Assembly (NCBI GenBank): GCA_038380435.1 | Contig: JAWZYU010000034.1 | Span: forward strand, 42,346,901-42,410,900 | Reading direction: 5' to 3' | Source of the DNA: Ryuthela nishihirai | Lineage: Eukaryota > Arthropoda > Arachnida > Araneae > Heptathelidae | Length of the DNA: 64,000 nucleotides | Shown: piece after piece, positions 1-64,000 of the stretch | How the letters are laid out: the number at the start of each line of letters is the position of its first letter | Position numbering within the stretch: position 1 is the stretch's first letter | Translations under genes and position numbers: made by a program | Notes under the pieces: model-generated | The model's input: only the letters and a program-made list of their open reading frames with translations | The model's database searches: none | Told to the model about the DNA's origin: nothing

Positions 1-815
1 CTTAAACACGTTTCTGTATTTCATCATCTCTTTTCATCACCTCACTTAACCACTAATCTGTCTTTTCATGACTTCATTTAAATATTCATTGTCTTTTTAT
101 CAACTCACTTAAACACGTTTCTGTATTTCATCATCTCACCTAACCACTGATCTGTCTTTTCATCACCTCGCTTCACTGCTGATCTCTCTTTTAATCACCT
201 CGTTTCACTACTGATCTCTCTTTTCATCACCTCTCTTCACTACTGATCTCTCTTTTCATCACCTCACTTAACCACTAATCTGTCTTTTCATCACCTCGTT
301 TCACTACTGATCTCTCTTTTCATCACCTCTCTTCACTGCTGATCTCTCTTTTAATCACCTCGTTTCACTACTGATCTCTCTTTTCATCACCTCTCTTCAC
401 TACTGATCTCTCTTTTCATCACCTCTCTTCACTGCTGATCTCTCCTTTCATCACTTCATTTAAATATTCATTGTCTTTTTATCAACTCACTTAAACACGT
501 TTCTGTATTTCATCATCTCTTTTCATCACCTCACTTAACCACTAATCTGTCTTTTCATCACTTCATTTAAATATTCGTTGTCTTTTTATCAACTCACTTA
601 AACACGTTTCTGTATTTCATCAGCTCATCAAACCACTGATCTGTCTTTTCATCACCTCGTTTCACTACTGATCTCTCTTTTCATCACCTCTCTTCACTGC
701 TGATCACTCTTTTAATAACCTCGTTTCACTACTGATCTCTTTTCATTACCTCGTTTCACTGCTGATCTCTCCTTTCATCACCTCGTTTCACTACTGATCT
801 CTCTTTTCATCACCT
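1..815. repeat. ~32-bp AT-rich minisatellite (window edge)
   Basis: About 25 imperfect copies of a ~32-bp unit built on 'CACTACTGATCTCTCTTTTC' followed by 'ATCACCTC'. Variant units read 'AACCACTAATCTGTC' or 'AAACACGTTTCTG', and the variants recur in blocks, suggesting unequal exchange. The array is cut by the window start, so its full length is unknown. No coding or promoter signal is seen. Confidence 0.9.
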
Positions 816-1565
816 AAAATTATTACTCTAAATCTCATCTCATGGTGGGTAAGGCAGAAGAACTTGTAGATAATCTCATCTTATGACTCGAATCTCAGAA
901 CTACAAATAGTTCGTTTTCTACTCAAGCAAATGAGCTATTCTCTCCATCCCGTGTTCAGGATTATCTATCGCATCCTTCCCAAAACAAAAAACTTTACTT
1001 CCTCTGGATAATTAGAGAAAAGAATGCGAGAGGGGAAAAAAGTTAAAAGAAAAAAAAAACAAAGCTTCTATTGTGCGTGAAGATTTGTATCCATTCCCTC
1101 GTGACGGATGGGTGAATTGTAAGTTGAAGGAGCCTGCAGCTGTACTCTGCCTGTTGCTGCCGCATCCAGGAACGGAATTACTTTGAGATCGATTCCAGCT
1201 GCTTGCCACCACTTTCTTTAAACGATATTGATTTCCATTTCCACAGATACTTTCCAGCTAACAAAGTCCTATTTATCATCTTCCCTTACAAAAAGATGTT
1301 TCCATTTTCTGCGGGCGTCTATAAATCAAAAATAAAGATCCCGAAATTAATCACAGAAATAAGTTGGGAGTGGAATAAAAATGTATCAAGCCCTAAGCCA
1401 TCTTGTCTTTAATTCTAATTCTTTCTTCTAATTCATTTTGTTAGGTTTTCAGTAGGATATATGTTTGTTACACTCGGTGTTATAGTTCCAGACACTGGAA
1501 TAAAAGAAATTTTTTGTTCGGTTTATGAAAAAATTGTAAGCAGAAATCTCTGTTATGTATCTAAG
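816..1565. other. unassigned intergenic sequence
   Basis: Non-repetitive within this window. Open frames here are short (69 codons or less) with no recognisable domain. Positions 1557-1565 form the left target duplication of the SINE that follows. Confidence 0.5.
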
Positions 1566-2162
1566 TTGGGTTGGGTTGTTTTACCTCTGAGCGACACTTT
1601 TTTGCACACCATGGGCTAAATGGCCAGGTCATATGGACCCCGAAGGCTCAGAGAAGGTTGGGTGAGGGGACCCACTGGAACAGCTATTGGGAGACAGATG
1701 GTAGATGGCCGTCAAGGCCATCCAGCGTGTTCTTTAACGTTGGGCTGTTTTACCTCTGAGCGGCACTTTTGTGCACACCATGGGCTAAATGGTCAGGTCA
1801 CATGGACCCCGAACGCTCAGAGAAGGTTGGGGAGGGGACCCACTGGAACAGCTGTTGGGAGACAGATGGTAGCCTCCCGTCAAGGCCATCCAACGTGTTC
1901 TTTAACGTTAGGCTGTTTTACCTCTGAGCAGCACTTTTTTGCACACCATGGGCTAAATGGCCAGGTCACATGGACCCGAACGCTCAGAGAAGGTTGGGGG
2001 AGGGGACCCACTGGAACAGCTGTTGGGAGACAGATGGTAGCCTCCCGTCAAGGCCATCCAACGTGTTCTTTAACGTGCACAGGGTATGGCTCTCCCGCAC
2101 ACGGGGCCACGGCTTAATGTCCCATCCGACGGATGGCGGCCTTTCCAAGCTTATCGGTGTAC
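1566..2162 (-). mobile_element. SINE-1 copy, three 169-bp units, tRNA head missing
   Basis: Read on the minus strand, the copy starts inside the tRNA-unrelated body, so the tRNA-like head is absent, and it ends in the (CAACC)-type 3' tail at 1566-1580. Three tandem 169-bp units occupy ~1574-2076. A 9-bp direct repeat GTATCTAAG flanks it (1557-1565 and 2163-2171). A truncated copy bounded by a target duplication implies truncation at insertion, as in target-primed reverse transcription. Confidence 0.85.
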
Positions 2163-2171
2163 GTATCTAAG

Positions 2172-2440
2172 ACAGAGATTCAGGATGTGTATTTATATTG
2201 CTCACGATGCCTTTTGTTAAAATCTTAAAGGTTTTTTTAACAACCCATAACTAAAGAAATACGTATATGTCAGGAGACTGACAGAGGTTCCGACATATGC
2301 AAAAAACTGAAAAGAAACTTTGTTAAGTTTTAAACACAACGTGAATCCATTTTTTGTGCAATTTAATGACAACTTTCGAAAAACATCATGACTGGTAGTA
2401 TTCTTCGAATACAACACACTGCCGTATCAAAATATTAGAG
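2172..2440. other. unassigned spacer
   Basis: AT-rich single-copy sequence between two SINE-1 arrays. The longest frame is 66 codons and is not recognisable. Confidence 0.4.
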
Positions 2441-3139
2441 GGTTGGGTTGGGTTGCTTTACCTCTGAGCAGCACTTTTTTGCACACCATGGGCTAAATGG
2501 CCAGGTCACCATGGACCGAGAAGGTTGAGGGAGGGGACCCACTGGAACAGCTGTTGGAAGACAGATGGTAGCCTCCCGTCAAGGCCATCCAATGTGTTCT
2601 TTAACGTTGGGTTGTTTTACCTCTGAGCGGCATTTTTTGCACACCATGGGCTAAATGGCCAGGTCATAAGGACCCCGAAGGTTCAGAGAAGGTTGGGGGA
2701 GGGGACCCACTGGAACAGCTGTTGGGAGACAGATGGTAGCCTCTCGTCAAGGCCATCCAGCGTGTTCTTTAACGTTGGGCTGTTTTACCTCTGAGCGGCA
2801 CTTTTTTGCACACCATAGGTTAATTAGCCAGGTCACATTGACCTCGAATGCTCAGAGAAGGTTGGGGGAGGGGACCCACTGCAATAGCTATTGGGAGACA
2901 GATGGTAGCCTCCCGTCAAAGCCGTCCAGCGTGTTCTTTAATGTTGGGTTGTTTTACCTCTGAGCGGCACTTTTTTGCACACCATGGGCTAAATGGCCAG
3001 GTCACAAGGACCCCGAAGGTTCAGAGAAGGTTGGGGGAGGGGACCCACTGCAACAGCTGTTGGGAGACAGATGGTAGCCTGCTATCAAGGCCATCCAACA
3101 TGTTCTGTAACATTGGGATACCTCTGAGCGGCACTTTTT
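2441..3139 (-). mobile_element. SINE-1 tail array, four units, no head
   Basis: Four diverged 169-bp units plus a partial fifth. The copy begins with the tail repeat GGTTGGGTTGGGTTG at 2441 and breaks off inside a unit at ~3139 (the CGGCACTTTTT motif). No tRNA head and no convincing target duplication was found. Confidence 0.8.
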
Positions 3140-3354
3140 ATGAGTATATATATTTTTATTATTAAAATATCTCGATTAAAAAACAAAAGCAAATATTTTT
3201 AATGAGTAGTATGAACTGGCAAAAAAAGTTTAGTTTTCACCTAAAAAATGTTTGATGAAAGAAATTGGAAGAAATGAGCTAGATTTAATGAAATAATGAT
3301 TTTTCTGTCTGCAATTTCTTTTGCAATGAGCCGCTCATTGGCCCGGTTGGGCTA
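3140..3354. other. unassigned AT-rich spacer
   Basis: Single-copy AT-rich sequence; no feature seen. Confidence 0.4.
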
Positions 3355-3366
3355 AAATAGCAGAGT

Positions 3367-3752
3367 TGTTGGGTTGTTTTATCTCTGAGCGGCACTTTTT
3401 TGCAAACCATGGGCTAAATGGTCAGATCACATGGACCCCGAAGGCTCAGAGACGGTTGGGGGAGGGGACCCACTGGAACAGCTGTTGGGAGACAGATGGT
3501 AGCCTCCCGTCAAGGCCATCTAGCGTGTTCTTTAACGTGCACAGGATATGGCTCTCCCACACACGGGCCCACGGCTTAACGTCCCATCCGACGGACGGCG
3601 GCCTTTCCAAGCCCATCGGTGTCCCCTACTGACCGTGGGCAGGGCGGGGAATTTTGCGGAGATAAATCTCAACGCTGACCCAGCTAGGACTCGAACCTGG
3701 GAACTACATATTACGAGCCTGGCGCGCTACCGACTGAGCCACCCCCGCCCCC
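3367..3752 (-). mobile_element. full-length SINE-1 copy with 12-bp target duplication
   Basis: A single-unit copy (386 bp) that defines the family. On the minus strand it has a tRNA-like head with a Pol III A box (GGCTCAGTCGG, here slightly changed) and B box (GGTTCGAGTCC), a tRNA-unrelated middle, the 169-bp 3' unit and a short AACCCAAC tail instead of poly(A). The anticodon-loop region (CTCGTAA in an AGCGCGCC...ATCTGTAG context) resembles elongator tRNA-Met, which has CTCATAA; this origin is inference. The target duplication AAATAGCAGAGT is exact at 3355-3366 and 3753-3764. Confidence 0.93.
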
Positions 3753-3764
3753 AAATAGCAGAGT

Positions 3765-4463
3765 GCTCAAAAATCCCCACAATTATAGTATGCAACTAAA
3801 TAAATTATGCGATGTCCAGTGTACTCTGACCAGTTTCAAGTGTGCTATTTCGGGAATTCTTAGCAATCTCTACCCCTTCACACAAAAATGATAAACGTAA
3901 TGCACCTCCCAAGAAAGTTTTAACAAGCCTCAACACAGAACTGCAACTCCAAAGAACTGCGTACTTTAGTATGAACCGAAATAAGTCTTCTTCAATCGTA
4001 GCAAAGTTTCTGATTCTTAACATTCCTGACTTGATTTTCGAGAGCCCCAATTAGTTCTAACATCTCCAAAGAGTTTCTCGATACCCTAACACCGCATGAT
4101 CTGCAACTTTTAAAATATTTTTTTTCTCTTTCCAAGGATGTTTACCTCCATCTTAGAACACTTGAATGCTTCCAATTTGTCAAAAGAACCATAATTAGGA
4201 ACTGAGAAAGAGATTGCTTTTCTAAACAACCCTCATTGAACGCTTATTTATGGTTACGAATAAAAAACACGAAAAATGATAGACGTTCAGAATTTTTATG
4301 AAGCATACCTGATGATATCTGTTATTCGAAGTCAACATATCGTCTTCGTCTTAAAGAGCCCTCGAATTTCTGCATGATCCGGATGATTATAAGCCTTCGT
4401 CAGCGGGCATTTGAAGATTGTATGCTTCGAAAAACCTGCAAGGTTATTTTATCCTATTTTGAA
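3765..4463. other. unassigned intergenic sequence
   Basis: Single-copy, AT-rich. Overlapping frames of 70-81 codons on both strands (3805-4054) have no recognisable domain and are most likely chance. Confidence 0.4.
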
Positions 4464-5018
4464 GGGGCGGGGGTAGGTCGGTAGCGCGCCAGGCTCGTAA
4501 TCTGTAGTTCTCAGGTTCGAGTCCCAGCTGGGTCACCGTTGAGATTTATCTCCGCAAAATTCCCCACCCTGCCCACGGTCAGTAGGGGACACCGATGGGC
4601 TTGGAAAGGCCGCCGTCCGTCGGATGGGACGTCAAGCCGTGGCCCCGTGTGCGGGAGAGCCATACCCTGTGCACGATAAAGAACACGCTGGATGACCTTG
4701 ACGGGAGACTACCATCTGTCTCCCAAAAGCTGTTCCAGTGGGTCCCCTCCCCCAACCTTCTCTGAGCCTTCGGGGTCCATGTGACCTGGCCATTTAGCCC
4801 ATGGTGTGCAAAAAAAGTGCCGCTCAGAGGTAAAACAATCCACCGTTAAAGAACACGCTGGATGGCCTTGACGGGAGGCTACCATCTGTCTCCCAACAGC
4901 TGTTCCAGTGGGTCCCCTCACCCAACCTTCTCTCAGCCTTCGGGGTCCTTGTGACCTGGCCATTTAGCCCATGGTGTGCAAAAAAGTGCCGCTCAGAGGT
5001 AAAACAATACAACAACCC
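4464..5018 (+). mobile_element. SINE-1 copy, head plus two 169-bp units
   Basis: Plus-strand copy with a complete tRNA-like head at ~4464-4540 (B box GGTTCGAGTCC), the middle region and two tandem 169-bp units, ending in AAAACAATACAACAACCCA. The A box has a change (TAGGTCGG for TGGCTCAGTCGG). No clear target duplication. Confidence 0.88.
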
Positions 5019-5281
5019 ACAAATCCACAACTCTAACATTACAAGTCTACCTTAAATTTCTGATCGGTTCTATGTTCCAATTCGTTTGTTACATAAATCT
5101 CACGCAGAACTATAGGCGAGCGTTCGTGTCACGTTTTTCATAAACTCACTGCAGCGCGTTCATCTATCGTAATATTATTATTATTATTACATTTTTTTGC
5201 TATTTCTTTGATGTAGTTATCATCATTACAGTTTAATGATAGTTTACTTCAGTTAGAACAGCATTTTTAGACAGTTATGTG
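5019..5281. other. unassigned spacer with an ATT microsatellite
   Basis: AT-rich single-copy sequence with a short (ATT)n run at about 5172-5189. Confidence 0.4.
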
Positions 5282-5293
5282 CAAGCAATAATG

Positions 5294-5998
5294 GGTTGTT
5301 TTACATCTGAGCGGCACTTTTTTGCACACCATAGGCTAAATGGCCAGGTCACACGGACCCCGAAGGCTCAGATAAGGTTGGGGGAGGGGACCCACTGGAA
5401 CAGCTGTTGGGAGACAGATGGTAGTCTCCCGTCAAGGCCACCCAGCGTGTTCTTTAACGTTGGGTTGTTTTACCTCTGAGCGGCACTTTTTTGCACACCA
5501 TGGTCTAAATGGCCAGGTCACATGGACCCCGAAGGCTCAGAGAAGGTTGGGGGAGGGGACCCACTGGAACAGCTGTTCGGAGGCAGATGGTAGCCTCCCG
5601 CAAGTCCATCCAGCGTGTTCTTTAACGTTGGGTTGTTTTACCTCTGAGCGGCACTTTTTTGCACACCATGGGCTAAATGGCCAGGTCACATGGACCCCGA
5701 AGGCTCAGAGAAGGTTGGGGGAGGGGACCCACTGGAACAGCTGCTGGGAGACAGATGGTAGTCTCCCGTCAAGGCCATCCAGCGTGTTCTTTAACGTGCA
5801 CAGGGTATTATTCTCTCGCATACGGGACCACGACTTAACGTCCCACCCGACGGACGGCGGCCTTCCCTTTTCTACTGACCGTGGGCAGGGTGGGGAATTT
5901 TGCAGAGATAAATCTCAACGCTGACCCAGCTGGGACTCGAACCTGGGAACTACAGATTACGAGCCTGGCGCGCTACCGACTGAGCCACCCCCGCCCCA
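5294..5998 (-). mobile_element. SINE-1 copy, three units, 12-bp target duplication
   Basis: Complete minus-strand copy with a tRNA-like head at the right end, a shortened middle and three tandem 169-bp units. The exact direct repeat CAAGCAATAATG at 5282-5293 and 5999-6010 brackets the whole array. So either a multi-unit RNA was inserted or the unit multiplied after insertion. Confidence 0.93.
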
Positions 5999-6010
5999 CA
6001 AGCAATAATG

Positions 6011-6553
6011 AAAATCATTTATAGAATATTTAATGTTTCACCCTTATGTCTCCAACCGCAGTGAAAATTCTCGCACGTTTTCTGAACAAACTGAAAACAA
6101 GAGGGAATGTTATGTATCGTATTTCCTTATGTCGATACAAGTGCCTAATATTTAGTTTTCATTTTATAAAATAAGAAATATGAACATAAAAAAAAGATAT
6201 GCATGATAGAAATGTAAAACTGAAGCAGCATTAAATTACTTTCATATTGCTATTTTGTATTCAACAGCAATTATTATTTCGCAAACGAAAAACGTTAAAA
6301 AAATACGACTTTTAACTCAAACTTGGGCAATTGCTTAACAACAAACATTTATACTTAACAATAATAATAATAATATTTATTTCCATTCTCATTTACAGAA
6401 ACATTACACACAAAAATTTACCATCACATTTGGATGGAAAATAACAAAAGGAAATAATATAAAATTAAATTAAAAAAAAACGATTAAAAATAAAAAAAAA
6501 CTGACACAAACATACATTTTACAAGTATTTCTGTGTAATCTAGGAGTTACAAA
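6011..6553. other. unassigned AT-rich sequence
   Basis: Single-copy, AT-rich, with a short (AAT)n run near 6359-6376. No gene seen. Confidence 0.4.
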
Positions 6554-6566
6554 ACAACTCTTACAG

Positions 6567-6950
6567 GGGCGGTGGTGGTGGCTCAGTCGGTAGCGCGCCA
6601 GGCTCGTAATCTGTAGTTCCCAGGTTCGAGTCCCAGCTGGGGCAGCGTTGAGATTTATCTCCGCAAAATTCCCCGCCCTGCCCACGGTCAGTAGGGGACA
6701 CCGATGGACTTGGAAAGGCCGCCCTCCGTCGGATGGGACGTTAAGCCGTGGCTCCGTGTGCGGGAGAGCCATACCCTGTGCACGTTAAAGATCACGCTGG
6801 ATGGCCTTGACGGGAGGCTACCATCTGTCTCCCAACAGCTGTTCCAGTGGGTCCCCTCCCCCAACCTTCTCTGAGCCTTCGGGGTCCATGTGACCTGGCC
6901 ATTTAGCCCATGGTGTGCAAAAAAGTGCCGCTCAGAGGTAAAACAACCCA
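6567..6950 (+). mobile_element. full-length SINE-1 copy with 13-bp target duplication
   Basis: Single-unit plus-strand copy. The A box TGGCTCAGTCGG lies at 6579-6590 and the B box GGTTCGAGTCC at 6623-6633, spaced as in an internal Pol III promoter. It ends CAGAGGTAAAACAACCCA. ACAACTCTTACAG is repeated exactly at 6554-6566 and 6951-6963. This is the best reference copy of the family in the window. Confidence 0.94.
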
Positions 6951-7059
6951 ACAACTCTTACAGATTACAAAAACAAAATTCTACTGTAAACGAAAATCTT
7001 TGGCAATGGATAAAAAAACTAAGAAATTACATTAAAAGCGTCTTCAATGTCTTCAGTAT

Positions 7060-7440
7060 TTACCAAAAAAGTTTGGCTTTTTTCTTAAAATTACAATCAC
7101 TTTTTTCTTCTTTTATACTATTTGGTAAAGAATTATATAATTTTGGTGCAATAAAATTGAAATGCTTATGCATGATTTCTTTTTTTGATTTCACAACATG
7201 AAATATATTTGTAGAGCATCTGGTATCGTATGGGATGAACCGTTTTTCGATCCAATTGTTGTTTTTATGTAGATACAAAAGACTTCTATATAAATATAAC
7301 TTTCTCCAGGGTAATATATTATTGCTTCTGTAATGATAATTTACATTGCTAATATTGCCATTTGAAACTAGTTTTACAATTTTATTTTGCAATTTCACTA
7401 GAGGGAGTAGGTTTGATATATAATCTCGTTATATAAGAGA
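7060..7440 (-). pseudogene. LINE reverse-transcriptase C-terminal fragment
   Basis: A minus-strand frame of 112 codons (7060-7398) has a run of features typical of the extreme C-terminus of Jockey/CR1-type LINE ORF2: a 'TRCSTNIFHV' stretch followed by 'FNFIAPKLYNSLPNSIK' and a lysine-rich 'FKKKAKLF' end. No reverse-transcriptase core (YADD) is found upstream, so this would be a truncated remnant. Assignment rests on pattern memory of the family only. Confidence 0.5.
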
Positions 7441-7489
7441 CAGAAATATTTCTTCGCTAATATAAGAGACAGCAAAATATCTTAACTCA

Positions 7490-7572
7490 ATTTTCAACAC
7501 CCATTATCATTTTCAAACACCCATTATCATTTTCAAACACCTATTATCATTTTCAACACCTATTATCATATC
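7490..7572. repeat. short tandem repeat, ~21-bp unit, four copies
   Basis: Four near-identical copies of a unit reading 'ACACCCATTATCATTTTCAA'. The rest of 6964-7857 shows nothing else beyond the LINE fragment. Confidence 0.75.
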
Positions 7573-7857
7573 TACAGGTCTATCGTTTGTCCATACCCCC
7601 TGTAGATATTAATAATTGTTTTGCTTAAGATTTTAAAGATTTTTAAAGAAGGTTTCATACGTGAAAAATATAAAAAGTTTTCTTGATGACAGGCAAAAAT
7701 AAAATATTACTATACGCAGTCACATTTTCAATTAAATGCAGTTTTTAGAAGTTGAGTAGCTTCGAATTCAAATCCTAATTGATGTAACAAAAAAAATTCT
7801 ATAATGTTTCGTAGGACAGTGCGATTTCCAATGCTAATTTTTTAAATCCTTCTTGGA

Positions 7858-8987
7858 TACAGTCGCTCAAAAAAGTATCCAAACACTATGGTTGATTACA
7901 GAATTCAGAAAAAATATCTGGCAGCGATTTTTTTTTTAGAAATTAGTGATCTGGTAGCCTTGACACGAAGGTTGCCAGATCACTAATTTCTAAAAAAATC
8001 GTTGCCAGATATGTTTTCTGAATTCTGTATTCAACCATAGTGTTCGGTACACGAAGGTTGCCAGATCACTAATTTCTTAAAAAAAAAAAACGTTGCCAGA
8101 TATTTTTCCTGAATTTTGCAATCAACCAACACGGTTGCCAGATCACTAATTTCTAAAAAAAAAAGAAGTCGTTGCCAGATATTTTTCCTGAATTTTCTAA
8201 TCAACCAACACGAAGGTTGCCAGATCACTAATTTCTAAAAAAAAATTGTTGCCAGATATGTTTTCTGAATTCTGTAATCAACCATAGTGTTCGGTACACG
8301 AAGATTGCCAGATCACTAATTTCTAAAAGAAAATCGTTGCCAGATATTTTTCCTGAATTTTGTAATCAACCAACACCAAGGTTGCCAGATCACTAATTTC
8401 TAAAAAAAATCTTTGCGAGATATGTTTTCTGAATTCTGTAATCAACCATAGTGTTCGGTACACGAAGGTTGCCAGATCACTAATTTCTAAAAAAAATCGT
8501 TGCCAGATATGTTTTCTGAATTCTGTAATCAACCATAGTGTTCGGTACACGAAGGTCGCCAGATCACTAATTTCTAAAAAAAAAAATTGTTGACAGATAT
8601 TTTTTCTGAATTCTGTAATCAACCATAGTTTCGGTACACGAAGATTGCCAGATCACTAATTTCTAAAAGAAAATCGTTGCCAGATATTTTTCCTGAATTT
8701 TGTAATCAACCAACACCAAGGTTGCCAGATCACTAATTTCTAAAAAAAAATTGTTGACAGATATTTTTTCTGAATTCTGTAATCAACCATAGTGTTCGGT
8801 ACACGAAGGTTGCCAGATCACTAATTTCTAAAAAAAAATCGTTGCCAGATATTTTTTCCTGAATTTTGTAATCAACCAACACCAAGGTTGCCAGATCACT
8901 AATTTCTAAAAAAATCGTTGCCAGATATGCTTTCTGAATTCTGTAATCAACCATAGTGTTCGGATATTCTTTTTTTGAGCGACTGTA
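7858..8987. mobile_element. palindromic Tc1/mariner-like MITE swollen by internal repeats
   Basis: It starts TA-CAGTCGCTCAAAAAAGTATC at 7858 and ends with the inverse (TTTTTGAGCGACTG-TA at 8987), fitting the TA target duplication of Tc1/mariner elements. The base element is a near-perfect palindrome centred on CTTCGTGTCACGTGACACGAAG. Here the right half (motifs TTGCCAGATCACTAATTTCT and CTGAATTCTGTAATCAACCA) is repeated about a dozen times in two alternating versions of roughly 85-95 bp. There is no transposase frame. Confidence 0.85.
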
Positions 8988-9644
8988 CAAACTTAAAATC
9001 ATTTTTACCTCGATCGCTACATCCTCACTGCATTTGAAAACTAGATCCAAATTAATAACGCTGTTAAAATCCTCAGAGTTTCATTGCAAATTTTCTCTAC
9101 ACTAATCTTCAACGTGCTCATTTCAGAAACTTTTATTTTTGTCTTATTTTAATCTTTTTTCCTTGCAGATTTCTTTCATAATATTGCGGCGTGAAATGAG
9201 TTAATGACATTCACATTAAATGTTTAATAATTGTCGCATCGTGTGTCTTTCTCACCCCCACGCGAATAAATGAGAACTTGGTGACGACTTATTTGAATAA
9301 TTTATATCATTCTCTTGTTTCCTGATTAATAATTAAGGCCCTCATTTTATTTCCAACACGTTTTCAGAAGAGTCTCTGGACGCACAACGCTAATTAAATA
9401 TCACACTTCATAACGTTGGGCACAAATTACAAAGTCCGTGATTCCTAAAGTAGTAAATTCCATATTTACGTGGCTACCATTAAGTGTAAAGGTATATTGC
9501 TTCTTGACATTTCTCCAAACTGATTCAAGGCAATAAATAAAATGAAATGGATTTTTTTTCCTTCAGGTGGATATGGTTAATATTCGAGTTTAACCAAAAT
9601 AGACGAAATGGGAAAACTTCATGGGAAAAATTAATATGAACCAC
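8988..9644. other. unassigned intergenic sequence
   Basis: Single-copy, AT-rich, no recognisable frame or repeat. Confidence 0.4.
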
Positions 9645-9655
9645 CGGTGGTTTTT

Positions 9656-10035
9656 GGGTTGGGTTGTTTTACTTCTGAGTGGCACTTTTTTACACACCAT
9701 GGGCTAAATGGCCAGGTCATATGGACCCCGAAGGCTCAGAGAAGGTTGGGGGAGGAGACCCACTGGAACAGCTGTTGAGAGACAGATGGTAGCCTCCCGT
9801 TAAGGCCATCCAGCGTGTTCTTTAACGTGCACAGGGTTTGGCTCTCCCGCACATGGGGCCACGGCTTAACGTCCCATCCGACGGACGGCGGCCTTTCCAA
9901 GCCCATCGGTGTCCCCTACTGGCCGTGGGCAGGGCGGGGAATTTTGCGGAGATAAATCTCAACGCTGACCCAGCTGGGACTCGAACCTGGGAACTACAGA
10001 TTACGAGCCTGACGCACTACCGACTGAGCCCAACT
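9656..10035 (-). mobile_element. full-length SINE-1 copy with 11-bp target duplication
   Basis: Single-unit minus-strand copy with a complete tRNA-like head. CGGTGGTTTTT is duplicated exactly at 9645-9655 and 10036-10046. The tail is GGGTTGGGTTG read on plus. Confidence 0.93.
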
Positions 10036-10120
10036 CGGTGGTTTTTAAAACGCGGAAAATTTAGCATAGATTCTAGTAAATGAATTGAACAGCTCTGTGT
10101 GAAATAATAAATAGACTGTA

Positions 10121-10183
10121 TTATATCTGAGAGGAATTTTTTTGTCCACAATGGGGCTAAATAGCCAGGTCACAAGGACCACG
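10121..10183 (-). mobile_element. SINE-1 3'-end fragment
   Basis: A diverged 60-bp piece of the 169-bp unit (TCTGAGAGGAATTTTTTT, ATGGGGCTAAATAGCC), directly abutting the next, oppositely oriented copy. Confidence 0.6.
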
Positions 10184-10756
10184 AGGGCGGGGGGGGGGGG
10201 CTCAGTCGGTAGCGCGCCAGGCTCGTAATCTGCAGTTCCAAGGTTTGAATCCCAGTTGGGTCAGCGTTGAGATTTATCTCCGCAAAATTCTCGCCCTGCC
10301 CCCCGGTCAGTAGGGGACACCGATAAGCTTGGAATCCATCGACCATCCGCCGTCCGTCGGATGGGACGTTAAGCCGTGGTCCGTGTGCGGTAGAGCCATA
10401 CCCTGTGCACGTTAAAGAATACTCTGGATGTCCTTGACGGGAGGTTACCATCTGTCTCCTAACAGCTGTTCCAGTGGGTAACCCTCCCCCAACCTCCTCT
10501 GAGCCTTCGGGATCCTTGTGACCTGGCCATTTAGCCCATGATGTGCAAAAATGTGCCGCTCAGAGAGAGGTAAAACAACCCAACGTTAAAAAAGTCACTG
10601 AATGGCCTTGATGGGAGGTTACCATCTGTCTCCTAACAATTTTCCAGTGGGTCCCCTCTCCCAATCTTCTCTGAACCTTCGGGATCCTTGTGACCTGGCC
10701 ATTTAGCCCATGATGTGCAAAAAACTGCCGCTCAGGGGTAAAAAACCCAAACCACA
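10184..10756 (+). mobile_element. SINE-1 copy, head plus two diverged units
   Basis: A G-rich start (a run of G at ~10186-10200) leads into CTCAGTCGGTAGCGCGCC and a B box changed to GGTTTGAATCC. The middle region has an extra ~10 bp near 10330, followed by two 169-bp units with more substitutions than most copies in the window. Confidence 0.8.
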
Positions 10757-11480
10757 AGGGTCCCGAAAGGTTCAAAGAAGGTTAGGGAAGGGGATCCACT
10801 GGGTTACTGCGAAAGGGTTCTTGAGTGGCACTTCTTTTACACAATAAGGTTAAATGTCAAGTCACAAAGACCCCAAGAGCTCAGGGAAGGTTGGGGAATA
10901 AGCCATTCAGCGAGTTTTTTAAAGTGCACATGTTTGGAGCTTTTTACCTCTAAACGGCACTTTTTTGCACACAATGGGCTAAATGGCCAGGTCACAAGGA
11001 TCCCAATGGCTCAGGGAAGGTTTAGGGAAGGGATCCACTGGATAGTTGTTAGCAGACAGATGGTAGCCTTTCGTCAAGGGCATCCAGCGCGTTCTTTAAC
11101 GTGCACAGTTATGGCTCTCGTTCATCTAGGACCAGGGATTAGCGTAGCATCCGACGGACGACTGCATTTCCAAACCCATCGGTGTCTCCCTTATCGCCAA
11201 AACACTATATGGGCTAAATAAAAAATAAATAAATAAATAAATAAATAAATAAATACCCCCTCAAGCAGCTGCTTGCCACAGAGGTCTGACAGGAGCCTGT
11301 CAGTTTATATGCCATAATAGAAGGTCTGAGAGGATGGCAGGACCACAGCAGAAAACCAACACGAACATCCATCCACCCGGGGCTCGAATCTTGGTCCCGT
11401 AGATCAGTAGCCAAGCGTGCTAACCACTCGCCCACGGGACGGCTACCGGAGATAAATTTCAACACTGGCACGGCTAGGAC
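10757..11480 (-). mobile_element. old diverged SINE-1 copies split by another SINE
   Basis: Minus-strand SINE-1 sequence with heavy decay at 10757-11215 (GGCACTTCTTTTACACAATA, then a better-preserved unit from 10934). After the insertion at 11216-11444 the middle region resumes at 11445-11480 (GGAGATAAATTTCAACACTG). The order before and after the gap follows the SINE-1 consensus, so this is one older copy interrupted later. Confidence 0.75.
11216..11444 (-). mobile_element. second tRNA-derived SINE family (SINE-2), nested
   Basis: On the minus strand, a tRNA-like head with A-box-like GGGCGAGTGGTTAGCACGC and B-box-like AGATTCGAGCCCC. It is followed by ~150 bp of unrelated body and an (ATTT)n tail that appears on plus as (AAAT)n at 11219-11254. 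In translation it gives the 'SRPVGEWLARLATDL' string common in animal repeat-derived mispredictions. It sits inside a SINE-1 copy, so it is younger than that copy. Confidence 0.82.
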
Positions 11481-11638
11481 TTTTTATTATTCAATTAATT
11501 AAATGTAAAGCAGAGATAAGTAAGAATAATTACCACTGATACAGTATAAGTAATAATTTGCTTGCTTTCCAGACAATTTAAATCAAGTTCAGTTGCTTAA
11601 CATTTCGTCTAAGGCGGAAATGGAATTTATAGAATAGT

Positions 11639-12021
11639 TGGATTGTTTTACCTCTGAGCGGCACTTTTTTGCACACCATGGGCTAAATGGCCAGGTCACA
11701 AGGACCCCGAAGGCTCAGAGAAGGATGACGAGAGGGTACCCACTGGAACAGCTGTTGGGAGACAGATGGTAGCCTCCCGTCAAGGCCATCCAGCGAGTTC
11801 TTTAAAGTGCACAGGGTATGACTCTCCCGCACACAGGGTCACGGTTTAACGTCCCATCCGACGGACGGCGGACTTTCCAAGCCCATCGGTGTCCCCTACT
11901 TACCCTGGGCAGGGCGGCGAACTTTGCGGAGATAAATCTCAACGCTGACTCAGGTGGGACTCGAACTTGGGAACTGCAGATTACGAGCCTGGCACGCTAC
12001 CGACTGAGCCAACCCCGCCCC
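11639..12021 (-). mobile_element. full-length SINE-1 copy with 13-bp target duplication
   Basis: Single-unit minus-strand copy. TTTATAGAATAGT is exact at 11626-11638 and 12022-12034. The tRNA-like head is complete at the right end. Confidence 0.93.
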
Positions 12022-12034
12022 TTTATAGAATAGT

Positions 12035-13009
12035 ACTTACTGAAAATTTTATATGAATTCCATGAATTTTAGCCGGGGATTTTTTTTTCTGAACATAAAT
12101 ATTGCAAAATGAGTGTCGCTGAAAGGTAAAAAATAATCAGACCGTTAAACAAAATATCGTTTTTTAAAGTTAGACATCTTCAAATGTATCTTTCCATTTA
12201 TATAGAAGGTTTCCAAATACTTTTGGCAACATACTCTACTTCGAAACAGAAAACAAAACAAAAAAAAAAAACCTTCAGGGAACAATTACAGTTTGTCTTG
12301 AAACAAAATCTTATTTTCCAAAGGCACAAATTATAATTGAAAAGCCTGACAGCTTTATAGGTTCGGTGACAATGGCTTCCAGCAGAACGAATATAAAACC
12401 GTAGTGAACACTTCCACGAGTTTGATGGCGACTTCAGAAACAGGAAAACTTCTGGAAGAAGATGGAGGCAACGCGATAAAAGGGAAACCGAAAATCAACG
12501 CCGTATGAACAAGAGCATCCACAGACACAAACAAAATTCTGTCGAAGTACATAAACATGGGATGCGAAAAGCGGCCGCCCAGCGTATTTCCGTTCAAGTG
12601 GTTCCACAGAAGAAAATAAGAAAGCCTGAAGCGACCGCCGTTTTGTCTTCTTCCTCAAGCTTCAAAGGAAGGCAAAAAAGCAAACAAAATTTTGTTTGTA
12701 CTGTCCCCATCGTCAACTGTATTGCTAAACGCACTGGCACTGATGCTCCGGCCGGAAATCGATTTTTTACATCCTATTTCCCCCTTTTCGTGGCAAACAA
12801 AACTTTGTATTCAGTTGGAAGAAAACGTGAAAGTACATAAAGTCTTGGGAGGTCGTGATGGAAAATAATAATAAAAAAATACTGGTTGTTTCATCATTTA
12901 TTTATAAACATTAGGGAGAAATTAACGTTCGTAATTAAATGTTTAAGAGTCGAAACGATAATATTGTCATTTCAAAATCTTATAGATGAAATTTTAAAAC
13001 CCGTTTATA
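12035..13009. other. unassigned sequence; doubtful 111-codon frame
   Basis: Mostly single-copy. At 12098-12130 a short stretch resembles a decayed SINE-1 3' end (GTGTCGCTGAAAGGTAAAA). A plus-strand frame at 12505-12840 (111 codons, rich in Lys, Ser and Arg) has no recognisable domain and overlaps comparable minus-strand frames. I do not call it a gene. Confidence 0.4.
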
Positions 13010-13093
13010 CATTAGTTTCTATAAGTTAAGGAAAATTCATATGTTAAGTCAATGGGAAGCTAACGTCAAGACTCTATAACTTCTAAAATAAGC

Positions 13094-13235
13094 AGGGGTG
13101 GCTCAGTCGGTAGCGCGCCAGACTCGTAAACTGTAGTTCCCAGGTCCGAGTCCCAGCTGGGTCAGAGTTGACATTTATCTCCGAAAAATTCCCCGCCCTG
13201 CATACTATCAGTAGGGGACACCGATGGACTTGGAA
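13094..13235 (+). mobile_element. SINE-1 head fragment, first part of a local duplication
   Basis: A tRNA-like head and part of the middle, breaking at GGACTTGGAA. It is followed by a repeat of the flank TCAAG(A/G)CTCTATAACTTCTAAA, so 13066-13235 and 13236 onward form a direct duplication with a period of 170 bp that includes non-SINE flank. Confidence 0.8.
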
Positions 13236-13264
13236 TCAAGGCTCTATAACTTCTAAATTAAGCA

Positions 13265-13816
13265 GGGGTGGCTCAGTCGGTAGCGCGCCAGACTCGTAAT
13301 CTGTAGTTCCCAGGTTCGAGTCCCAGCTGGGTCAGAGTTGAGATTTATCTCCGCAAAATACTCTCCGCGGATACTCTCCGCCCTGCCCACGGTCAGTAGG
13401 GGACACCGATGGGCTTGGAAAGGCCGCCGTCCGTCGGATGGGACGTTAAGCCGTGGCCCCGTGTGTGGGAGAGCTATACCCTGTGCACGCTGGATGGCCT
13501 TGACGGGAGGTTACCATCTGTCTCCCAACAGCTGTTCCAGTCGGTCCCCTCCCCCAACCTTCTCTGAGCCTTCGGGGTCCGTGTGACCTGGCCATTTAGC
13601 CCATGGTGTGCAAAAAAGTGCCGCTCAGAGGTAAAACAACCCAACGTTAAAGAACACGCTGGATGGCCTTGACGGCAGGCTACCATCTGTCTCCCAACAG
13701 CTGTTCCAGTGGGTCCTCTTCCCCAACCTTCTCTGAGCCTTCGGGGTCCATGTGATCTGGCCATTTAGCCCATTGTATGCAAAAAAAAATGCCGCTCAGA
13801 GGTAAAACAACCCAAC
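13265..13816 (+). mobile_element. SINE-1 copy, head plus two units
   Basis: Complete head (B box GGTTCGAGTCC) with a small duplication in the middle region (ACTCTCCGC repeated near 13362-13380) and two 169-bp units. Flanks TCTAAAATAAGCA (13082 area) and TCCAAAATAATCA (13817 area) look like a decayed target duplication. Confidence 0.85.
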
Positions 13817-14256
13817 TCCAAAATAATCAATATCTCGTTTTCTAACAGTATTCGTTCAGTATTTAATGAATTATGAAAGTTTGAATATTTAACAACAGCA
13901 ATGCCAGTCTTAAGAAACTAATACAAAACTAAAGAATTCGTTACACAAACTCCTAAAATACGCACTTATTTTATTAAACACTTTGATGCAATACTTACTA
14001 CTAAGTTTTAATTAACTTCTGAAGTCAATTTTTTTTGGCTAGCATTCTTATCGCTAAATATTCAAAGTTCCAAAACTCATTAAATAGTGAACGAATATTG
14101 CTGAAAATCAAGATATTGATTTATGTGATCGAGATCTTTATCTGAAATCACATTTTTCAAAACAAAAAAACTTATTTTAGAAGTTATAGATCTTCGACAT
14201 TAATTTCCCATTGACATAACATAAGGTTGTTTCTTAATTTATAGAAACCAGTGCAT

Positions 14257-14407
14257 ACGTGAACCCAGTTCTAGGGGGGGAACGGGTTATAACCCACCAC
14301 TTTTGAGAATTCTACTAAAAGAATTATTAAACTTGGATATTATAAAAACGATAAATTAATATAAATTAATATAAATTAATTAAAACGATATAATTATTAT
14401 AAATAAG
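14257..14407. other. AT-rich flank of LTR element
   Basis: Includes a short tandem TATAAATTAA stretch at ~14356-14385. No gene. Confidence 0.4.
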
Positions 14408-14411
14408 ATAT

Positions 14412-15120
14412 TGTTACGACAGAAGGAATCTGGCAACCGAAAGCAAAAAGTTTCAGCCAACGAATAAGAACTTTGGGAGAATTTGGAGAAGAAGAGTGGA
14501 GCGTTAACGGTCGTTTTGTATTGTAACGGTTGTTGTGTTGTAACGGTCGGAGAGTTCGAAAATGGACGGTGAGCTGTTCTGAGACAGTGCGCGTAAGTAT
14601 CAAGAAATAACTTGATGTGTTGTGTATACGCGGAAGGATAAAAGTGGGATCTTTTATCGTTAAGTATCAAGAAGTAACTTGATGTGTTGTGTATACGCGG
14701 AAGGATAAAAGTGGGATCTTTTATCGTTAAGTATCAAGAAGTAACTTGATGTGTTGTGTATACGCGGAAGTATAAAAGTGGGAACTTTTATGGCTAACTT
14801 CGAATGTCTACACGGACTGTCTTTTTGTTCGGCTAGTGTGTGAAAAGTTATTAGCACAGGACGAGAATTGGTTTACGAGTGAAGATCTTCGGGTGACCTG
14901 GTAAATCAAGTAAAAGGTAGTATTTAGTAAAATACACAGAGCTGATATTGTGTGCTCTACGCAGGAAGATTGATGACTTGTGCATGTTAATAGTTGATTT
15001 GTTAATAAGATACTTCATCCATATTTCCTTTGTAACAATTTACCTTGTATTGAATTTGGTTTTGAAATATAGCTTTTAATACTCACGCTCAGTGGCTATC
15101 CATTTTTGTGATCCGCAACA
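14412..15120 (+). repeat. 5' LTR of element 1
   Basis: Begins TGTTACGACAGAAGG and ends GTGATCCGCAACA. It contains three tandem copies of a 67-bp unit starting at 14594, 14661 and 14728, each with a GATAAAAG or TATAAAAG motif, so the promoter core itself is repeated. Confidence 0.96.
14771..14778 (+). promoter_or_regulatory. candidate TATA box in the 5' LTR
   Basis: TATAAAAG in the third 67-bp unit. The first two units carry GATAAAAG at the same place. The matching site in the 3' LTR is 20415-20422. Position alone supports a promoter role. Confidence 0.5.
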
Positions 15121-15122
15121 TT

Positions 15123-15140
15123 TGGTGTCAGAAGTGGGAT
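15123..15140 (+). other. primer binding site, tRNA-Leu type
   Basis: TGGTGTCAGAAGTGGGAT begins 2 nt after the LTR. It is complementary to a 3' end reading ATCCCACTTCTGACA plus CCA, as found in some animal tRNA-Leu (recalled, not searched). The same 18 bases occur in the second LTR element at 56230-56247. Confidence 0.85.
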
Positions 15141-15150
15141 AATTTATTGA

Positions 15151-16371
15151 ATGCCGTTAACTAGAAGTATGGATGAATTAGTAAAGTTGATGAATGACAT
15201 TAAAAGTCAAAATAATGACTTGAAAGCCGAAATGGCCGCCCAAAGCGATAAAATAGGTGATATGAAAGCCGATATAGCTGCCCAAAGCGATAAAATAGGT
15301 GATTTGAAAGCCGATATGGCCGCACAAAATAATGAGTTGAGGACTGACTTGAAAGCCGAAATAGCCGCACAAAATACTGAGATGAGAGCTGAAGTGGCTT
15401 CTCAAATTGATAAGATTTCTGATAAGTGTAAGGACATTATGACCGAACTAAATAGTGTAAAAGATGATCTTGATAGTGTTAAGTTAGATTATAAACATGA
15501 AATTGAAATTGTAAAAACTGATTGTGAACGCCAGTTTCAGATTTTGAGAAATGAAATGTTACCTTCTGCCTGTGATAATAATAATTCTAGTGGAAATAAT
15601 GTTATTACACATATCGCTAAAAATACAACTAAACCTTCTACATATGATGGTCAATCATCTTGGACAGTATTTAAAACACAATTCGAAGTTATCGCCACAG
15701 CCAATGAGTGGAATGAATTCCAAAAGGCCAGTTTTCTTGCAGCTTCCTTAAGGAATTCTGCTGCGGAAGTTTTGCAGTCTGTTCCAGAAGAAAAACGACT
15801 TGATTATCAAAGTCTAGTTTCTGCATTAGAACTAAGGTTTGGTGATAGTTATTTAAAACAATATTACGTGACTCAATTTAAACATCGCATGCAGAAAAAT
15901 GGTGAAACTTTGCAAGAGCTTGCTAGTGATATTGAGCGTCTAGCTAGATTGGCTTATAGTAACTGTCCACCAGAAATTCAAGATAATTTAGCTCAATTAC
16001 AATTTATTGATGCTATTGCTGACCCTGACACTCAGCAATCTCTGAGGATGTTGGAAGGTGAATCCTTAAAGTTAGCTGTGGTACATGCTATGAAATACGA
16101 GTGCTCTAGGCTTTCCTCCCGAGCGAACAAACGTACAGTGAGATTTGTAAGTGCAGAAGAAACTGTAGAAAAGGATAATGAAATGAAAGAACTAACTAAA
16201 GCGATGCTATCCGTTTTGAAAGACATAAGAGGTTCTTCTTCAAAAACTACAACAGACCTTCAGTGTTGGAATTGTGGCAAGACCGGACACATTCGTACCA
16301 ATTGTAATAGGAAACGAATGAGGAGTCCAAGTCCATCAACTAGACAACAGGATCAGGGAAACAGAAATTAG
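15151..16371 (+). CDS. gag: gag polyprotein, element 1
   Basis: 406 codons from the ATG that lies 11 nt after the PBS. Residues 1-135 are a repetitive coiled-coil-like region with several 'AAQ(S/N)(D/N)KIG/ELR' units, likely for particle assembly. Residues ~155-330 look like a Ty3-type capsid domain (YDGQSSWTVFKTQFE start). A single zinc knuckle, C372-x2-C375-x4-H380-x4-C385, should bind genomic RNA. The stop TAG is at 16369-16371, and the pol frame is already open 28 nt upstream in the -1 frame. A host gene is excluded by the LTR context. The frame is intact. Confidence 0.93.
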   Translation: MPLTRSMDELVKLMNDIKSQNNDLKAEMAAQSDKIGDMKADIAAQSDKIGDLKADMAAQNNELRTDLKAEIAAQNTEMRAEVASQIDKISDKCKDIMTELNSVKDDLDSVKLDYKHEIEIVKTDCERQFQILRNEMLPSACDNNNSSGNNVITHIAKNTTKPSTYDGQSSWTVFKTQFEVIATANEWNEFQKASFLAASLRNSAAEVLQSVPEEKRLDYQSLVSALELRFGDSYLKQYYVTQFKHRMQKNGETLQELASDIERLARLAYSNCPPEIQDNLAQLQFIDAIADPDTQQSLRMLEGESLKLAVVHAMKYECSRLSSRANKRTVRFVSAEETVEKDNEMKELTKAMLSVLKDIRGSSSKTTTDLQCWNCGKTGHIRTNCNRKRMRSPSPSTRQQDQGNRN

Positions 16372-17327
16372 TCAGTCTTGCGGGGCAAAGGCTGGCTGTT
16401 GATTGGTTGGCCCCAGGGGAAGTCGCCCACGTTTCAACACTACATGGTGATAATAATGGATTAGTAGCTGATGGAGCCATAAATGGAATACCTTGCCGTA
16501 TGATAGTCGACACTGGTGCAAATGTAACTTTACTCAGAACGGATATAATAAAGAAAATAATACCTCACCCAAACTTGAATACTACACAGTCTAGAATAAG
16601 CCTACAAACGGCCACTGGAGATCGTGCAAAAGTTCATGGAAAAATAGAACTTAATATTCGAGTTGGTAGCTGTCTGGTTCGCCATCCTGTTTACATCGCT
16701 GACATCTACGACGAATGCATATTAGGCCTTGATTTTCTTAAGAAACATGGATTCAACATTAGACCCAGTGATAACCTACTCATCTATGAGACAGAAGAGA
16801 TTCCTCTGCTTAGCCGGACGTCTGATTCTTTATCAAGCGTAACTCCAATATTAGTGACGGAAGACACAGAGATCCCAGCACAAAGTGAAGTTATAGTCCG
16901 TGGACATCGGGCGGAGACTTCTGGGGCCTTCCGATTGGCAGTTACTGATGCCTCTGGTAAAGGAGCTTTGGCTCATAACATCCTGGTTGCAAGGACTTTA
17001 GTCAGAATAGATAAAGAACAGATCCCTATCAGAGTGATGAACTGTAACAAATCCAATAGAATGTTAAAAAAAGGTGAGGAATTAGCAATATGTGAAGCTG
17101 TTACCTGTGTAACAAGTATAAATAAAATAGAAGTTACCGATTCATATCAAAACCATACCGACATCCCGTCTCATCTTACTGAATTATGGAGAGAAACAAG
17201 ACAAATATTAACTGAAAACCAAGCTGTTAAGGCCGAGAACCTATTAAAAGAATTTTCTGACATTTTTTCTGCCACATCAAATGATTATGGCCGTACTAAC
17301 CTGACAGAACATAAAATCAACACGTGA
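16344..17327 (+). pseudogene. pol: pol N-terminal part with aspartic protease, element 1
   Basis: Frame open from 16344, -1 relative to gag. Numbered from 16407, the retropepsin active site DTGA is at residues 35-38 (context MIVDTGANVTLL) and the matching ILGLDF at 105-110, as in Ty3 proteases. The frame ends at TGA 17325-17327, while homologous sequence continues without a gap in the next frame. So a small length change near 17324 splits what should be one pol reading frame. A programmed shift here is unlikely because no slippery motif is present and Ty3 elements do not normally separate protease from RT this way. Confidence 0.88.
16356..16362 (+). promoter_or_regulatory. candidate -1 ribosomal frameshift site (G GGA AAC)
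   Basis: GGGAAAC lies in the gag frame exactly as X XXY YYZ (codons GGA 16357-16359 and AAC 16360-16362), two codons before the gag stop. Slipping back one base leads without a stop into the protease frame, which is open from 16344. The same heptamer is used by several lentiviruses (established). A GGGGC (16383-16387) / GCCCC (16412-16416) stem could form downstream, though its spacing is longer than usual. Confidence 0.75.
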
Positions 17328-20151
17328 TTCTCCTCCAGTCCATCTGCCGGCAAGAAGGCTTCCATTGGCAAAAAGAGAGGAGACGGAACAACTCATAAAG
17401 GACATGGAAGCTCAGGGCATTATAGAACCATCACAGAGTCCCTGGACATCACCAGTAGTTCTTGTCAAGAAAAAGGATGGATCTACACGATTTTGTGTAG
17501 ATTATCGCAGATTAAATGACGTAACAAAGAAAGATTCCTTTCCTTTACCCAGGATTGACGATACACTAGACACTTTATCTGGGTCAGAATGGTTCTCAAC
17601 ATTAGATTTAAAGAGCGGCTATTGGCAAGTTGGTATACGTCCTGAAGACCGTGAGAAAACAGCTTTCAGTACAGGGAATGGACTTTGGCAGTTTAAGGTG
17701 ATGCCATTTGGACTTTGTAATGCACCTGCCACATTTGAGCGACTAATGGAGTCAGTGCTCAAAGGTTTGTCTTTGGAGGTCTGCCTGGTTTACTTGGACG
17801 ACATCATAGTTCTTGGAAGAACTTTTGAAGAACATTTGAGAAATCTTCGTCAAGTATTTGAAAAACTTAAGGCAGCCAAGTTAAAATTGGGACCGACAAA
17901 GTGTAAACTGTTCCAGCAAGAAGTTCATTACCTTGGTCATGTGATCACTACAGCAGGGATTAAGACTGATCCTAGTAAGATAGAAGCTGTAAGAGACTGG
18001 CCTCCACCACAAGATGTTCATCAACTTCGTAGTTTTATTGGACTTTGCACCTACTATAGAAGATTTGTCAAAGGTTTCTCCAACATCGCAAGGCCATTAC
18101 ATCGTCTGACAGAAGAGGGCCAGCGGTTTATGTGGACCACCGAATGCGATATAGCCTTTCAACAGCTAAAGAAAACTCTTTCCACAGCACCAGTGCTAGC
18201 GTACCCACAAACTGGAAAACAATTCGTAATAGATACTGACGCAAGTAACACAGGAGTTGGTGCTGTGCTTTCACAGGAACAAGACGGACAAGAGAGAGTT
18301 ATTGCATACTTTAGTAAAACTTTATCCAAACCAGAGCGGAATTACTGTGTAACACGCAAAGAACTGTTAGCAATAGTAAAAGCAATAGAACATTTTCATC
18401 ATTATCTCTATGGCCAGAAATTCCTTATACGTACTGATCATGCTGCACTTAGATGGTTATTAAACTTCAAAAACCCTGAAGGACAAATCGCTAGGTGGAT
18501 ACAACGGTTACAAGAATACGATTTCTCCATCGAACATCGAAGTGGTAAAATGCATAAGAATGCAGATGCTCTTTCCAGGCGCCCATGTATTGACAATTGT
18601 AAACATTGCTATAATGCAGAACTGAAATTTGGAACTAAAGAGATAATGCCCATAAGACAAATAGTATCGACACAAACAAACAGTGACACCCCTAACATCT
18701 GGAATCCAATTGAAATCAGGAAGGCTCAACTAGATGATGAAGACATAAAACCAATATTAGAATTGATTGAAAAATCTGATGTAAGACCTAATTGGGAGCA
18801 AATCTCGAGGTATAGTCCAACTACTAAAAGTTACTGGGCACAGTGGGACTCCTTAAAAATGGAAGACGGAGTATTATACAGAAGATGGGAGAATCCCACT
18901 GGACGGCTGATCCGTTGGCAGATAATCCTTCCTCGATCCCGAGTGGAACTTGTGATGAAAGATGTACATGATAGTGCCACTGGAGGACACTTCGGTGTTA
19001 ATAAGACATTAGCCAAAGCCAGGGAACGATTTCATTGGTTGAAAAGTAGGGCAGACGTTGAGAGATGGTGTAGGCAATGTAAAGCCTGTGCAGCAAAGAA
19101 AGGCCCTAAGACTAGGAGTCGGGGTAAGCTGCAGACGTATAACGTTGGTGCCCCTTTTGAAAGAATAGCCATTGATGTAATGGGTCCGTTTCCTAGAACT
19201 GATGATGGAAATCGATATTTATTAGTGGTAATGGATTATTTCACAAAGTGGCCTGAGGTATATCCCATCCAAGACCAGGAAGCAACAACAGTGGCTGAGA
19301 TGATAGTTAATAACTTCATTAGTAGGTACGGAGTACCTTTACAACTCCACTCTGATCAAGGACGGAATTTTGAATCCAATGTGTTTAAAGGCATCTGTCA
19401 ACTATTAGGCATTCAGAAAACCAGAACAACTCCCTTACACCCTCAGTCGGATGGTATGGTTGAAAGGTTCAATAGAACAATTGCTCAGCATTTAGCATTA
19501 TTTGTGAACGACCACCAACGTGACTGGGATCGCCATGTACCACTCCTTTTGCTGGCATATAGAACGGCAGTGCATGAGACAACTGGACAGATACCTTCCA
19601 TGATGATTTTTGGAAGAGAGTTACGTCTTCCCTGTGACCTTTTATATGGTCGACCCGAAGCAATGCCTGTGTCCACTCCACAATACGTACAAGAATTGCA
19701 ACAACGACTAGAAGAAATCCATCACTCCGTTAGACATAACATCGACATAACAAGTGACAGAACCAAAACAAGATATGACAGTAAAATAAATGGAACTATT
19801 TTCAATCAAGGAGATCTTGTCTGGCTATACAGTCCACATAGAAAGAAAGGACTATCTCCAAAACTTCAGAAACCTTGGGAAGGTCCATATACAATAGTTA
19901 ACAGGATTAATGACGTGGTATATCGCATTCGTCGACGTCCAGCTACAAAGTGCAAGGTGGTTCACGAGGATCGTTTGGCCCCGTTTCATCGAAGAACTGA
20001 AGAAACTTTGGAATCCAGAATTGTTCGGGACGAACAAGACCTAGGAAGGGGGCAGTGTTACGACAGAAGGAATCTGGCAACCGAAAGCAAAAAGTTTCAG
20101 CCAACGAATAAGAACTTTGGGAGAATTTGGAGAAGAAGAGTGGAGCGTTAA
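17326..20151 (+). pseudogene. pol: pol RT-RNase H-integrase part, element 1
   Basis: Open from the frame break to 20151; the first ATG is at 17365. Numbered from that ATG: RT with D81 and YLDD 143-146; RNase H with D290 region, E333, D358 and D401; integrase zinc region H535/H542 with C569/C572/C575; catalytic triad D604, D664 and E700 (35 residues between the last two); and a GPY motif at 840-842. All key residues are present, so only the frame break upstream looks disabling. The frame crosses the PPT and reads ~32 codons into the 3' LTR before stopping at 20149-20151. The second LTR element shares its last ~60 residues. Confidence 0.93.
20043..20055 (+). other. polypurine tract of element 1
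   Basis: AGGAAGGGGGCAG directly before the 3' LTR, the expected plus-strand primer position. The same sequence occurs inverted at 53298-53310. Confidence 0.85.
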
Positions 20152-20764
20152 CGGTCGTTTTGTATTGTAACGGTTGTTGTGTTGTAACGGTCGGAGAGTT
20201 CGAAAATGGACGGTGAGCTGTTCTGAGACAGTGCGCGTAAGTATCAAGAAATAACTTGATGTGTTGTGTATACGCGGAAGGATAAAAGTGGGATCTTTTA
20301 TCGTTAAGTATCAAGAAGTAACTTGATGTGTTGTGTATACGCGGAAGGATAAAAGTGGGATCTTTTATCGTTAAGTATCAAGAAGTAACTTGATGTGTTG
20401 TGTATACGCGGAAGTATAAAAGTGGGAACTTTTATGGCTAACTTCGAATGTCTACACGGACTGTCTTTTTGTTCGACTAGTGTGTGAAAAGTTATTAGCA
20501 CAGGACGAGAATTGGTTTACGAGTGAAGATCTTCGGGTGACCTGGTAAATCAAGTAAAAGGTAGTATTTAGTAAAATACACAGAGCTGATATTGTGTGCT
20601 CTACGCAGGAAGATTGATGACTTGTGCATGTTAATAGTTGATTTGTTAATAAGATACTTCATCCATATTTCCTTTGTAACAATTTACCTTGTATTGAATT
20701 TGGTTTTGAAATATAGCTTTTAATACTCACGCTCAGTGGCTATCCATTTTTGTGATCCGCAACA
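20056..20764 (+). repeat. 3' LTR of element 1
   Basis: 709 bp, essentially identical to 14412-15120, including the three 67-bp units. Confidence 0.96.
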
Positions 20765-20775
20765 ATATTATTAAA

Positions 20776-21446
20776 CCCCGGAACACCCCCTCCTCCGTAT
20801 AGGTACAGTCGCTCAAAAAGGTATCCGAACACTATGGTTGATTACAGAATTCAGAAAAAGTATCTGGCAATGATTTTTTTTAGAAATGAGTGATCTGGCA
20901 ACCTTCGTGTCACGTGATTACAGAATTCAGGAAAAATATCTGGAGCGTGTACAGCAACTGTACACGCTCCAGTTACCGTTCACAGCAAACTGGAGCGTGT
21001 GCAGTTACTGCACACCCTCCAGTTTGCTGTGAACGGTAACTGCACACGCTCAATATTTCCGTGAGTGAGCCCACACGATCCAGGTCTTTGTGAGCTCACA
21101 CGATCCAATGTGCTGTGAACATTAACCGCAACCGCTCCAGTTTGCTGTGAACGGTAACTGCACACGCTCCATATTCATTGCATTTTATATTCATACGCAT
21201 TATATATATTAAAAAATATCCGAACACTATGGTTGATTGCAGAATTCATAAAAAATATCTGGCAACGATTTTTTTAAGAGACTAGTGATCTGGCAACCTT
21301 CGTGTCACGTGACACGAAGGTTGCCAGATCACTAGTTTCTAAAAAAATCGCTGCCAGATATTTTTTACGAATTCTGTAATCAACCATAGTGTTCGGATAC
21401 TTTTTTGAGCGACTGTACCTATACGGAGGAGGGGGTATTCCGGGGG
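20776..21446. repeat. palindromic flanks around a MITE
   Basis: 20776-20803 (CCCCGGAACACCCCCTCCTC then CGTATAGG) and 21418-21446 are inverted copies with about one mismatch. Joining them at TA gives a palindrome (TATAGG-TA-CCTATA), so the MITE between them sits at the centre of a pre-existing palindrome. Confidence 0.75.
20804..21417. mobile_element. palindromic MITE carrying ~1.5 copies of the 118-bp repeat
   Basis: Terminal TA-CAGTCGCTCAAAAA at 20804 and the inverse at 21417. The left portion is a half MITE to ~20940, followed by ~250 bp related to the 118-bp satellite of 48592-51125 (AACTGCACACGCTC, TTTCCGTGAGTGAGCCCAC). A nearly complete palindromic MITE lacking its outer left tip occupies ~21210-21417. 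This is the unexpanded version of the 48592-51125 element. Confidence 0.85.
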
Positions 21447-21609
21447 TCCGGACAACCCCGAAAATCCTATCATCTTATACTAAATCTCAAACTTGTCAAT
21501 CTCGTTTGAAATCCAAAAGAGTTGATTTTGTATAATTCTGTTTTAGCCCCCTATTTTATGTTCGACACTAAAAATAGAATGAAAACAAAAAAAACTTTAA
21601 AATCTCATT
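21447..21609. other. unassigned spacer
   Basis: AT-rich single-copy sequence. It ends at the left target duplication of the hAT-like element (21610-21617). Confidence 0.4.
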
Positions 21610-21617
21610 CCATATAG

Positions 21618-24600
21618 TAGGGTTTCTCAACGTGGAGTACGCGGTAAAAATTTTTGGGCTACACCGTGAGAACTCAAAAGTCACTGGATATAGTAACAAG
21701 TCCATTTCACTGATTATATGTCAATTTGAAGAAATATTTTAAAAACTATAAAGTGATTTCACTGATCAAAATATCCATTTCACTGATTACCCAGTTTTTA
21801 CACAATCACTTTCAAAAATCAATTTCACTAATTACCAGTTTTTTCACAGTAAAATGTTTATAATTCTATGAGATTTGTTAAATTGTTAATGTCATTTTTT
21901 GTGTTTATCGATATATGTAATTTATAAATACAAAATTTAATGTATATATATATATGTTTTATTTTATTCCCATTCTTATACTATAATTATAGTTTTATCT
22001 ATCTATACAAGGGGTACGCCAGTTACATACACATTTCCAGGGGGTACGTGAAGCATAAAAGGTTGAGAACCACTGATATATATGTTTTATTTTATTCCCA
22101 TTGTTATACTATAACTATAGTTTTATCTATCTATACAAGGGGTACGCCAGTTACATACACATTTCCAGGGGGTACGTGAAGCATAAAAGGTAGAGAACCA
22201 CTGATATATATGTTTTATTTTATTCCCATTGTTACACTATAACTATAGTTTTATCTATCTATACAAGGGGTACGCCAGTTACATACACATTTCCAGGGGG
22301 TACGTGAAGCATAAAAGGTAGAGAACCACTGATATATATATATGTTTTATTTTATTCCCATTGTTATACTATAACTATAGTTTTATCTATCTATACAAGG
22401 GGTATGCCATTTACGTACACATTTCCAGGGGGTACGTGAAGCATAAAAGGATGAGAACCACTGATATATATGTTTTATTTTATTCCCATTGTTATACTAT
22501 AACTATAGTTTTATCTATCTATACAAGGGGTACGCCAGTTACATACACATTTCCAGGGGGTACGTGAAGAGAACCACTGATATATATGTTTTATTTTATT
22601 CCCATTGTTATACTATAACTATAGTTTTATCTATCTATACAAGGGGTACGCCAGTTACATACACATTTCCAGGGGGTACGTGAAGCATAAAAGGTTGAGA
22701 AACACTGATATATATGTTTTATTTTATTCCCATTGTTATACTATAACTATAGTTTTATCTATCTATACAAGGGGTACGCCAGTTACATACACATTTCCAG
22801 GGGGTACGTGAAGCATAAAAGGTAGAGAACCACTGATATATATGTTTTATTTTATTCCCATTGTTATACTATAACTATAGTTTTATCTATCTATACAAGG
22901 GGTATGCCAGTTACATACATATTTCCAGGGGGTACGTGAAGCATAAAAGGTTGAGAACCACTGATATATATGTTTTATTTTATTCCCATTGTTATACTAT
23001 AACTATAGTTTTATCTATCTATACAAGGGGTATGCCAGTTACATACACATTTCCAGGGGGTACGTGAAGCATAAAAGGTAGAGAACCACTGATATATATG
23101 TTTTATTTTATTCCCATTGTTATACTATAACTATAGTTTTATCTATCTATACAAGGGGTACGCCAGTTACATACACATTTCCAGGGGGTACGTGAAGCAT
23201 AAAAGGTAGAGAACCACTGATATATACGTTTTATTTTATTCCCATTGTTATACTATAACTATAGTTTTATCTATCTATACAAGGGGTACGCCAGTTACAT
23301 ACACATTTCCAGGGGGTACGTGAAGCATAAAAGGTTGAGAAACACTGATATATATGTTTTATTTTATTCCCATTGTTATACTATAACTATAGTTTTATCT
23401 ATCTATACAAGGGGTACGCCAGTTACATACACATTTCCAGGGGGTACGTGAAGCATTAAAGGTAGAGAACCACTGATATATATGTTTTATTTTATTCCCA
23501 TTGTTATACTATAACTATAGTTTTATCTATCTATACAAGGGGTACGCCAGTTACATACACATTTCCAGGGGGTACGTGAAGCATAAAAGGTAGAGAACCA
23601 CTGATATATATGTTTTATTTTATTCCCATTGTTATACTATAACTATAGTTTTATCTATCTATACAAGGGGTACGCCAGTTACATACACATTTCCAGGGGG
23701 TACGTGAAGCATAAAAGGTAGAGAACCACTGATATATATGTTTTATTTTATTCCCATTGTTATACTATAACTATAGTTTTATCTATCTATACAAGGGGTA
23801 CGCCAGTTACATACACATTTCCAGGGGGTACGTGAAGCATAAAAGGTAGAGAACCACTGATATATACGTTTTATTTTATTCCCATTGTTATACTATAACT
23901 ATAGTTTTATCTATCTATACAAGGGGTACGCCAGTTACATACACATTTCCAGGGGGTACGTGAAGCATAAAAGGTTGAGAAACACTGATATATATGTTTT
24001 ATTTTATTCCCATTGTTATACTATAACTATAGTTTTATCTATCTATACAAGGGGTACGCCAGTTACATACACATTTCCACGGGGTACGTGAAGCATCAAA
24101 GGTAGAGAACCACTGATATATATGTTTTATTTTATTCCCATTGTTATACTATAACTATAGTTTTATCTATCTATACAAGGGGTACGCCAGTTACATACAC
24201 ATTTCCAGGGGGTACGTGAAGCATAAAAGGTAGAGAACCACTGATATATATGTTTTATTTTATTCCCATTGTTATACTATAACTATAGTTTTATCTATCT
24301 ATACAAGGGGTACGCCAGTTACATACACATTTCCAGGGGGTACGTGAAGCATAAAAGGTAGAGAACCACTGATATATACGTTTTATTTTATTCCCATTGT
24401 TATACTATAACTATAGTTTTATCTATCTATACAAGGGGTACGCCAGTTACATACACATTTCCAGGGGGTACGTGAAGCATAAAAGGTTGAGAAACACTGA
24501 TATATATGTTTTATTTTATTCCCATTGTTATACTATAACTATAGTTTTATCTATCTATACAAGGGGTACGCCAGTTACATACACATTTCCAGGGGGTACG

Positions 24601-27600
24601 TGAAGCATCAAAGGTAGAGAACCACTGATATATATGTTTTATTTTATTCCCATTGTTATACTATAACTATAGTTTTATCTATCTATACAAGGGGTACGCC
24701 AGTTACATACACATTTCCAGGGGGTACGTGAAGCATAAAAGGTAGAGAACCACTGATATATATGTTTTATTTTATTCCCATTGTTATACTATAACTATAG
24801 TTTTATCTATCTATACAAGGGGTACGCCAGTTACATACACATTTCCAGATGGTACGTGAAGCATAAAAGGTTGAGAACCACTGATATATATGTTTTATTT
24901 TATTCCCATTGTTATACTATAACTATAGTTTTATCTATCTATACAAGGGGTATGCCAGTTACATACACATTTCCAGGGGGTACGTGAAGCATAAAAGGTA
25001 GAGAACCACTGATATATATGTTTTATTTTATTCCCATTGTTACACTATAACTATAGTTTTATCTATCTATACAAGGGGTACGCCAGTTACATACACATTT
25101 CCAGGGGGTACGTGAAGCATAAAAGGTTGAGAAACACTGATATATATGTTTTATTTTATTCCCATTGTTATACTATAACTATAGTTTTATCTATCTATAC
25201 AAGGGGTACGCCAGTTACATACACATTTCCAGGGGGTACGTCAAGCATAAAAGGTTGAGAACCACTGATATATATGTTTTATTTTATTCCCATTGTTATA
25301 CTATAACTATAGTTTTATCTATCTATACAAGGGGTATGCCAGTTACATACACATTTCCAGGGGGTACGTGAAGCATAAAAGGTTGAGAACCACTGATATA
25401 TATGTTTTATTTTATTCCCATTTTTATACTATAACTATAGTTTTATCTATCTATACAAGGGGTATGCCAGTTACATACACATTTCCAGGGAGTACGTGAA
25501 GCATAAAAGGTAGAGAACCACTGATATATATGTTTTATTTTATTCCCATTGTTATACTATAACTATAGTTTTATCTATCTATACAAGGGGTACGCCAGTT
25601 ACATACACATTTCCAGGGGTACGTGAAGCATAAAAGGTTGAGAACCACTGATATATACGTTTTATTTTATTCCCATTGTTATACTATAACTATAGTTTTA
25701 TCTATCTATACAAGAGGTATGCCAGTTACATACACATTTCCAGGGGGTACGTGAAGCATAAAAGGATGAGAACCACTGATATATATGTTTTATTTTATTC
25801 CCATTGTTATACTATAACTATAGTTTTATCTATCTATACAAGGGGTACGCCAGTTACATACACATTTCGAGGGGGTACGTGAAGCATAAAAGGTAGAGAA
25901 CCACTGATATATATGTTTTATTTTATTCCCATTGTTACACTATAACTATAGTTTTATCTATCTATACAAGGGGTACGCCAGTTACATACACATTTCCAGG
26001 GGGTACGTGAAGCATAAAAGGTTGAGAACCACTGATATTTATATATGTTTTATTTTATTCCCATTGTTATACTATAACTATAGTTTTATCTATCTATACA
26101 AGGGGTACGCCAGTTACATACACATTTCCAGGGGGTACGTGAAGCATAAAAGGTTGAGAACCACTGATATATATTTTTTATTTTATTCCCATTGTTATAC
26201 TATAACTATAGTTTTATCTATCTATACAAGGGGTACGCCAGTTACATACACATTTCCAGGGGGTACGTGAAGCATAAAAGGTAGAGAACCACTGATATAT
26301 ATGTTTTATTTTATTCCCATTGTTATACTATAACTATAGTTTTATCTATCTATACAAGGGGTATGCCAGTTACATACACATTTCCAGGGGGTACGTGAAG
26401 CATAAAAGGATGAGAACCACTGATATATATGTTTTATTTTATTCCCATTGTTATACTATAACTATAGTTTTATCTATCTATACAAGGGGTACGCCAGTTA
26501 CATACACATTTCCAGGGGGTACGTGAAGCATAAAAGGTAGAGAACCACTGATATATATGTTTTATTTTATTCCCATTGTTATACTATAACTATAGTTTTA
26601 TCTATCTATACAAGGGGTACGCCAGTTACATACACATTTCCAGGGGGTACGTGAAGCATAAAAGGTAGAGAACCACTGATATATATGTTTTATTTTATTC
26701 CCATTGTTATACTATAACTATAGTTTTATCTATCTATACAAGGGGTACGCCAGTTACATACACATTTCCAGGGGGTACGTGAAGCATAAAAGGTAGAGAA
26801 CCACTGATATATATGTTTTATTTTATTCCCATTGATATACTATAACTGTAGTTTTATCTATCTATACAAGGGGTACGCCAGTTACATACACATTTCCAGG
26901 GGGTACGTGAAGCATAAAAGGTAGAGAACCACTGATATATATGTTTTATTTTATTCCCATTGTTATACTATAACTATAGTTTTATCTATCTATACAAGGG
27001 GTATGCCAGTTACATACACATTTCCAGGGGATACGTGAAGCATAAAAGGTTGAAACCACTGATATATATGTTTTATTTTATTCCCATTGTTATACTATAA
27101 CTATAGTTTTATCTATCCATACAAGGGGTACGCCAGTTACATACACATTTCCAGGGGGTACGTGAAGCATCAAAGGTAGAGAACCACTGATATATATGTT
27201 TAATTTTATTCCCATTGTTATACTATAACTATAGTTTTATCTATCTATACAAGGGGTATGCCAGTTACATACACATTTCCAGGGGGTACGTGAAGCATAA
27301 AAGGTTGAGAACCACTGATATATATGTTTTATTTTATTCCCATTGTTATACTATAACTATAGTTTTATCTATCTATACAAGAGGTATGCCAGTTACATAC
27401 ACATTTCCAGGGGGTACGTGAAGCATAAAAGGATGAGAACCACTGATATATATGTTTTATTTTATTCCCATTGTTATACTATAACTATAGTTTTATCTAT
27501 CTATACAAGGGGTACGCCAGTTACATACACATTTCCAGGGGGTACGTGAAGCATAAAAGGTAGAGAACCACTGATATATATGTTTTATTTTATTCCCATT

Positions 27601-28596
27601 GTTATACTATAACTATAGTTTTATCTATCTATACAAGGGGTACGCCAGTTACATACACATTTCCAGGGGGTACGTGAAGCATAAAAGGTAGAGAACCACT
27701 GATATATATGTTTTATTTTATTCCCATTGATATACTATAACTGTAGTTTTATCTATCTATACAAGGGGTACGCCAGTTACATACACATTTCCAGGGGGTA
27801 CGTGAAGCATAAAAGGTAGAGAACCACTGATATATATGTTTTATTTTATTCCCATTGTTATACTATAACTATAGTTTTATCTATCTATACAAGGGGTATG
27901 CCAGTTACATACACATTTCCAGGGGATACGTGAAGCATAAAAGGTTGAAACCACTGATATATATGTTTTATTTTATTCCCATTGTTATACTATAACTATA
28001 GTTTTATCTATCCATACAAGGGGTACGCCAGTTACATACACATTTCCAGGGGGTACGTGAAGCATCAAAGGTAGAGAACCACTAATATATATGTTTAATT
28101 TTATTCCCATTGTTATACTATAACTATAGTTTTATCTATCTATACAAGGGGTATGCCAGTTACATACACATTTCCAGGGGGTACGTGAAGCATAAAAGGT
28201 TGAGAACCACTGATATATATGTTTAATTTTATTCCCATTGTTATACTATAACTATAGTTTTATCTATCTATACAAGGGGTATGCCAGTTACATACACATT
28301 TCCAGGGGGTACGTGAAGCATAAAATGTTGAGAACCACTGATATATATGTTTTATTTTATTCCCATTGTTATACTATAACTATAGTTTTATCTATCTATA
28401 CAAGGGGTATGCCAGTTACATACACATTTCCAGGGGGTACGTGAAGCATAAAAGTTTGAGAACCACTGATATATATGTTTTATTTTATTCCCATTGTTTT
28501 ACTATAACTATAGTTTTATCTATCTATACAAGGGGTACGCAAGTTACATACACATTTCCAGGGGGTACGTGAAGCATAAAAGGTTGAGAACCACTG
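21618..28596. mobile_element. hAT-like non-autonomous element with satellite interior
   Basis: The right terminus, read inward, is CAGTGGTTCTCAACC, a classic hAT inverted terminus. The left terminus TAGGGTTTCTCAACG matches it at 11 of 15 positions. The exact 8-bp direct repeat CCATATAG lies at 21610-21617 and 28597-28604, the length hAT transposases make. The left ~320 bp is unique sequence; the rest is a 128-bp tandem array. No transposase frame; the short repeated frames in the array are by-products of the repeat. Confidence 0.85.
21940..28596. repeat. 128-bp satellite array, ~52 copies
   Basis: The unit runs TATATATGTTTTATTTTATT ... ACAAGGGGTACGCCAGTTAC ... GAGAACCACTGA. Each unit ends with the terminal inverted repeat of the host element (GGTTGAGAACCACTG or GGTAGAGAACCACTG), so the array multiplies the element's right end. 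Copies are highly alike; rare variants include a unit shortened by 12 bp at ~22570 and units with GATATACTATAACTGTAG. Confidence 0.97.
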
Positions 28597-28604
28597 CCAT
28601 ATAG

Positions 28605-30055
28605 AATATTATTTTAACCTCTCTTGTTCGGTGAAATATTTTAGAAAATCGGAAACCCTACTCAAAGGTTAATTTCACCCCCACCACCCACCGCAACTAA
28701 GTTCTCGCACTTCCCCGCAACTGAATTCTGGGTACTTTATAGTTGTTAAAGCATTTCTTGACAATTTTATATATGTAGTTAATAATTAAAAGTAAAATTG
28801 ACATATAATCATTATTCAAAGAAAAATTTTAAATCTATTCTTATATCCTGGAAATCTCTGGGTGAAAGCACCGAGCTTAAACTAGAATTCTCTCTAAAGA
28901 AAAAAACTTTAGAAACAAGACAAGCTTAAACTGCACTCCTAAACTCGAACCACAACTGACTCGAAAATAATTTCATTCGAAATTCCTGCCTAGATCGGGT
29001 TTTGAAAATTTTCGGCCTTGCCTTGCACATGCATATTACCTTCACGTTTCTGAGAATGCTTTGCAAAATTCATTACATTGAGCAAGCATGTATTTTTCAT
29101 TCAAATATGCGCTTTACGTGCAGATTCTGAAAGAAAAGTATTTTTAAAGTTCTCGAAAATTCTTGTCGATCTCGATGCTACAGTTAGAAAAAAGTCAGAA
29201 GGTTTCATAGTTCGCCAAACTCTGGAGTAATATTTTGCCATTTAAGACGAGAGCATGCCGAATTTCCTTTATACAGGATAAGAAACTGTAACAAACATCA
29301 TTCTAGTCTGTAGTTTTTTTTTTTTTTTTCATTTCTTTCAAATTCGAAAGCTGCACAGGATTCTAAGCACTTCGTTATTTTGTATATAATATTAATCACA
29401 CGAACAGAGTTGTTCGCAAATCCATGACGACTCTTCTCAGAGCCTGTTCTAGTAAAAGCCCAAAAAAAATCTTGGGATTTATTTACACTTGGGTGTTTTT
29501 CTTCTATCTGAAAACTAGGATAACAGATTATAGATTTCCTTTAAGAATCTACAGCAAACAAATAACAGATGCTAACGCAACAGGAGTTAAAACTCTATCG
29601 GTTATTTTGCCATATCTAGCACGTGATGTTAAAAGAAGGATCACGTTCATCACTTGTGGAGCTCACTTTTAGTTTAAAAATCGACTGAAAGACACAAAAG
29701 AATTTGAGTACAGAGAAATTGTAAACACTGTTAGAAAAGAATTGAGAGTTTCTGTTAATTTAAAACGCACGGATGAAGAAGGTTTTGTTTGCAAATATTG
29801 TGCGAAACTAATTACAACAGCCTTAACTGGCATAGTGGTTAGGCAGCTAGCGACTGGTCCAACAAGGCAAACTTTGTGTGTTGTGTTAGCTCTAACTAAG
29901 GCAGTTGTCAGCAGTGACTTCGGTCTTAGTAGGGCATGTCCTTGTATGAGAAGGCCTGTATTATGCTTGGAGTAGCTTCTAGGATTATTCTCTGTCCTAT
30001 ATGTCGCAAAATAAAAAAAAATTTTGTGTTTCCGAATAAATTTCACAACTAGTTC
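28605..30055. other. unassigned sequence; no convincing gene
   Basis: The longest single-copy stretch in the window. Frames exist at 29424-29672 (+, 82 codons), 29742-29975 (+, 77) and 29669-30046 (-, 125). None has a recognisable domain, and the last two overlap on opposite strands. A short stretch at 29825-29845 resembles a Pol III A box but has no B box. Confidence 0.45.
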
Positions 30056-33000
30056 AATTTAGTTTCCCTTTATATATAGCAGTAGTCCTTAATTAATTTC
30101 TCTTTATCTAGAGCAGTGGTCTTTAGATTAATTTCACTTATCTGTAGCAGTGGTCGTTAGATTAATTTCACTTATCTATAGCAGTGGTCGTTAGATTAAT
30201 TTCACTTATCTATAGCAGTGGTCGTTAGATTAATTTCACTTATCTATAGCAGTGGTCCTTAGATTAATTTCACTTAGCTATAGCAGTGGTTGTTAGATTA
30301 ATTTCACTTATCTATAGCAGTGGTCGTTAGATTAATTTCACTTATCTATAGCAGTGGTCGTTAGATTAATTTCACTTATCTATAGCAGTGGTCCTTAGAT
30401 TAATTTCACTTATCTATAGCAGTGGTTCTTAGATTAATTTCACTTATCTATAGCAGTGGTCCTTAGATTAATTTCACTTATCTATAGCAGTGGTCGTTAG
30501 ATTAATTTCACTTATCTATAGCAGTGGTCCTTAGATTAATTTCACTTACCTATAGCAGTGGTCGTTAGATTAATTTCACTTATCTATAGCAGTGGTCCTT
30601 AGATTAATTTCACTTATCTATAGCAGTGGTCGTTAGATTAATTTCACTTACCTATAGCAGTGGTCGTTAGATCAATTTCGATTATCTATAGCAGTGGTCC
30701 TTAGATTAATTTCTCTTTATCTATAGCAGTGGTCCTTAAATTAATTTCACTTATCTATAGCAGTGGTCGTTAGATTAATTTCGCTTATCTATAGCAGTGG
30801 TCGTTAGGTTAATTTCGCTTATCTATAGCAGTGGTCGTTAGATTAATTTCACTTACCTATAGCAGTGGTCCTTAGATTAATTTCTCTTATCAATAGCAGT
30901 GGTCGTTAGATTAATTTCACTTACCTATAGCAGTGGTCGTTATATTAATTTCGCTTATCTATACCAGTGGTCCTTAGATTAATTTCACTTATCTATAGCA
31001 GTGGTCCTTAGATTAATTTCACTTATCTATAGCAGTGGTCGTTAGATTAATTTCGCTTATCTATAGCAGTGGTCCTTAGATTAATTTCACTTATCTATAG
31101 CAGTGGTCGTTAGATTAATTTCGCTTATCTATAGCAGTGGTCCTTAGATTAATTTCTCTTTATCTATAGCAGTGGTCCTTAGATTAATTTCACTTATCTG
31201 TAGCAGTGGTCGTTAGATTAATTTCGCTTATCTATAGCAGTGGTCCTTAGATTAATTTCTCTTATCTATAGCAGTGGTCCTTAGATTAATTTCTCTTTAT
31301 CTATAGCAGTGGTCCTTAGATTAATTTCACTTATCTGTAGTAGTGGTCGTTAGATTAATTTCGCTTATCTATAGCAGTGGTCCTTAGATTAATTTCTCTT
31401 ATCTATAGCAGTGGTCCTTAGATTAATTTCTCTTTATCTATAGCAGTGGTCCTTAGAATAATTTCACTTATCTGTAGCAGTGGTCGTTAGATTAATTTCG
31501 CTTATCTATAGCAGTGGTCCTTAGATTAATTTCTTATCTATAGCAGTGGTCCTTAGATTAATTTCTCTTATCTATAGCAGTGGTCCTTAGATTAATTTCT
31601 CTTATCTATAGCAGTGGTCCTTAGATTAATTTCTCTTTATCTATGGCAGTGGTCCTTAGATTAATTTCACTTATCTGTAGCAGTGGTCGTTAGATTAATT
31701 TCGCTTATCTATAGCAGTGGTCCTTAGATTAATTTCACTTATCTGTAGCAGTGGTCGTTAGATTAATTTCGCTTATCTATAGCAGTGGTCGTTAGATTAA
31801 TTTCACTTATCTATAGCAGTGGTCCTTAGATTAATTTCTCTTATCTATAGCAGTGGTCCTTAGATTAATTTCTCTTTATCTATAGCAGTGGTCCTTAGAT
31901 TAATTTCACTTATCTGTAGCAGTGGTCGTTAGATTAATTTCGCTTATCTATAGCAGTGGTCCTTAGATTAATTTCTCTTATCTATAGCAGTGGTCCTTAG
32001 ATTAATTTCTCTTTATCTATAGCAGTGGTCCTTAGATTAATTTCACTTATCTGTAGTAGTGGTCGTTAGATTAATTTCGTTTATCTATAGCAGTGGTCCT
32101 TAGATTAATTTCTCTTATCTTTAGCAGTGGTCCTTAGATTAATTTCTCTTTATCTATAGCAGTGGTCCTTAGATTAATTTCACTTATCTGTAGCAGTGGT
32201 CGTTAGATTAATTTCGCTTATCTATAGCAGTGGTCCTTAGATTAATTTCTCTTATCTATAGCAGTGGTCCTTAGATTAATTTCTCTTTATCTATAGCAGT
32301 GGTCCTTAGATTAATTTCACTTATCTATAGCAGTGGTAGTTAGATTAATTTCTCTTATCTATAGCAGTGGTCCTTAGATTAATTTCTCTTTATCTATAGC
32401 AGTGGTCCTTAGATTAATTTTACTTATCTGTAGCAGTGGTCGTTAGATTAATTTCGCTTATCTATAGCAGTGGTCGTTAGATTAATTTCACTTATCTATA
32501 GCAGTGGTCCTTAGATTAATTTCGCTTATCTATAGCAGTGGTCGTTAGATTAATTTCACTTATCTATAGCAGTGGTCCTTAGATTAATTTCACTTATCTA
32601 TAGCAGTGGTCCTTAGATTAATTTCACTTATCTATAGCAGTGGTTGTTAGATTAATTTCTCTTGTCTATAGCAGTGGTCGTTAGATTAATTTCACCTATC
32701 TATAGCAGTGGTCCTTAGATTAATTTCACTTATCTATAGGTGTGGTCGTTAGATTAATTTCACTTATCTATAGCAGTGGTCGTTAGATTAATTTCACTTA
32801 TCTATAGCAGTGGTCCTTAGATTAATTTCACTTATCTATAGCAGTGGTTGTTAGATTAATTTCTCTTAGCTATAGCAGTGGTCGTTAGATTAATTTCACT
32901 TATCTATAGCAGTGGTTGTTAGATTAATTTCTCTTATCTATAGCAGTGGTCGTTAGATTAATTTCACTTATCTATAGCAGTGGTCGTTAGATTAATTTCA

Positions 33001-36000
33001 CTTATCTATAGCAGTGGTTGTTAGATTAATTTCTCTTATCTATAGCAGTGGTCGTTAGATTAATTTCACTTATCTATAGCAGTGGTCGTTAGATTAATTT
33101 CACTTATCTATAGCAGTGGTTGTTAGATTAATTTCTCTTATCTATAGCAGTGGTCGTTAGATTAATTTCACTCATCTATAGCAGTGGTCCTTAGATTAAT
33201 TTCACTTATCTATAGCAGTGGTTGTTAGATTAATTTCTCTTATCTATAGCAGTGGTCGTTAGATTAATTTCACTTATCTATAGCAGTGGTCCTTAGATTA
33301 ATTTCACTTATCTATAGCAGTGGTTGTTAGATTAATTTCTCTTATCTATAGCAGTGGTCGTTAGATTAATTTCACTTATCTATAGCAGTGGTCCTTAGAT
33401 TAATTTCACTTATCTATAGCAGTGGTTGTTAGATTAATTTCTCTTATCTATAGCAGTGGTCGTTAGATTAATTTCACTTATCTATAGCAGTGGTCGTTAG
33501 ATTAATTTCACTTATCTATAGCAGTGGTTGTTAGATTAATTTCTCTTATCTATAGCAGTGGTCGTTAGATTAATTTCACTTATCTATAGCAGTGGTCGTT
33601 AGATTAATTTCACTTATCTATAGCAGTGGTCCTTAGATTAATTTCACTTATCTATAGCAGTGGTTGTTAGATTAATTTCTCTTATCTATAGCAGTGGTCG
33701 TTAGATTAATTTCACTTATCTATAGCAGTGGTCCTTAGATTAATTTCACTTATCTATAGCAGTGGTTGTTAGATTAATTTCACTTATCTATAGCAGTGGT
33801 CCTTAGATTAATTTCTCTTATCTATAGCAGTGGTCCTTAGATTAATTTCTCTTTATCTGTAGCAGTGGGCCTTAGATTAATTTCACTTATCTGTAGCAGT
33901 GGTCGTTAGATTAATTTCGCTTATCTATAGCAGTGGTCCTTAGATTAATTTCTCTTATCTATAGCAGTGGTCCTTAGATTAATTTCTCTTTATCTATAGC
34001 AGTGGTCCTTAGATTAATTTCTCTTATCTATAGCAGTGGTCGTTAGATTAATTTCACTTATCTATAGCAATGGTTGTTAGATTAATTTCTCTTATCTATA
34101 GCAGTGGTCGTTAGATTAATTTCACTTATCTATAGCAGTGGTCCTTAGATTAATTTCACTTATCTATAGCAGTGGTTGTTAGATTAATTTCTCTTATCTA
34201 TAGCAGTGGTCGTTAGATTAATTTCACTTATCTATAGCAGTGGTCGATAGATTAATTTCACTTATCTATAGCAGTGGTCCTTAGATTAATTTCACTTATC
34301 TATAGCAGTGGTTGTTAGATTAATTTCTCTTATCTATAGCAGTGGTCGTTAGATTAATTTCACTTATCTATAGCAGTGGTCCTTAGATTAATTTCACTTA
34401 TCTATAGCAGTGGTTGTTAGATTAATTTCTCTTATCTATAGCAGTGGTCGTTAGATTAATTTCACTTATCTATAGCAGTGGTCCTTAGATTAATTTCACT
34501 TATCTATAGCAGTGGTCCTTAGATTAATTTCACTTATCTATAGCAGTGGTTGTTAGATTAATTTCTCTTATCTATAGCAGTGGTCGTTAGATTAATTTCA
34601 CTTATCTATAGCAGTGGTCCTTAGATTAATTTCACTTATCTATAGAAGTGGTTGTTAGATTAATTTCTCTTATCTATAGCAGTGGTCGTTAGATTAATTT
34701 CACTTATCTATAGCAGTGGTCCTTAGATTAATTTCACTTATCTATAGCAGTGGTTGTTAGATTAATTTCTCTTATCTATAGCAGTGGTCGTTAGGTTAAT
34801 TTCGCTTATCTATAGCAGTGGTCGTTAGATTAATTTCACTTACCTATAGCAGTGGTCCTTAGATTAATTTCTCTTATCAATAGCAGTGGTCGTTAGATTA
34901 ATTTCACTTACCTATAGCAGTGGTCGTTATATTAATTTCGCTTATCTATACCAGTGGTCCTTAGATTAATTTCACTTATCTATAGCAGTGGTCCTTAGAT
35001 TAATTTCACTTATCTATAGCAGTGGTCGTTAGATTAATTTCGCTTATCTATAGCAGTGGTCCTTAGATTAATTTCACTTATCTATAGCAGTGGTCGTTAG
35101 ATTAATTTCGCTTATCTATAGCAGTGGTCCTTAGATTAATTTCTCTTTATCTATAGCAGTGGTCCTTAGATTAATTTCACTTATCTGTAGCAGTGGTCGT
35201 TAGATTAATTTCGCTTATCTATAGCAGTGGTCCTTAGATTAATTTCTCTTATCTATAGCAGTGGTTGTTAGATTAATTTCTCTTATCTATAGCAGTGGTC
35301 GTTAGATTAATTTCACTTATCTATAGCAGTGGTCCTTAGATTAATTTCACTTATCTATAGCAGTGGTTGTTAGATTAATTTCTCTTATCTATAGCAGTGG
35401 TCGTTAGATTAATTTCACTTATCTATAGCAGTGGTCCTTAGATTAATTTCACTTATCTATAGCAGTGGTTGTTAGATTAATTTCTCTTATCTATAGCAGT
35501 GGTCGTTAGATTAATTTCACTTATCTATAGCAGTGGTCCTTAGATTAATTTCACTTATCTATAGCAGTGGTTGTTAGATTAATTTCTCTTATCTATAGCA
35601 GTGGTCGTTAGATTAATTTCACTTATCTATAGCAGTGGTCCTTAGATTAATTTCACTTATCTATAGCAGTGGTTGTTAGATTAATTTCTCTTATCTATAG
35701 CAGTGGTCGTTAGATTAATTTCACTTATCTATAGCAGTGGTCCTTAGATTAATTTCACTTATCTATAGCAGTGGTTGTTAGATTAATTTCTCTTATCTAT
35801 AGCAGTGGTCGTTAGATTAATTTCACTTATCTATAGCAGTGGTCCTTAGATTAATTTCACTTATCTATAGCAGTGGTTGTTAGATTAATTTCTCTTATCT
35901 ATAGCAGTGGTCGTTAGATTAATTTCACTTATCTATAGCAGTGGTCCTTAGATTAATTTCACTTATCTATAGCAGTGGTTGTTAGATTAATTTCTCTTAT

Positions 36001-36034
36001 CTATAGCAGCGATCCTTAGATTAATTTCTCTTAT
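30056..36034. repeat. 34-bp satellite array, ~175 copies
   Basis: Unit CTTATCTATAGCAGTGGTCC followed by TTAGATTAATTTCA, with 36-bp variants containing CTCTTTATC. Main variants are TCGTTAG, TCCTTAG and TTGTTAG. From ~32600 they cycle in threes, giving a ~102-bp higher-order repeat. CAGTGGTYCTTAG resembles a hAT terminus, suggesting but not proving a transposon origin. Confidence 0.96.
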
Positions 36035-36040
36035 ATGTTA

Positions 36041-36091
36041 GTTAGTGATCTGACAACCTTCGTGTCACGTGGCACGAAGGTTGTCAGATCA
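36041..36091. mobile_element. MITE centre fragment left of the LINE
   Basis: TTAGTGATCTGACAACCTTC, GTGTCACGTGGCACGAAGG and TTGTCAGATCA are the palindrome centre of the Tc1/mariner-like MITE. The outer left part is missing where the 34-bp satellite abuts. The element resumes at 39656. Confidence 0.8.
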
Positions 36092-39000
36092 TCATCATCA
36101 TCATCCTCAAGCAGCCATGGGCTACGGAGGTCCAACCAGACCGTGCAATTTAGTTCTCCAAGCAAGTCTATCCTGAGCTGCATCTACTGCATCTGGCCAC
36201 TACACACCAATTCTAACAAGGTCCTGTTTGACATTGTCTGCCCACCGCATCCTAGGTCTCCCCTTCTTTCTGAGGCCTTTAGGCACACTGTTCATAACCC
36301 TATTCACCAATCTATAATTATTCATACGGGCAACATGGTCAAACCAACGGAGAATCTCATCATTAGTTACAAAGTTGAACCACCTAATGCCCAAGATACT
36401 GCGTAAGCATCTGGAATCAAAAGCATCTAGTTTCCTGTTATCTTGTTTACAAAGTGTCCAAGTTTCACTACCATAACTAACCCTAGAAAGAACCAAACTA
36501 TTATACAGTCTAATTTTAGTCTTTAGGTGTATACGCCTATTTCTCCACACTCTTCATAGATTCTTAAAAGTCCCGGCAGCAATCCCTATTCGTCTGTTAA
36601 TCTCATGCCGCACATCACCATTATCTGTTGCATAGCTCCCAAGATAATTAAACTGTGACACCTGCTCAAGACTGCAACCATTCAGATTAACTGAATCACA
36701 GCCTGCCTGACCAATTTTCATCACTTTAGTTTTTTCTCTGTTTATAACCAAACCTACTCTACTACCAGTCTCATCGACAGCTCGAATGAAAGAGTTCATC
36801 TCATCAACATCATTTGCCAAAAGGGCTAAATCATCAGCATAATCTAAATCAGAAATTTTCGTATCTCCAGCCCATTTAAGGCCAAAATCTTTCCCTTGAA
36901 GTGAATTTCGCATAACATAATCAATAACCAAGCTAAAGAGAAAAGGAGACAAAATGCACCCTTGTCGAACACCAGAAGTAATGCTAAACCAATTGCTACA
37001 ACCTTACCAACTCTCACACACGACTCAGTGTTATTATAGAGAGCTTTCATAATGTTAACTAACTTGTCTGGTATACCATATGATCTCACAATCAACCACA
37101 AATTATGACGATCAACAGAGTCGAAAGCTTTTTTGAAATCAACAAAGCTAGCAACCAAAGGTTTCTGAAACTCTAAACATTTCTCAAGAATCTGCCTAAC
37201 TGAAAATATCTGATCCACACATCCCCTACCACTTCTGAATCCACATTGCTCATCACGCAATTGACTGTCAACCAGATTCTTAATTCTATTAAGCACAATC
37301 ATGGAAAGAACTTTACCTGGAACAGAGAGTAGGCTGATACCCCTATAGTTATCACAAGAACTGCGATCACCTTTTTTGAAAATAGGGATAACAATAGCTC
37401 TGGTAAAATCCTTAGGAACCATGCCTTTATCATAAAAGATATTCAGAATTTCAGTCATCCAAGTGGTAACCGAAACATTCCCAGCTCTAAACATTTCCGT
37501 AGTAATTTCATCTACCCCTGGGGATTTATGAAGTTTAAGTTTAGAAACAGCCAAAATAACTTCAGATTGTGTTACAGGGCCAACATTAAAGCCATCAATG
37601 CATCTATCGTCATTGCAAACAATGGGAGAAGAACTAACTACATTGTTTAGAACATCACTGAAATGCTCAGCCCACCTAGCCATGACAGAATCCTCCCCTT
37701 CTATAACCTTACCTTGTTTATCCTTCAATCCTTGTATGCCTGTCCGTTTTCTACCACACAAAACATTAACTATCTGGTACAGCTCTCTGCTGTTGTGCTG
37801 TCTAACTGCTTCCTCGGCTTTGTCAGCCAAACCATCAAGCCAAAGATTCTTATCAGCAGCTAACTGATCCTTTACAAGTTTATTAAGGTCTCTGTAATGC
37901 TTTCTATTAGGACTAGTAGGATATTGATTAAGGGCATTCCTGCAGTTCTTTCTTTCCGAAATAGGCTCAAGTGCCTTATCACTCAGATAACTTTGCCTCT
38001 TCTGCTCCTTTTTTCCTAAAAGAGTACTATTAGTGTCCAAAAAAGCCTGTTTAAAATGATCCCATTCTTCCTCATCTTCAGTAGTAAGCAAACCATGACT
38101 GTCATAATGACTAAGTAACCTATCATGGTAAGCTTTGGCTATAACTGGATCTTTCAGAGCTTCAGTATTAAAAGTAAATTTTTTAACCCTAGCACAACAC
38201 TTTTTAAGTTTAAGTTGCAACACACTTTTAACAAGGTAATGGTCAGATCCAATTTCAGCTCCCCTATATGCCCTGGTATTCCTAACAGAACTAGCCCATT
38301 TGCTGTTAATTAATATGTAATCAATCATATTCTTATGCAGCCCATCAGGTGAAACCCATGTGTACTTATGTATGTCGCGGTGTTTGTAATAAGTGTTAGT
38401 TATTCTGAATCCATTGAGTTTACTTACCTGTAGGAGACGTTGCCCATTGCCATTGCAACTACCAATACCAAAAGGGCCTATTACTCCTCCCCAAAGGTCA
38501 GAGTCAGTACCAACCTTGGCATTGAAGTCACCAAGAACAAGGGTAATATCTCCTTTCTTGACAGAATTCAAAATATCCTGAAGTTGTTCATAAAAACTAT
38601 CCTTCTCATCCTCATCGGCATCCTCAGTGGGGGCATAACAGCAGATAACATTCAAGTCTTTAACGCTTGTCTGAAATTTTGCTGTAAGAAACCTTTCATT
38701 AATACACTCATATCCTAGAAGAGCATCGCTAGCGTGTCTGCTGAGAAGCAGACCCACGCCTTGGTGATGTTTATTATTGTCTCTCCCTGAAAAGAGAAAT
38801 TTAAGATTATTTTTAAGAATCTGACCTTTATCTGTCCATCTGGTCTCTTGCAAGCCGAGAATATCTAAATTATAACGGTGGAATTCTTGTGTGAGGACAT
38901 CAAGAGAAAAAGCTCTGTGCAGAGTCCTCACCTTCCAACTACCTATGGAGAGAAAATGGTTAATGGGATGTTTAAAGAAACTATGTTTATTGAGAGAGGG

Positions 39001-39655
39001 AATGCCGACAATATCAAACAGCCCCCTAATCGCAGACATGGGGCAAAGCCCGTTCCCCCACCACTAAAGGCTGAAGCCATCTACACTGGAAGACTTCCTC
39101 CAATGTAGAATTTGACGATGCCAATAGAAGCAAAGAGTTCAGGTGCCTGCGATGACTTCTGCTCAGGATTATCCACCAGCTGAGAAACATATCCTGTGAA
39201 TCTATTCACTTGGGGCTGTCAACCCACAAACAAACAGAAAACACAGCGGAAGATTTTCCCTCCACAGAAGCCCACCAGTGCAGCAAAATCAGGATCCATA
39301 ATCAAGCTCAGAGCCATATATCTGTCCAGTCCAGTAGGTTTATATGGTCAGCACCAGGACCCTGTGTGGTTGACCACTCCTCAGCAGGGTAGAAAAAAAA
39401 GAAAACTAGCCATAGTTGTCCAGATCAGTAGGCCACACTAATCTGGCAGCCCTCCCCTTCCGTTCACTTCCACAAGAGAGTATCTCTTTCGAAAGTTACT
39501 AACGGTCCGCACCACGAGAAGGCGGGGTCGGACATTAGGTGCTAGGCCTGGCAGGTTCTATGCATCATCACAGGGGATTGGTGCATAGCTCTCCTTCCAG
39601 TGACTACCTAGCTACCATTTACAGACCAGCTAATTCTAAAATTCTAAAATTCTAA
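36092..39655 (-). mobile_element. RTE-like non-LTR retrotransposon inserted in a MITE
   Basis: Minus-strand LINE of ~3.56 kb with endonuclease and reverse transcriptase in one reading frame, and a 3' tail of GAT/ATG trinucleotides (plus strand ATCATCATCATC at 36091-36104), as RTE elements often have. The exact 8-bp repeat TCAGATCA at 36084-36091 and 39656-39663 is its target duplication, lying in MITE sequence. The length suggests a near full-length copy with ~600 bp of 5' leader. Confidence 0.85.
36200..39039 (-). pseudogene. RTE-like endonuclease/reverse transcriptase, broken
   Basis: The first frame (39039 to ~37000) holds an apurinic-type endonuclease with WKVRTL, the LGLQETRW glutamate motif (E65), LVLGDFNAKVG and GSDHYLV, then the RT start with FKKGDRSSCDNYRGISLLS and VDFKKAFDSVDRHNLW. 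A frame shift near 37000 moves the homology to the next frame, which contains the catalytic SDLDYADDLALLA. An in-frame TGA near 36551 then precedes the C-terminal region (LYNSLVLSRVSYGSETWTL, ILGIRW). Two lesions make this copy inactive. RTE rather than CR1 is judged from the endonuclease style and tail. Confidence 0.88.
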
Positions 39656-39749
39656 TCAGATCACTAATTCTAAAACAAATCGGTGCCAGATATTTTTTCT
39701 GAATTCTGTAATCAACCATAATGTTCGGATATTTTTTTGAGTGACTGTA
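39656..39749. mobile_element. MITE right half, right of the LINE
   Basis: Continues the MITE after the LINE (CAGATCACTAATTCTAAAAC) and ends CTGAATTCTGTAATCAACCA ... GAGTGACTGTA, the family terminus with one change. Confidence 0.85.
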
Positions 39750-39990
39750 CATCAGAAAAACAAATATCCATTCGTTTGGAATGTAGGACTGACTAGTAAC
39801 AGTATAATACTTATCCGGACTAAGATGCATATCCGTTTCGCACTAATCAAGCATGCCAATTATTTGGCCAGCTAAGATTGATTCTATCGAATAAATTATT
39901 TGACATCAACAATCCAATCCCTTATTTTGGAAAAATCTACTAAGAAACACTTTCTTTCCTGCGATGATGTACTGAAAAATCAGGTCTGAA
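39750..39990. other. unassigned spacer
   Basis: Single-copy sequence; nothing recognised. Confidence 0.4.
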
Positions 39991-40656
39991 GTGGGTGGGG
40001 TTGTTTTACCTCTGAGCGGCACTTTTTTGCACACAATGGGCTAAATGGCCAGGTCACATGGACTCCAAAGGCTCAGAGAAGGTTGGGGGACAGCTGTTGG
40101 AATCCAGAAGGACCCACTGGAACAGCTGTTGGGATCCAGATGGTAGCCTTCCGTCAAGGCCATCCAGCGTGTTCTTTAACGTTGGGTTGTTTTACCTCTG
40201 AGCGGCACTTTTTTTGCACACAATGGGCTAAATGGCCAGGACACAAGGACCCCGAAGGCTCAGAGAAGGTTGGGGGAGGAGACCCACTAGAACGGCTGTT
40301 GGGAGACAGATGGTAGCCTCCCATCAAGGCCATCCAGCGTGTTCTTTAACGTTGGATTGTTTTACCTGTGAGCGGCACTTTTTTGCACACCATGGGCTAA
40401 ATGGCCAGGTCGCAAGGACTCCGAAGGCTCAGAGAAGGTTGGAGGAGGAGACCCACTGGAACAGCTGTTGGGAGACAGATGGTAGCCTCCCATCAAGCGT
40501 GTTCTTTAACGTGCACAGGGTATGTCTCTCCCACACACGGGACCACGGCTTAACGTCCCATCCAACGGACGGCGGCCTTTCCAAGCCCATCGGTGTCCCC
40601 TACTGACCGTGGGCACGGCGGGGAGTTTTGCGGAAATAAGTCTCAACGCTGATCCC
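39991..40656 (-). mobile_element. SINE-1 copy, three units, head missing
   Basis: Minus-strand copy with about three 169-bp units, the first carrying an internal re-duplication of AGCTGTTGG...CCA around 40090-40140. The middle region stops at CGCTGATCCCATCTG, so the tRNA head is lost. A 6-bp TCTGAA on both sides could be a short target duplication. Confidence 0.82.
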
Positions 40657-41048
40657 ATCTGAATTGAAATCGAAGTTAACCCGAAGACGATCAATTTTCT
40701 GCTGTTCAAACGCCTCAGTCAAGAAGATGTAATGGACTGTCTCATTATGTAGTCACCAACTAACCTTTCTCGAACAATTGCAATCTAGTCGCTTGTCAGC
40801 AAATAAACTTGCACCTAACACTCCAGTCTTTAATTTTGCCAGGGCATTTGAATTATTCATAATGTGACTCCCAGAATAGCTAGGCATTTCACTTAATCGA
40901 ATTCAAAGCGTCTCTACTCTTCAGAATTCCTAACTTTACAACGCACTTAGCATGAGCTCTGCTATTCTAAAATAAGGAACCAGAATCATTAACTGCAGAT
41001 AATCATGATAAGGAACCAAAATCATGAATTGCATATCCCCTTCGATTT
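40657..41048. other. unassigned spacer
   Basis: Single-copy sequence with a small internal repeat (ATAAGGAACCA twice near 40972 and 41010). No gene seen. Confidence 0.4.
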
Positions 41049-42627
41049 TGGGGGTGGGGGTGGTTCAGTTGGTAGCGCGTCAGACTCGTAATCTGTAGTT
41101 CTCAGGTTCGAGTCCCAGCTGGGTCAGCGTTGAGACTTATCTCCGCAAACTTTCCAGCCCTGCCCACTGTCAGTGGGCTTGTTAAGAACGTCGTCCGTTG
41201 GATGGGACGTTAAGCGGTGGTGCCGTATGCGGAACAGAGCCATACCCTGTACACGTTAAAGAACACGCTGGATGGCCTTGACGGGAGACTACCATCTGTC
41301 TTACAACAGCTGTTCCAGTGGGTACTCTCCCCCAAACTTCTCTGAGCCTTCGGGGACCTTGCGACCTGGCCATTTAGCCCATGGTGTGCAAAAAGTGCCA
41401 CTCAGAGGTAAAACAACCCAACGTTAAAGAACACGCTGGATGGCCTTGACGAGAGGCTACCATCTGTCTCCCAACAGCTGTTCCAGCAGGTCTCCTCCCC
41501 AAACATTCTCTGAACCTTCGGGGTCCATGTGACCTGGCCATTTAGTCCATGGTGTGCAAAAAAGTGCCTCTCATAGGTAAAACAACCAACGTTAAAGAAC
41601 ACGCTGGATGTCCTTGACGGGAGGCTATCATCTGTCTCCCAACAGCTGTTACAGTGGGTCCCCTCCCCCAACCTTCTCTGAGCCTTCGGGGTCCTTGTGA
41701 CCTGGCCATTTAGCCCATGGTGTGCAAAAAAGTGCCGCTCAGAGGTAAAACAACCCAACGTTAAAGAACACGCTGGATGGCCTTGACGGGAGGCTACCAT
41801 CTGTCTCCCAACAGCTGTTCCAGTGGGTCCCCTCCCCCAACCTTCTCTGAGCCTTCGGGGTCCTTGTGACCTGGCCATTTAGCCCATGGTGTGCAAAAAA
41901 GTGCCGCTCAGAGGTAAAACAACCCAACGTTAAAGAACACGCTGGACGGCCTTGACGGGAGGCTACCATCTGTCTCCCAACAGCTGTTCTAGTGGGTCCC
42001 CTCCCCCAACCTTCTCTGAGCCTTCGGGGTCCTTGCGACCTGGCCATTTAGCCCATGGTGTGCAAAAATGTGCCGCTCAGAGGTAAAACAAACCCAACTT
42101 TAAAGAACACGCTGGATGGCCTTGACGGGAGGCTACCATCTGTCCCCCAACAGCTGTTCCAGTGGGTCCCCTCCCCCAACCTCCTCTGAGCCTTCGGGGT
42201 CCATGTGACCTGGCCATTTAGCCCATTGTGAGCAAAAAAGTGCCGCTCAGAGGTAAAACAACCCAACGTTAAAGAACACGCTGGATGGCTTTGACGGGAG
42301 GCTACCATCTGTTTCCCAACAGCTGTTCCAGTAGGTCTCCTCCCCAAACATTCTCTGAACCTTCGGGGTCCTTGTGTCCTGGCCATTTAGCCCATGGTGT
42401 GCAAAAAGTGCTGCTCAGAGTTAAAACAACCCAACGTTAAAGAACACACTGGATGGCCTTGGCGGGAGGCTACCATCTGTCTCCCAACAGATGTTCCAGT
42501 GGGTCCCCTCCCCCAACATTCTCTGAGCCTTCGGGGTCCTTGTGACCTGACCATTTAGCCCATGGTGTGCAAAAAAGTGCCGCTCAGAGGTAAAACAACC
42601 CAACGTTAAAGAACACGCTGGATGGCC
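41049..42627 (+). mobile_element. SINE-1 copy with a ~8-unit tail array
   Basis: Plus-strand head (TGGTTCAGTTGGTAGCGCGT, B box GGTTCGAGTCC) and middle, then about eight tandem 169-bp units. The array stops inside a unit at GGATGGCC (~42627). The head keeps AGCGCGTCAGACTCGTAATC, the closest to elongator tRNA-Met of all copies here. Confidence 0.9.
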
Positions 42628-42940
42628 AAGACTTACGTGGTGATTTTATAGTGAACGTTATATTTACCCATTGATAGGGATTTCTCAGAGGTAACCTAAA
42701 GAATGGGAAAGGCATTAGATTGTGAGACTTGTGAGATCCTGAAGCTTGAAGTGTTTTGTTGATAGGAGGTAAGCCCTGAGGGAAAAAGGAGGATTAGGAA
42801 GGAGTCTTTGTCTTATGCCTGAGACAGTAAAATAGTTCTCTTTTGCCACTGTCAGCTGGCCAATGCGCTCGAGCTTAATTGACTATCTCTCGAGTGGAAA
42901 GCACTCTTCTTACACTGCAGCAACACTTTAGAAGGTTTGA
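42628..42940. other. unassigned spacer
   Basis: Single-copy sequence between two SINE-1 arrays that converge on it; no gene seen. Confidence 0.4.
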
Positions 42941-44170
42941 GTTGGGTTGTTTTACCTCTGAGCGGAACTTTTTTGCACACCATGGGCTAAATGGCCAGGT
43001 TACATGGACCCCGAAGGCTCAGAGAAGATTGGGGGAGGGGACCCACTGGAACAGGTGTTGGGAAACAGATGGTAGCCTCCCGTCAAGGCCATCCAGCGTA
43101 TTTTTTAACGTTGGGTTGTTTTACCTCTGAGCGGCACTTTTTTGCACACCATGGGCTAAATGGCCAGGTCAGAAGGACCCCGAAGACTCAGAGAAGGTTG
43201 GGGGAGGGGACCCACTGGAACAGCTGTTGGGAGACGGATGGTAGCCTCCCATCAAGGCCATCCAGCGTGTTCTTTAACGTTGGGTTGTTTTACCTCTGAG
43301 CGGCACTTTTTTGCACACCATGGGCTATATGGCCAGGTCACAAGGACCCCGAAGACTCAGAGAAGGTTGGGGGAGGGGACCCACTGGAACAGCTGTTGGG
43401 AGACGGATGGTAGCCTCCCATCAAGGCCATCCAGCGTGTTCTTTAACGTTGGGTTGTTTTTACCTCTGAGCGGCACTTTTTTTGCACACCATGGTCTAAA
43501 TGACCAGGTCGCAAGGACACCGAAGGCTCAGAGATGGTTGAGGGAGGGGACCCACTGGAACAGCTGTTAGGAGACGGATGGTAGCCTCCCATCAAGGCCA
43601 TCCAGCGTGTTCTTTAACGTTGGGTTGTTTTACCTCTGAGCGGCACTTTTTTTGCACACCATGGGCTAAATGACCAGGTCGCAAGGACACCGAAGGCTCA
43701 GAGATGGTTGAGGGAGGGGACCCACTGGAACAGCTGTTGGGAGACGGATTGTAGCCTTCCATCAAGGCCATCCATGGTGTTCTTTAACGTTGGGTTGTTT
43801 CACCTCTGAGCGGCACTTTTTTGCACACCATGGGCCAAATGGCCAGGTCACAAGGACCCCGAAGACTCAGAGAAGGTTGGGGGAGGGGACCCACTGGAAC
43901 AGCTGTTGGGAGACGGATGGTAGCCTCCCGTCAAGGCCATCCAGCGTGTTCTTTAACCTGCACAGGGTATGTCTCTCCCGCACACGGGGCAACGGCTTAA
44001 TGTCCCATCCGACGGACGGCGGTCTTTCCAAGTCCATCGGTGTTCCCTACTGACCGTGGGCAGGGCGGGGAATTTTGCGGAGATAAATCTCAACGTTGGC
44101 CCAGCAGGGACTCGAACCTAGAACTGCAGATTAAAAGTCTGGCACGCTACCGACTGAGCTCCCTCCCCGA
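42941..44170 (-). mobile_element. SINE-1 copy with a ~6-unit tail array
   Basis: Minus-strand copy with six tandem 169-bp units, middle and a decayed head (CTGGCACGCTACCGACTGAG, complement side). Units share private changes (GACGGATGG, CCATCAAGG), showing local amplification. Confidence 0.9.
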
Positions 44171-45459
44171 ACCTCTCGAACCGTGCTGCAAACGATATCA
44201 GGTATAGAGAAAAATTAATGATTTTTTTTAACAAAATGTAACATCGATTTTAATTTTTATTTTCATTTTGCTTTCGGAAGGATGTCATTTATTTTTATTT
44301 TATTTAATAATGTACAAAAAATGATATGTTTTTTTAATAATAAGTGTTTTTATTTAGTTTTATTATGGTTCATAATGTTTTTCAAGAAGTTTTCAATTTT
44401 TTGTAAAATTTTTGAGTTCAAACCGCATTTTTGCGAAAAAAATTTACTTAGTTCAAACAAAGATGTAAATAAGATAACCACGTCATTCCAAAAACTTATT
44501 AATCCACTTAAATCAAGAAACGAATATATTAAAAAATCGCATCAGAATATAACATCTAGAAATCATTATATATATATACCATTAAAAATACTTGAAAACA
44601 GGAAAAGAATGAAAGAAATTATGTTTAAAACATTTCTAAATCTCCATTAGAGTTACAACTCGTTTGAGAAGAAATTAAACTTAATTACCTACAACTATTT
44701 TTTGACAGATAAATAACAACGACTCCAAAAAAGTAAAGAAAATAAGAAAAATGATATATATAACAGAATACTATCATGTTAAATATTACTGATTAGAAAC
44801 GCCATCGTGCATTTCACTCGCAACATCTTTCTCCAAGGGTATACACGTCACATTTCATAAACAATGTTCTAAACATCATTAGATTCTTTAAGCAGATTTC
44901 AGTTCAAAAAACATCGCTCAACGATAAAGCTTAAAAAAAGAAAAAGATCGATATTATGCAAATTAATGAATCAGTTATTCGCAACTGGGATTCGCAGTCT
45001 AACAGCGAAACACCCGAAACAGAAGAGAAAAAACATCCCAAGCTTTAGAATATTAAAGCATTTAATCCCTTAATGGAAAAAGAGACATCAAAAAACGATA
45101 TTTCTATGTTTACTTGGAGATCCTAATCCCCACTGATATCGACAGTAATGTGCGCAGATTTCAAAGAGTTGCCATTTCAAGTCTTGGCGAAAGTGCCGAA
45201 AGAAATTTTCTGAAATTAAGAATCGTTATTTTACGACTCGCGTTGGTTTGGGTTTTCTTTATTGGATGTAGACACGACTGGTGAAGGAATTCTGCGTTTT
45301 TTTAGTTTGAATGAAGTTTGCATTAACTACCATTCAAATAAGGGAACAGTGTTTAAAGCAACTTGTTCCCTTTACTCGTTAAGAGCTACGTTGGATCCGA
45401 TTGGAGAAGAAAAACATTGAATTTCGTTTTACATTGTCTTGTTTTTATCTGCATTATCT
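44171..45459. other. AT-rich sequence with the left arm of an inverted repeat
   Basis: No credible gene. A 122-codon frame at 44282-44650 is Phe/Lys/Asn-rich with no domain. 44757-44865 is an inverted copy of 46063-46172 (shared GTATACACGTCACATTTCAT and the AATATTTAACATGATAGTA type match). Confidence 0.5.
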
Positions 45460-45469
45460 TAAGAAAAAA

Positions 45470-45854
45470 GGGGCGGGGGTGGATCAGTCGGTAGCGCGCC
45501 AGGCTCGTAATCTGTAGTTCCCAGGTTCGAGTCCCAGCTGGGTCAGCGTTGAGATTTATCTCCGCAAAATTCCCCGCCCTGCCCACGGTCAGTAGGGGAC
45601 ACCGATGGGCTTCGAAAGGCCGCTGTTCGTCGGATGGGACGTTAAGCCGTGGTCCCATGTGTGGGAGAGCCATACCCTGTGCACGTTAAAGAACACGCTG
45701 GATGACCTTGACGGGAGACTACCATCTGTCTCCCAACAGCTGTTACAGTGGGTCCCCTCCCCCAACCTTCTCTGAGCCTTCGGGGTCCATGTGACCTGGC
45801 CATTTAGCCCGTGGTGTGCAAAAAAGTGCCGCTCAGAGGTTGGGTTGTTTTACC
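45470..45854 (+). mobile_element. full-length SINE-1 copy with inverted 3' tip
   Basis: Single-unit plus copy (A box GGATCAGTCGG, B box GGTTCGAGTCC). TAAGAAAAAA is repeated at 45460-45469 and 45855-45864. The last ~15 bp are inverted: CAGAGG is followed by TTGGGTTGTTTTACC instead of TAAAACAACCCA. Confidence 0.88.
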
Positions 45855-45864
45855 TAAGAAAAAA

Positions 45865-46285
45865 CTTAAGAAACTTAACCAACTTAAGAAAAAACATCAC
45901 AGAAGCATGTTTTTTCTTATGCGATGCTAATAAATGTATGAAGCGCTGCCTTTAGTCACAGTTGATTATTTTTTAGTGATTTATTATTTGTAGTAATGCA
46001 GTGATATTCCCTTATTCGGTACCATTCGGTATTGATTGATGATGGCTGATTTATATCATTATATCATTGTTTATGAAATGTGACGTGTATACCCTTGGAG
46101 AAGGATGTGGCGAGTGAAATGCACGATAGCGTTTCTAATCAGTAATATTTAACATGATAGTAATCTGTTATATAGATCATATTTCTACAAGAAACTTGAA
46201 ATCCACATTGGATGCCAATCGAAGAAACAAGCACAAGATATCAAGACAGGAAGCAAACAACAAATCAACAATGGACGCCATATGA
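45865..46285. other. spacer with the right arm of an inverted repeat
   Basis: 46063-46172 pairs with 44757-44865; otherwise unassigned. Confidence 0.5.
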
Positions 46286-46650
46286 GGGTTGGGATGTTTT
46301 ACCTCTGAGCGGCACTTTTTTGCACACCATGGGCTAAATGTCCAGGTCACATGGACCCCGAAGGCTCAGAGAAGGTTGGGGGAGGGGACCCACTGGAGCA
46401 GCTGTTGGGAGACAGATGGTAGACTCCCGTCAAGGCCATCCAGCGTGTTCTTTAACGTTGGGTTGTTTTACCTCTGAGCGGCACTTTTTTGCACACCATG
46501 GGCTAAATGTCCAGGTCACATGGACCAGAAGGCTCAGAGAAGGTTGGGGGAGGGGACCCACTGGAACAGCTGTTGGGAGACAGATGGTAGCCTCCCGTCA
46601 AGGCCATCCAGCGTGTTCTTTAACGTTGGGTTGTTTTACATCTGAGCGGC
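46286..46650 (-). mobile_element. SINE-1 units, minus orientation
   Basis: Two 169-bp units, then a third breaking at GAGCGGCACC (46650), where the orientation flips. Confidence 0.85.
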
Positions 46651-47296
46651 ACCATTTGCTACCATCCGCCTCCCAACAGCTGTTCCAGTGGGTCCACTCC
46701 TCTAATATTCTCTGAGCCTTTGGAGTCCATGAGACCTAGCCACTTAGCCCATGGTGTGCAAAAAAGTGCCGCTCAGAGGTAAAAGAACCCAACGTTAAAG
46801 AACACGCTGGATAGCCTTGACGGGAGGCTACCATCTTGCTCCCAACAGCTGCTCCAGTGGGTCCCCTCCATCCGATCTTCTTTGAGCCTTCGGGGTCCAT
46901 GTGACCTGGCCATTTAGCCCATGGTGTGCAAAAAAAAGTGCAGCTTAGAGGTAAAAGAACCCAACCTTTTAAGAACACGCTCGATGGCCTTGACGGGAAG
47001 CTACCATCTGTCTCCCGACAGCTGTTCCAGTGGGTCCCCTCCCCCAATCCTTCTCTGAGACTTCGGGGTCCTTGTGACCTGGCCATTTAACCCATTGTGT
47101 GCAAAAAAGTGCCACTCAGAGTTAAAACAACCCAACGTTAAAGAACAAGCTGCATGGTCTTGACGGGAGGCTACCATCTGTCTCCCAACAGCTGTTCCAG
47201 TGGGTACCTCCCCCAACCTTCTCTTAACTTACGGGGTCCTTGTGACCTGGCCATTTAGATCAAGGTGTGCAAAAAAAGTGCCGCTCAGAGGTAAGG
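46651..47296 (+). mobile_element. SINE-1 units, plus orientation, joined head-on
   Basis: Starts at TTTGCTACCATCCGCCTCCC and carries about four diverged units, ending GCTCAGAGGTA at 47296. Its lesions (CTTAACTTACGGGG, AGATCAAGG) mark older units. Confidence 0.82.
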
Positions 47297-47402
47297 AAGC
47301 AGGGAGATTTGCGGAAATACATCTCAACTTTGGCCCAGTTGAGTCTCGAACCTGGGAACTACAGATTACGAGCCTGGTGCGCTACCGACTGAGCCAACCT
47401 CA
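47297..47402 (-). mobile_element. SINE-1 head fragment, minus orientation
   Basis: Part of the middle (TTTGCGGAAATACATCTC) and the tRNA-like head (GTCTCGAACCTGGGAAC), joined directly to the preceding plus-strand units. Confidence 0.8.
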
Positions 47403-48243
47403 AACCCTTGCAAAGAAAGGAAGTGCCTCCTTTTGATTCAATTATATAGGGAAATTAAACAACAGAAGGTTTAGAATAAATAATTGACATTATACTTTCA
47501 ATATATTAATTGCACTTCGCAGCTACAATCAAACGTCGTGAGTTGTGTTGGTTTTTTTTTACCTCTGAGAGGCACTTTTTTGCACACCATGGGCTAAATA
47601 GCCAGGTCACATGGACCCCGAAGGCCAGAGAAGGTTGGGGGAGGGGACCCACTGGAACAGCTGTTGGGAGACAGATGGTAGTCTCCCGTCAAGGCCATCC
47701 AGCGTGTTCTTTAACGTTGGGTTGTTTTACCTCTGAGCGGCATTTTTTTGCACACAATAGGCCAAATGGCCAGGTCACAAGGACCCCGAGGGGTCAGAGA
47801 AAGTTGGGGGAAGGGGACCCACTGGAGCAGCTGTTGGGAAACAGATGGTAGCCTCCCGTCAAGGCCATCCAACGTGTTCTTTAATGTGCACAGAGTATGG
47901 CTCTCCTGCACAAGGGTCCACGGCTTAACGTCACATCCGACGGACGGCGGCCTTTCCAAGCCCATCGGTGTCCCCTACTGACCGTGGGCAGGGCGGGGAA
48001 TTTTGCGGAGATAAATCTCAACGCTGTCCCAGCTGGGACTCGAACCTGGGAACTGCAGATTACGAGCCTGGTGCGCTACCGACTGAGCCAACCCCAAACC
48101 CTTGCAAAGAAATGAAGTGTCTCCTTTTGATTCAATTATATAGGAAATTAAACAACATCAGGTTTAGAATAAATAATCGACATTATACTTTCAATACATT
48201 AATTGCACTTCGCAGCTACAATCAAACGTCGTGAAGTGTGTCC
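47403..48243. repeat. direct duplication of SINE head plus single-copy flank
   Basis: 47403-47545 (ACCCTTGCAAAGAAAGGAAG ... AATCAAACGTCGTG) recurs at 48098-48243 with a few differences, a period of ~695 bp. The duplicated segment includes the adjacent SINE-1 head at 47305-47402 and 48003-48097. Confidence 0.85.
47546..48096 (-). mobile_element. SINE-1 copy, two units plus head
   Basis: Minus-strand copy with two 169-bp units, middle and a tRNA-like head ending GACTGAGCCAACCCCAAACC. Confidence 0.88.
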
Positions 48244-48591
48244 TCCAGAGCTGGACTTTTTTTGCTCTATTTAACTGAAGCAGCTGTGATTTCGCCTTTT
48301 GTATATTTTGCTTAATCACATAACTCAATAGAAATCTTTACGTTAAAAAAAAACATACTAAAGTAGGCAGAATTGGGAACAGATACAAAAAAACAAAATG
48401 CTTGATGTTTTTTATTTTCGTCTCATTTAACCAACCGAGCATAAAAGACGAAAAAATCTCTGTTAACGCAATTAAATCCCTTTGTAATTCGATAATCGGG
48501 AGGACGCATTTAGAAACACGCAGCAGATCAATTTGTATATACACCAACTTTTGGAAATGAGAGAAAGACGCAAATCGAGGCTCCTGATTTG
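48244..48591. other. unassigned spacer
   Basis: AT-rich single-copy sequence; no gene seen. Confidence 0.4.
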
Positions 48592-51125
48592 TACAGTCGA
48601 TCAAAAAAAGTATCCGAACGTTATGGTTGATTACAGGTTGATTACAGCAACTGTACACACTCCAGTTACCATTCACAGCAAACTGGAGCGTGTGCAGTTA
48701 CTGCACACGCTCCAGTTTGCTGTGAACGGTAACTGCACACGCTCAATATTTCCGTGAGTGAGCCCACACGATCCAGGTCTTTGTGAGCTCACACGATCCA
48801 ATGTGCTGTGAACATTAACCGCAACCGCTCCAGATTGCTGTGAACGGTAACTGCACACGCTCAATATTTCCGTGAGTGAGCCCACACGATCCAGGTCTTT
48901 GTGAGCTCACACGATCCAATGTGCTGTGAACATTAACCGCAACCGCTCCAGTTTGCTGTGAACGGTAACTGCACACGCTCAATATTTCCGTGAGTGAGCC
49001 CACACGATCCAGGTCTTTGTGAGCTCACACGATCCAATGTGCTGTGAACATTAACCGCAACCGCTCCAGATTGCTGTGAACGGTAACTGCACACGCTCAA
49101 TATTTCCGTGAGTGAGCCCACACGATCCAGGTCTTTGTGAGCTCACACGATCCAATGTGCTGTGAACATTAACCGCAACCGCTCCAGTTTGCTGTGAACG
49201 GTAACTGCACACGCTCAATATTTCCGTGAGTGAGCCCACACGATCCAGGTCTTTGTGAGCTCACACGATCCAATGTGCTGTGAACATTAACCGCAACCGC
49301 TCCAGATTGCTGTGAACGGTAACTGCACACGCTCAATATTTCCGTCAGTGAGCCCACACGATCCAGGTCTTTGTGAGCTCACACGATCCAATGTGCTGTG
49401 AACATTAACCGCAACCGCTCCAGTTTGCTGTGAACGGTAACTGCACACGCTCAATATTTCCGTGAGTGAGCCCACACGATCCAGGTCTTTGTGAGCTCAC
49501 ACGATCCAATGTGCTGTGAACATTAACCGCAACCGCTCCAGTTTTCTGTGAACGGTAACTGCACACGCTCAATATTTCCGTGAGTGAGCCCACACGATCC
49601 AGGTCTTTGTGAGCTCACACGATCCAATGTCCTGTGAACATTAACCGCAACCGCTCCAGTTTGCTGTGAACGGTAACTGCACACGCTCAATATTTCCGTG
49701 AGTGAGCCCACACGATCCAGGTCTTTGTGAGCTCACACGATCCAATGTGCTGTGAACATTAACCGCAACCGCTCCAGTTTGCTGTGAACGGTAACTGCAC
49801 ACGCTCAATATTTCCGTGAGTGAGCCCACACGATCCAGGTCTTTGTGAGCTCACACGATCCAATGTGCTGTGAACATTAACCGCAACCGCTGCAGTTTGC
49901 TGTGAACGATAACTGCACACGCTCAATATTTCCGTGAGTGAGCCCACACGATCCAGGTCTTTTTGCGCTCACACGATCCAATGTCCTGTGAACATTAACC
50001 GCAACCGCTCCAGTTTGCTGTGAACGATAACTGCACACGCTCAATATTTCCGTGAGTGAGCCCACACGATCCAGGTCTTTGTGAGCTCACACGATCCAAT
50101 GTGCTGTGAACATTAACCGCAACCGCTCCAGTTTGCTGTGAACGGTAACTGCACACGCTCAATATTTCCGTGAGTGAGCCCACACGATCCAGGTCTCTGT
50201 GAGCTCACACGATCCAATGTGCTGTGAACATTAACCGCAACCGCTCCAGTTTGCTGTGAACGGTAACTGCACACGCTCAATATTTCCGTGAGTGAGCCCA
50301 CACGATCCAGGTCTTTGTGAGCTCACACGATCCAATGTGCTGAGAACATTAACCGCAACCGCTCCAGTTTGCTGTGAACGGTAACTGCACACGCTCAATT
50401 TTTCCGTCAGTGAGCCCACACGATCCAGGTCTTTGTGAGCTCACACGATCCAATGTGCTGTGAACATTAACCGCAACCGCTCCAGTTTGCTGTGAACGGT
50501 AACTGCACACGCTCAATATTTCCGTGAGTGAGCCCATACGATCCAGGTCTTTGTGAGCTCACACGATCCAATGTGCTGTGAACATTAACCGCAACCGCTC
50601 CAGTTTGCTGTGAACGGTAACTGCACACGCTCAATATTTCCGTGAGTGAGCCCATACGATCCAGGTCTTTGTGAGCTCACACGATCCAATGTGCTGTGAA
50701 CATTAACCGCAACCGCTCCAGTTTGCTGTGAACGGTAACTGCACACGCTCAATATTTCCGTGAGTGAGCCCACACGATCCAGGTCTTTGTGAGCTCACAC
50801 GATCCAATGTGCTGTGAACATTAACCGCAACCGCTCCAGTTTGCTGTGAACGGTAACTGCACACGCTCCATATTAATTGCATTGTATATTCATACGCATT
50901 ATATATATTAAAAAATATCCGAACACTATGGTTGATTAGAGAATTCAGAAAAAAAAATCTAGCAACGATTTTTTTCAGAAATTAAGTTTTCATGAGTTAA
51001 TTTTTTTCAGAAGTTAACAACCTTCGTGTCACGTGACACGAAGGTTGCCACGTACCTTTACGGATACTTTTTTGGTCCGTAAAGGTACTTTTTTGAAAAT
51101 ACGGATACTTTTTTGAGCGACTGTA
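48592..51125. mobile_element. palindromic MITE with an expanded 118-bp array
   Basis: TA-CAGTCGATCAAAAAAAGTAT at 48592 and GAGCGACTG-TA at 51125. It has the same layout as 20804-21417: left half, 118-bp repeats, an AT-rich CATTATATATATTAAAAAAT link and a right MITE half. The right end carries extra duplications of GGATACTTTTTTG around 51060-51115. Confidence 0.88.
48700..50870. repeat. 118-bp satellite array, ~18 copies
   Basis: Unit AACTGCACACGCTCAATATT - TCCGTGAGTGAGCCCACACG - ATCCAGGTCTTTGTGAGCTC - ... - GCTCCAGTTTGCTGTGAACG. Near-identical copies at 118-bp spacing. Early units alternate AGATTGC and AGTTTGC, a dimeric pattern to ~49430. The first half unit is a hairpin (48661-48740). Confidence 0.96.
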
Positions 51126-51838
51126 TTAGGTAGCCGACAACAGTTCAGTCGTAAAATTCCAGTAAAGAATATTTCAAAGATCATTTTGAGACAACAGTAG
51201 AGGGAAAGTGGGGGTTCTAACTCAGTGGCGGATCAATGTTAATCCTATGGAATCCGCCACCCATATGTTTCAAGGTGGCGGATCAATGTTAATCCTATGG
51301 GATCCGCCACCCATGTGTTTCAAGCTGGTGGCGGAGCACATTGGTCAGAATTCTCATTGTTTTTAAGACTGAAGTCAGACAGTAGTGAATAAAATACCTT
51401 TCTCCAGTAATGTATTAATCTGAAATTATTCAGTTGCGGATAATCCACTCGTAATTTCCACCGACATCCATCTTGCTTTCCACAAATCCCGAAATTTTTT
51501 CGAGTCCACCATTTAGAAACCTGACGTCACCACAAACTCCCGTGATTTTGCAGGTCGTCCACCATCTTGGTTTCTACCCTCATCCGAAATTTCCAAGTCC
51601 AGACTCCACCATCTTGGTTCCTGACGACACCTATTTAAGTTCTACTTTTTAAAATATTTTTACCCAATAGTATTTTTTTTTCTTTTCCTGCAGGACAATC
51701 TTTTAAATCAGTTTCTGCGGGATAGTATATTATTCAGTTAAATTGGAGGTAATAATATATAACAGATGGTATTGGATAACAACTCGATCATAATTTCCAG
51801 AGAAAACTATCTTGGTTTCTACCCTCATCCGAATTTTT

Positions 51839-52670
51839 TTTAAGTCCAGAGCCACCATTTTGAATCCTGACGTCACACGGGCAGTGTGACTCATCTCGTA
51901 GTTAACAACTCTCATGATCTCAGAATTCTCCATCCTAATTATGGAGCCATCTAGTGTTTAACGAACGTACCCATATTTAAAAAAAAAAAACTCTTTCCCA
52001 GGCGGGTTTTGAACGCGTTATCTTATGGGGCAGAAGCTTAATCTGCGCGCTAACGCACCGGATATAGCTTGTTACTTACGCGGGTTGCTTAGATGTGTCT
52101 GAAGTGGGGATAAGCGTTCTTTATTAAACAATCTCGGTTGGTTCTATTTCCTTCACGAGTTTTATATTGATGTATTTTTATTAACATTTTTTTTATTTTT
52201 ATTAACATATATATTTTTTTTTATTTTTTTAACCAGCGTATTTTTATTTCTTTTTAATTCGTGATTATCCTCGTAAATCAACCCCACATATATTTCTGTA
52301 CTTTAATGCGGTAGTTGTATATTTCATGTATTTATTCCTTATTAATTAAACATTTATCCATAACTGATACCCCCTTTTTTAATATGCAACCACTTTATTA
52401 AACACTTATAAAAAGTTCCATCCCCATCGCACGGCTAACCTCGTAATTTCCACCCTCAAAATATATAACTCCGACCAAACTTTCGGTGGCAACCCTTCTC
52501 AGAACGGCTGATGCAATCTTCCAAATAATTACAAAGTCCCATATTCATATAATTCTAAGTCCTGCAACGTGTATTTCGCAACAAACGTTCGGTACCTCAC
52601 ACCTACAGGTGACCACGTTTTACTCTCGGATGGTTTTACAAACTTAAAGGCCTTACGTATTTAAAAATAT
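51839..52670. other. interior of the fold-back-like element, left
   Basis: Repeats motifs of the arm (CACCATTTTGAATCCTGACG) once, then a tRNA-like stretch and AT-rich sequence. No coding frame. Confidence 0.45.
51992..52072 (-). other. degraded tRNA-like sequence
   Basis: Minus strand: GGTGCGTTAGCGCGCAGATT, a ~20-nt anticodon-arm region with CCCATAAG, then CGTTCAAAACCCGC as a weak B box and a T run (Pol III-like terminator). It cannot be folded into a full cloverleaf by eye. More likely a tRNA relic or SINE head than a working tRNA. Confidence 0.3.
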
Positions 52671-52674
52671 ATAT

Positions 52675-53297
52675 TGTTGCGGATTTCAAAAATTGATAGC
52701 CACTGAGCGTGAGTATTAAAAGCTATATTTCAAAACCAAATTCAATACAAGGTAAATTGTTACAAAGGAAATATGGATGAAGTATCTTATTAACAAATCA
52801 ACTATTAACATGCACAAGTCATCAATCTTCCTGCATGAGCACACATCAGCTCTGTGTATTTTACTAAATACTACCTTTTACTTGATTTACCAGGTCACCC
52901 GAAGATCTTCACTCGTAAACCAATTCTCGTCCTGTGCTAATAACTTTTCACACACTAGCCGAACAAAAAGACAGTCCGTGTAGACATTCGAAGTTAGCCA
53001 TAAAAGTTCCCACTTTTATACTTCCGCGTATACACAACACATCAAGTTACTTCTTGATACTTAACGATAAAAGATCCCACTTTTATCCTTCCGCGTATAC
53101 ACAACACATCAAGTTACTTCTTGATACTTAACGCGCACTGTCTCAGAACAGCTCACCGTCCATTTTCTCGAACTCTCCCACCGTTACAATACACAATGAC
53201 CGTTAACGCTCCACTCTTCTTCTCCAAATTCTCCCAAAGTTCAATTCGTTGGCTGAAACTTTTTGCTTTCGGTTGCCAGATTCCTTCTGTCGTAACA
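52675..53297 (-). repeat. 3' LTR of element 2
   Basis: 623 bp with no difference from the 5' LTR found by eye. The candidate TATA motif is at 53013-53020 (minus). Confidence 0.95.
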
Positions 53298-56213
53298 CTG
53301 CCCCCTTCCTAGGTCTTGTTCGTCCCGAACAATTCTGGATTCCAAAGTTTCTTCAGTTCTTTGATGAAACGGGGTCAAACGATCCACGTGAACCACCTTG
53401 CTCTTTGTAGCTGGACGTCGACGAATGCGAAATTCCACGTCTGTGTCAAAATGAAAGCGAATCTCATTATGACTTAGATTTCTTTTCTGACTGAAGCCTC
53501 GTCCACAAATATAATACGTGTAAGGCCTATAGCCCTTGTGAACACGCTTATGTCTCCGCAGGGAGAAGAATCGACAAAGAGTTTTCGTGCAAAACCTGTA
53601 AAAAGTTTTCTTCTTTGTCGAAAGTTTTCTTCTTTGGATTTTTACTTCTATCAACAGTAACAAGGAATGAAAGTCATTAGTGACATAAAATCTAGGGAGG
53701 AGTTTCATCCTCCAGTCTGACCCTTTTGTCAGTTGACTTTCACTTAATTCAGAACTGTCGTGATGAACCTTCAGCCATACTTCACCTGAATCAATTTGAT
53801 CCCCAAGGTGCTTCACAAATATAATATCAGCTCCATAATTCTTTTTAGCGCCTCGGTCCATCTCCTCCTTCCATAATCTTGTTAGAACTGCAGCTTCTAA
53901 TCCGACAACCTTACCTGTTTCTCCTGTATAAGTGAAATCAGTGATGTGTCGGGCTGCTAGCAATATTTTTTCTGTTTTTCCTTCACATAGCCAGCTTGCA
54001 ACATCTTCAGATACTCCTTGTTCTATTAACATGTTACGAAACTTGTTCAAAGCATTGCCGTTATGCAGAACCTTGCAGACACGTGATGCTTCATCTACCC
54101 TATTATCCACAATGTTCACCAAACGCAGAAGTTCTCCTCCTAACTCTTCGACGAGCTCTTGCTGTTCCAAGGATCCGTTACCAAGGAAACACTGAACAGC
54201 TTCCATCACTTCCAGAGAGTTGTCAACAGAGTTTTCAAGAGGTGAATCCATGTTGCTGATAACAGCTGAACTCTTCATTCCACGAGTTTGTGATGCTGCA
54301 ACCATTTTCTTAACTAAATCAACAGCAACATCTTCTGTACTGATGAGATCAATAGCTCCTTTTCCGAATTCATCATCATAAACCAAAGCGCACACTCCTT
54401 CAGCCAGCTTTTTGGACACAATTGAGCATCTCCTTAGAGGAACGCTATCTACGGTAGCCGTCAGATCCTTGCAGCGGTAAATCTCCTTATCTGTTGGCAC
54501 CAGCTCCTCTGTCTGTCCTACGATGCAGCATCCGACGTCTTCCATCATCTGCTCGATTTTATCTTTAGTGCAGTCAACTGTGAAGCTAGGGATGGATTCC
54601 AATTTGTCCAGAGTATCTCCCGTCAATTGGAGAGCACGACCGGAGATCATAGGGACCTTGAGACCTAAAGCAGCAAGTGCAGGAGCCAAGACAAGACTCA
54701 CTTTGTTGCCGACACCTCCTGTGCTGTTTTTATCTACCATCCGATGGCGCCACTCGGGTCTCCAGCAAAACACATGACCCGAGGAGGTCATATTTGCTGT
54801 TTCTTCCGAATTCACTTTCTTGGAGCTCTCATTGTAATTAGCCAGGGAAATATCAGTCATGATTGCCAAATTGTTCATTCTGGAGATCAGCGACGAGTTC
54901 TGTAACATGATATTGTCCACTTTAGAGCTCTTGTAGTCGTGATAAAACTTTTCTATATCCTTATAATCTAAATGGTTATAATGTCCAAATCTGCACATTG
55001 ACTGTTCAGAAAAGAAATTCAGCATGGTTTCGTTGAGATTGTCTGAGGGCTTTACTTCTCTCTGATCGTAACTCTGAGGCTTAGTTTCATCCAGAAAGTT
55101 AGTCTTTGAAGTACTGTCTCTGCCTGAAGCTCTTTTACTAGCATCACCTGTTATGCTTCTAAGCCATCCTTCGGAATTCCTCTTCCTTAAATCCCCACTT
55201 TCTATAAACGATTCGAGTGTGGCTATATGCTTCGGAAAAATCTCTCCGACTTCCGCGGTAAAGTCGAATGGCACTTTGTATCTATGATGAATGGACGCCT
55301 CTTCTTTACTCGGACCACTCTGCGAAACGTAAACTCTGTTTCGTTCCCCTTCATTACCACTCGTTACTCTGCCTTTGCGATAATTGTCCATGACGCATTT
55401 TGCTGAGAGCAAGGAATAGAATACCTTTCGTGTGGATCTCTCTTCAGATCGTGCCAGACTTGTATACCTAGGTATTTTGAAGTGCAAAGCGTACTGTATA
55501 GTCTCGCAGCTCTCTGATCTGTGTGATTGTTCTTCACAGTTCCTAGACATGTCACCAGCGACATAGACACTCTGCCATGCATCACCAGTAGTTGCGTGGT
55601 CAAAGGCATTATCTGCACTATCTCTACGATTCTTGATTTCCAGTAGCAGATCCACATTTTTATATGCGTTGCCTTTCTCTTTTTCTTTTCCATGTTTACA
55701 ATCTAACTTAACACTATCAAGATCATCTTTTTCACTGACAAATTCAACATTTAAACTATTGCATTGTCTATTGAGTTCGGTTTTATGATCCTTGAAGTGA
55801 TCAATAAACTTACCAACTTGAGAAGCCACTTCAGCTCTCATCTCAGTATTTTGTGCGGCCAGGTCACCTATTTTATTTCTCAACTCATTATTTTGTGCGG
55901 CCATTTCGGCTTTCAAATCATCTTTTTGAGAAACTATCTCAGTTCTTAACTCATTATTTTGTGCGGCCATTTCGGCTTTCAAATCATCTTTTTGAGAAAC
56001 TATCTCAGTTCTCAACTCATTATTTTGTGCGGCCATTTCGCTATTTTGACTTTTAATGTCATTCATCTGTGTAGCCATATCAGTCATCTGCGTAGCCATA
56101 TCGGCTTTCAAGTCACCTATTTTATCGCTTTGGGCGGCCAGATCACCTTTAATATCGGCTTTCAAGTCATTTATCAACTTTACTAATTCATCCATACTTC
56201 TAGTTAACGGCAT
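53241..56213 (-). CDS. gag-host-pol fusion ORF with thymidine phosphorylase domain
   Basis: 990 codons from the ATG just after the PBS, at the gag position. Residues 1-174 match the gag coiled coil of element 1 (start MPLTRSMDELVKL; 22-residue repeats at 59, 81 and 103; end SVKLDCKH). Residues 175-466 are not recognised. Residues ~467-836 are a thymidine phosphorylase: STGGVGNKVSLVLAPAL at 496, TGDTLDKLESIPSF at 531, TATVDS at 585, SIVSKKLAEG at 597, HLGDQIDSGEVWLKVH at 802. Residues ~871-922 are degenerate C2H2 fingers. Residues ~928-990 match the C-terminus of element 1 pol and run through the PPT into the LTR. Likely catalytic residues are changed (DKNSTGG where the family has DKHSTGG; CKDLTATVDS where it has an Arg). 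An enzyme role is doubtful; a fusion RNA or protein carried by the element is certain in layout. Confidence 0.85.
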   Translation of the reverse strand: MPLTRSMDELVKLINDLKADIKGDLAAQSDKIGDLKADMATQMTDMATQMNDIKSQNSEMAAQNNELRTEIVSQKDDLKAEMAAQNNELRTEIVSQKDDLKAEMAAQNNELRNKIGDLAAQNTEMRAEVASQVGKFIDHFKDHKTELNRQCNSLNVEFVSEKDDLDSVKLDCKHGKEKEKGNAYKNVDLLLEIKNRRDSADNAFDHATTGDAWQSVYVAGDMSRNCEEQSHRSESCETIQYALHFKIPRYTSLARSEERSTRKVFYSLLSAKCVMDNYRKGRVTSGNEGERNRVYVSQSGPSKEEASIHHRYKVPFDFTAEVGEIFPKHIATLESFIESGDLRKRNSEGWLRSITGDASKRASGRDSTSKTNFLDETKPQSYDQREVKPSDNLNETMLNFFSEQSMCRFGHYNHLDYKDIEKFYHDYKSSKVDNIMLQNSSLISRMNNLAIMTDISLANYNESSKKVNSEETANMTSSGHVFCWRPEWRHRMVDKNSTGGVGNKVSLVLAPALAALGLKVPMISGRALQLTGDTLDKLESIPSFTVDCTKDKIEQMMEDVGCCIVGQTEELVPTDKEIYRCKDLTATVDSVPLRRCSIVSKKLAEGVCALVYDDEFGKGAIDLISTEDVAVDLVKKMVAASQTRGMKSSAVISNMDSPLENSVDNSLEVMEAVQCFLGNGSLEQQELVEELGGELLRLVNIVDNRVDEASRVCKVLHNGNALNKFRNMLIEQGVSEDVASWLCEGKTEKILLAARHITDFTYTGETGKVVGLEAAVLTRLWKEEMDRGAKKNYGADIIFVKHLGDQIDSGEVWLKVHHDSSELSESQLTKGSDWRMKLLPRFYVTNDFHSLLLLIEVKIQRRKLSTKKKTFYRFCTKTLCRFFSLRRHKRVHKGYRPYTYYICGRGFSQKRNLSHNEIRFHFDTDVEFRIRRRPATKSKVVHVDRLTPFHQRTEETLESRIVRDEQDLGRGQCYDRRNLATESKKFQPTN
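53298..53310 (-). other. polypurine tract of element 2
   Basis: Minus-strand AGGAAGGGGGCAG directly before the 3' LTR, identical to element 1. Confidence 0.85.
53448..53603 (-). other. captured C2H2 zinc-finger fragment
   Basis: Residues 871-922 of the fusion: LRRHKRVHKGYRPY resembles the H-x3-H plus TGEKPY linker, and ICGRGFSQKRNL resembles the next finger. The first Cys of each finger is missing or misplaced, so zinc binding is doubtful. It is likely a separate captured host transcript. Confidence 0.7.
53706..54813 (-). other. TYMP-like: captured thymidine phosphorylase (TYMP) domain
   Basis: About 370 residues covering the end of the N-terminal helical domain, the glycine-rich phosphate-binding region, the pyrimidine-binding region and the C-terminal domain of metazoan TYMP (phosphorolysis of thymidine). 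The open frame runs on without interruption, which points to a spliced mRNA source. The N-terminal ~80-100 residues of the enzyme are absent. Identification rests on motif order recalled from the human and bacterial enzymes. Confidence 0.85.
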
Positions 56214-56229
56214 TCAATAAATTATCATA

Positions 56230-56247
56230 ATCCCACTTCTGACACCA
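56230..56247 (-). other. primer binding site of element 2
   Basis: The same 18-base tRNA-Leu-type site as element 1, separated from the LTR by 2 nt. Confidence 0.85.
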
Positions 56248-56249
56248 AA

Positions 56250-56872
56250 TGTTGCGGATTTCAAAAATTGATAGCCACTGAGCGTGAGTATTAAAAGCTA
56301 TATTTCAAAACCAAATTCAATACAAGGTAAATTGTTACAAAGGAAATATGGATGAAGTATCTTATTAACAAATCAACTATTAACATGCACAAGTCATCAA
56401 TCTTCCTGCATGAGCACACATCAGCTCTGTGTATTTTACTAAATACTACCTTTTACTTGATTTACCAGGTCACCCGAAGATCTTCACTCGTAAACCAATT
56501 CTCGTCCTGTGCTAATAACTTTTCACACACTAGCCGAACAAAAAGACAGTCCGTGTAGACATTCGAAGTTAGCCATAAAAGTTCCCACTTTTATACTTCC
56601 GCGTATACACAACACATCAAGTTACTTCTTGATACTTAACGATAAAAGATCCCACTTTTATCCTTCCGCGTATACACAACACATCAAGTTACTTCTTGAT
56701 ACTTAACGCGCACTGTCTCAGAACAGCTCACCGTCCATTTTCTCGAACTCTCCCACCGTTACAATACACAATGACCGTTAACGCTCCACTCTTCTTCTCC
56801 AAATTCTCCCAAAGTTCAATTCGTTGGCTGAAACTTTTTGCTTTCGGTTGCCAGATTCCTTCTGTCGTAACA
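56250..56872 (-). repeat. 5' LTR of element 2
   Basis: On the minus strand begins TGTTACGACAGAAGGAATCT and ends CCGCAACA. The candidate TATAAAAG is at 56588-56595 (minus). Confidence 0.95.
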
Positions 56873-56876
56873 ATAT

Positions 56877-58971
56877 ATATTATTCCAAACGGAGGAATCA
56901 CACATCTCTGTATAATAATTCGTACTTTTTAAATATCTACATATTTTAATCTTGCATGCTCGTCCCAGTGGTCTTATCGGTTCATTGCTAAAGGGTGTGT
57001 GGAGATTGAACTCGGATGAACGCTATTTGCTACTGATTAATAATTTCCTTCATTTAATGCAAGAGTTTGAGTAAATAATTCTTTGAACCAAATGGTGCCA
57101 CTATCGTTTTTTTTTTTATTTCCTCCTAAAAATCATTAACTTTCATACTAAACCATTTCAAAATAAACATCGTAAACGGTTTTTAACATAGCCCTCTGTA
57201 AAGTGTGTGTGTGTGGGGGGGGGGAGTATTCCATACTCTGAATAATTATTATCTGCGTATATGGATATACTTTTCCCATTCTGCATCAACAGACCAAGCA
57301 ATAAATTTATATCTCTCACATTTTTATTCTCAAGCACGTTTCATAGGAAGACATCACAGTAATCATTGCTTGAAAAAAATAACTGTTTTCAAAAAAGTCC
57401 CATTTATCGAGCCCATATTCTGCCGGTGGCTGATGTTTTCCCTATCATTCTGCATTTTCACAGAACCACGATTTACTTAGGGTCGTCGGTATCATAAGCA
57501 TTATTTCAACAATCTGAGAACAGTCCTACCATTTAGCAACATAAAATAAACATTTTTTTCAAGTTCACTTATTCCCTCTGTATAATTATTAGTGGTATAT
57601 TTCATTAAGAGTGATTTTTTTTTCTTCATTACATACCCCTCCTGCGGACCACGTTTTATTGACGGTTGCCAATAATCTGAGAATTAAATATAGCAGTAAT
57701 GAATATGTTATACAACGGGTTTTACAATGTTTGCTCTGTATAATAATTATCAGCGTTATTTATTTGGAAATACTTCCCCACTCTGTGAAAACAGTCCACG
57801 CAATATATTTTTAACCTCTTCCCAGTTTTACCACGTTTCACAGACAGTAATAAATGTTTTAAGTTCCGAATAGGGCATTACACTCCTTTCTCTGAAGGAG
57901 GACTTTTTTTTTTTACTGCTTAACTCACTCATCATGAGGGACCACGTTTCATTGACGGATGACACCACGTAAGTGACCGTGAAAATGTCTGTAATATTAC
58001 CCCATATTGGGAATTCCTTGCTTTTGTCGGTGGCTGAATTCACTCGTGCTGTGTTTAAAAATATTTATACTCGTCGAGCTGTATGAAATGTTTACATTGT
58101 ATCTCACACTTCCTTCATGTCTCGCTAGGAAGCATGTTTTAATGACAGATGGTACCTTGAAAGTAATTCTATTTTTCCATAATGGAATTTACATTCATAA
58201 CTCTGTATAATGCAGATCGCAACAATATACTAGTAATATACATTATTTCTCATCACATTCTGAATCACATTCTTCGCATATCTGTAATACCATTCTTAGC
58301 ATCAAAAAAAAAAACTGAATGACCTGGACAGGAGGATTTCTCTCCTAACAGCGGTCTAGTACCCTTTCTCTATCGAACTATGAGCCCTTTGCTACATGTA
58401 CTAGTCAATTTAATTAAATTGAATGCATAAAAGACCCCTCAGAATTAAGAAAAAACAACGAAATGGTTGTTAAAATTGCTTTGAAAAAACAGTAAAATGA
58501 ATGGCAGAATATTTGTAAATACGCACACATTGCAATTGTTGGTAGAAAGATTTGGAATAACAGTAAATACGCACACACTGCAGTGGTTGGAAGAATATTT
58601 TCAAAATTCTTCTAAGTGGAAGGCATTCCAGCATATTTTGAAGGTATTCTATCATCTCCAGTACATTTTATTTGATTATGCATGCTCATACGTATCAGCT
58701 TATGTAAAAAAAAATAGTTCCAACACGAATGCATGTTAATAGAGGACAATAGTCAAATACAATAATCTACTATAAAAAAATAATACATAAGTCTCACTCG
58801 AACGTACCCTCTTAACATACCTGGATTAATCCAGCGAAATGAGAAAGCTTCAGCGCAACATAAAAATCCACCTAACTATGCTTTGACATATATGTTATCC
58901 CACATAAACACACACACACTTTACACAGGGCTATGTTAAAAACCGTTTACGATGTTTATTTTGAAATGGTT
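56877..58971. other. interior of the fold-back-like element, right
   Basis: AT-rich with recurring motifs: CTCTGTATAATAATTAT-like (near 56900, 57235, 57580, 57735) and GACCACGTTT(T/C)ATTGACGG (57647, 57940), suggesting an old degenerate tandem of ~350 bp. (GT)n near 57203. No coding frame. Confidence 0.45.
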
Positions 58972-59619
58972 AAAAAATTCGGATGAGGGTAGAAACCAAG
59001 ATAGTTTTCTCTGGAAATTATGATCGAGTTGTTATTCATACCATCTGTTATATATTATTACCTCCAATTTAACTGAATAATATACTATCCCGCAGAAACT
59101 GATTTAAAAGATTGTCCTGCAGAAAAAGAAAAAAAATACTATTGGGTAAAAATATTTTAAAAAGTAGAACTTCTAATAGGTGTCGTCAGGAACCAAGATG
59201 GTGGAGTCTGGACTTGGAAATTTCGGATGAGGGTAGAAACCAAGATGGTGGACGACCGGCAAAATCACGGGAGTTTGTGGTGACGTCAGGTTTCTAAATG
59301 GTGGACTCGAAAAAATTTCGGGATTTGTGGAAAGCAAGATGGATGTCGGTGGAAATTACGAGTGGATTATCCGCAACTGAATAATTTCAGATTAATACAT
59401 TACTGGAGAAAGGTATTTTATTCACTACTGTCTGACTTCAGTCTTAAAAACAATGAGAATTCTGACCAATGTGCTCCGCCACCAGCTTGAAACACATGGG
59501 TGGCGGATCCCATAGGATTAACATTGATCCGCCACCTTGAAACACATGGGTGGCGGATCCCATAGGATTAACATTGATCCGCCACTGAGTTAGAACCCCC
59601 ACTTTCCCTCTACTGACAA

Positions 59620-60053
59620 CTCTTCCAAGGAAAGAATTTTTTATCTGCTAAATAGTTCATTAAAGAGAAAAATTAGAAGTGAGATTAGTAGTATTAAATA
59701 TTTTTGGGAGTATGTAGCATAATTATGATTTTTCGAAGTACCAGTATATAAGATCCCATAACTTTCTCCATTATGAGGGTATCCAGTAAATGGCATGAGT
59801 CGCAAAGGACAACACAAAAATCACAAAAAGGTGAGCCCCAAGGGGCAGGAAAACAATGAAAACTATGGTAGATAAGGGTACTAGACCATAAAGTGTTCCT
59901 GATCGAAAACCGTCCTATGCGCAGATTCAATGGTCTAGTCCTCTTGAATCTGCGCATAGGATCATGATCATACTTTAAAATGTTAGTAATGTAATCGTGA
60001 GGATTCGTGTCCACAGCTTCTAAGAATTTCTTAGATATCTGCTTTATGTGGGG
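59620..60053. other. unassigned spacer with a perfect hairpin
   Basis: Contains an 18-bp perfect inverted repeat (59913-59930 with 59944-59961, TCCTATGCGCAGATTCAA, 13-nt loop). The loop start TGGTCTAGT also pairs with ACTAGACCA upstream (59879-59888). No gene seen; the 135-codon frame at 59694-60101 runs into SINE-1. Confidence 0.55.
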
Positions 60054-61451
60054 GTTGGGTTGGGTTGTTTTACCTCTGAGCGGCACTTTTTTGCACACCA
60101 TGGGCTAAATGGCCAGGTCACATGGACCCCGAAGACTCGGAGAAGGTTGGGGGAGGGGACCTACTGGAACAGCTGTTGGGAGACAGATGGTAGCCTCCCG
60201 TCAAGGCCATGCAGCATGTTCTTTAACGTTGGGTTGTTTTACCTCTGAGCGGCACTTTTTTGCACACCATGGGCTAAATGGCCAGGTCACATGGACCCCG
60301 AAGACTCGGAGAAGGTTGGGGGAGGGGACCTACTGGAACAGCTGTTGGGAGACAGATGGTAGCCTCCCGTCAAGGCCATGCAGCATGTTCTTTAACGTTG
60401 GGTTGTTTTACCTCTGAGCGGCACTTTTTTGCACACCATGGGCTAAATGGCCAGGTCACATGGACCCCGAAGGCTCGGAAATGGTTGGGGGAGGGGACCT
60501 ACTGGAACAGCTGTTGGGAGACAGATGGTAGCCTCCCGTCAAGGCCATGCAGTATGTTCTTTAACGCTGGGTTGTTTTACCTCTGAGCGGCACTTTTTTG
60601 CACACCATGGGCTAAATGGCCAGGTCACATGGACCCCGATGGCTCGGAGATGGTTGGGGGAGGGGACCTACTGGAACAGCTGTTGGGAGACAGATGGTAG
60701 CCTCCCGTCAATGCCATCCAGTATGTTCTTTAACGTTGGGTTGTTTTACCTCTGAGCGGCACTTTTTTGCACACCATGGTCTAAATAGCCAGGTCACATG
60801 GACCCCGAAGGCTCAGTGAAGGTTGCGGGAGGGGACCCACTGGAACAGTTGTTGGGAGACAGATGGTAGCCTCCCGTCAAGGCCATCCAGCGTGTTCTTT
60901 AACGTTGGGTTGTTTTACCTCTGAGCGGCACTTTTTTTTGCACACCATGGGCTAAATGTCCAGGTCACAAGGACCCTGAAGGCTCAGAGAAGGTTGGGGG
61001 AGGGGACCCACTGGAACAGCTGTGGGAGACACATGGTAGCCTCCCGTCAAGGCCATCCAGCGTGTTCTTTAAAGTTGGGTTGTTTTACCTCTGAGCGGCA
61101 CTTTTTTGCACACCATGGTCTACATGGCCAGGTCATATGGACCCCGAAAGCTCAGAGAAAGTTGGGGACCCACTGGAACAGCTGTTGGGAGACAGATGGT
61201 AGTCTGCCGTCAAGGCCATCCAGCGTGTTCTTTAACGTGCACAGGGTATGTCTCTCCCGCACACGGGGCCACGGATTAACGTCCCATCCGACGGACGGCG
61301 TCCTTTCCAAGTCCATCGGTGTCCCCTACTGACCGTGGGCAGGGCGGGGAATTTTGCGGAGATAAATCTCAACGCTGACCCAGCTGGGACTCGAACCTGG
61401 GAACTACAGATTACGAGCCTGGCGCGCTACCTACTGAGCCACCCCCGCCCC
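60054..61451 (-). mobile_element. SINE-1 copy with a ~7-unit tail array
   Basis: Minus-strand copy. The first four units (60054-60735) share private changes (GACCTACTGG, CCATGCAGCA) and are nearly identical, indicating recent local amplification. The middle and a full head follow at 61230-61451. Confidence 0.92.
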
Positions 61452-61960
61452 ATATGGGTGTAAATATGTTGGACGCCTAAATCCCCATGTATTTGTCTGT
61501 TTGTCACAAACCATGGGGCATTTACGGCCTGTCTCAAGATTTTATTTTGAAAGATCTGGAGTTTCTCAATATTTGCCTTTGTCGTGTTAGCCCATATGGG
61601 GGATGCATGTGTTATAACGGGTCTAAGAACTGTAGGGTAATAAAGTAGTAACTTATGATCAATGGAGAGGATAGAATTCCTTCCCATCAAAGGGCCAAGT
61701 TGGCATCGAATCATGTTTGCTTTTTGCAGAACATTTTCAATGTGCTTGTCCCACCTGAGCTTGCTATGCAAGGTAACGCCCAGATACAGTTTTCCAGATA
61801 CAGTTTTCTGCCAGTTAAGTGTTGTATCGAAAAAGTTGAGAGTCTGGGGGTTAGTGACTCTTTTGGTGGTAAATAAAACTAAAGCACTTTTCTCAACGTG
61901 GATTGCAATGTTCCATTTACTATACCATTGCTCTATCTTATCCAAGCCTTCCTGTAATCT
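61452..61960 (-). pseudogene. Jockey-like LINE reverse-transcriptase fragment
   Basis: A minus-strand frame with LQEGLDKIEQWYSKWNI, LYLGVTLHSKLRWDKHIE, LRPVITHASPIWANTTK and LQIFQNKILRQAVNAPWFV, the C-terminal thumb region of Jockey-type RT. It is truncated on both sides and joined to SINE-1 sequence. At the right junction GTAATCTGCAG resembles GTAATCTGTAG of the SINE head, suggesting a microhomology join. Confidence 0.8.
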
Positions 61961-63244
61961 GCAGTAGGGGACACCGATGGGCTTGAAAAGGCCGCCGTCC
62001 GTCGGATAGGACGTTAAGCCGTGGCCCCGTGTGCGAGAGAGCCATACCCTGTACACGTTAAAGAACACGCTGGATGGTCTTGACGGGAGGCTACCATCTG
62101 TCCCCCAACAGCTGTTCCAGTGGGTCCCCTCCTCCAACCTTCTCTGAGCCTTAGGGGTCCATGTGACCTGGCCATTTAGCCCATGGTGTGCAAAAAAGTG
62201 CCGCTCAGAGGTGAAACAACCCAACGTTAAAGAACACTCTGGATGGCCTTGACGGGAGGCTACCATCTGTCCCCCAACAGCTGTTCCAGTGGGTCCCCTC
62301 CTCCAACCTTCTCTGAGCCTTCGGAGTCCATGTGACCTGGCCATTTAGCCCATGGTGTGCAAAAAAGTGCCGCTCAGAGGTAAAACAACCCAACGTTAAA
62401 GAACACTCTGAATGGCCTTGATGGGATGCTACCATCTTTCTCCCAACAGCTGTTCCAGTGGGTCCCTTCCTCCAACCTTCTCTGAGCCTTCGGGGTCCAT
62501 GTGACCTGGCCATTTAGCCCATGGTGTGCAAAAAAGTGCCGCTCAGGGGTAAAACAACCCAACGTTAAAGAACACGCTGGTTGGCCTTGACGGGAGGGCT
62601 ACCATCTGTCTCCCAACAACTGTTCCAGTGGGTCCCCTCCCCCAACCTTCTCTGAGCCTTCGGGGTCCATGTGACCTGGCCATTTAGCCCATGGTGTGCA
62701 AAAAAGTGCCGCTCAGAGGTAAAACAACCCAACGTTAAAGAACACTCTGGATGGCCTTGACGGGAGGCTACCATCTGTCTCCCAACAGCTGTTCCAGTGG
62801 GTCCCCTCCTCCAACCTTCTCTGAGATTTCGGGGTCCATGTGACCTGGCCATTTAGCCCATGGTGTGCAAAAAAGTGCCGCTCAGAGGTAAAACAACCCA
62901 ACGTTAAAGAACACTCTGGATGGCCTTGACGGGAGGCTACCATCTGTCTCCCAACAGCTGTTCCAGTGGGTCCCCTCCCCCAACCTTCTCTGAGCCTTCG
63001 AGGTCCATGTGACCTGGGTATTTAGCCCATGGTGTGCAAAAAAAGTGCCGCTCAGAGGTAAAACAACCCAACGTTAAAGAACACTCTGGATGGCCTTGAC
63101 GGGAGGCTACCATCTGTCTCCCAACAGCTGTTCCAGTGGGTCCCCTCCTCCAACCTTCTCTGAGCCTTCGGGGTCCATGTGACCTGGCCATTTAGCCCAT
63201 GGTGTGCAATAAAGTGCCGCTCAGATGTAAAACAACCCAACCCA
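61961..63244 (+). mobile_element. SINE-1 array, ~7 units, head missing
   Basis: Plus-strand copy starting within the middle region (TAGGGGACACCGATGGGC) and running through about seven 169-bp units to AACAACCCAACCC. Units share the private change AACACTCTGGATGG. Confidence 0.9.
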
Positions 63245-63740
63245 CATTTATAGGCGATGTTTTCCTACCTTTCATTTTTCAATTTCAACTCAGGCTGTTA
63301 CACACTTTCTCTCAACGAGCGACACAGCTTTACCCGCAAATGTACTTTACTCAGCTGGCATCTCCTCCTCTCCAAGCCAGAGTCCTTTTCGGGTATGCAG
63401 ACAGGTTTTGAAATCACATGGACAGGCGGCATGTCTTTGAGAAGGTGAAATCTCTTCTACACGTATGGGAGTCACGGCACAGACCATAAGAAACAGGAGG
63501 GGGAGAGAAAACTCTTATTCAAATTCGAGAAATACTGCTCTCACTATTCTTAAATAAAAGGAGAGCATCAAAAACGGAAATGCATTCCCCGGCAATGCCT
63601 TCGAGATCTCTCTCAATTCACGACCTTATGTAGTGGACAATTTACACTGGTTCGAGGCCACCGGGACAGTACTTCGCGGAGCTAGTCGATATTATCAGAT
63701 TCTGAACGATTTTTGGATTTCTTTCTCTCATTTTCGAGTG
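63245..63740. other. unassigned sequence
   Basis: Single-copy sequence; short overlapping frames (63-70 codons) without domains. Confidence 0.4.
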
Positions 63741-64000
63741 GTTGGGTTGGGTTGTTTAACCTCTGAGCGGCACTTTTTTGCACACCATGGGCTAAATGGC
63801 TAGGTCACATGGACCCCGAAGGCTCAGAGAAGGTTGGGGGAGGTGACCCACTGGAACAGCTGTTGGGAGACCGATGGTAGCCTCCCGTCAAGGCCATCCA
63901 GGGTGTTCTTTAACGTTGGGTTGTTTTACCTCTGAGCGGCACTTTTTTGCACACCATGGGCTAAATGGCCAGGTCACATGGACCCCTAAGGGTCAGAGAA
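63741..64000 (-). mobile_element. SINE-1 array, cut by window end
   Basis: Starts GGTTGGGTTGGGTTG, one full 169-bp unit and part of a second before the window stops. Confidence 0.9.

What the first reader, a model, noticed from the sequence alone, without database searches (positions are those of the whole stretch)
53241..56213. LTR retrotransposon that captured a host thymidine phosphorylase as a gag-host-pol fusion
Between matching LTRs, PBS and PPT lies one 990-codon frame. Its first 174 residues are gag and its last ~60 are pol of the family represented by element 1. The middle ~750 residues are foreign and include an intronless TYMP domain in the motif order of the metazoan enzyme. This is the architecture of retroviral gene transduction, seldom reported for Ty3-type elements. 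The frame is open throughout and the LTRs look identical, so insertion is recent.
Basis: partly seen in the sequence, partly recalled or inferred. Interest (0 to 1): 0.93.

Follow-up and report, generated by a model that had tools for sequence, protein, structure and literature searches.

The report
Jumping element carrying captured host genes
A recently active genomic parasite carries, fused into its own protein, pieces of animal genes including a crippled copy of the enzyme thymidine phosphorylase, and it has spread to hundreds of places in this genome.

Summary
Window 52675-56872 (minus strand) is an LTR element: two identical 623-bp LTRs, ATAT target-site duplication, PBS and PPT as in the autonomous-looking element at 14412-20764, and one 990-codon frame. 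The frame is gag N-terminus, an unidentified stretch X (175-469), thymidine phosphorylase (TYMP, about 470-830), two degenerate C2H2 fingers, and a pol tail. The TYMP part groups with chelicerate enzymes and is modelled in the TYMP fold.

It is not a single transduced copy: the genome holds at least 298 loci of this family. In the 40 copies read for ages, 23 LTR pairs have no mismatch and 38 have 4-bp TSDs. Six of seven longer or older-looking relatives keep the catalytic histidine that the window copy has lost. So the capture predates this insertion, and the enzyme decayed inside a replicating element. TYMP evolves near-neutrally, X is more constrained.

Best reading: a non-autonomous Ty3-type family, like maize Bs1, moved by autonomous relatives; the fused protein is probably not an enzyme. 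The host donor genes were not found. An open frame is not strictly required: copies with stops also multiplied.

The parts
56250..56872 (-). 5' LTR, 623 bp, TGTT...AACA
   Evidence: 100% identical to 52675-53297
56230..56247 (-). primer binding site TGGTGTCAGAAGTGGGAT
   Evidence: directly after the 5' LTR; all 18 bases equal those of element 1; complementarity to tRNA-Leu is recalled, not tested
55692..56213 (-). gag N-terminus (residues 1-174), repetitive, coiled-coil-like (inferred); no zinc-knuckle match
   Evidence: 43% to element 1 gag over residues 1-190; DNA homology fades about residue 175
54807..55691 (-). X (residues 175-469): open, no detected homologue, mostly low-confidence in the model
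   Evidence: 0 of 273 candidates at E<=1 for residues 175-466; Pfam none; pLDDT mostly <50 up to about residue 414 and 52-72 for 415-464; omega 0.56 among copies
53724..54806 (-). captured thymidine phosphorylase domain (residues 470-830)
53448..53630 (-). two degenerate C2H2 zinc fingers (residues about 862-922)
   Evidence: PRDM9 zinc fingers E=3e-11, best stretch 885-915; first Cys position of both fingers is Tyr in the 39 copies shown, read by eye
53298..53441 (-). pol (integrase C-terminus) remnant, residues 925-972
   Evidence: Integrase_p58_C residues 925-948 (below its curated cut-off); 91% to element 1 pol end over 925-990
53298..53310 (-). polypurine tract AGGAAGGGGGCAG
   Evidence: identical in element 1
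52675..53297 (-). 3' LTR, 623 bp
52671..52674 (.). target-site duplication ATAT, 3' side
56873..56876 (.). target-site duplication ATAT, 5' side
14412..20764 (+). element 1: autonomous-looking relative (LTRs 709 bp, 99.86% identical; gag, protease, RT-RNaseH-integrase frames), candidate helper type

Best explanation
This is one young insertion of a non-autonomous Ty3-type LTR retrotransposon family. An ancestor related to element 1 lost most of gag and pol and gained, between them, pieces of at least two cellular genes (TYMP and a C2H2 zinc-finger gene) and a further stretch X, all in one frame. Inferred steps: cellular mRNAs were packaged with element RNA, and template switching during reverse transcription joined them; the resulting RNA keeps LTR, PBS, 5' leader and PPT, and is copied in trans by Gag, RT and integrase of autonomous relatives such as element 1. 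Shown: the parts, the amplification (at least 298 loci), the recency of many insertions, and the loss of catalytic residues, part of it within the family. The captured TYMP is most likely a passenger without enzyme activity. What selection remains acts on X and perhaps on keeping a long frame, for example for RNA stability or for a Gag-like role of the N-terminus; this last step is speculative.
For: Parts and LTR/TSD/PBS/PPT. Copies: 46 near-full-length copies scored, 45 without a stop; union = 298 loci when places within 2.6 kb are merged. Recency: in the 40 copies L001-L040, 23 LTR pairs have 0 mismatches, 30 mismatches in all 40 together; 38 of 40 have matching 4-bp TSDs, by eye. Origin of TYMP: the 11 best hits are Limulus, Tachypleus, four spiders and five unnamed, 44-49%; element rows fall on the chelicerate side of the tree (fork 100/98, midpoint root), next to the spider-containing clade (90/85). 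Decay: residue 582 is K in 39 of 39 and in 8 of 8 further copies; residue 496 is N in 32, Y in 6, H in 1 of 39, but H in 6 and N in 2 of the 8 further copies. Codon model: TYMP omega 0.79 (lnL -3138.8 against -3140.0 at omega 1), X 0.56 (-2843.6 against -2852.0).
Against: The donor genes were not found in the genome, so intron loss and template switching are inferred. Microhomology at the junctions could not be tested. Trans-mobilisation by element 1 is inferred from shared ends only. The copies read were picked by similarity to the window copy, so counts of open frames, ages and omega values are biased to some unknown degree.
Confidence: 0.75

Rival explanations
1. The fused frame encodes a protein that the element needs in cis: the gag coiled coil plus X forms a Gag-like or RNA-binding protein, and TYMP is a tolerated spacer.
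For: X is more constrained than TYMP (omega 0.56, lnL gain 8.4 over omega 1). Nine pairs of longer against young copies give X ratios 0.45-0.70 and TYMP 0.57-1.71. About 534 substitutions on the tree of 39 copies would give about 20 stops if the frame were free, and these 39 have none. The shorter X of the window copy differs in frame from longer open frames of 1161 and 1144 aa in L045 and L046.
Against: The 39 were chosen for frames over 900 aa, and L045 and L046 were picked for long frames. In one search more than 50 of the matches listed have a TGA in the queried stretch, many with recurring frame lengths (423-425, 717-720), so interrupted forms multiplied as well. In less selected samples only 92 of 150 and 77 of 150 lie in frames of 900 aa or more.
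Confidence: 0.3
2. The long frame is kept only because RNAs with early stops are degraded (nonsense-mediated decay or loss of ribosome protection). The protein itself does nothing.
For: Near-neutral amino-acid change in TYMP with few stops: 2 of 150 matches carry one within 131 codons and 2 of 150 within 117 codons (38 loci are in both lists, and one stop is the same). Catalytic and zinc-binding positions are lost, yet frames are open.
Against: X shows constraint beyond frame keeping. The TGA-bearing copies.
Confidence: 0.3
3. One host fusion gene (X-TYMP-zinc finger), or a degenerate TYMP paralogue, was captured in a single event; decay of Arg202 and the zinc fingers preceded capture.
For: K582, E615, E660 and D664 are shared by all 47 copies checked, and Tyr at both first-Cys positions by the 39 copies, so these changes predate the radiation of those copies.
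Against: None of the 17 hits of the whole-frame search carries a C2H2 finger beside the TYMP domain (the TYMP search could only see proteins up to about 648 aa). The state of residue 496 varies within the family, so His was lost there.
Confidence: 0.25
4. Assembly artefact or chance frame.
For: None found.
Against: TSDs, identical LTRs and at least 298 loci on many contigs.
Confidence: 0.01

Closest known systems
Maize Bs1 retroelement
   Same: LTR element with segments of three host genes that gave a chimeric gene (passages of PMC13317346 and PMC5408686; 'hybrid open reading frame' is from the title of Elrouby and Bureau 2001 in a reference list; its gag part is recalled)
   Different: Plant, other host genes. 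Here the TYMP is chelicerate-like, the family has hundreds of loci with many identical LTR pairs, and active-site loss can be followed among copies.
LTR-mediated retroposition in metazoans (Tan et al. 2016, not held; known here through passages of PMC5408686 and PMC8232201)
   Same: Intronless animal gene copies between LTRs, explained by template switching with packaged mRNA
   Different: Those are described as retrocopies made by LTR elements; here a multi-gene fusion became the body of an amplified element family.
Crocodilian endogenous retroviruses with KIT-ligand or nectin3 (passages of PMC4299795)
   Same: Captured host mRNA carried by lineages of LTR elements with several copies
   Different: Vertebrate retroviruses; their captured ORFs were reported under purifying selection, while TYMP here is near neutral and its active site is lost.
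Oncogene-transducing retroviruses with Gag-host fusions (recalled)
   Same: Gag N-terminus fused to a host protein, replication-defective, helper-dependent
   Different: Ty3-type family with hundreds of insertions in a genome assembly; no sign of an active enzyme.

Membership tests
LTR retrotransposon, Ty3 type (Metaviridae-like) | paired LTRs with TG..CA ends and short TSD | tested here: met
   for the window copy; 4-bp TSD in 38 of 40 copies
LTR retrotransposon, Ty3 type (Metaviridae-like) | PBS after the 5' LTR and PPT before the 3' LTR | tested here: met
   shared with element 1
LTR retrotransposon, Ty3 type (Metaviridae-like) | RT-RNaseH-integrase order in pol | tested here: not met
   absent from this element (only a pol tail remains); present in relative element 1. 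Hence a non-autonomous derivative, not an autonomous member
thymidine phosphorylase (TYMP) | Glycos_transf_3 domain and fold | tested here: met
   (human TYMP 2wk5, E=1e-38, TM 0.85 by target length; the model was built with 44 TYMP relatives)
thymidine phosphorylase (TYMP) | active-site His116 and Arg202 (human numbering, PMC2719695 passages) | tested here: not met
   ORF 496 = N and 582 = K in the window copy; 582 is K in 47 of 47 copies checked; 496 is H in 7 of those 47
thymidine phosphorylase (TYMP) | N-terminal alpha-domain | tested here: inconclusive
   not detected by profile against shuffles; weak extension of genome matches and helices at moderate confidence in a model whose alignment already paired them
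LTR-mediated retrocopy (Bs1-like capture) | captured sequence lacks the donor's introns | not testable with these tools
   the match is colinear over about 360 residues, but no donor gene was found
LTR-mediated retrocopy (Bs1-like capture) | microhomology at junctions | tested here: inconclusive
   element side aligned only; donor side unknown
functional C2H2 zinc finger | two Cys and two His per finger | tested here: not met
   first Cys position is Tyr in both fingers in the 39 copies shown (read by eye)

The most novel reading that the evidence does not exclude
The fusion gave the element a new selfish function. A chimeric Gag-X protein, built partly from cellular genes, acts in cis (RNA packaging, protection from decay, or escape from host control), while the enzyme it came with was taken apart by drift inside an expanding family.
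Probability: 0.25. Interest if true: 0.82.

Novelty: new variant of a known kind. Interest (0 to 1): 0.62.

Why it matters
In the papers I saw, gene capture by LTR elements appears as retrocopies, captured fragments or a few retroviral lineages. Here an animal element family with hundreds of loci, many with identical LTR pairs, carries a multi-gene fusion, and its copies record differences in the loss of active-site residues. That makes it possible to ask whether a captured gene is ever useful to the element, or whether only an open frame matters.

Tried and rejected
Rejected or left open: (1) X contains the TYMP N-terminus. The N-terminal profile scored 3.3 bits on residues 380-480, while at least 12 of 1000 shuffles scored 8.7 to 15.1 (shuffles kept the last 14 residues). 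Later hints leave it open, not shown. (2) X is element 1 gag or pol: no such match in the window by tblastn at E<=0.1. (3) X is a known domain: Pfam none, PDB only E 0.34-1.1. The longer X of L042 gives SWIRM at E=0.013, a lead below its cut-off, and nothing in the PDB. (4) Assembly join: refuted by the copies. (5) The host TYMP gene: a 94-residue query returned 150 matches, all ending at residue 93-94 and weak (E 3e-7 to 6e-5), which I take for element copies; an Araneus N-terminal query returned nothing, from 1 candidate; a Stegodyphus piece returned 150 matches at 51-54%, which I take for element copies. I did not read them one by one, and only 150 are scored per search, so an exon of the host gene could be hidden. 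(6) Viral contigs: 5 stretches matched a pattern, none confirmed. (7) A G-to-A bias among changed conserved sites (7 of 13 one-step changes, binomial tail 0.0002 at kappa 1, 0.003 at kappa 2, 0.019 at kappa 4) is only a lead, because ancestral codons are unknown.
Full report
What is there. The minus strand of window 52675-56872 carries an LTR element. Its LTRs are 623 bp and identical, its flanks repeat ATAT, and its PBS and PPT agree with those of the element at 14412-20764. Between them is a 990-codon frame. Pfam finds Glycos_transf_3 at 490-722 (E=4e-33), and, below their curated cut-offs, zf-H2C2_2 at 884-909 and Integrase_p58_C at 925-948. Human TYMP matches 472-827 at E=2e-76. Residues 1-190 match element 1 gag at 43% and 925-990 match its pol end at 91%. 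X (175-469) matches nothing I could find: for residues 175-466, 0 of 273 candidates at E<=1, no Pfam family, PDB hits only at E 0.34-1.1.

Element 1. The relative at 14412-20764 has 709-bp LTRs with 99.86% identity and frames for gag with a zinc knuckle, protease, and RT-RNaseH-integrase in that order, the order of Ty3-type elements (recalled). It shares LTR ends and the whole PBS with the window copy and is a plausible type of helper. That it moves the TYMP element is inferred.

Source of TYMP. In one search (7992 proteins at E<=0.001, 120 listed) the 11 best are Limulus 48%, Tachypleus 47%, four spiders 44-49% and five unnamed; fishes and others follow. Five element copies form one clade on the chelicerate side of a 34-row tree (fork 100/98; five rows there are unnamed; midpoint root), beside the spider-containing clade (90/85). 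The whole-frame search found 17 proteins, all with the TYMP domain PF00591, none with a C2H2 finger.

Structure. AlphaFold on residues 175-924 with 44 TYMP relatives gives block means of 67-98 for about residues 474-834, 52-72 for 415-464, and mostly below 50 for the rest of X. The best PDB match is human TYMP, E=1e-38, TM 0.85 by target length. The helices just upstream of 474 look like the TYMP N-terminal domain, but the alignment had already paired them, and a profile test failed.

Copies. The window lies in a 3.11-Gb assembly of 1680 contigs. The whole frame finds 46 near-full-length copies, 45 without a stop (46 scored of 10421 first-look candidates). A 131-aa TYMP piece finds 150 (150 scored of 2332): 92 lie in open frames of 900 aa or more, 32 in 700-899, 26 shorter; 2 of 150 have a stop inside the piece. 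A Stegodyphus enzyme piece finds 150 (150 scored of 2340): 77, 36 and 37 in the same bins, 2 with a stop inside. The union is 298 loci. I take all of them for copies of this family and read 48 of the family's loci; the counts are lower bounds.

Ages. For the 40 copies L001-L040, taken from the best matches to the window copy, 23 LTR pairs have no mismatch (some with gap columns) and the other 17 have 30 mismatches together; 38 of 40 have matching 4-bp TSDs, L010 and L038 not. The family has therefore moved very recently.

Decay and selection. Human TP needs His116 and Arg202; H116F, H116K, R202E and R202S gave no activity (passages of PMC2719695; the changes seen here, to N, Y and K, were not assayed there). 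In 39 open copies residue 582 (Arg202) is K in all, and residue 496 (His116) is N in 32, Y in 6, H in 1. In 8 further copies (L041-L048) 582 is K in all and 496 is H in 6, N in 2. So Arg was lost before these copies diverged and His later. At 94 conserved sites the window copy departs at 15; the 44 relatives depart at 0-11. Both zinc fingers have Tyr at the first Cys position in the 39 copies shown. Codon models on 39 copies give omega 0.665 for the captured part (lnL -6933.0 against -6942.0 at omega 1), 0.564 for X (-2843.6 against -2852.0) and 0.791 for TYMP (-3138.8 against -3140.0); omega 1 is not rejected for TYMP. NG86 counts gave 0.56, 0.47 and 0.62, and 0.61 for gag, 0.73 for the zinc-finger region and 1.86 for the 48 pol codons. 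The copies were chosen by protein similarity to the window copy, which may lower omega.

History. Longer copies show more of X. L045 and L046 have open frames of 1161 and 1144 aa and LTR pairs with 1 and 0 mismatches; L048 is also longer in X and keeps the histidine. L042 has a longer X but stops in the aligned parts. L044 carries what looks by eye like a window-type repeat inside X. The window type thus probably arose from a longer form by in-frame loss. Against a strict need for the frame: (267 matches, 150 scored, not all listed) more than 50 of those listed have a TGA in the queried stretch, many with recurring frame lengths. I read only one of these (L047).

Literature. Bs1 of maize carries segments of three host genes that gave a chimeric gene (passages); LTR-mediated retrocopies are known in animals (passages; the primary paper is not held); crocodilian ERVs captured KIT-ligand and nectin3 (passages); 672 and 1,343 captured genes are reported in rice and sorghum (abstract). 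Searches listed no title on a TYMP-carrying or chelicerate gene-capturing LTR element; absence from these lists is weak evidence.

Verdict.

Noticed in passing
window 14412-20764: Element 1: nearly identical 709-bp LTRs and three overlapping frames (15151-16371, 16344-17327, 17305-20151); the protease frame is in another phase than the two around it, so expression probably needs two frameshifts or another device.
   Followed up: partly
window 30070-36034, 21948-28603, 48708-50874: Large tandem arrays: 34-bp unit x 175, 128-bp unit x 52 (97% matches), 118-bp unit x 18 (98% matches).
   Followed up: no
window 2518-3139, 41253-43957, 60059-63241 and elsewhere: A 168-173-bp unit in short tandem arrays in both orientations at many places in the window; similar sequence, by eye, lies inside element copy L044.
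   Followed up: no
window 36844-39063 (-): LINE fragment with endonuclease and reverse transcriptase domains.
   Followed up: no
window 51195-51635 and 59175-59615: Inverted repeat, 441 nt, 99% complementary, on the two sides of the element.
   Followed up: no
TYMP part of the element, 53724-54806: 7 of 13 one-step changes at conserved sites fit G to A on the element's sense strand, which could reflect RT error bias or deamination.
   Followed up: partly
one search places, e.g. G000:C34:32049175 (L047): Copies with a TGA in X have also multiplied; the one read (L047) has LTRs only about 78% like the window copy's over the matched part.
   Followed up: partly
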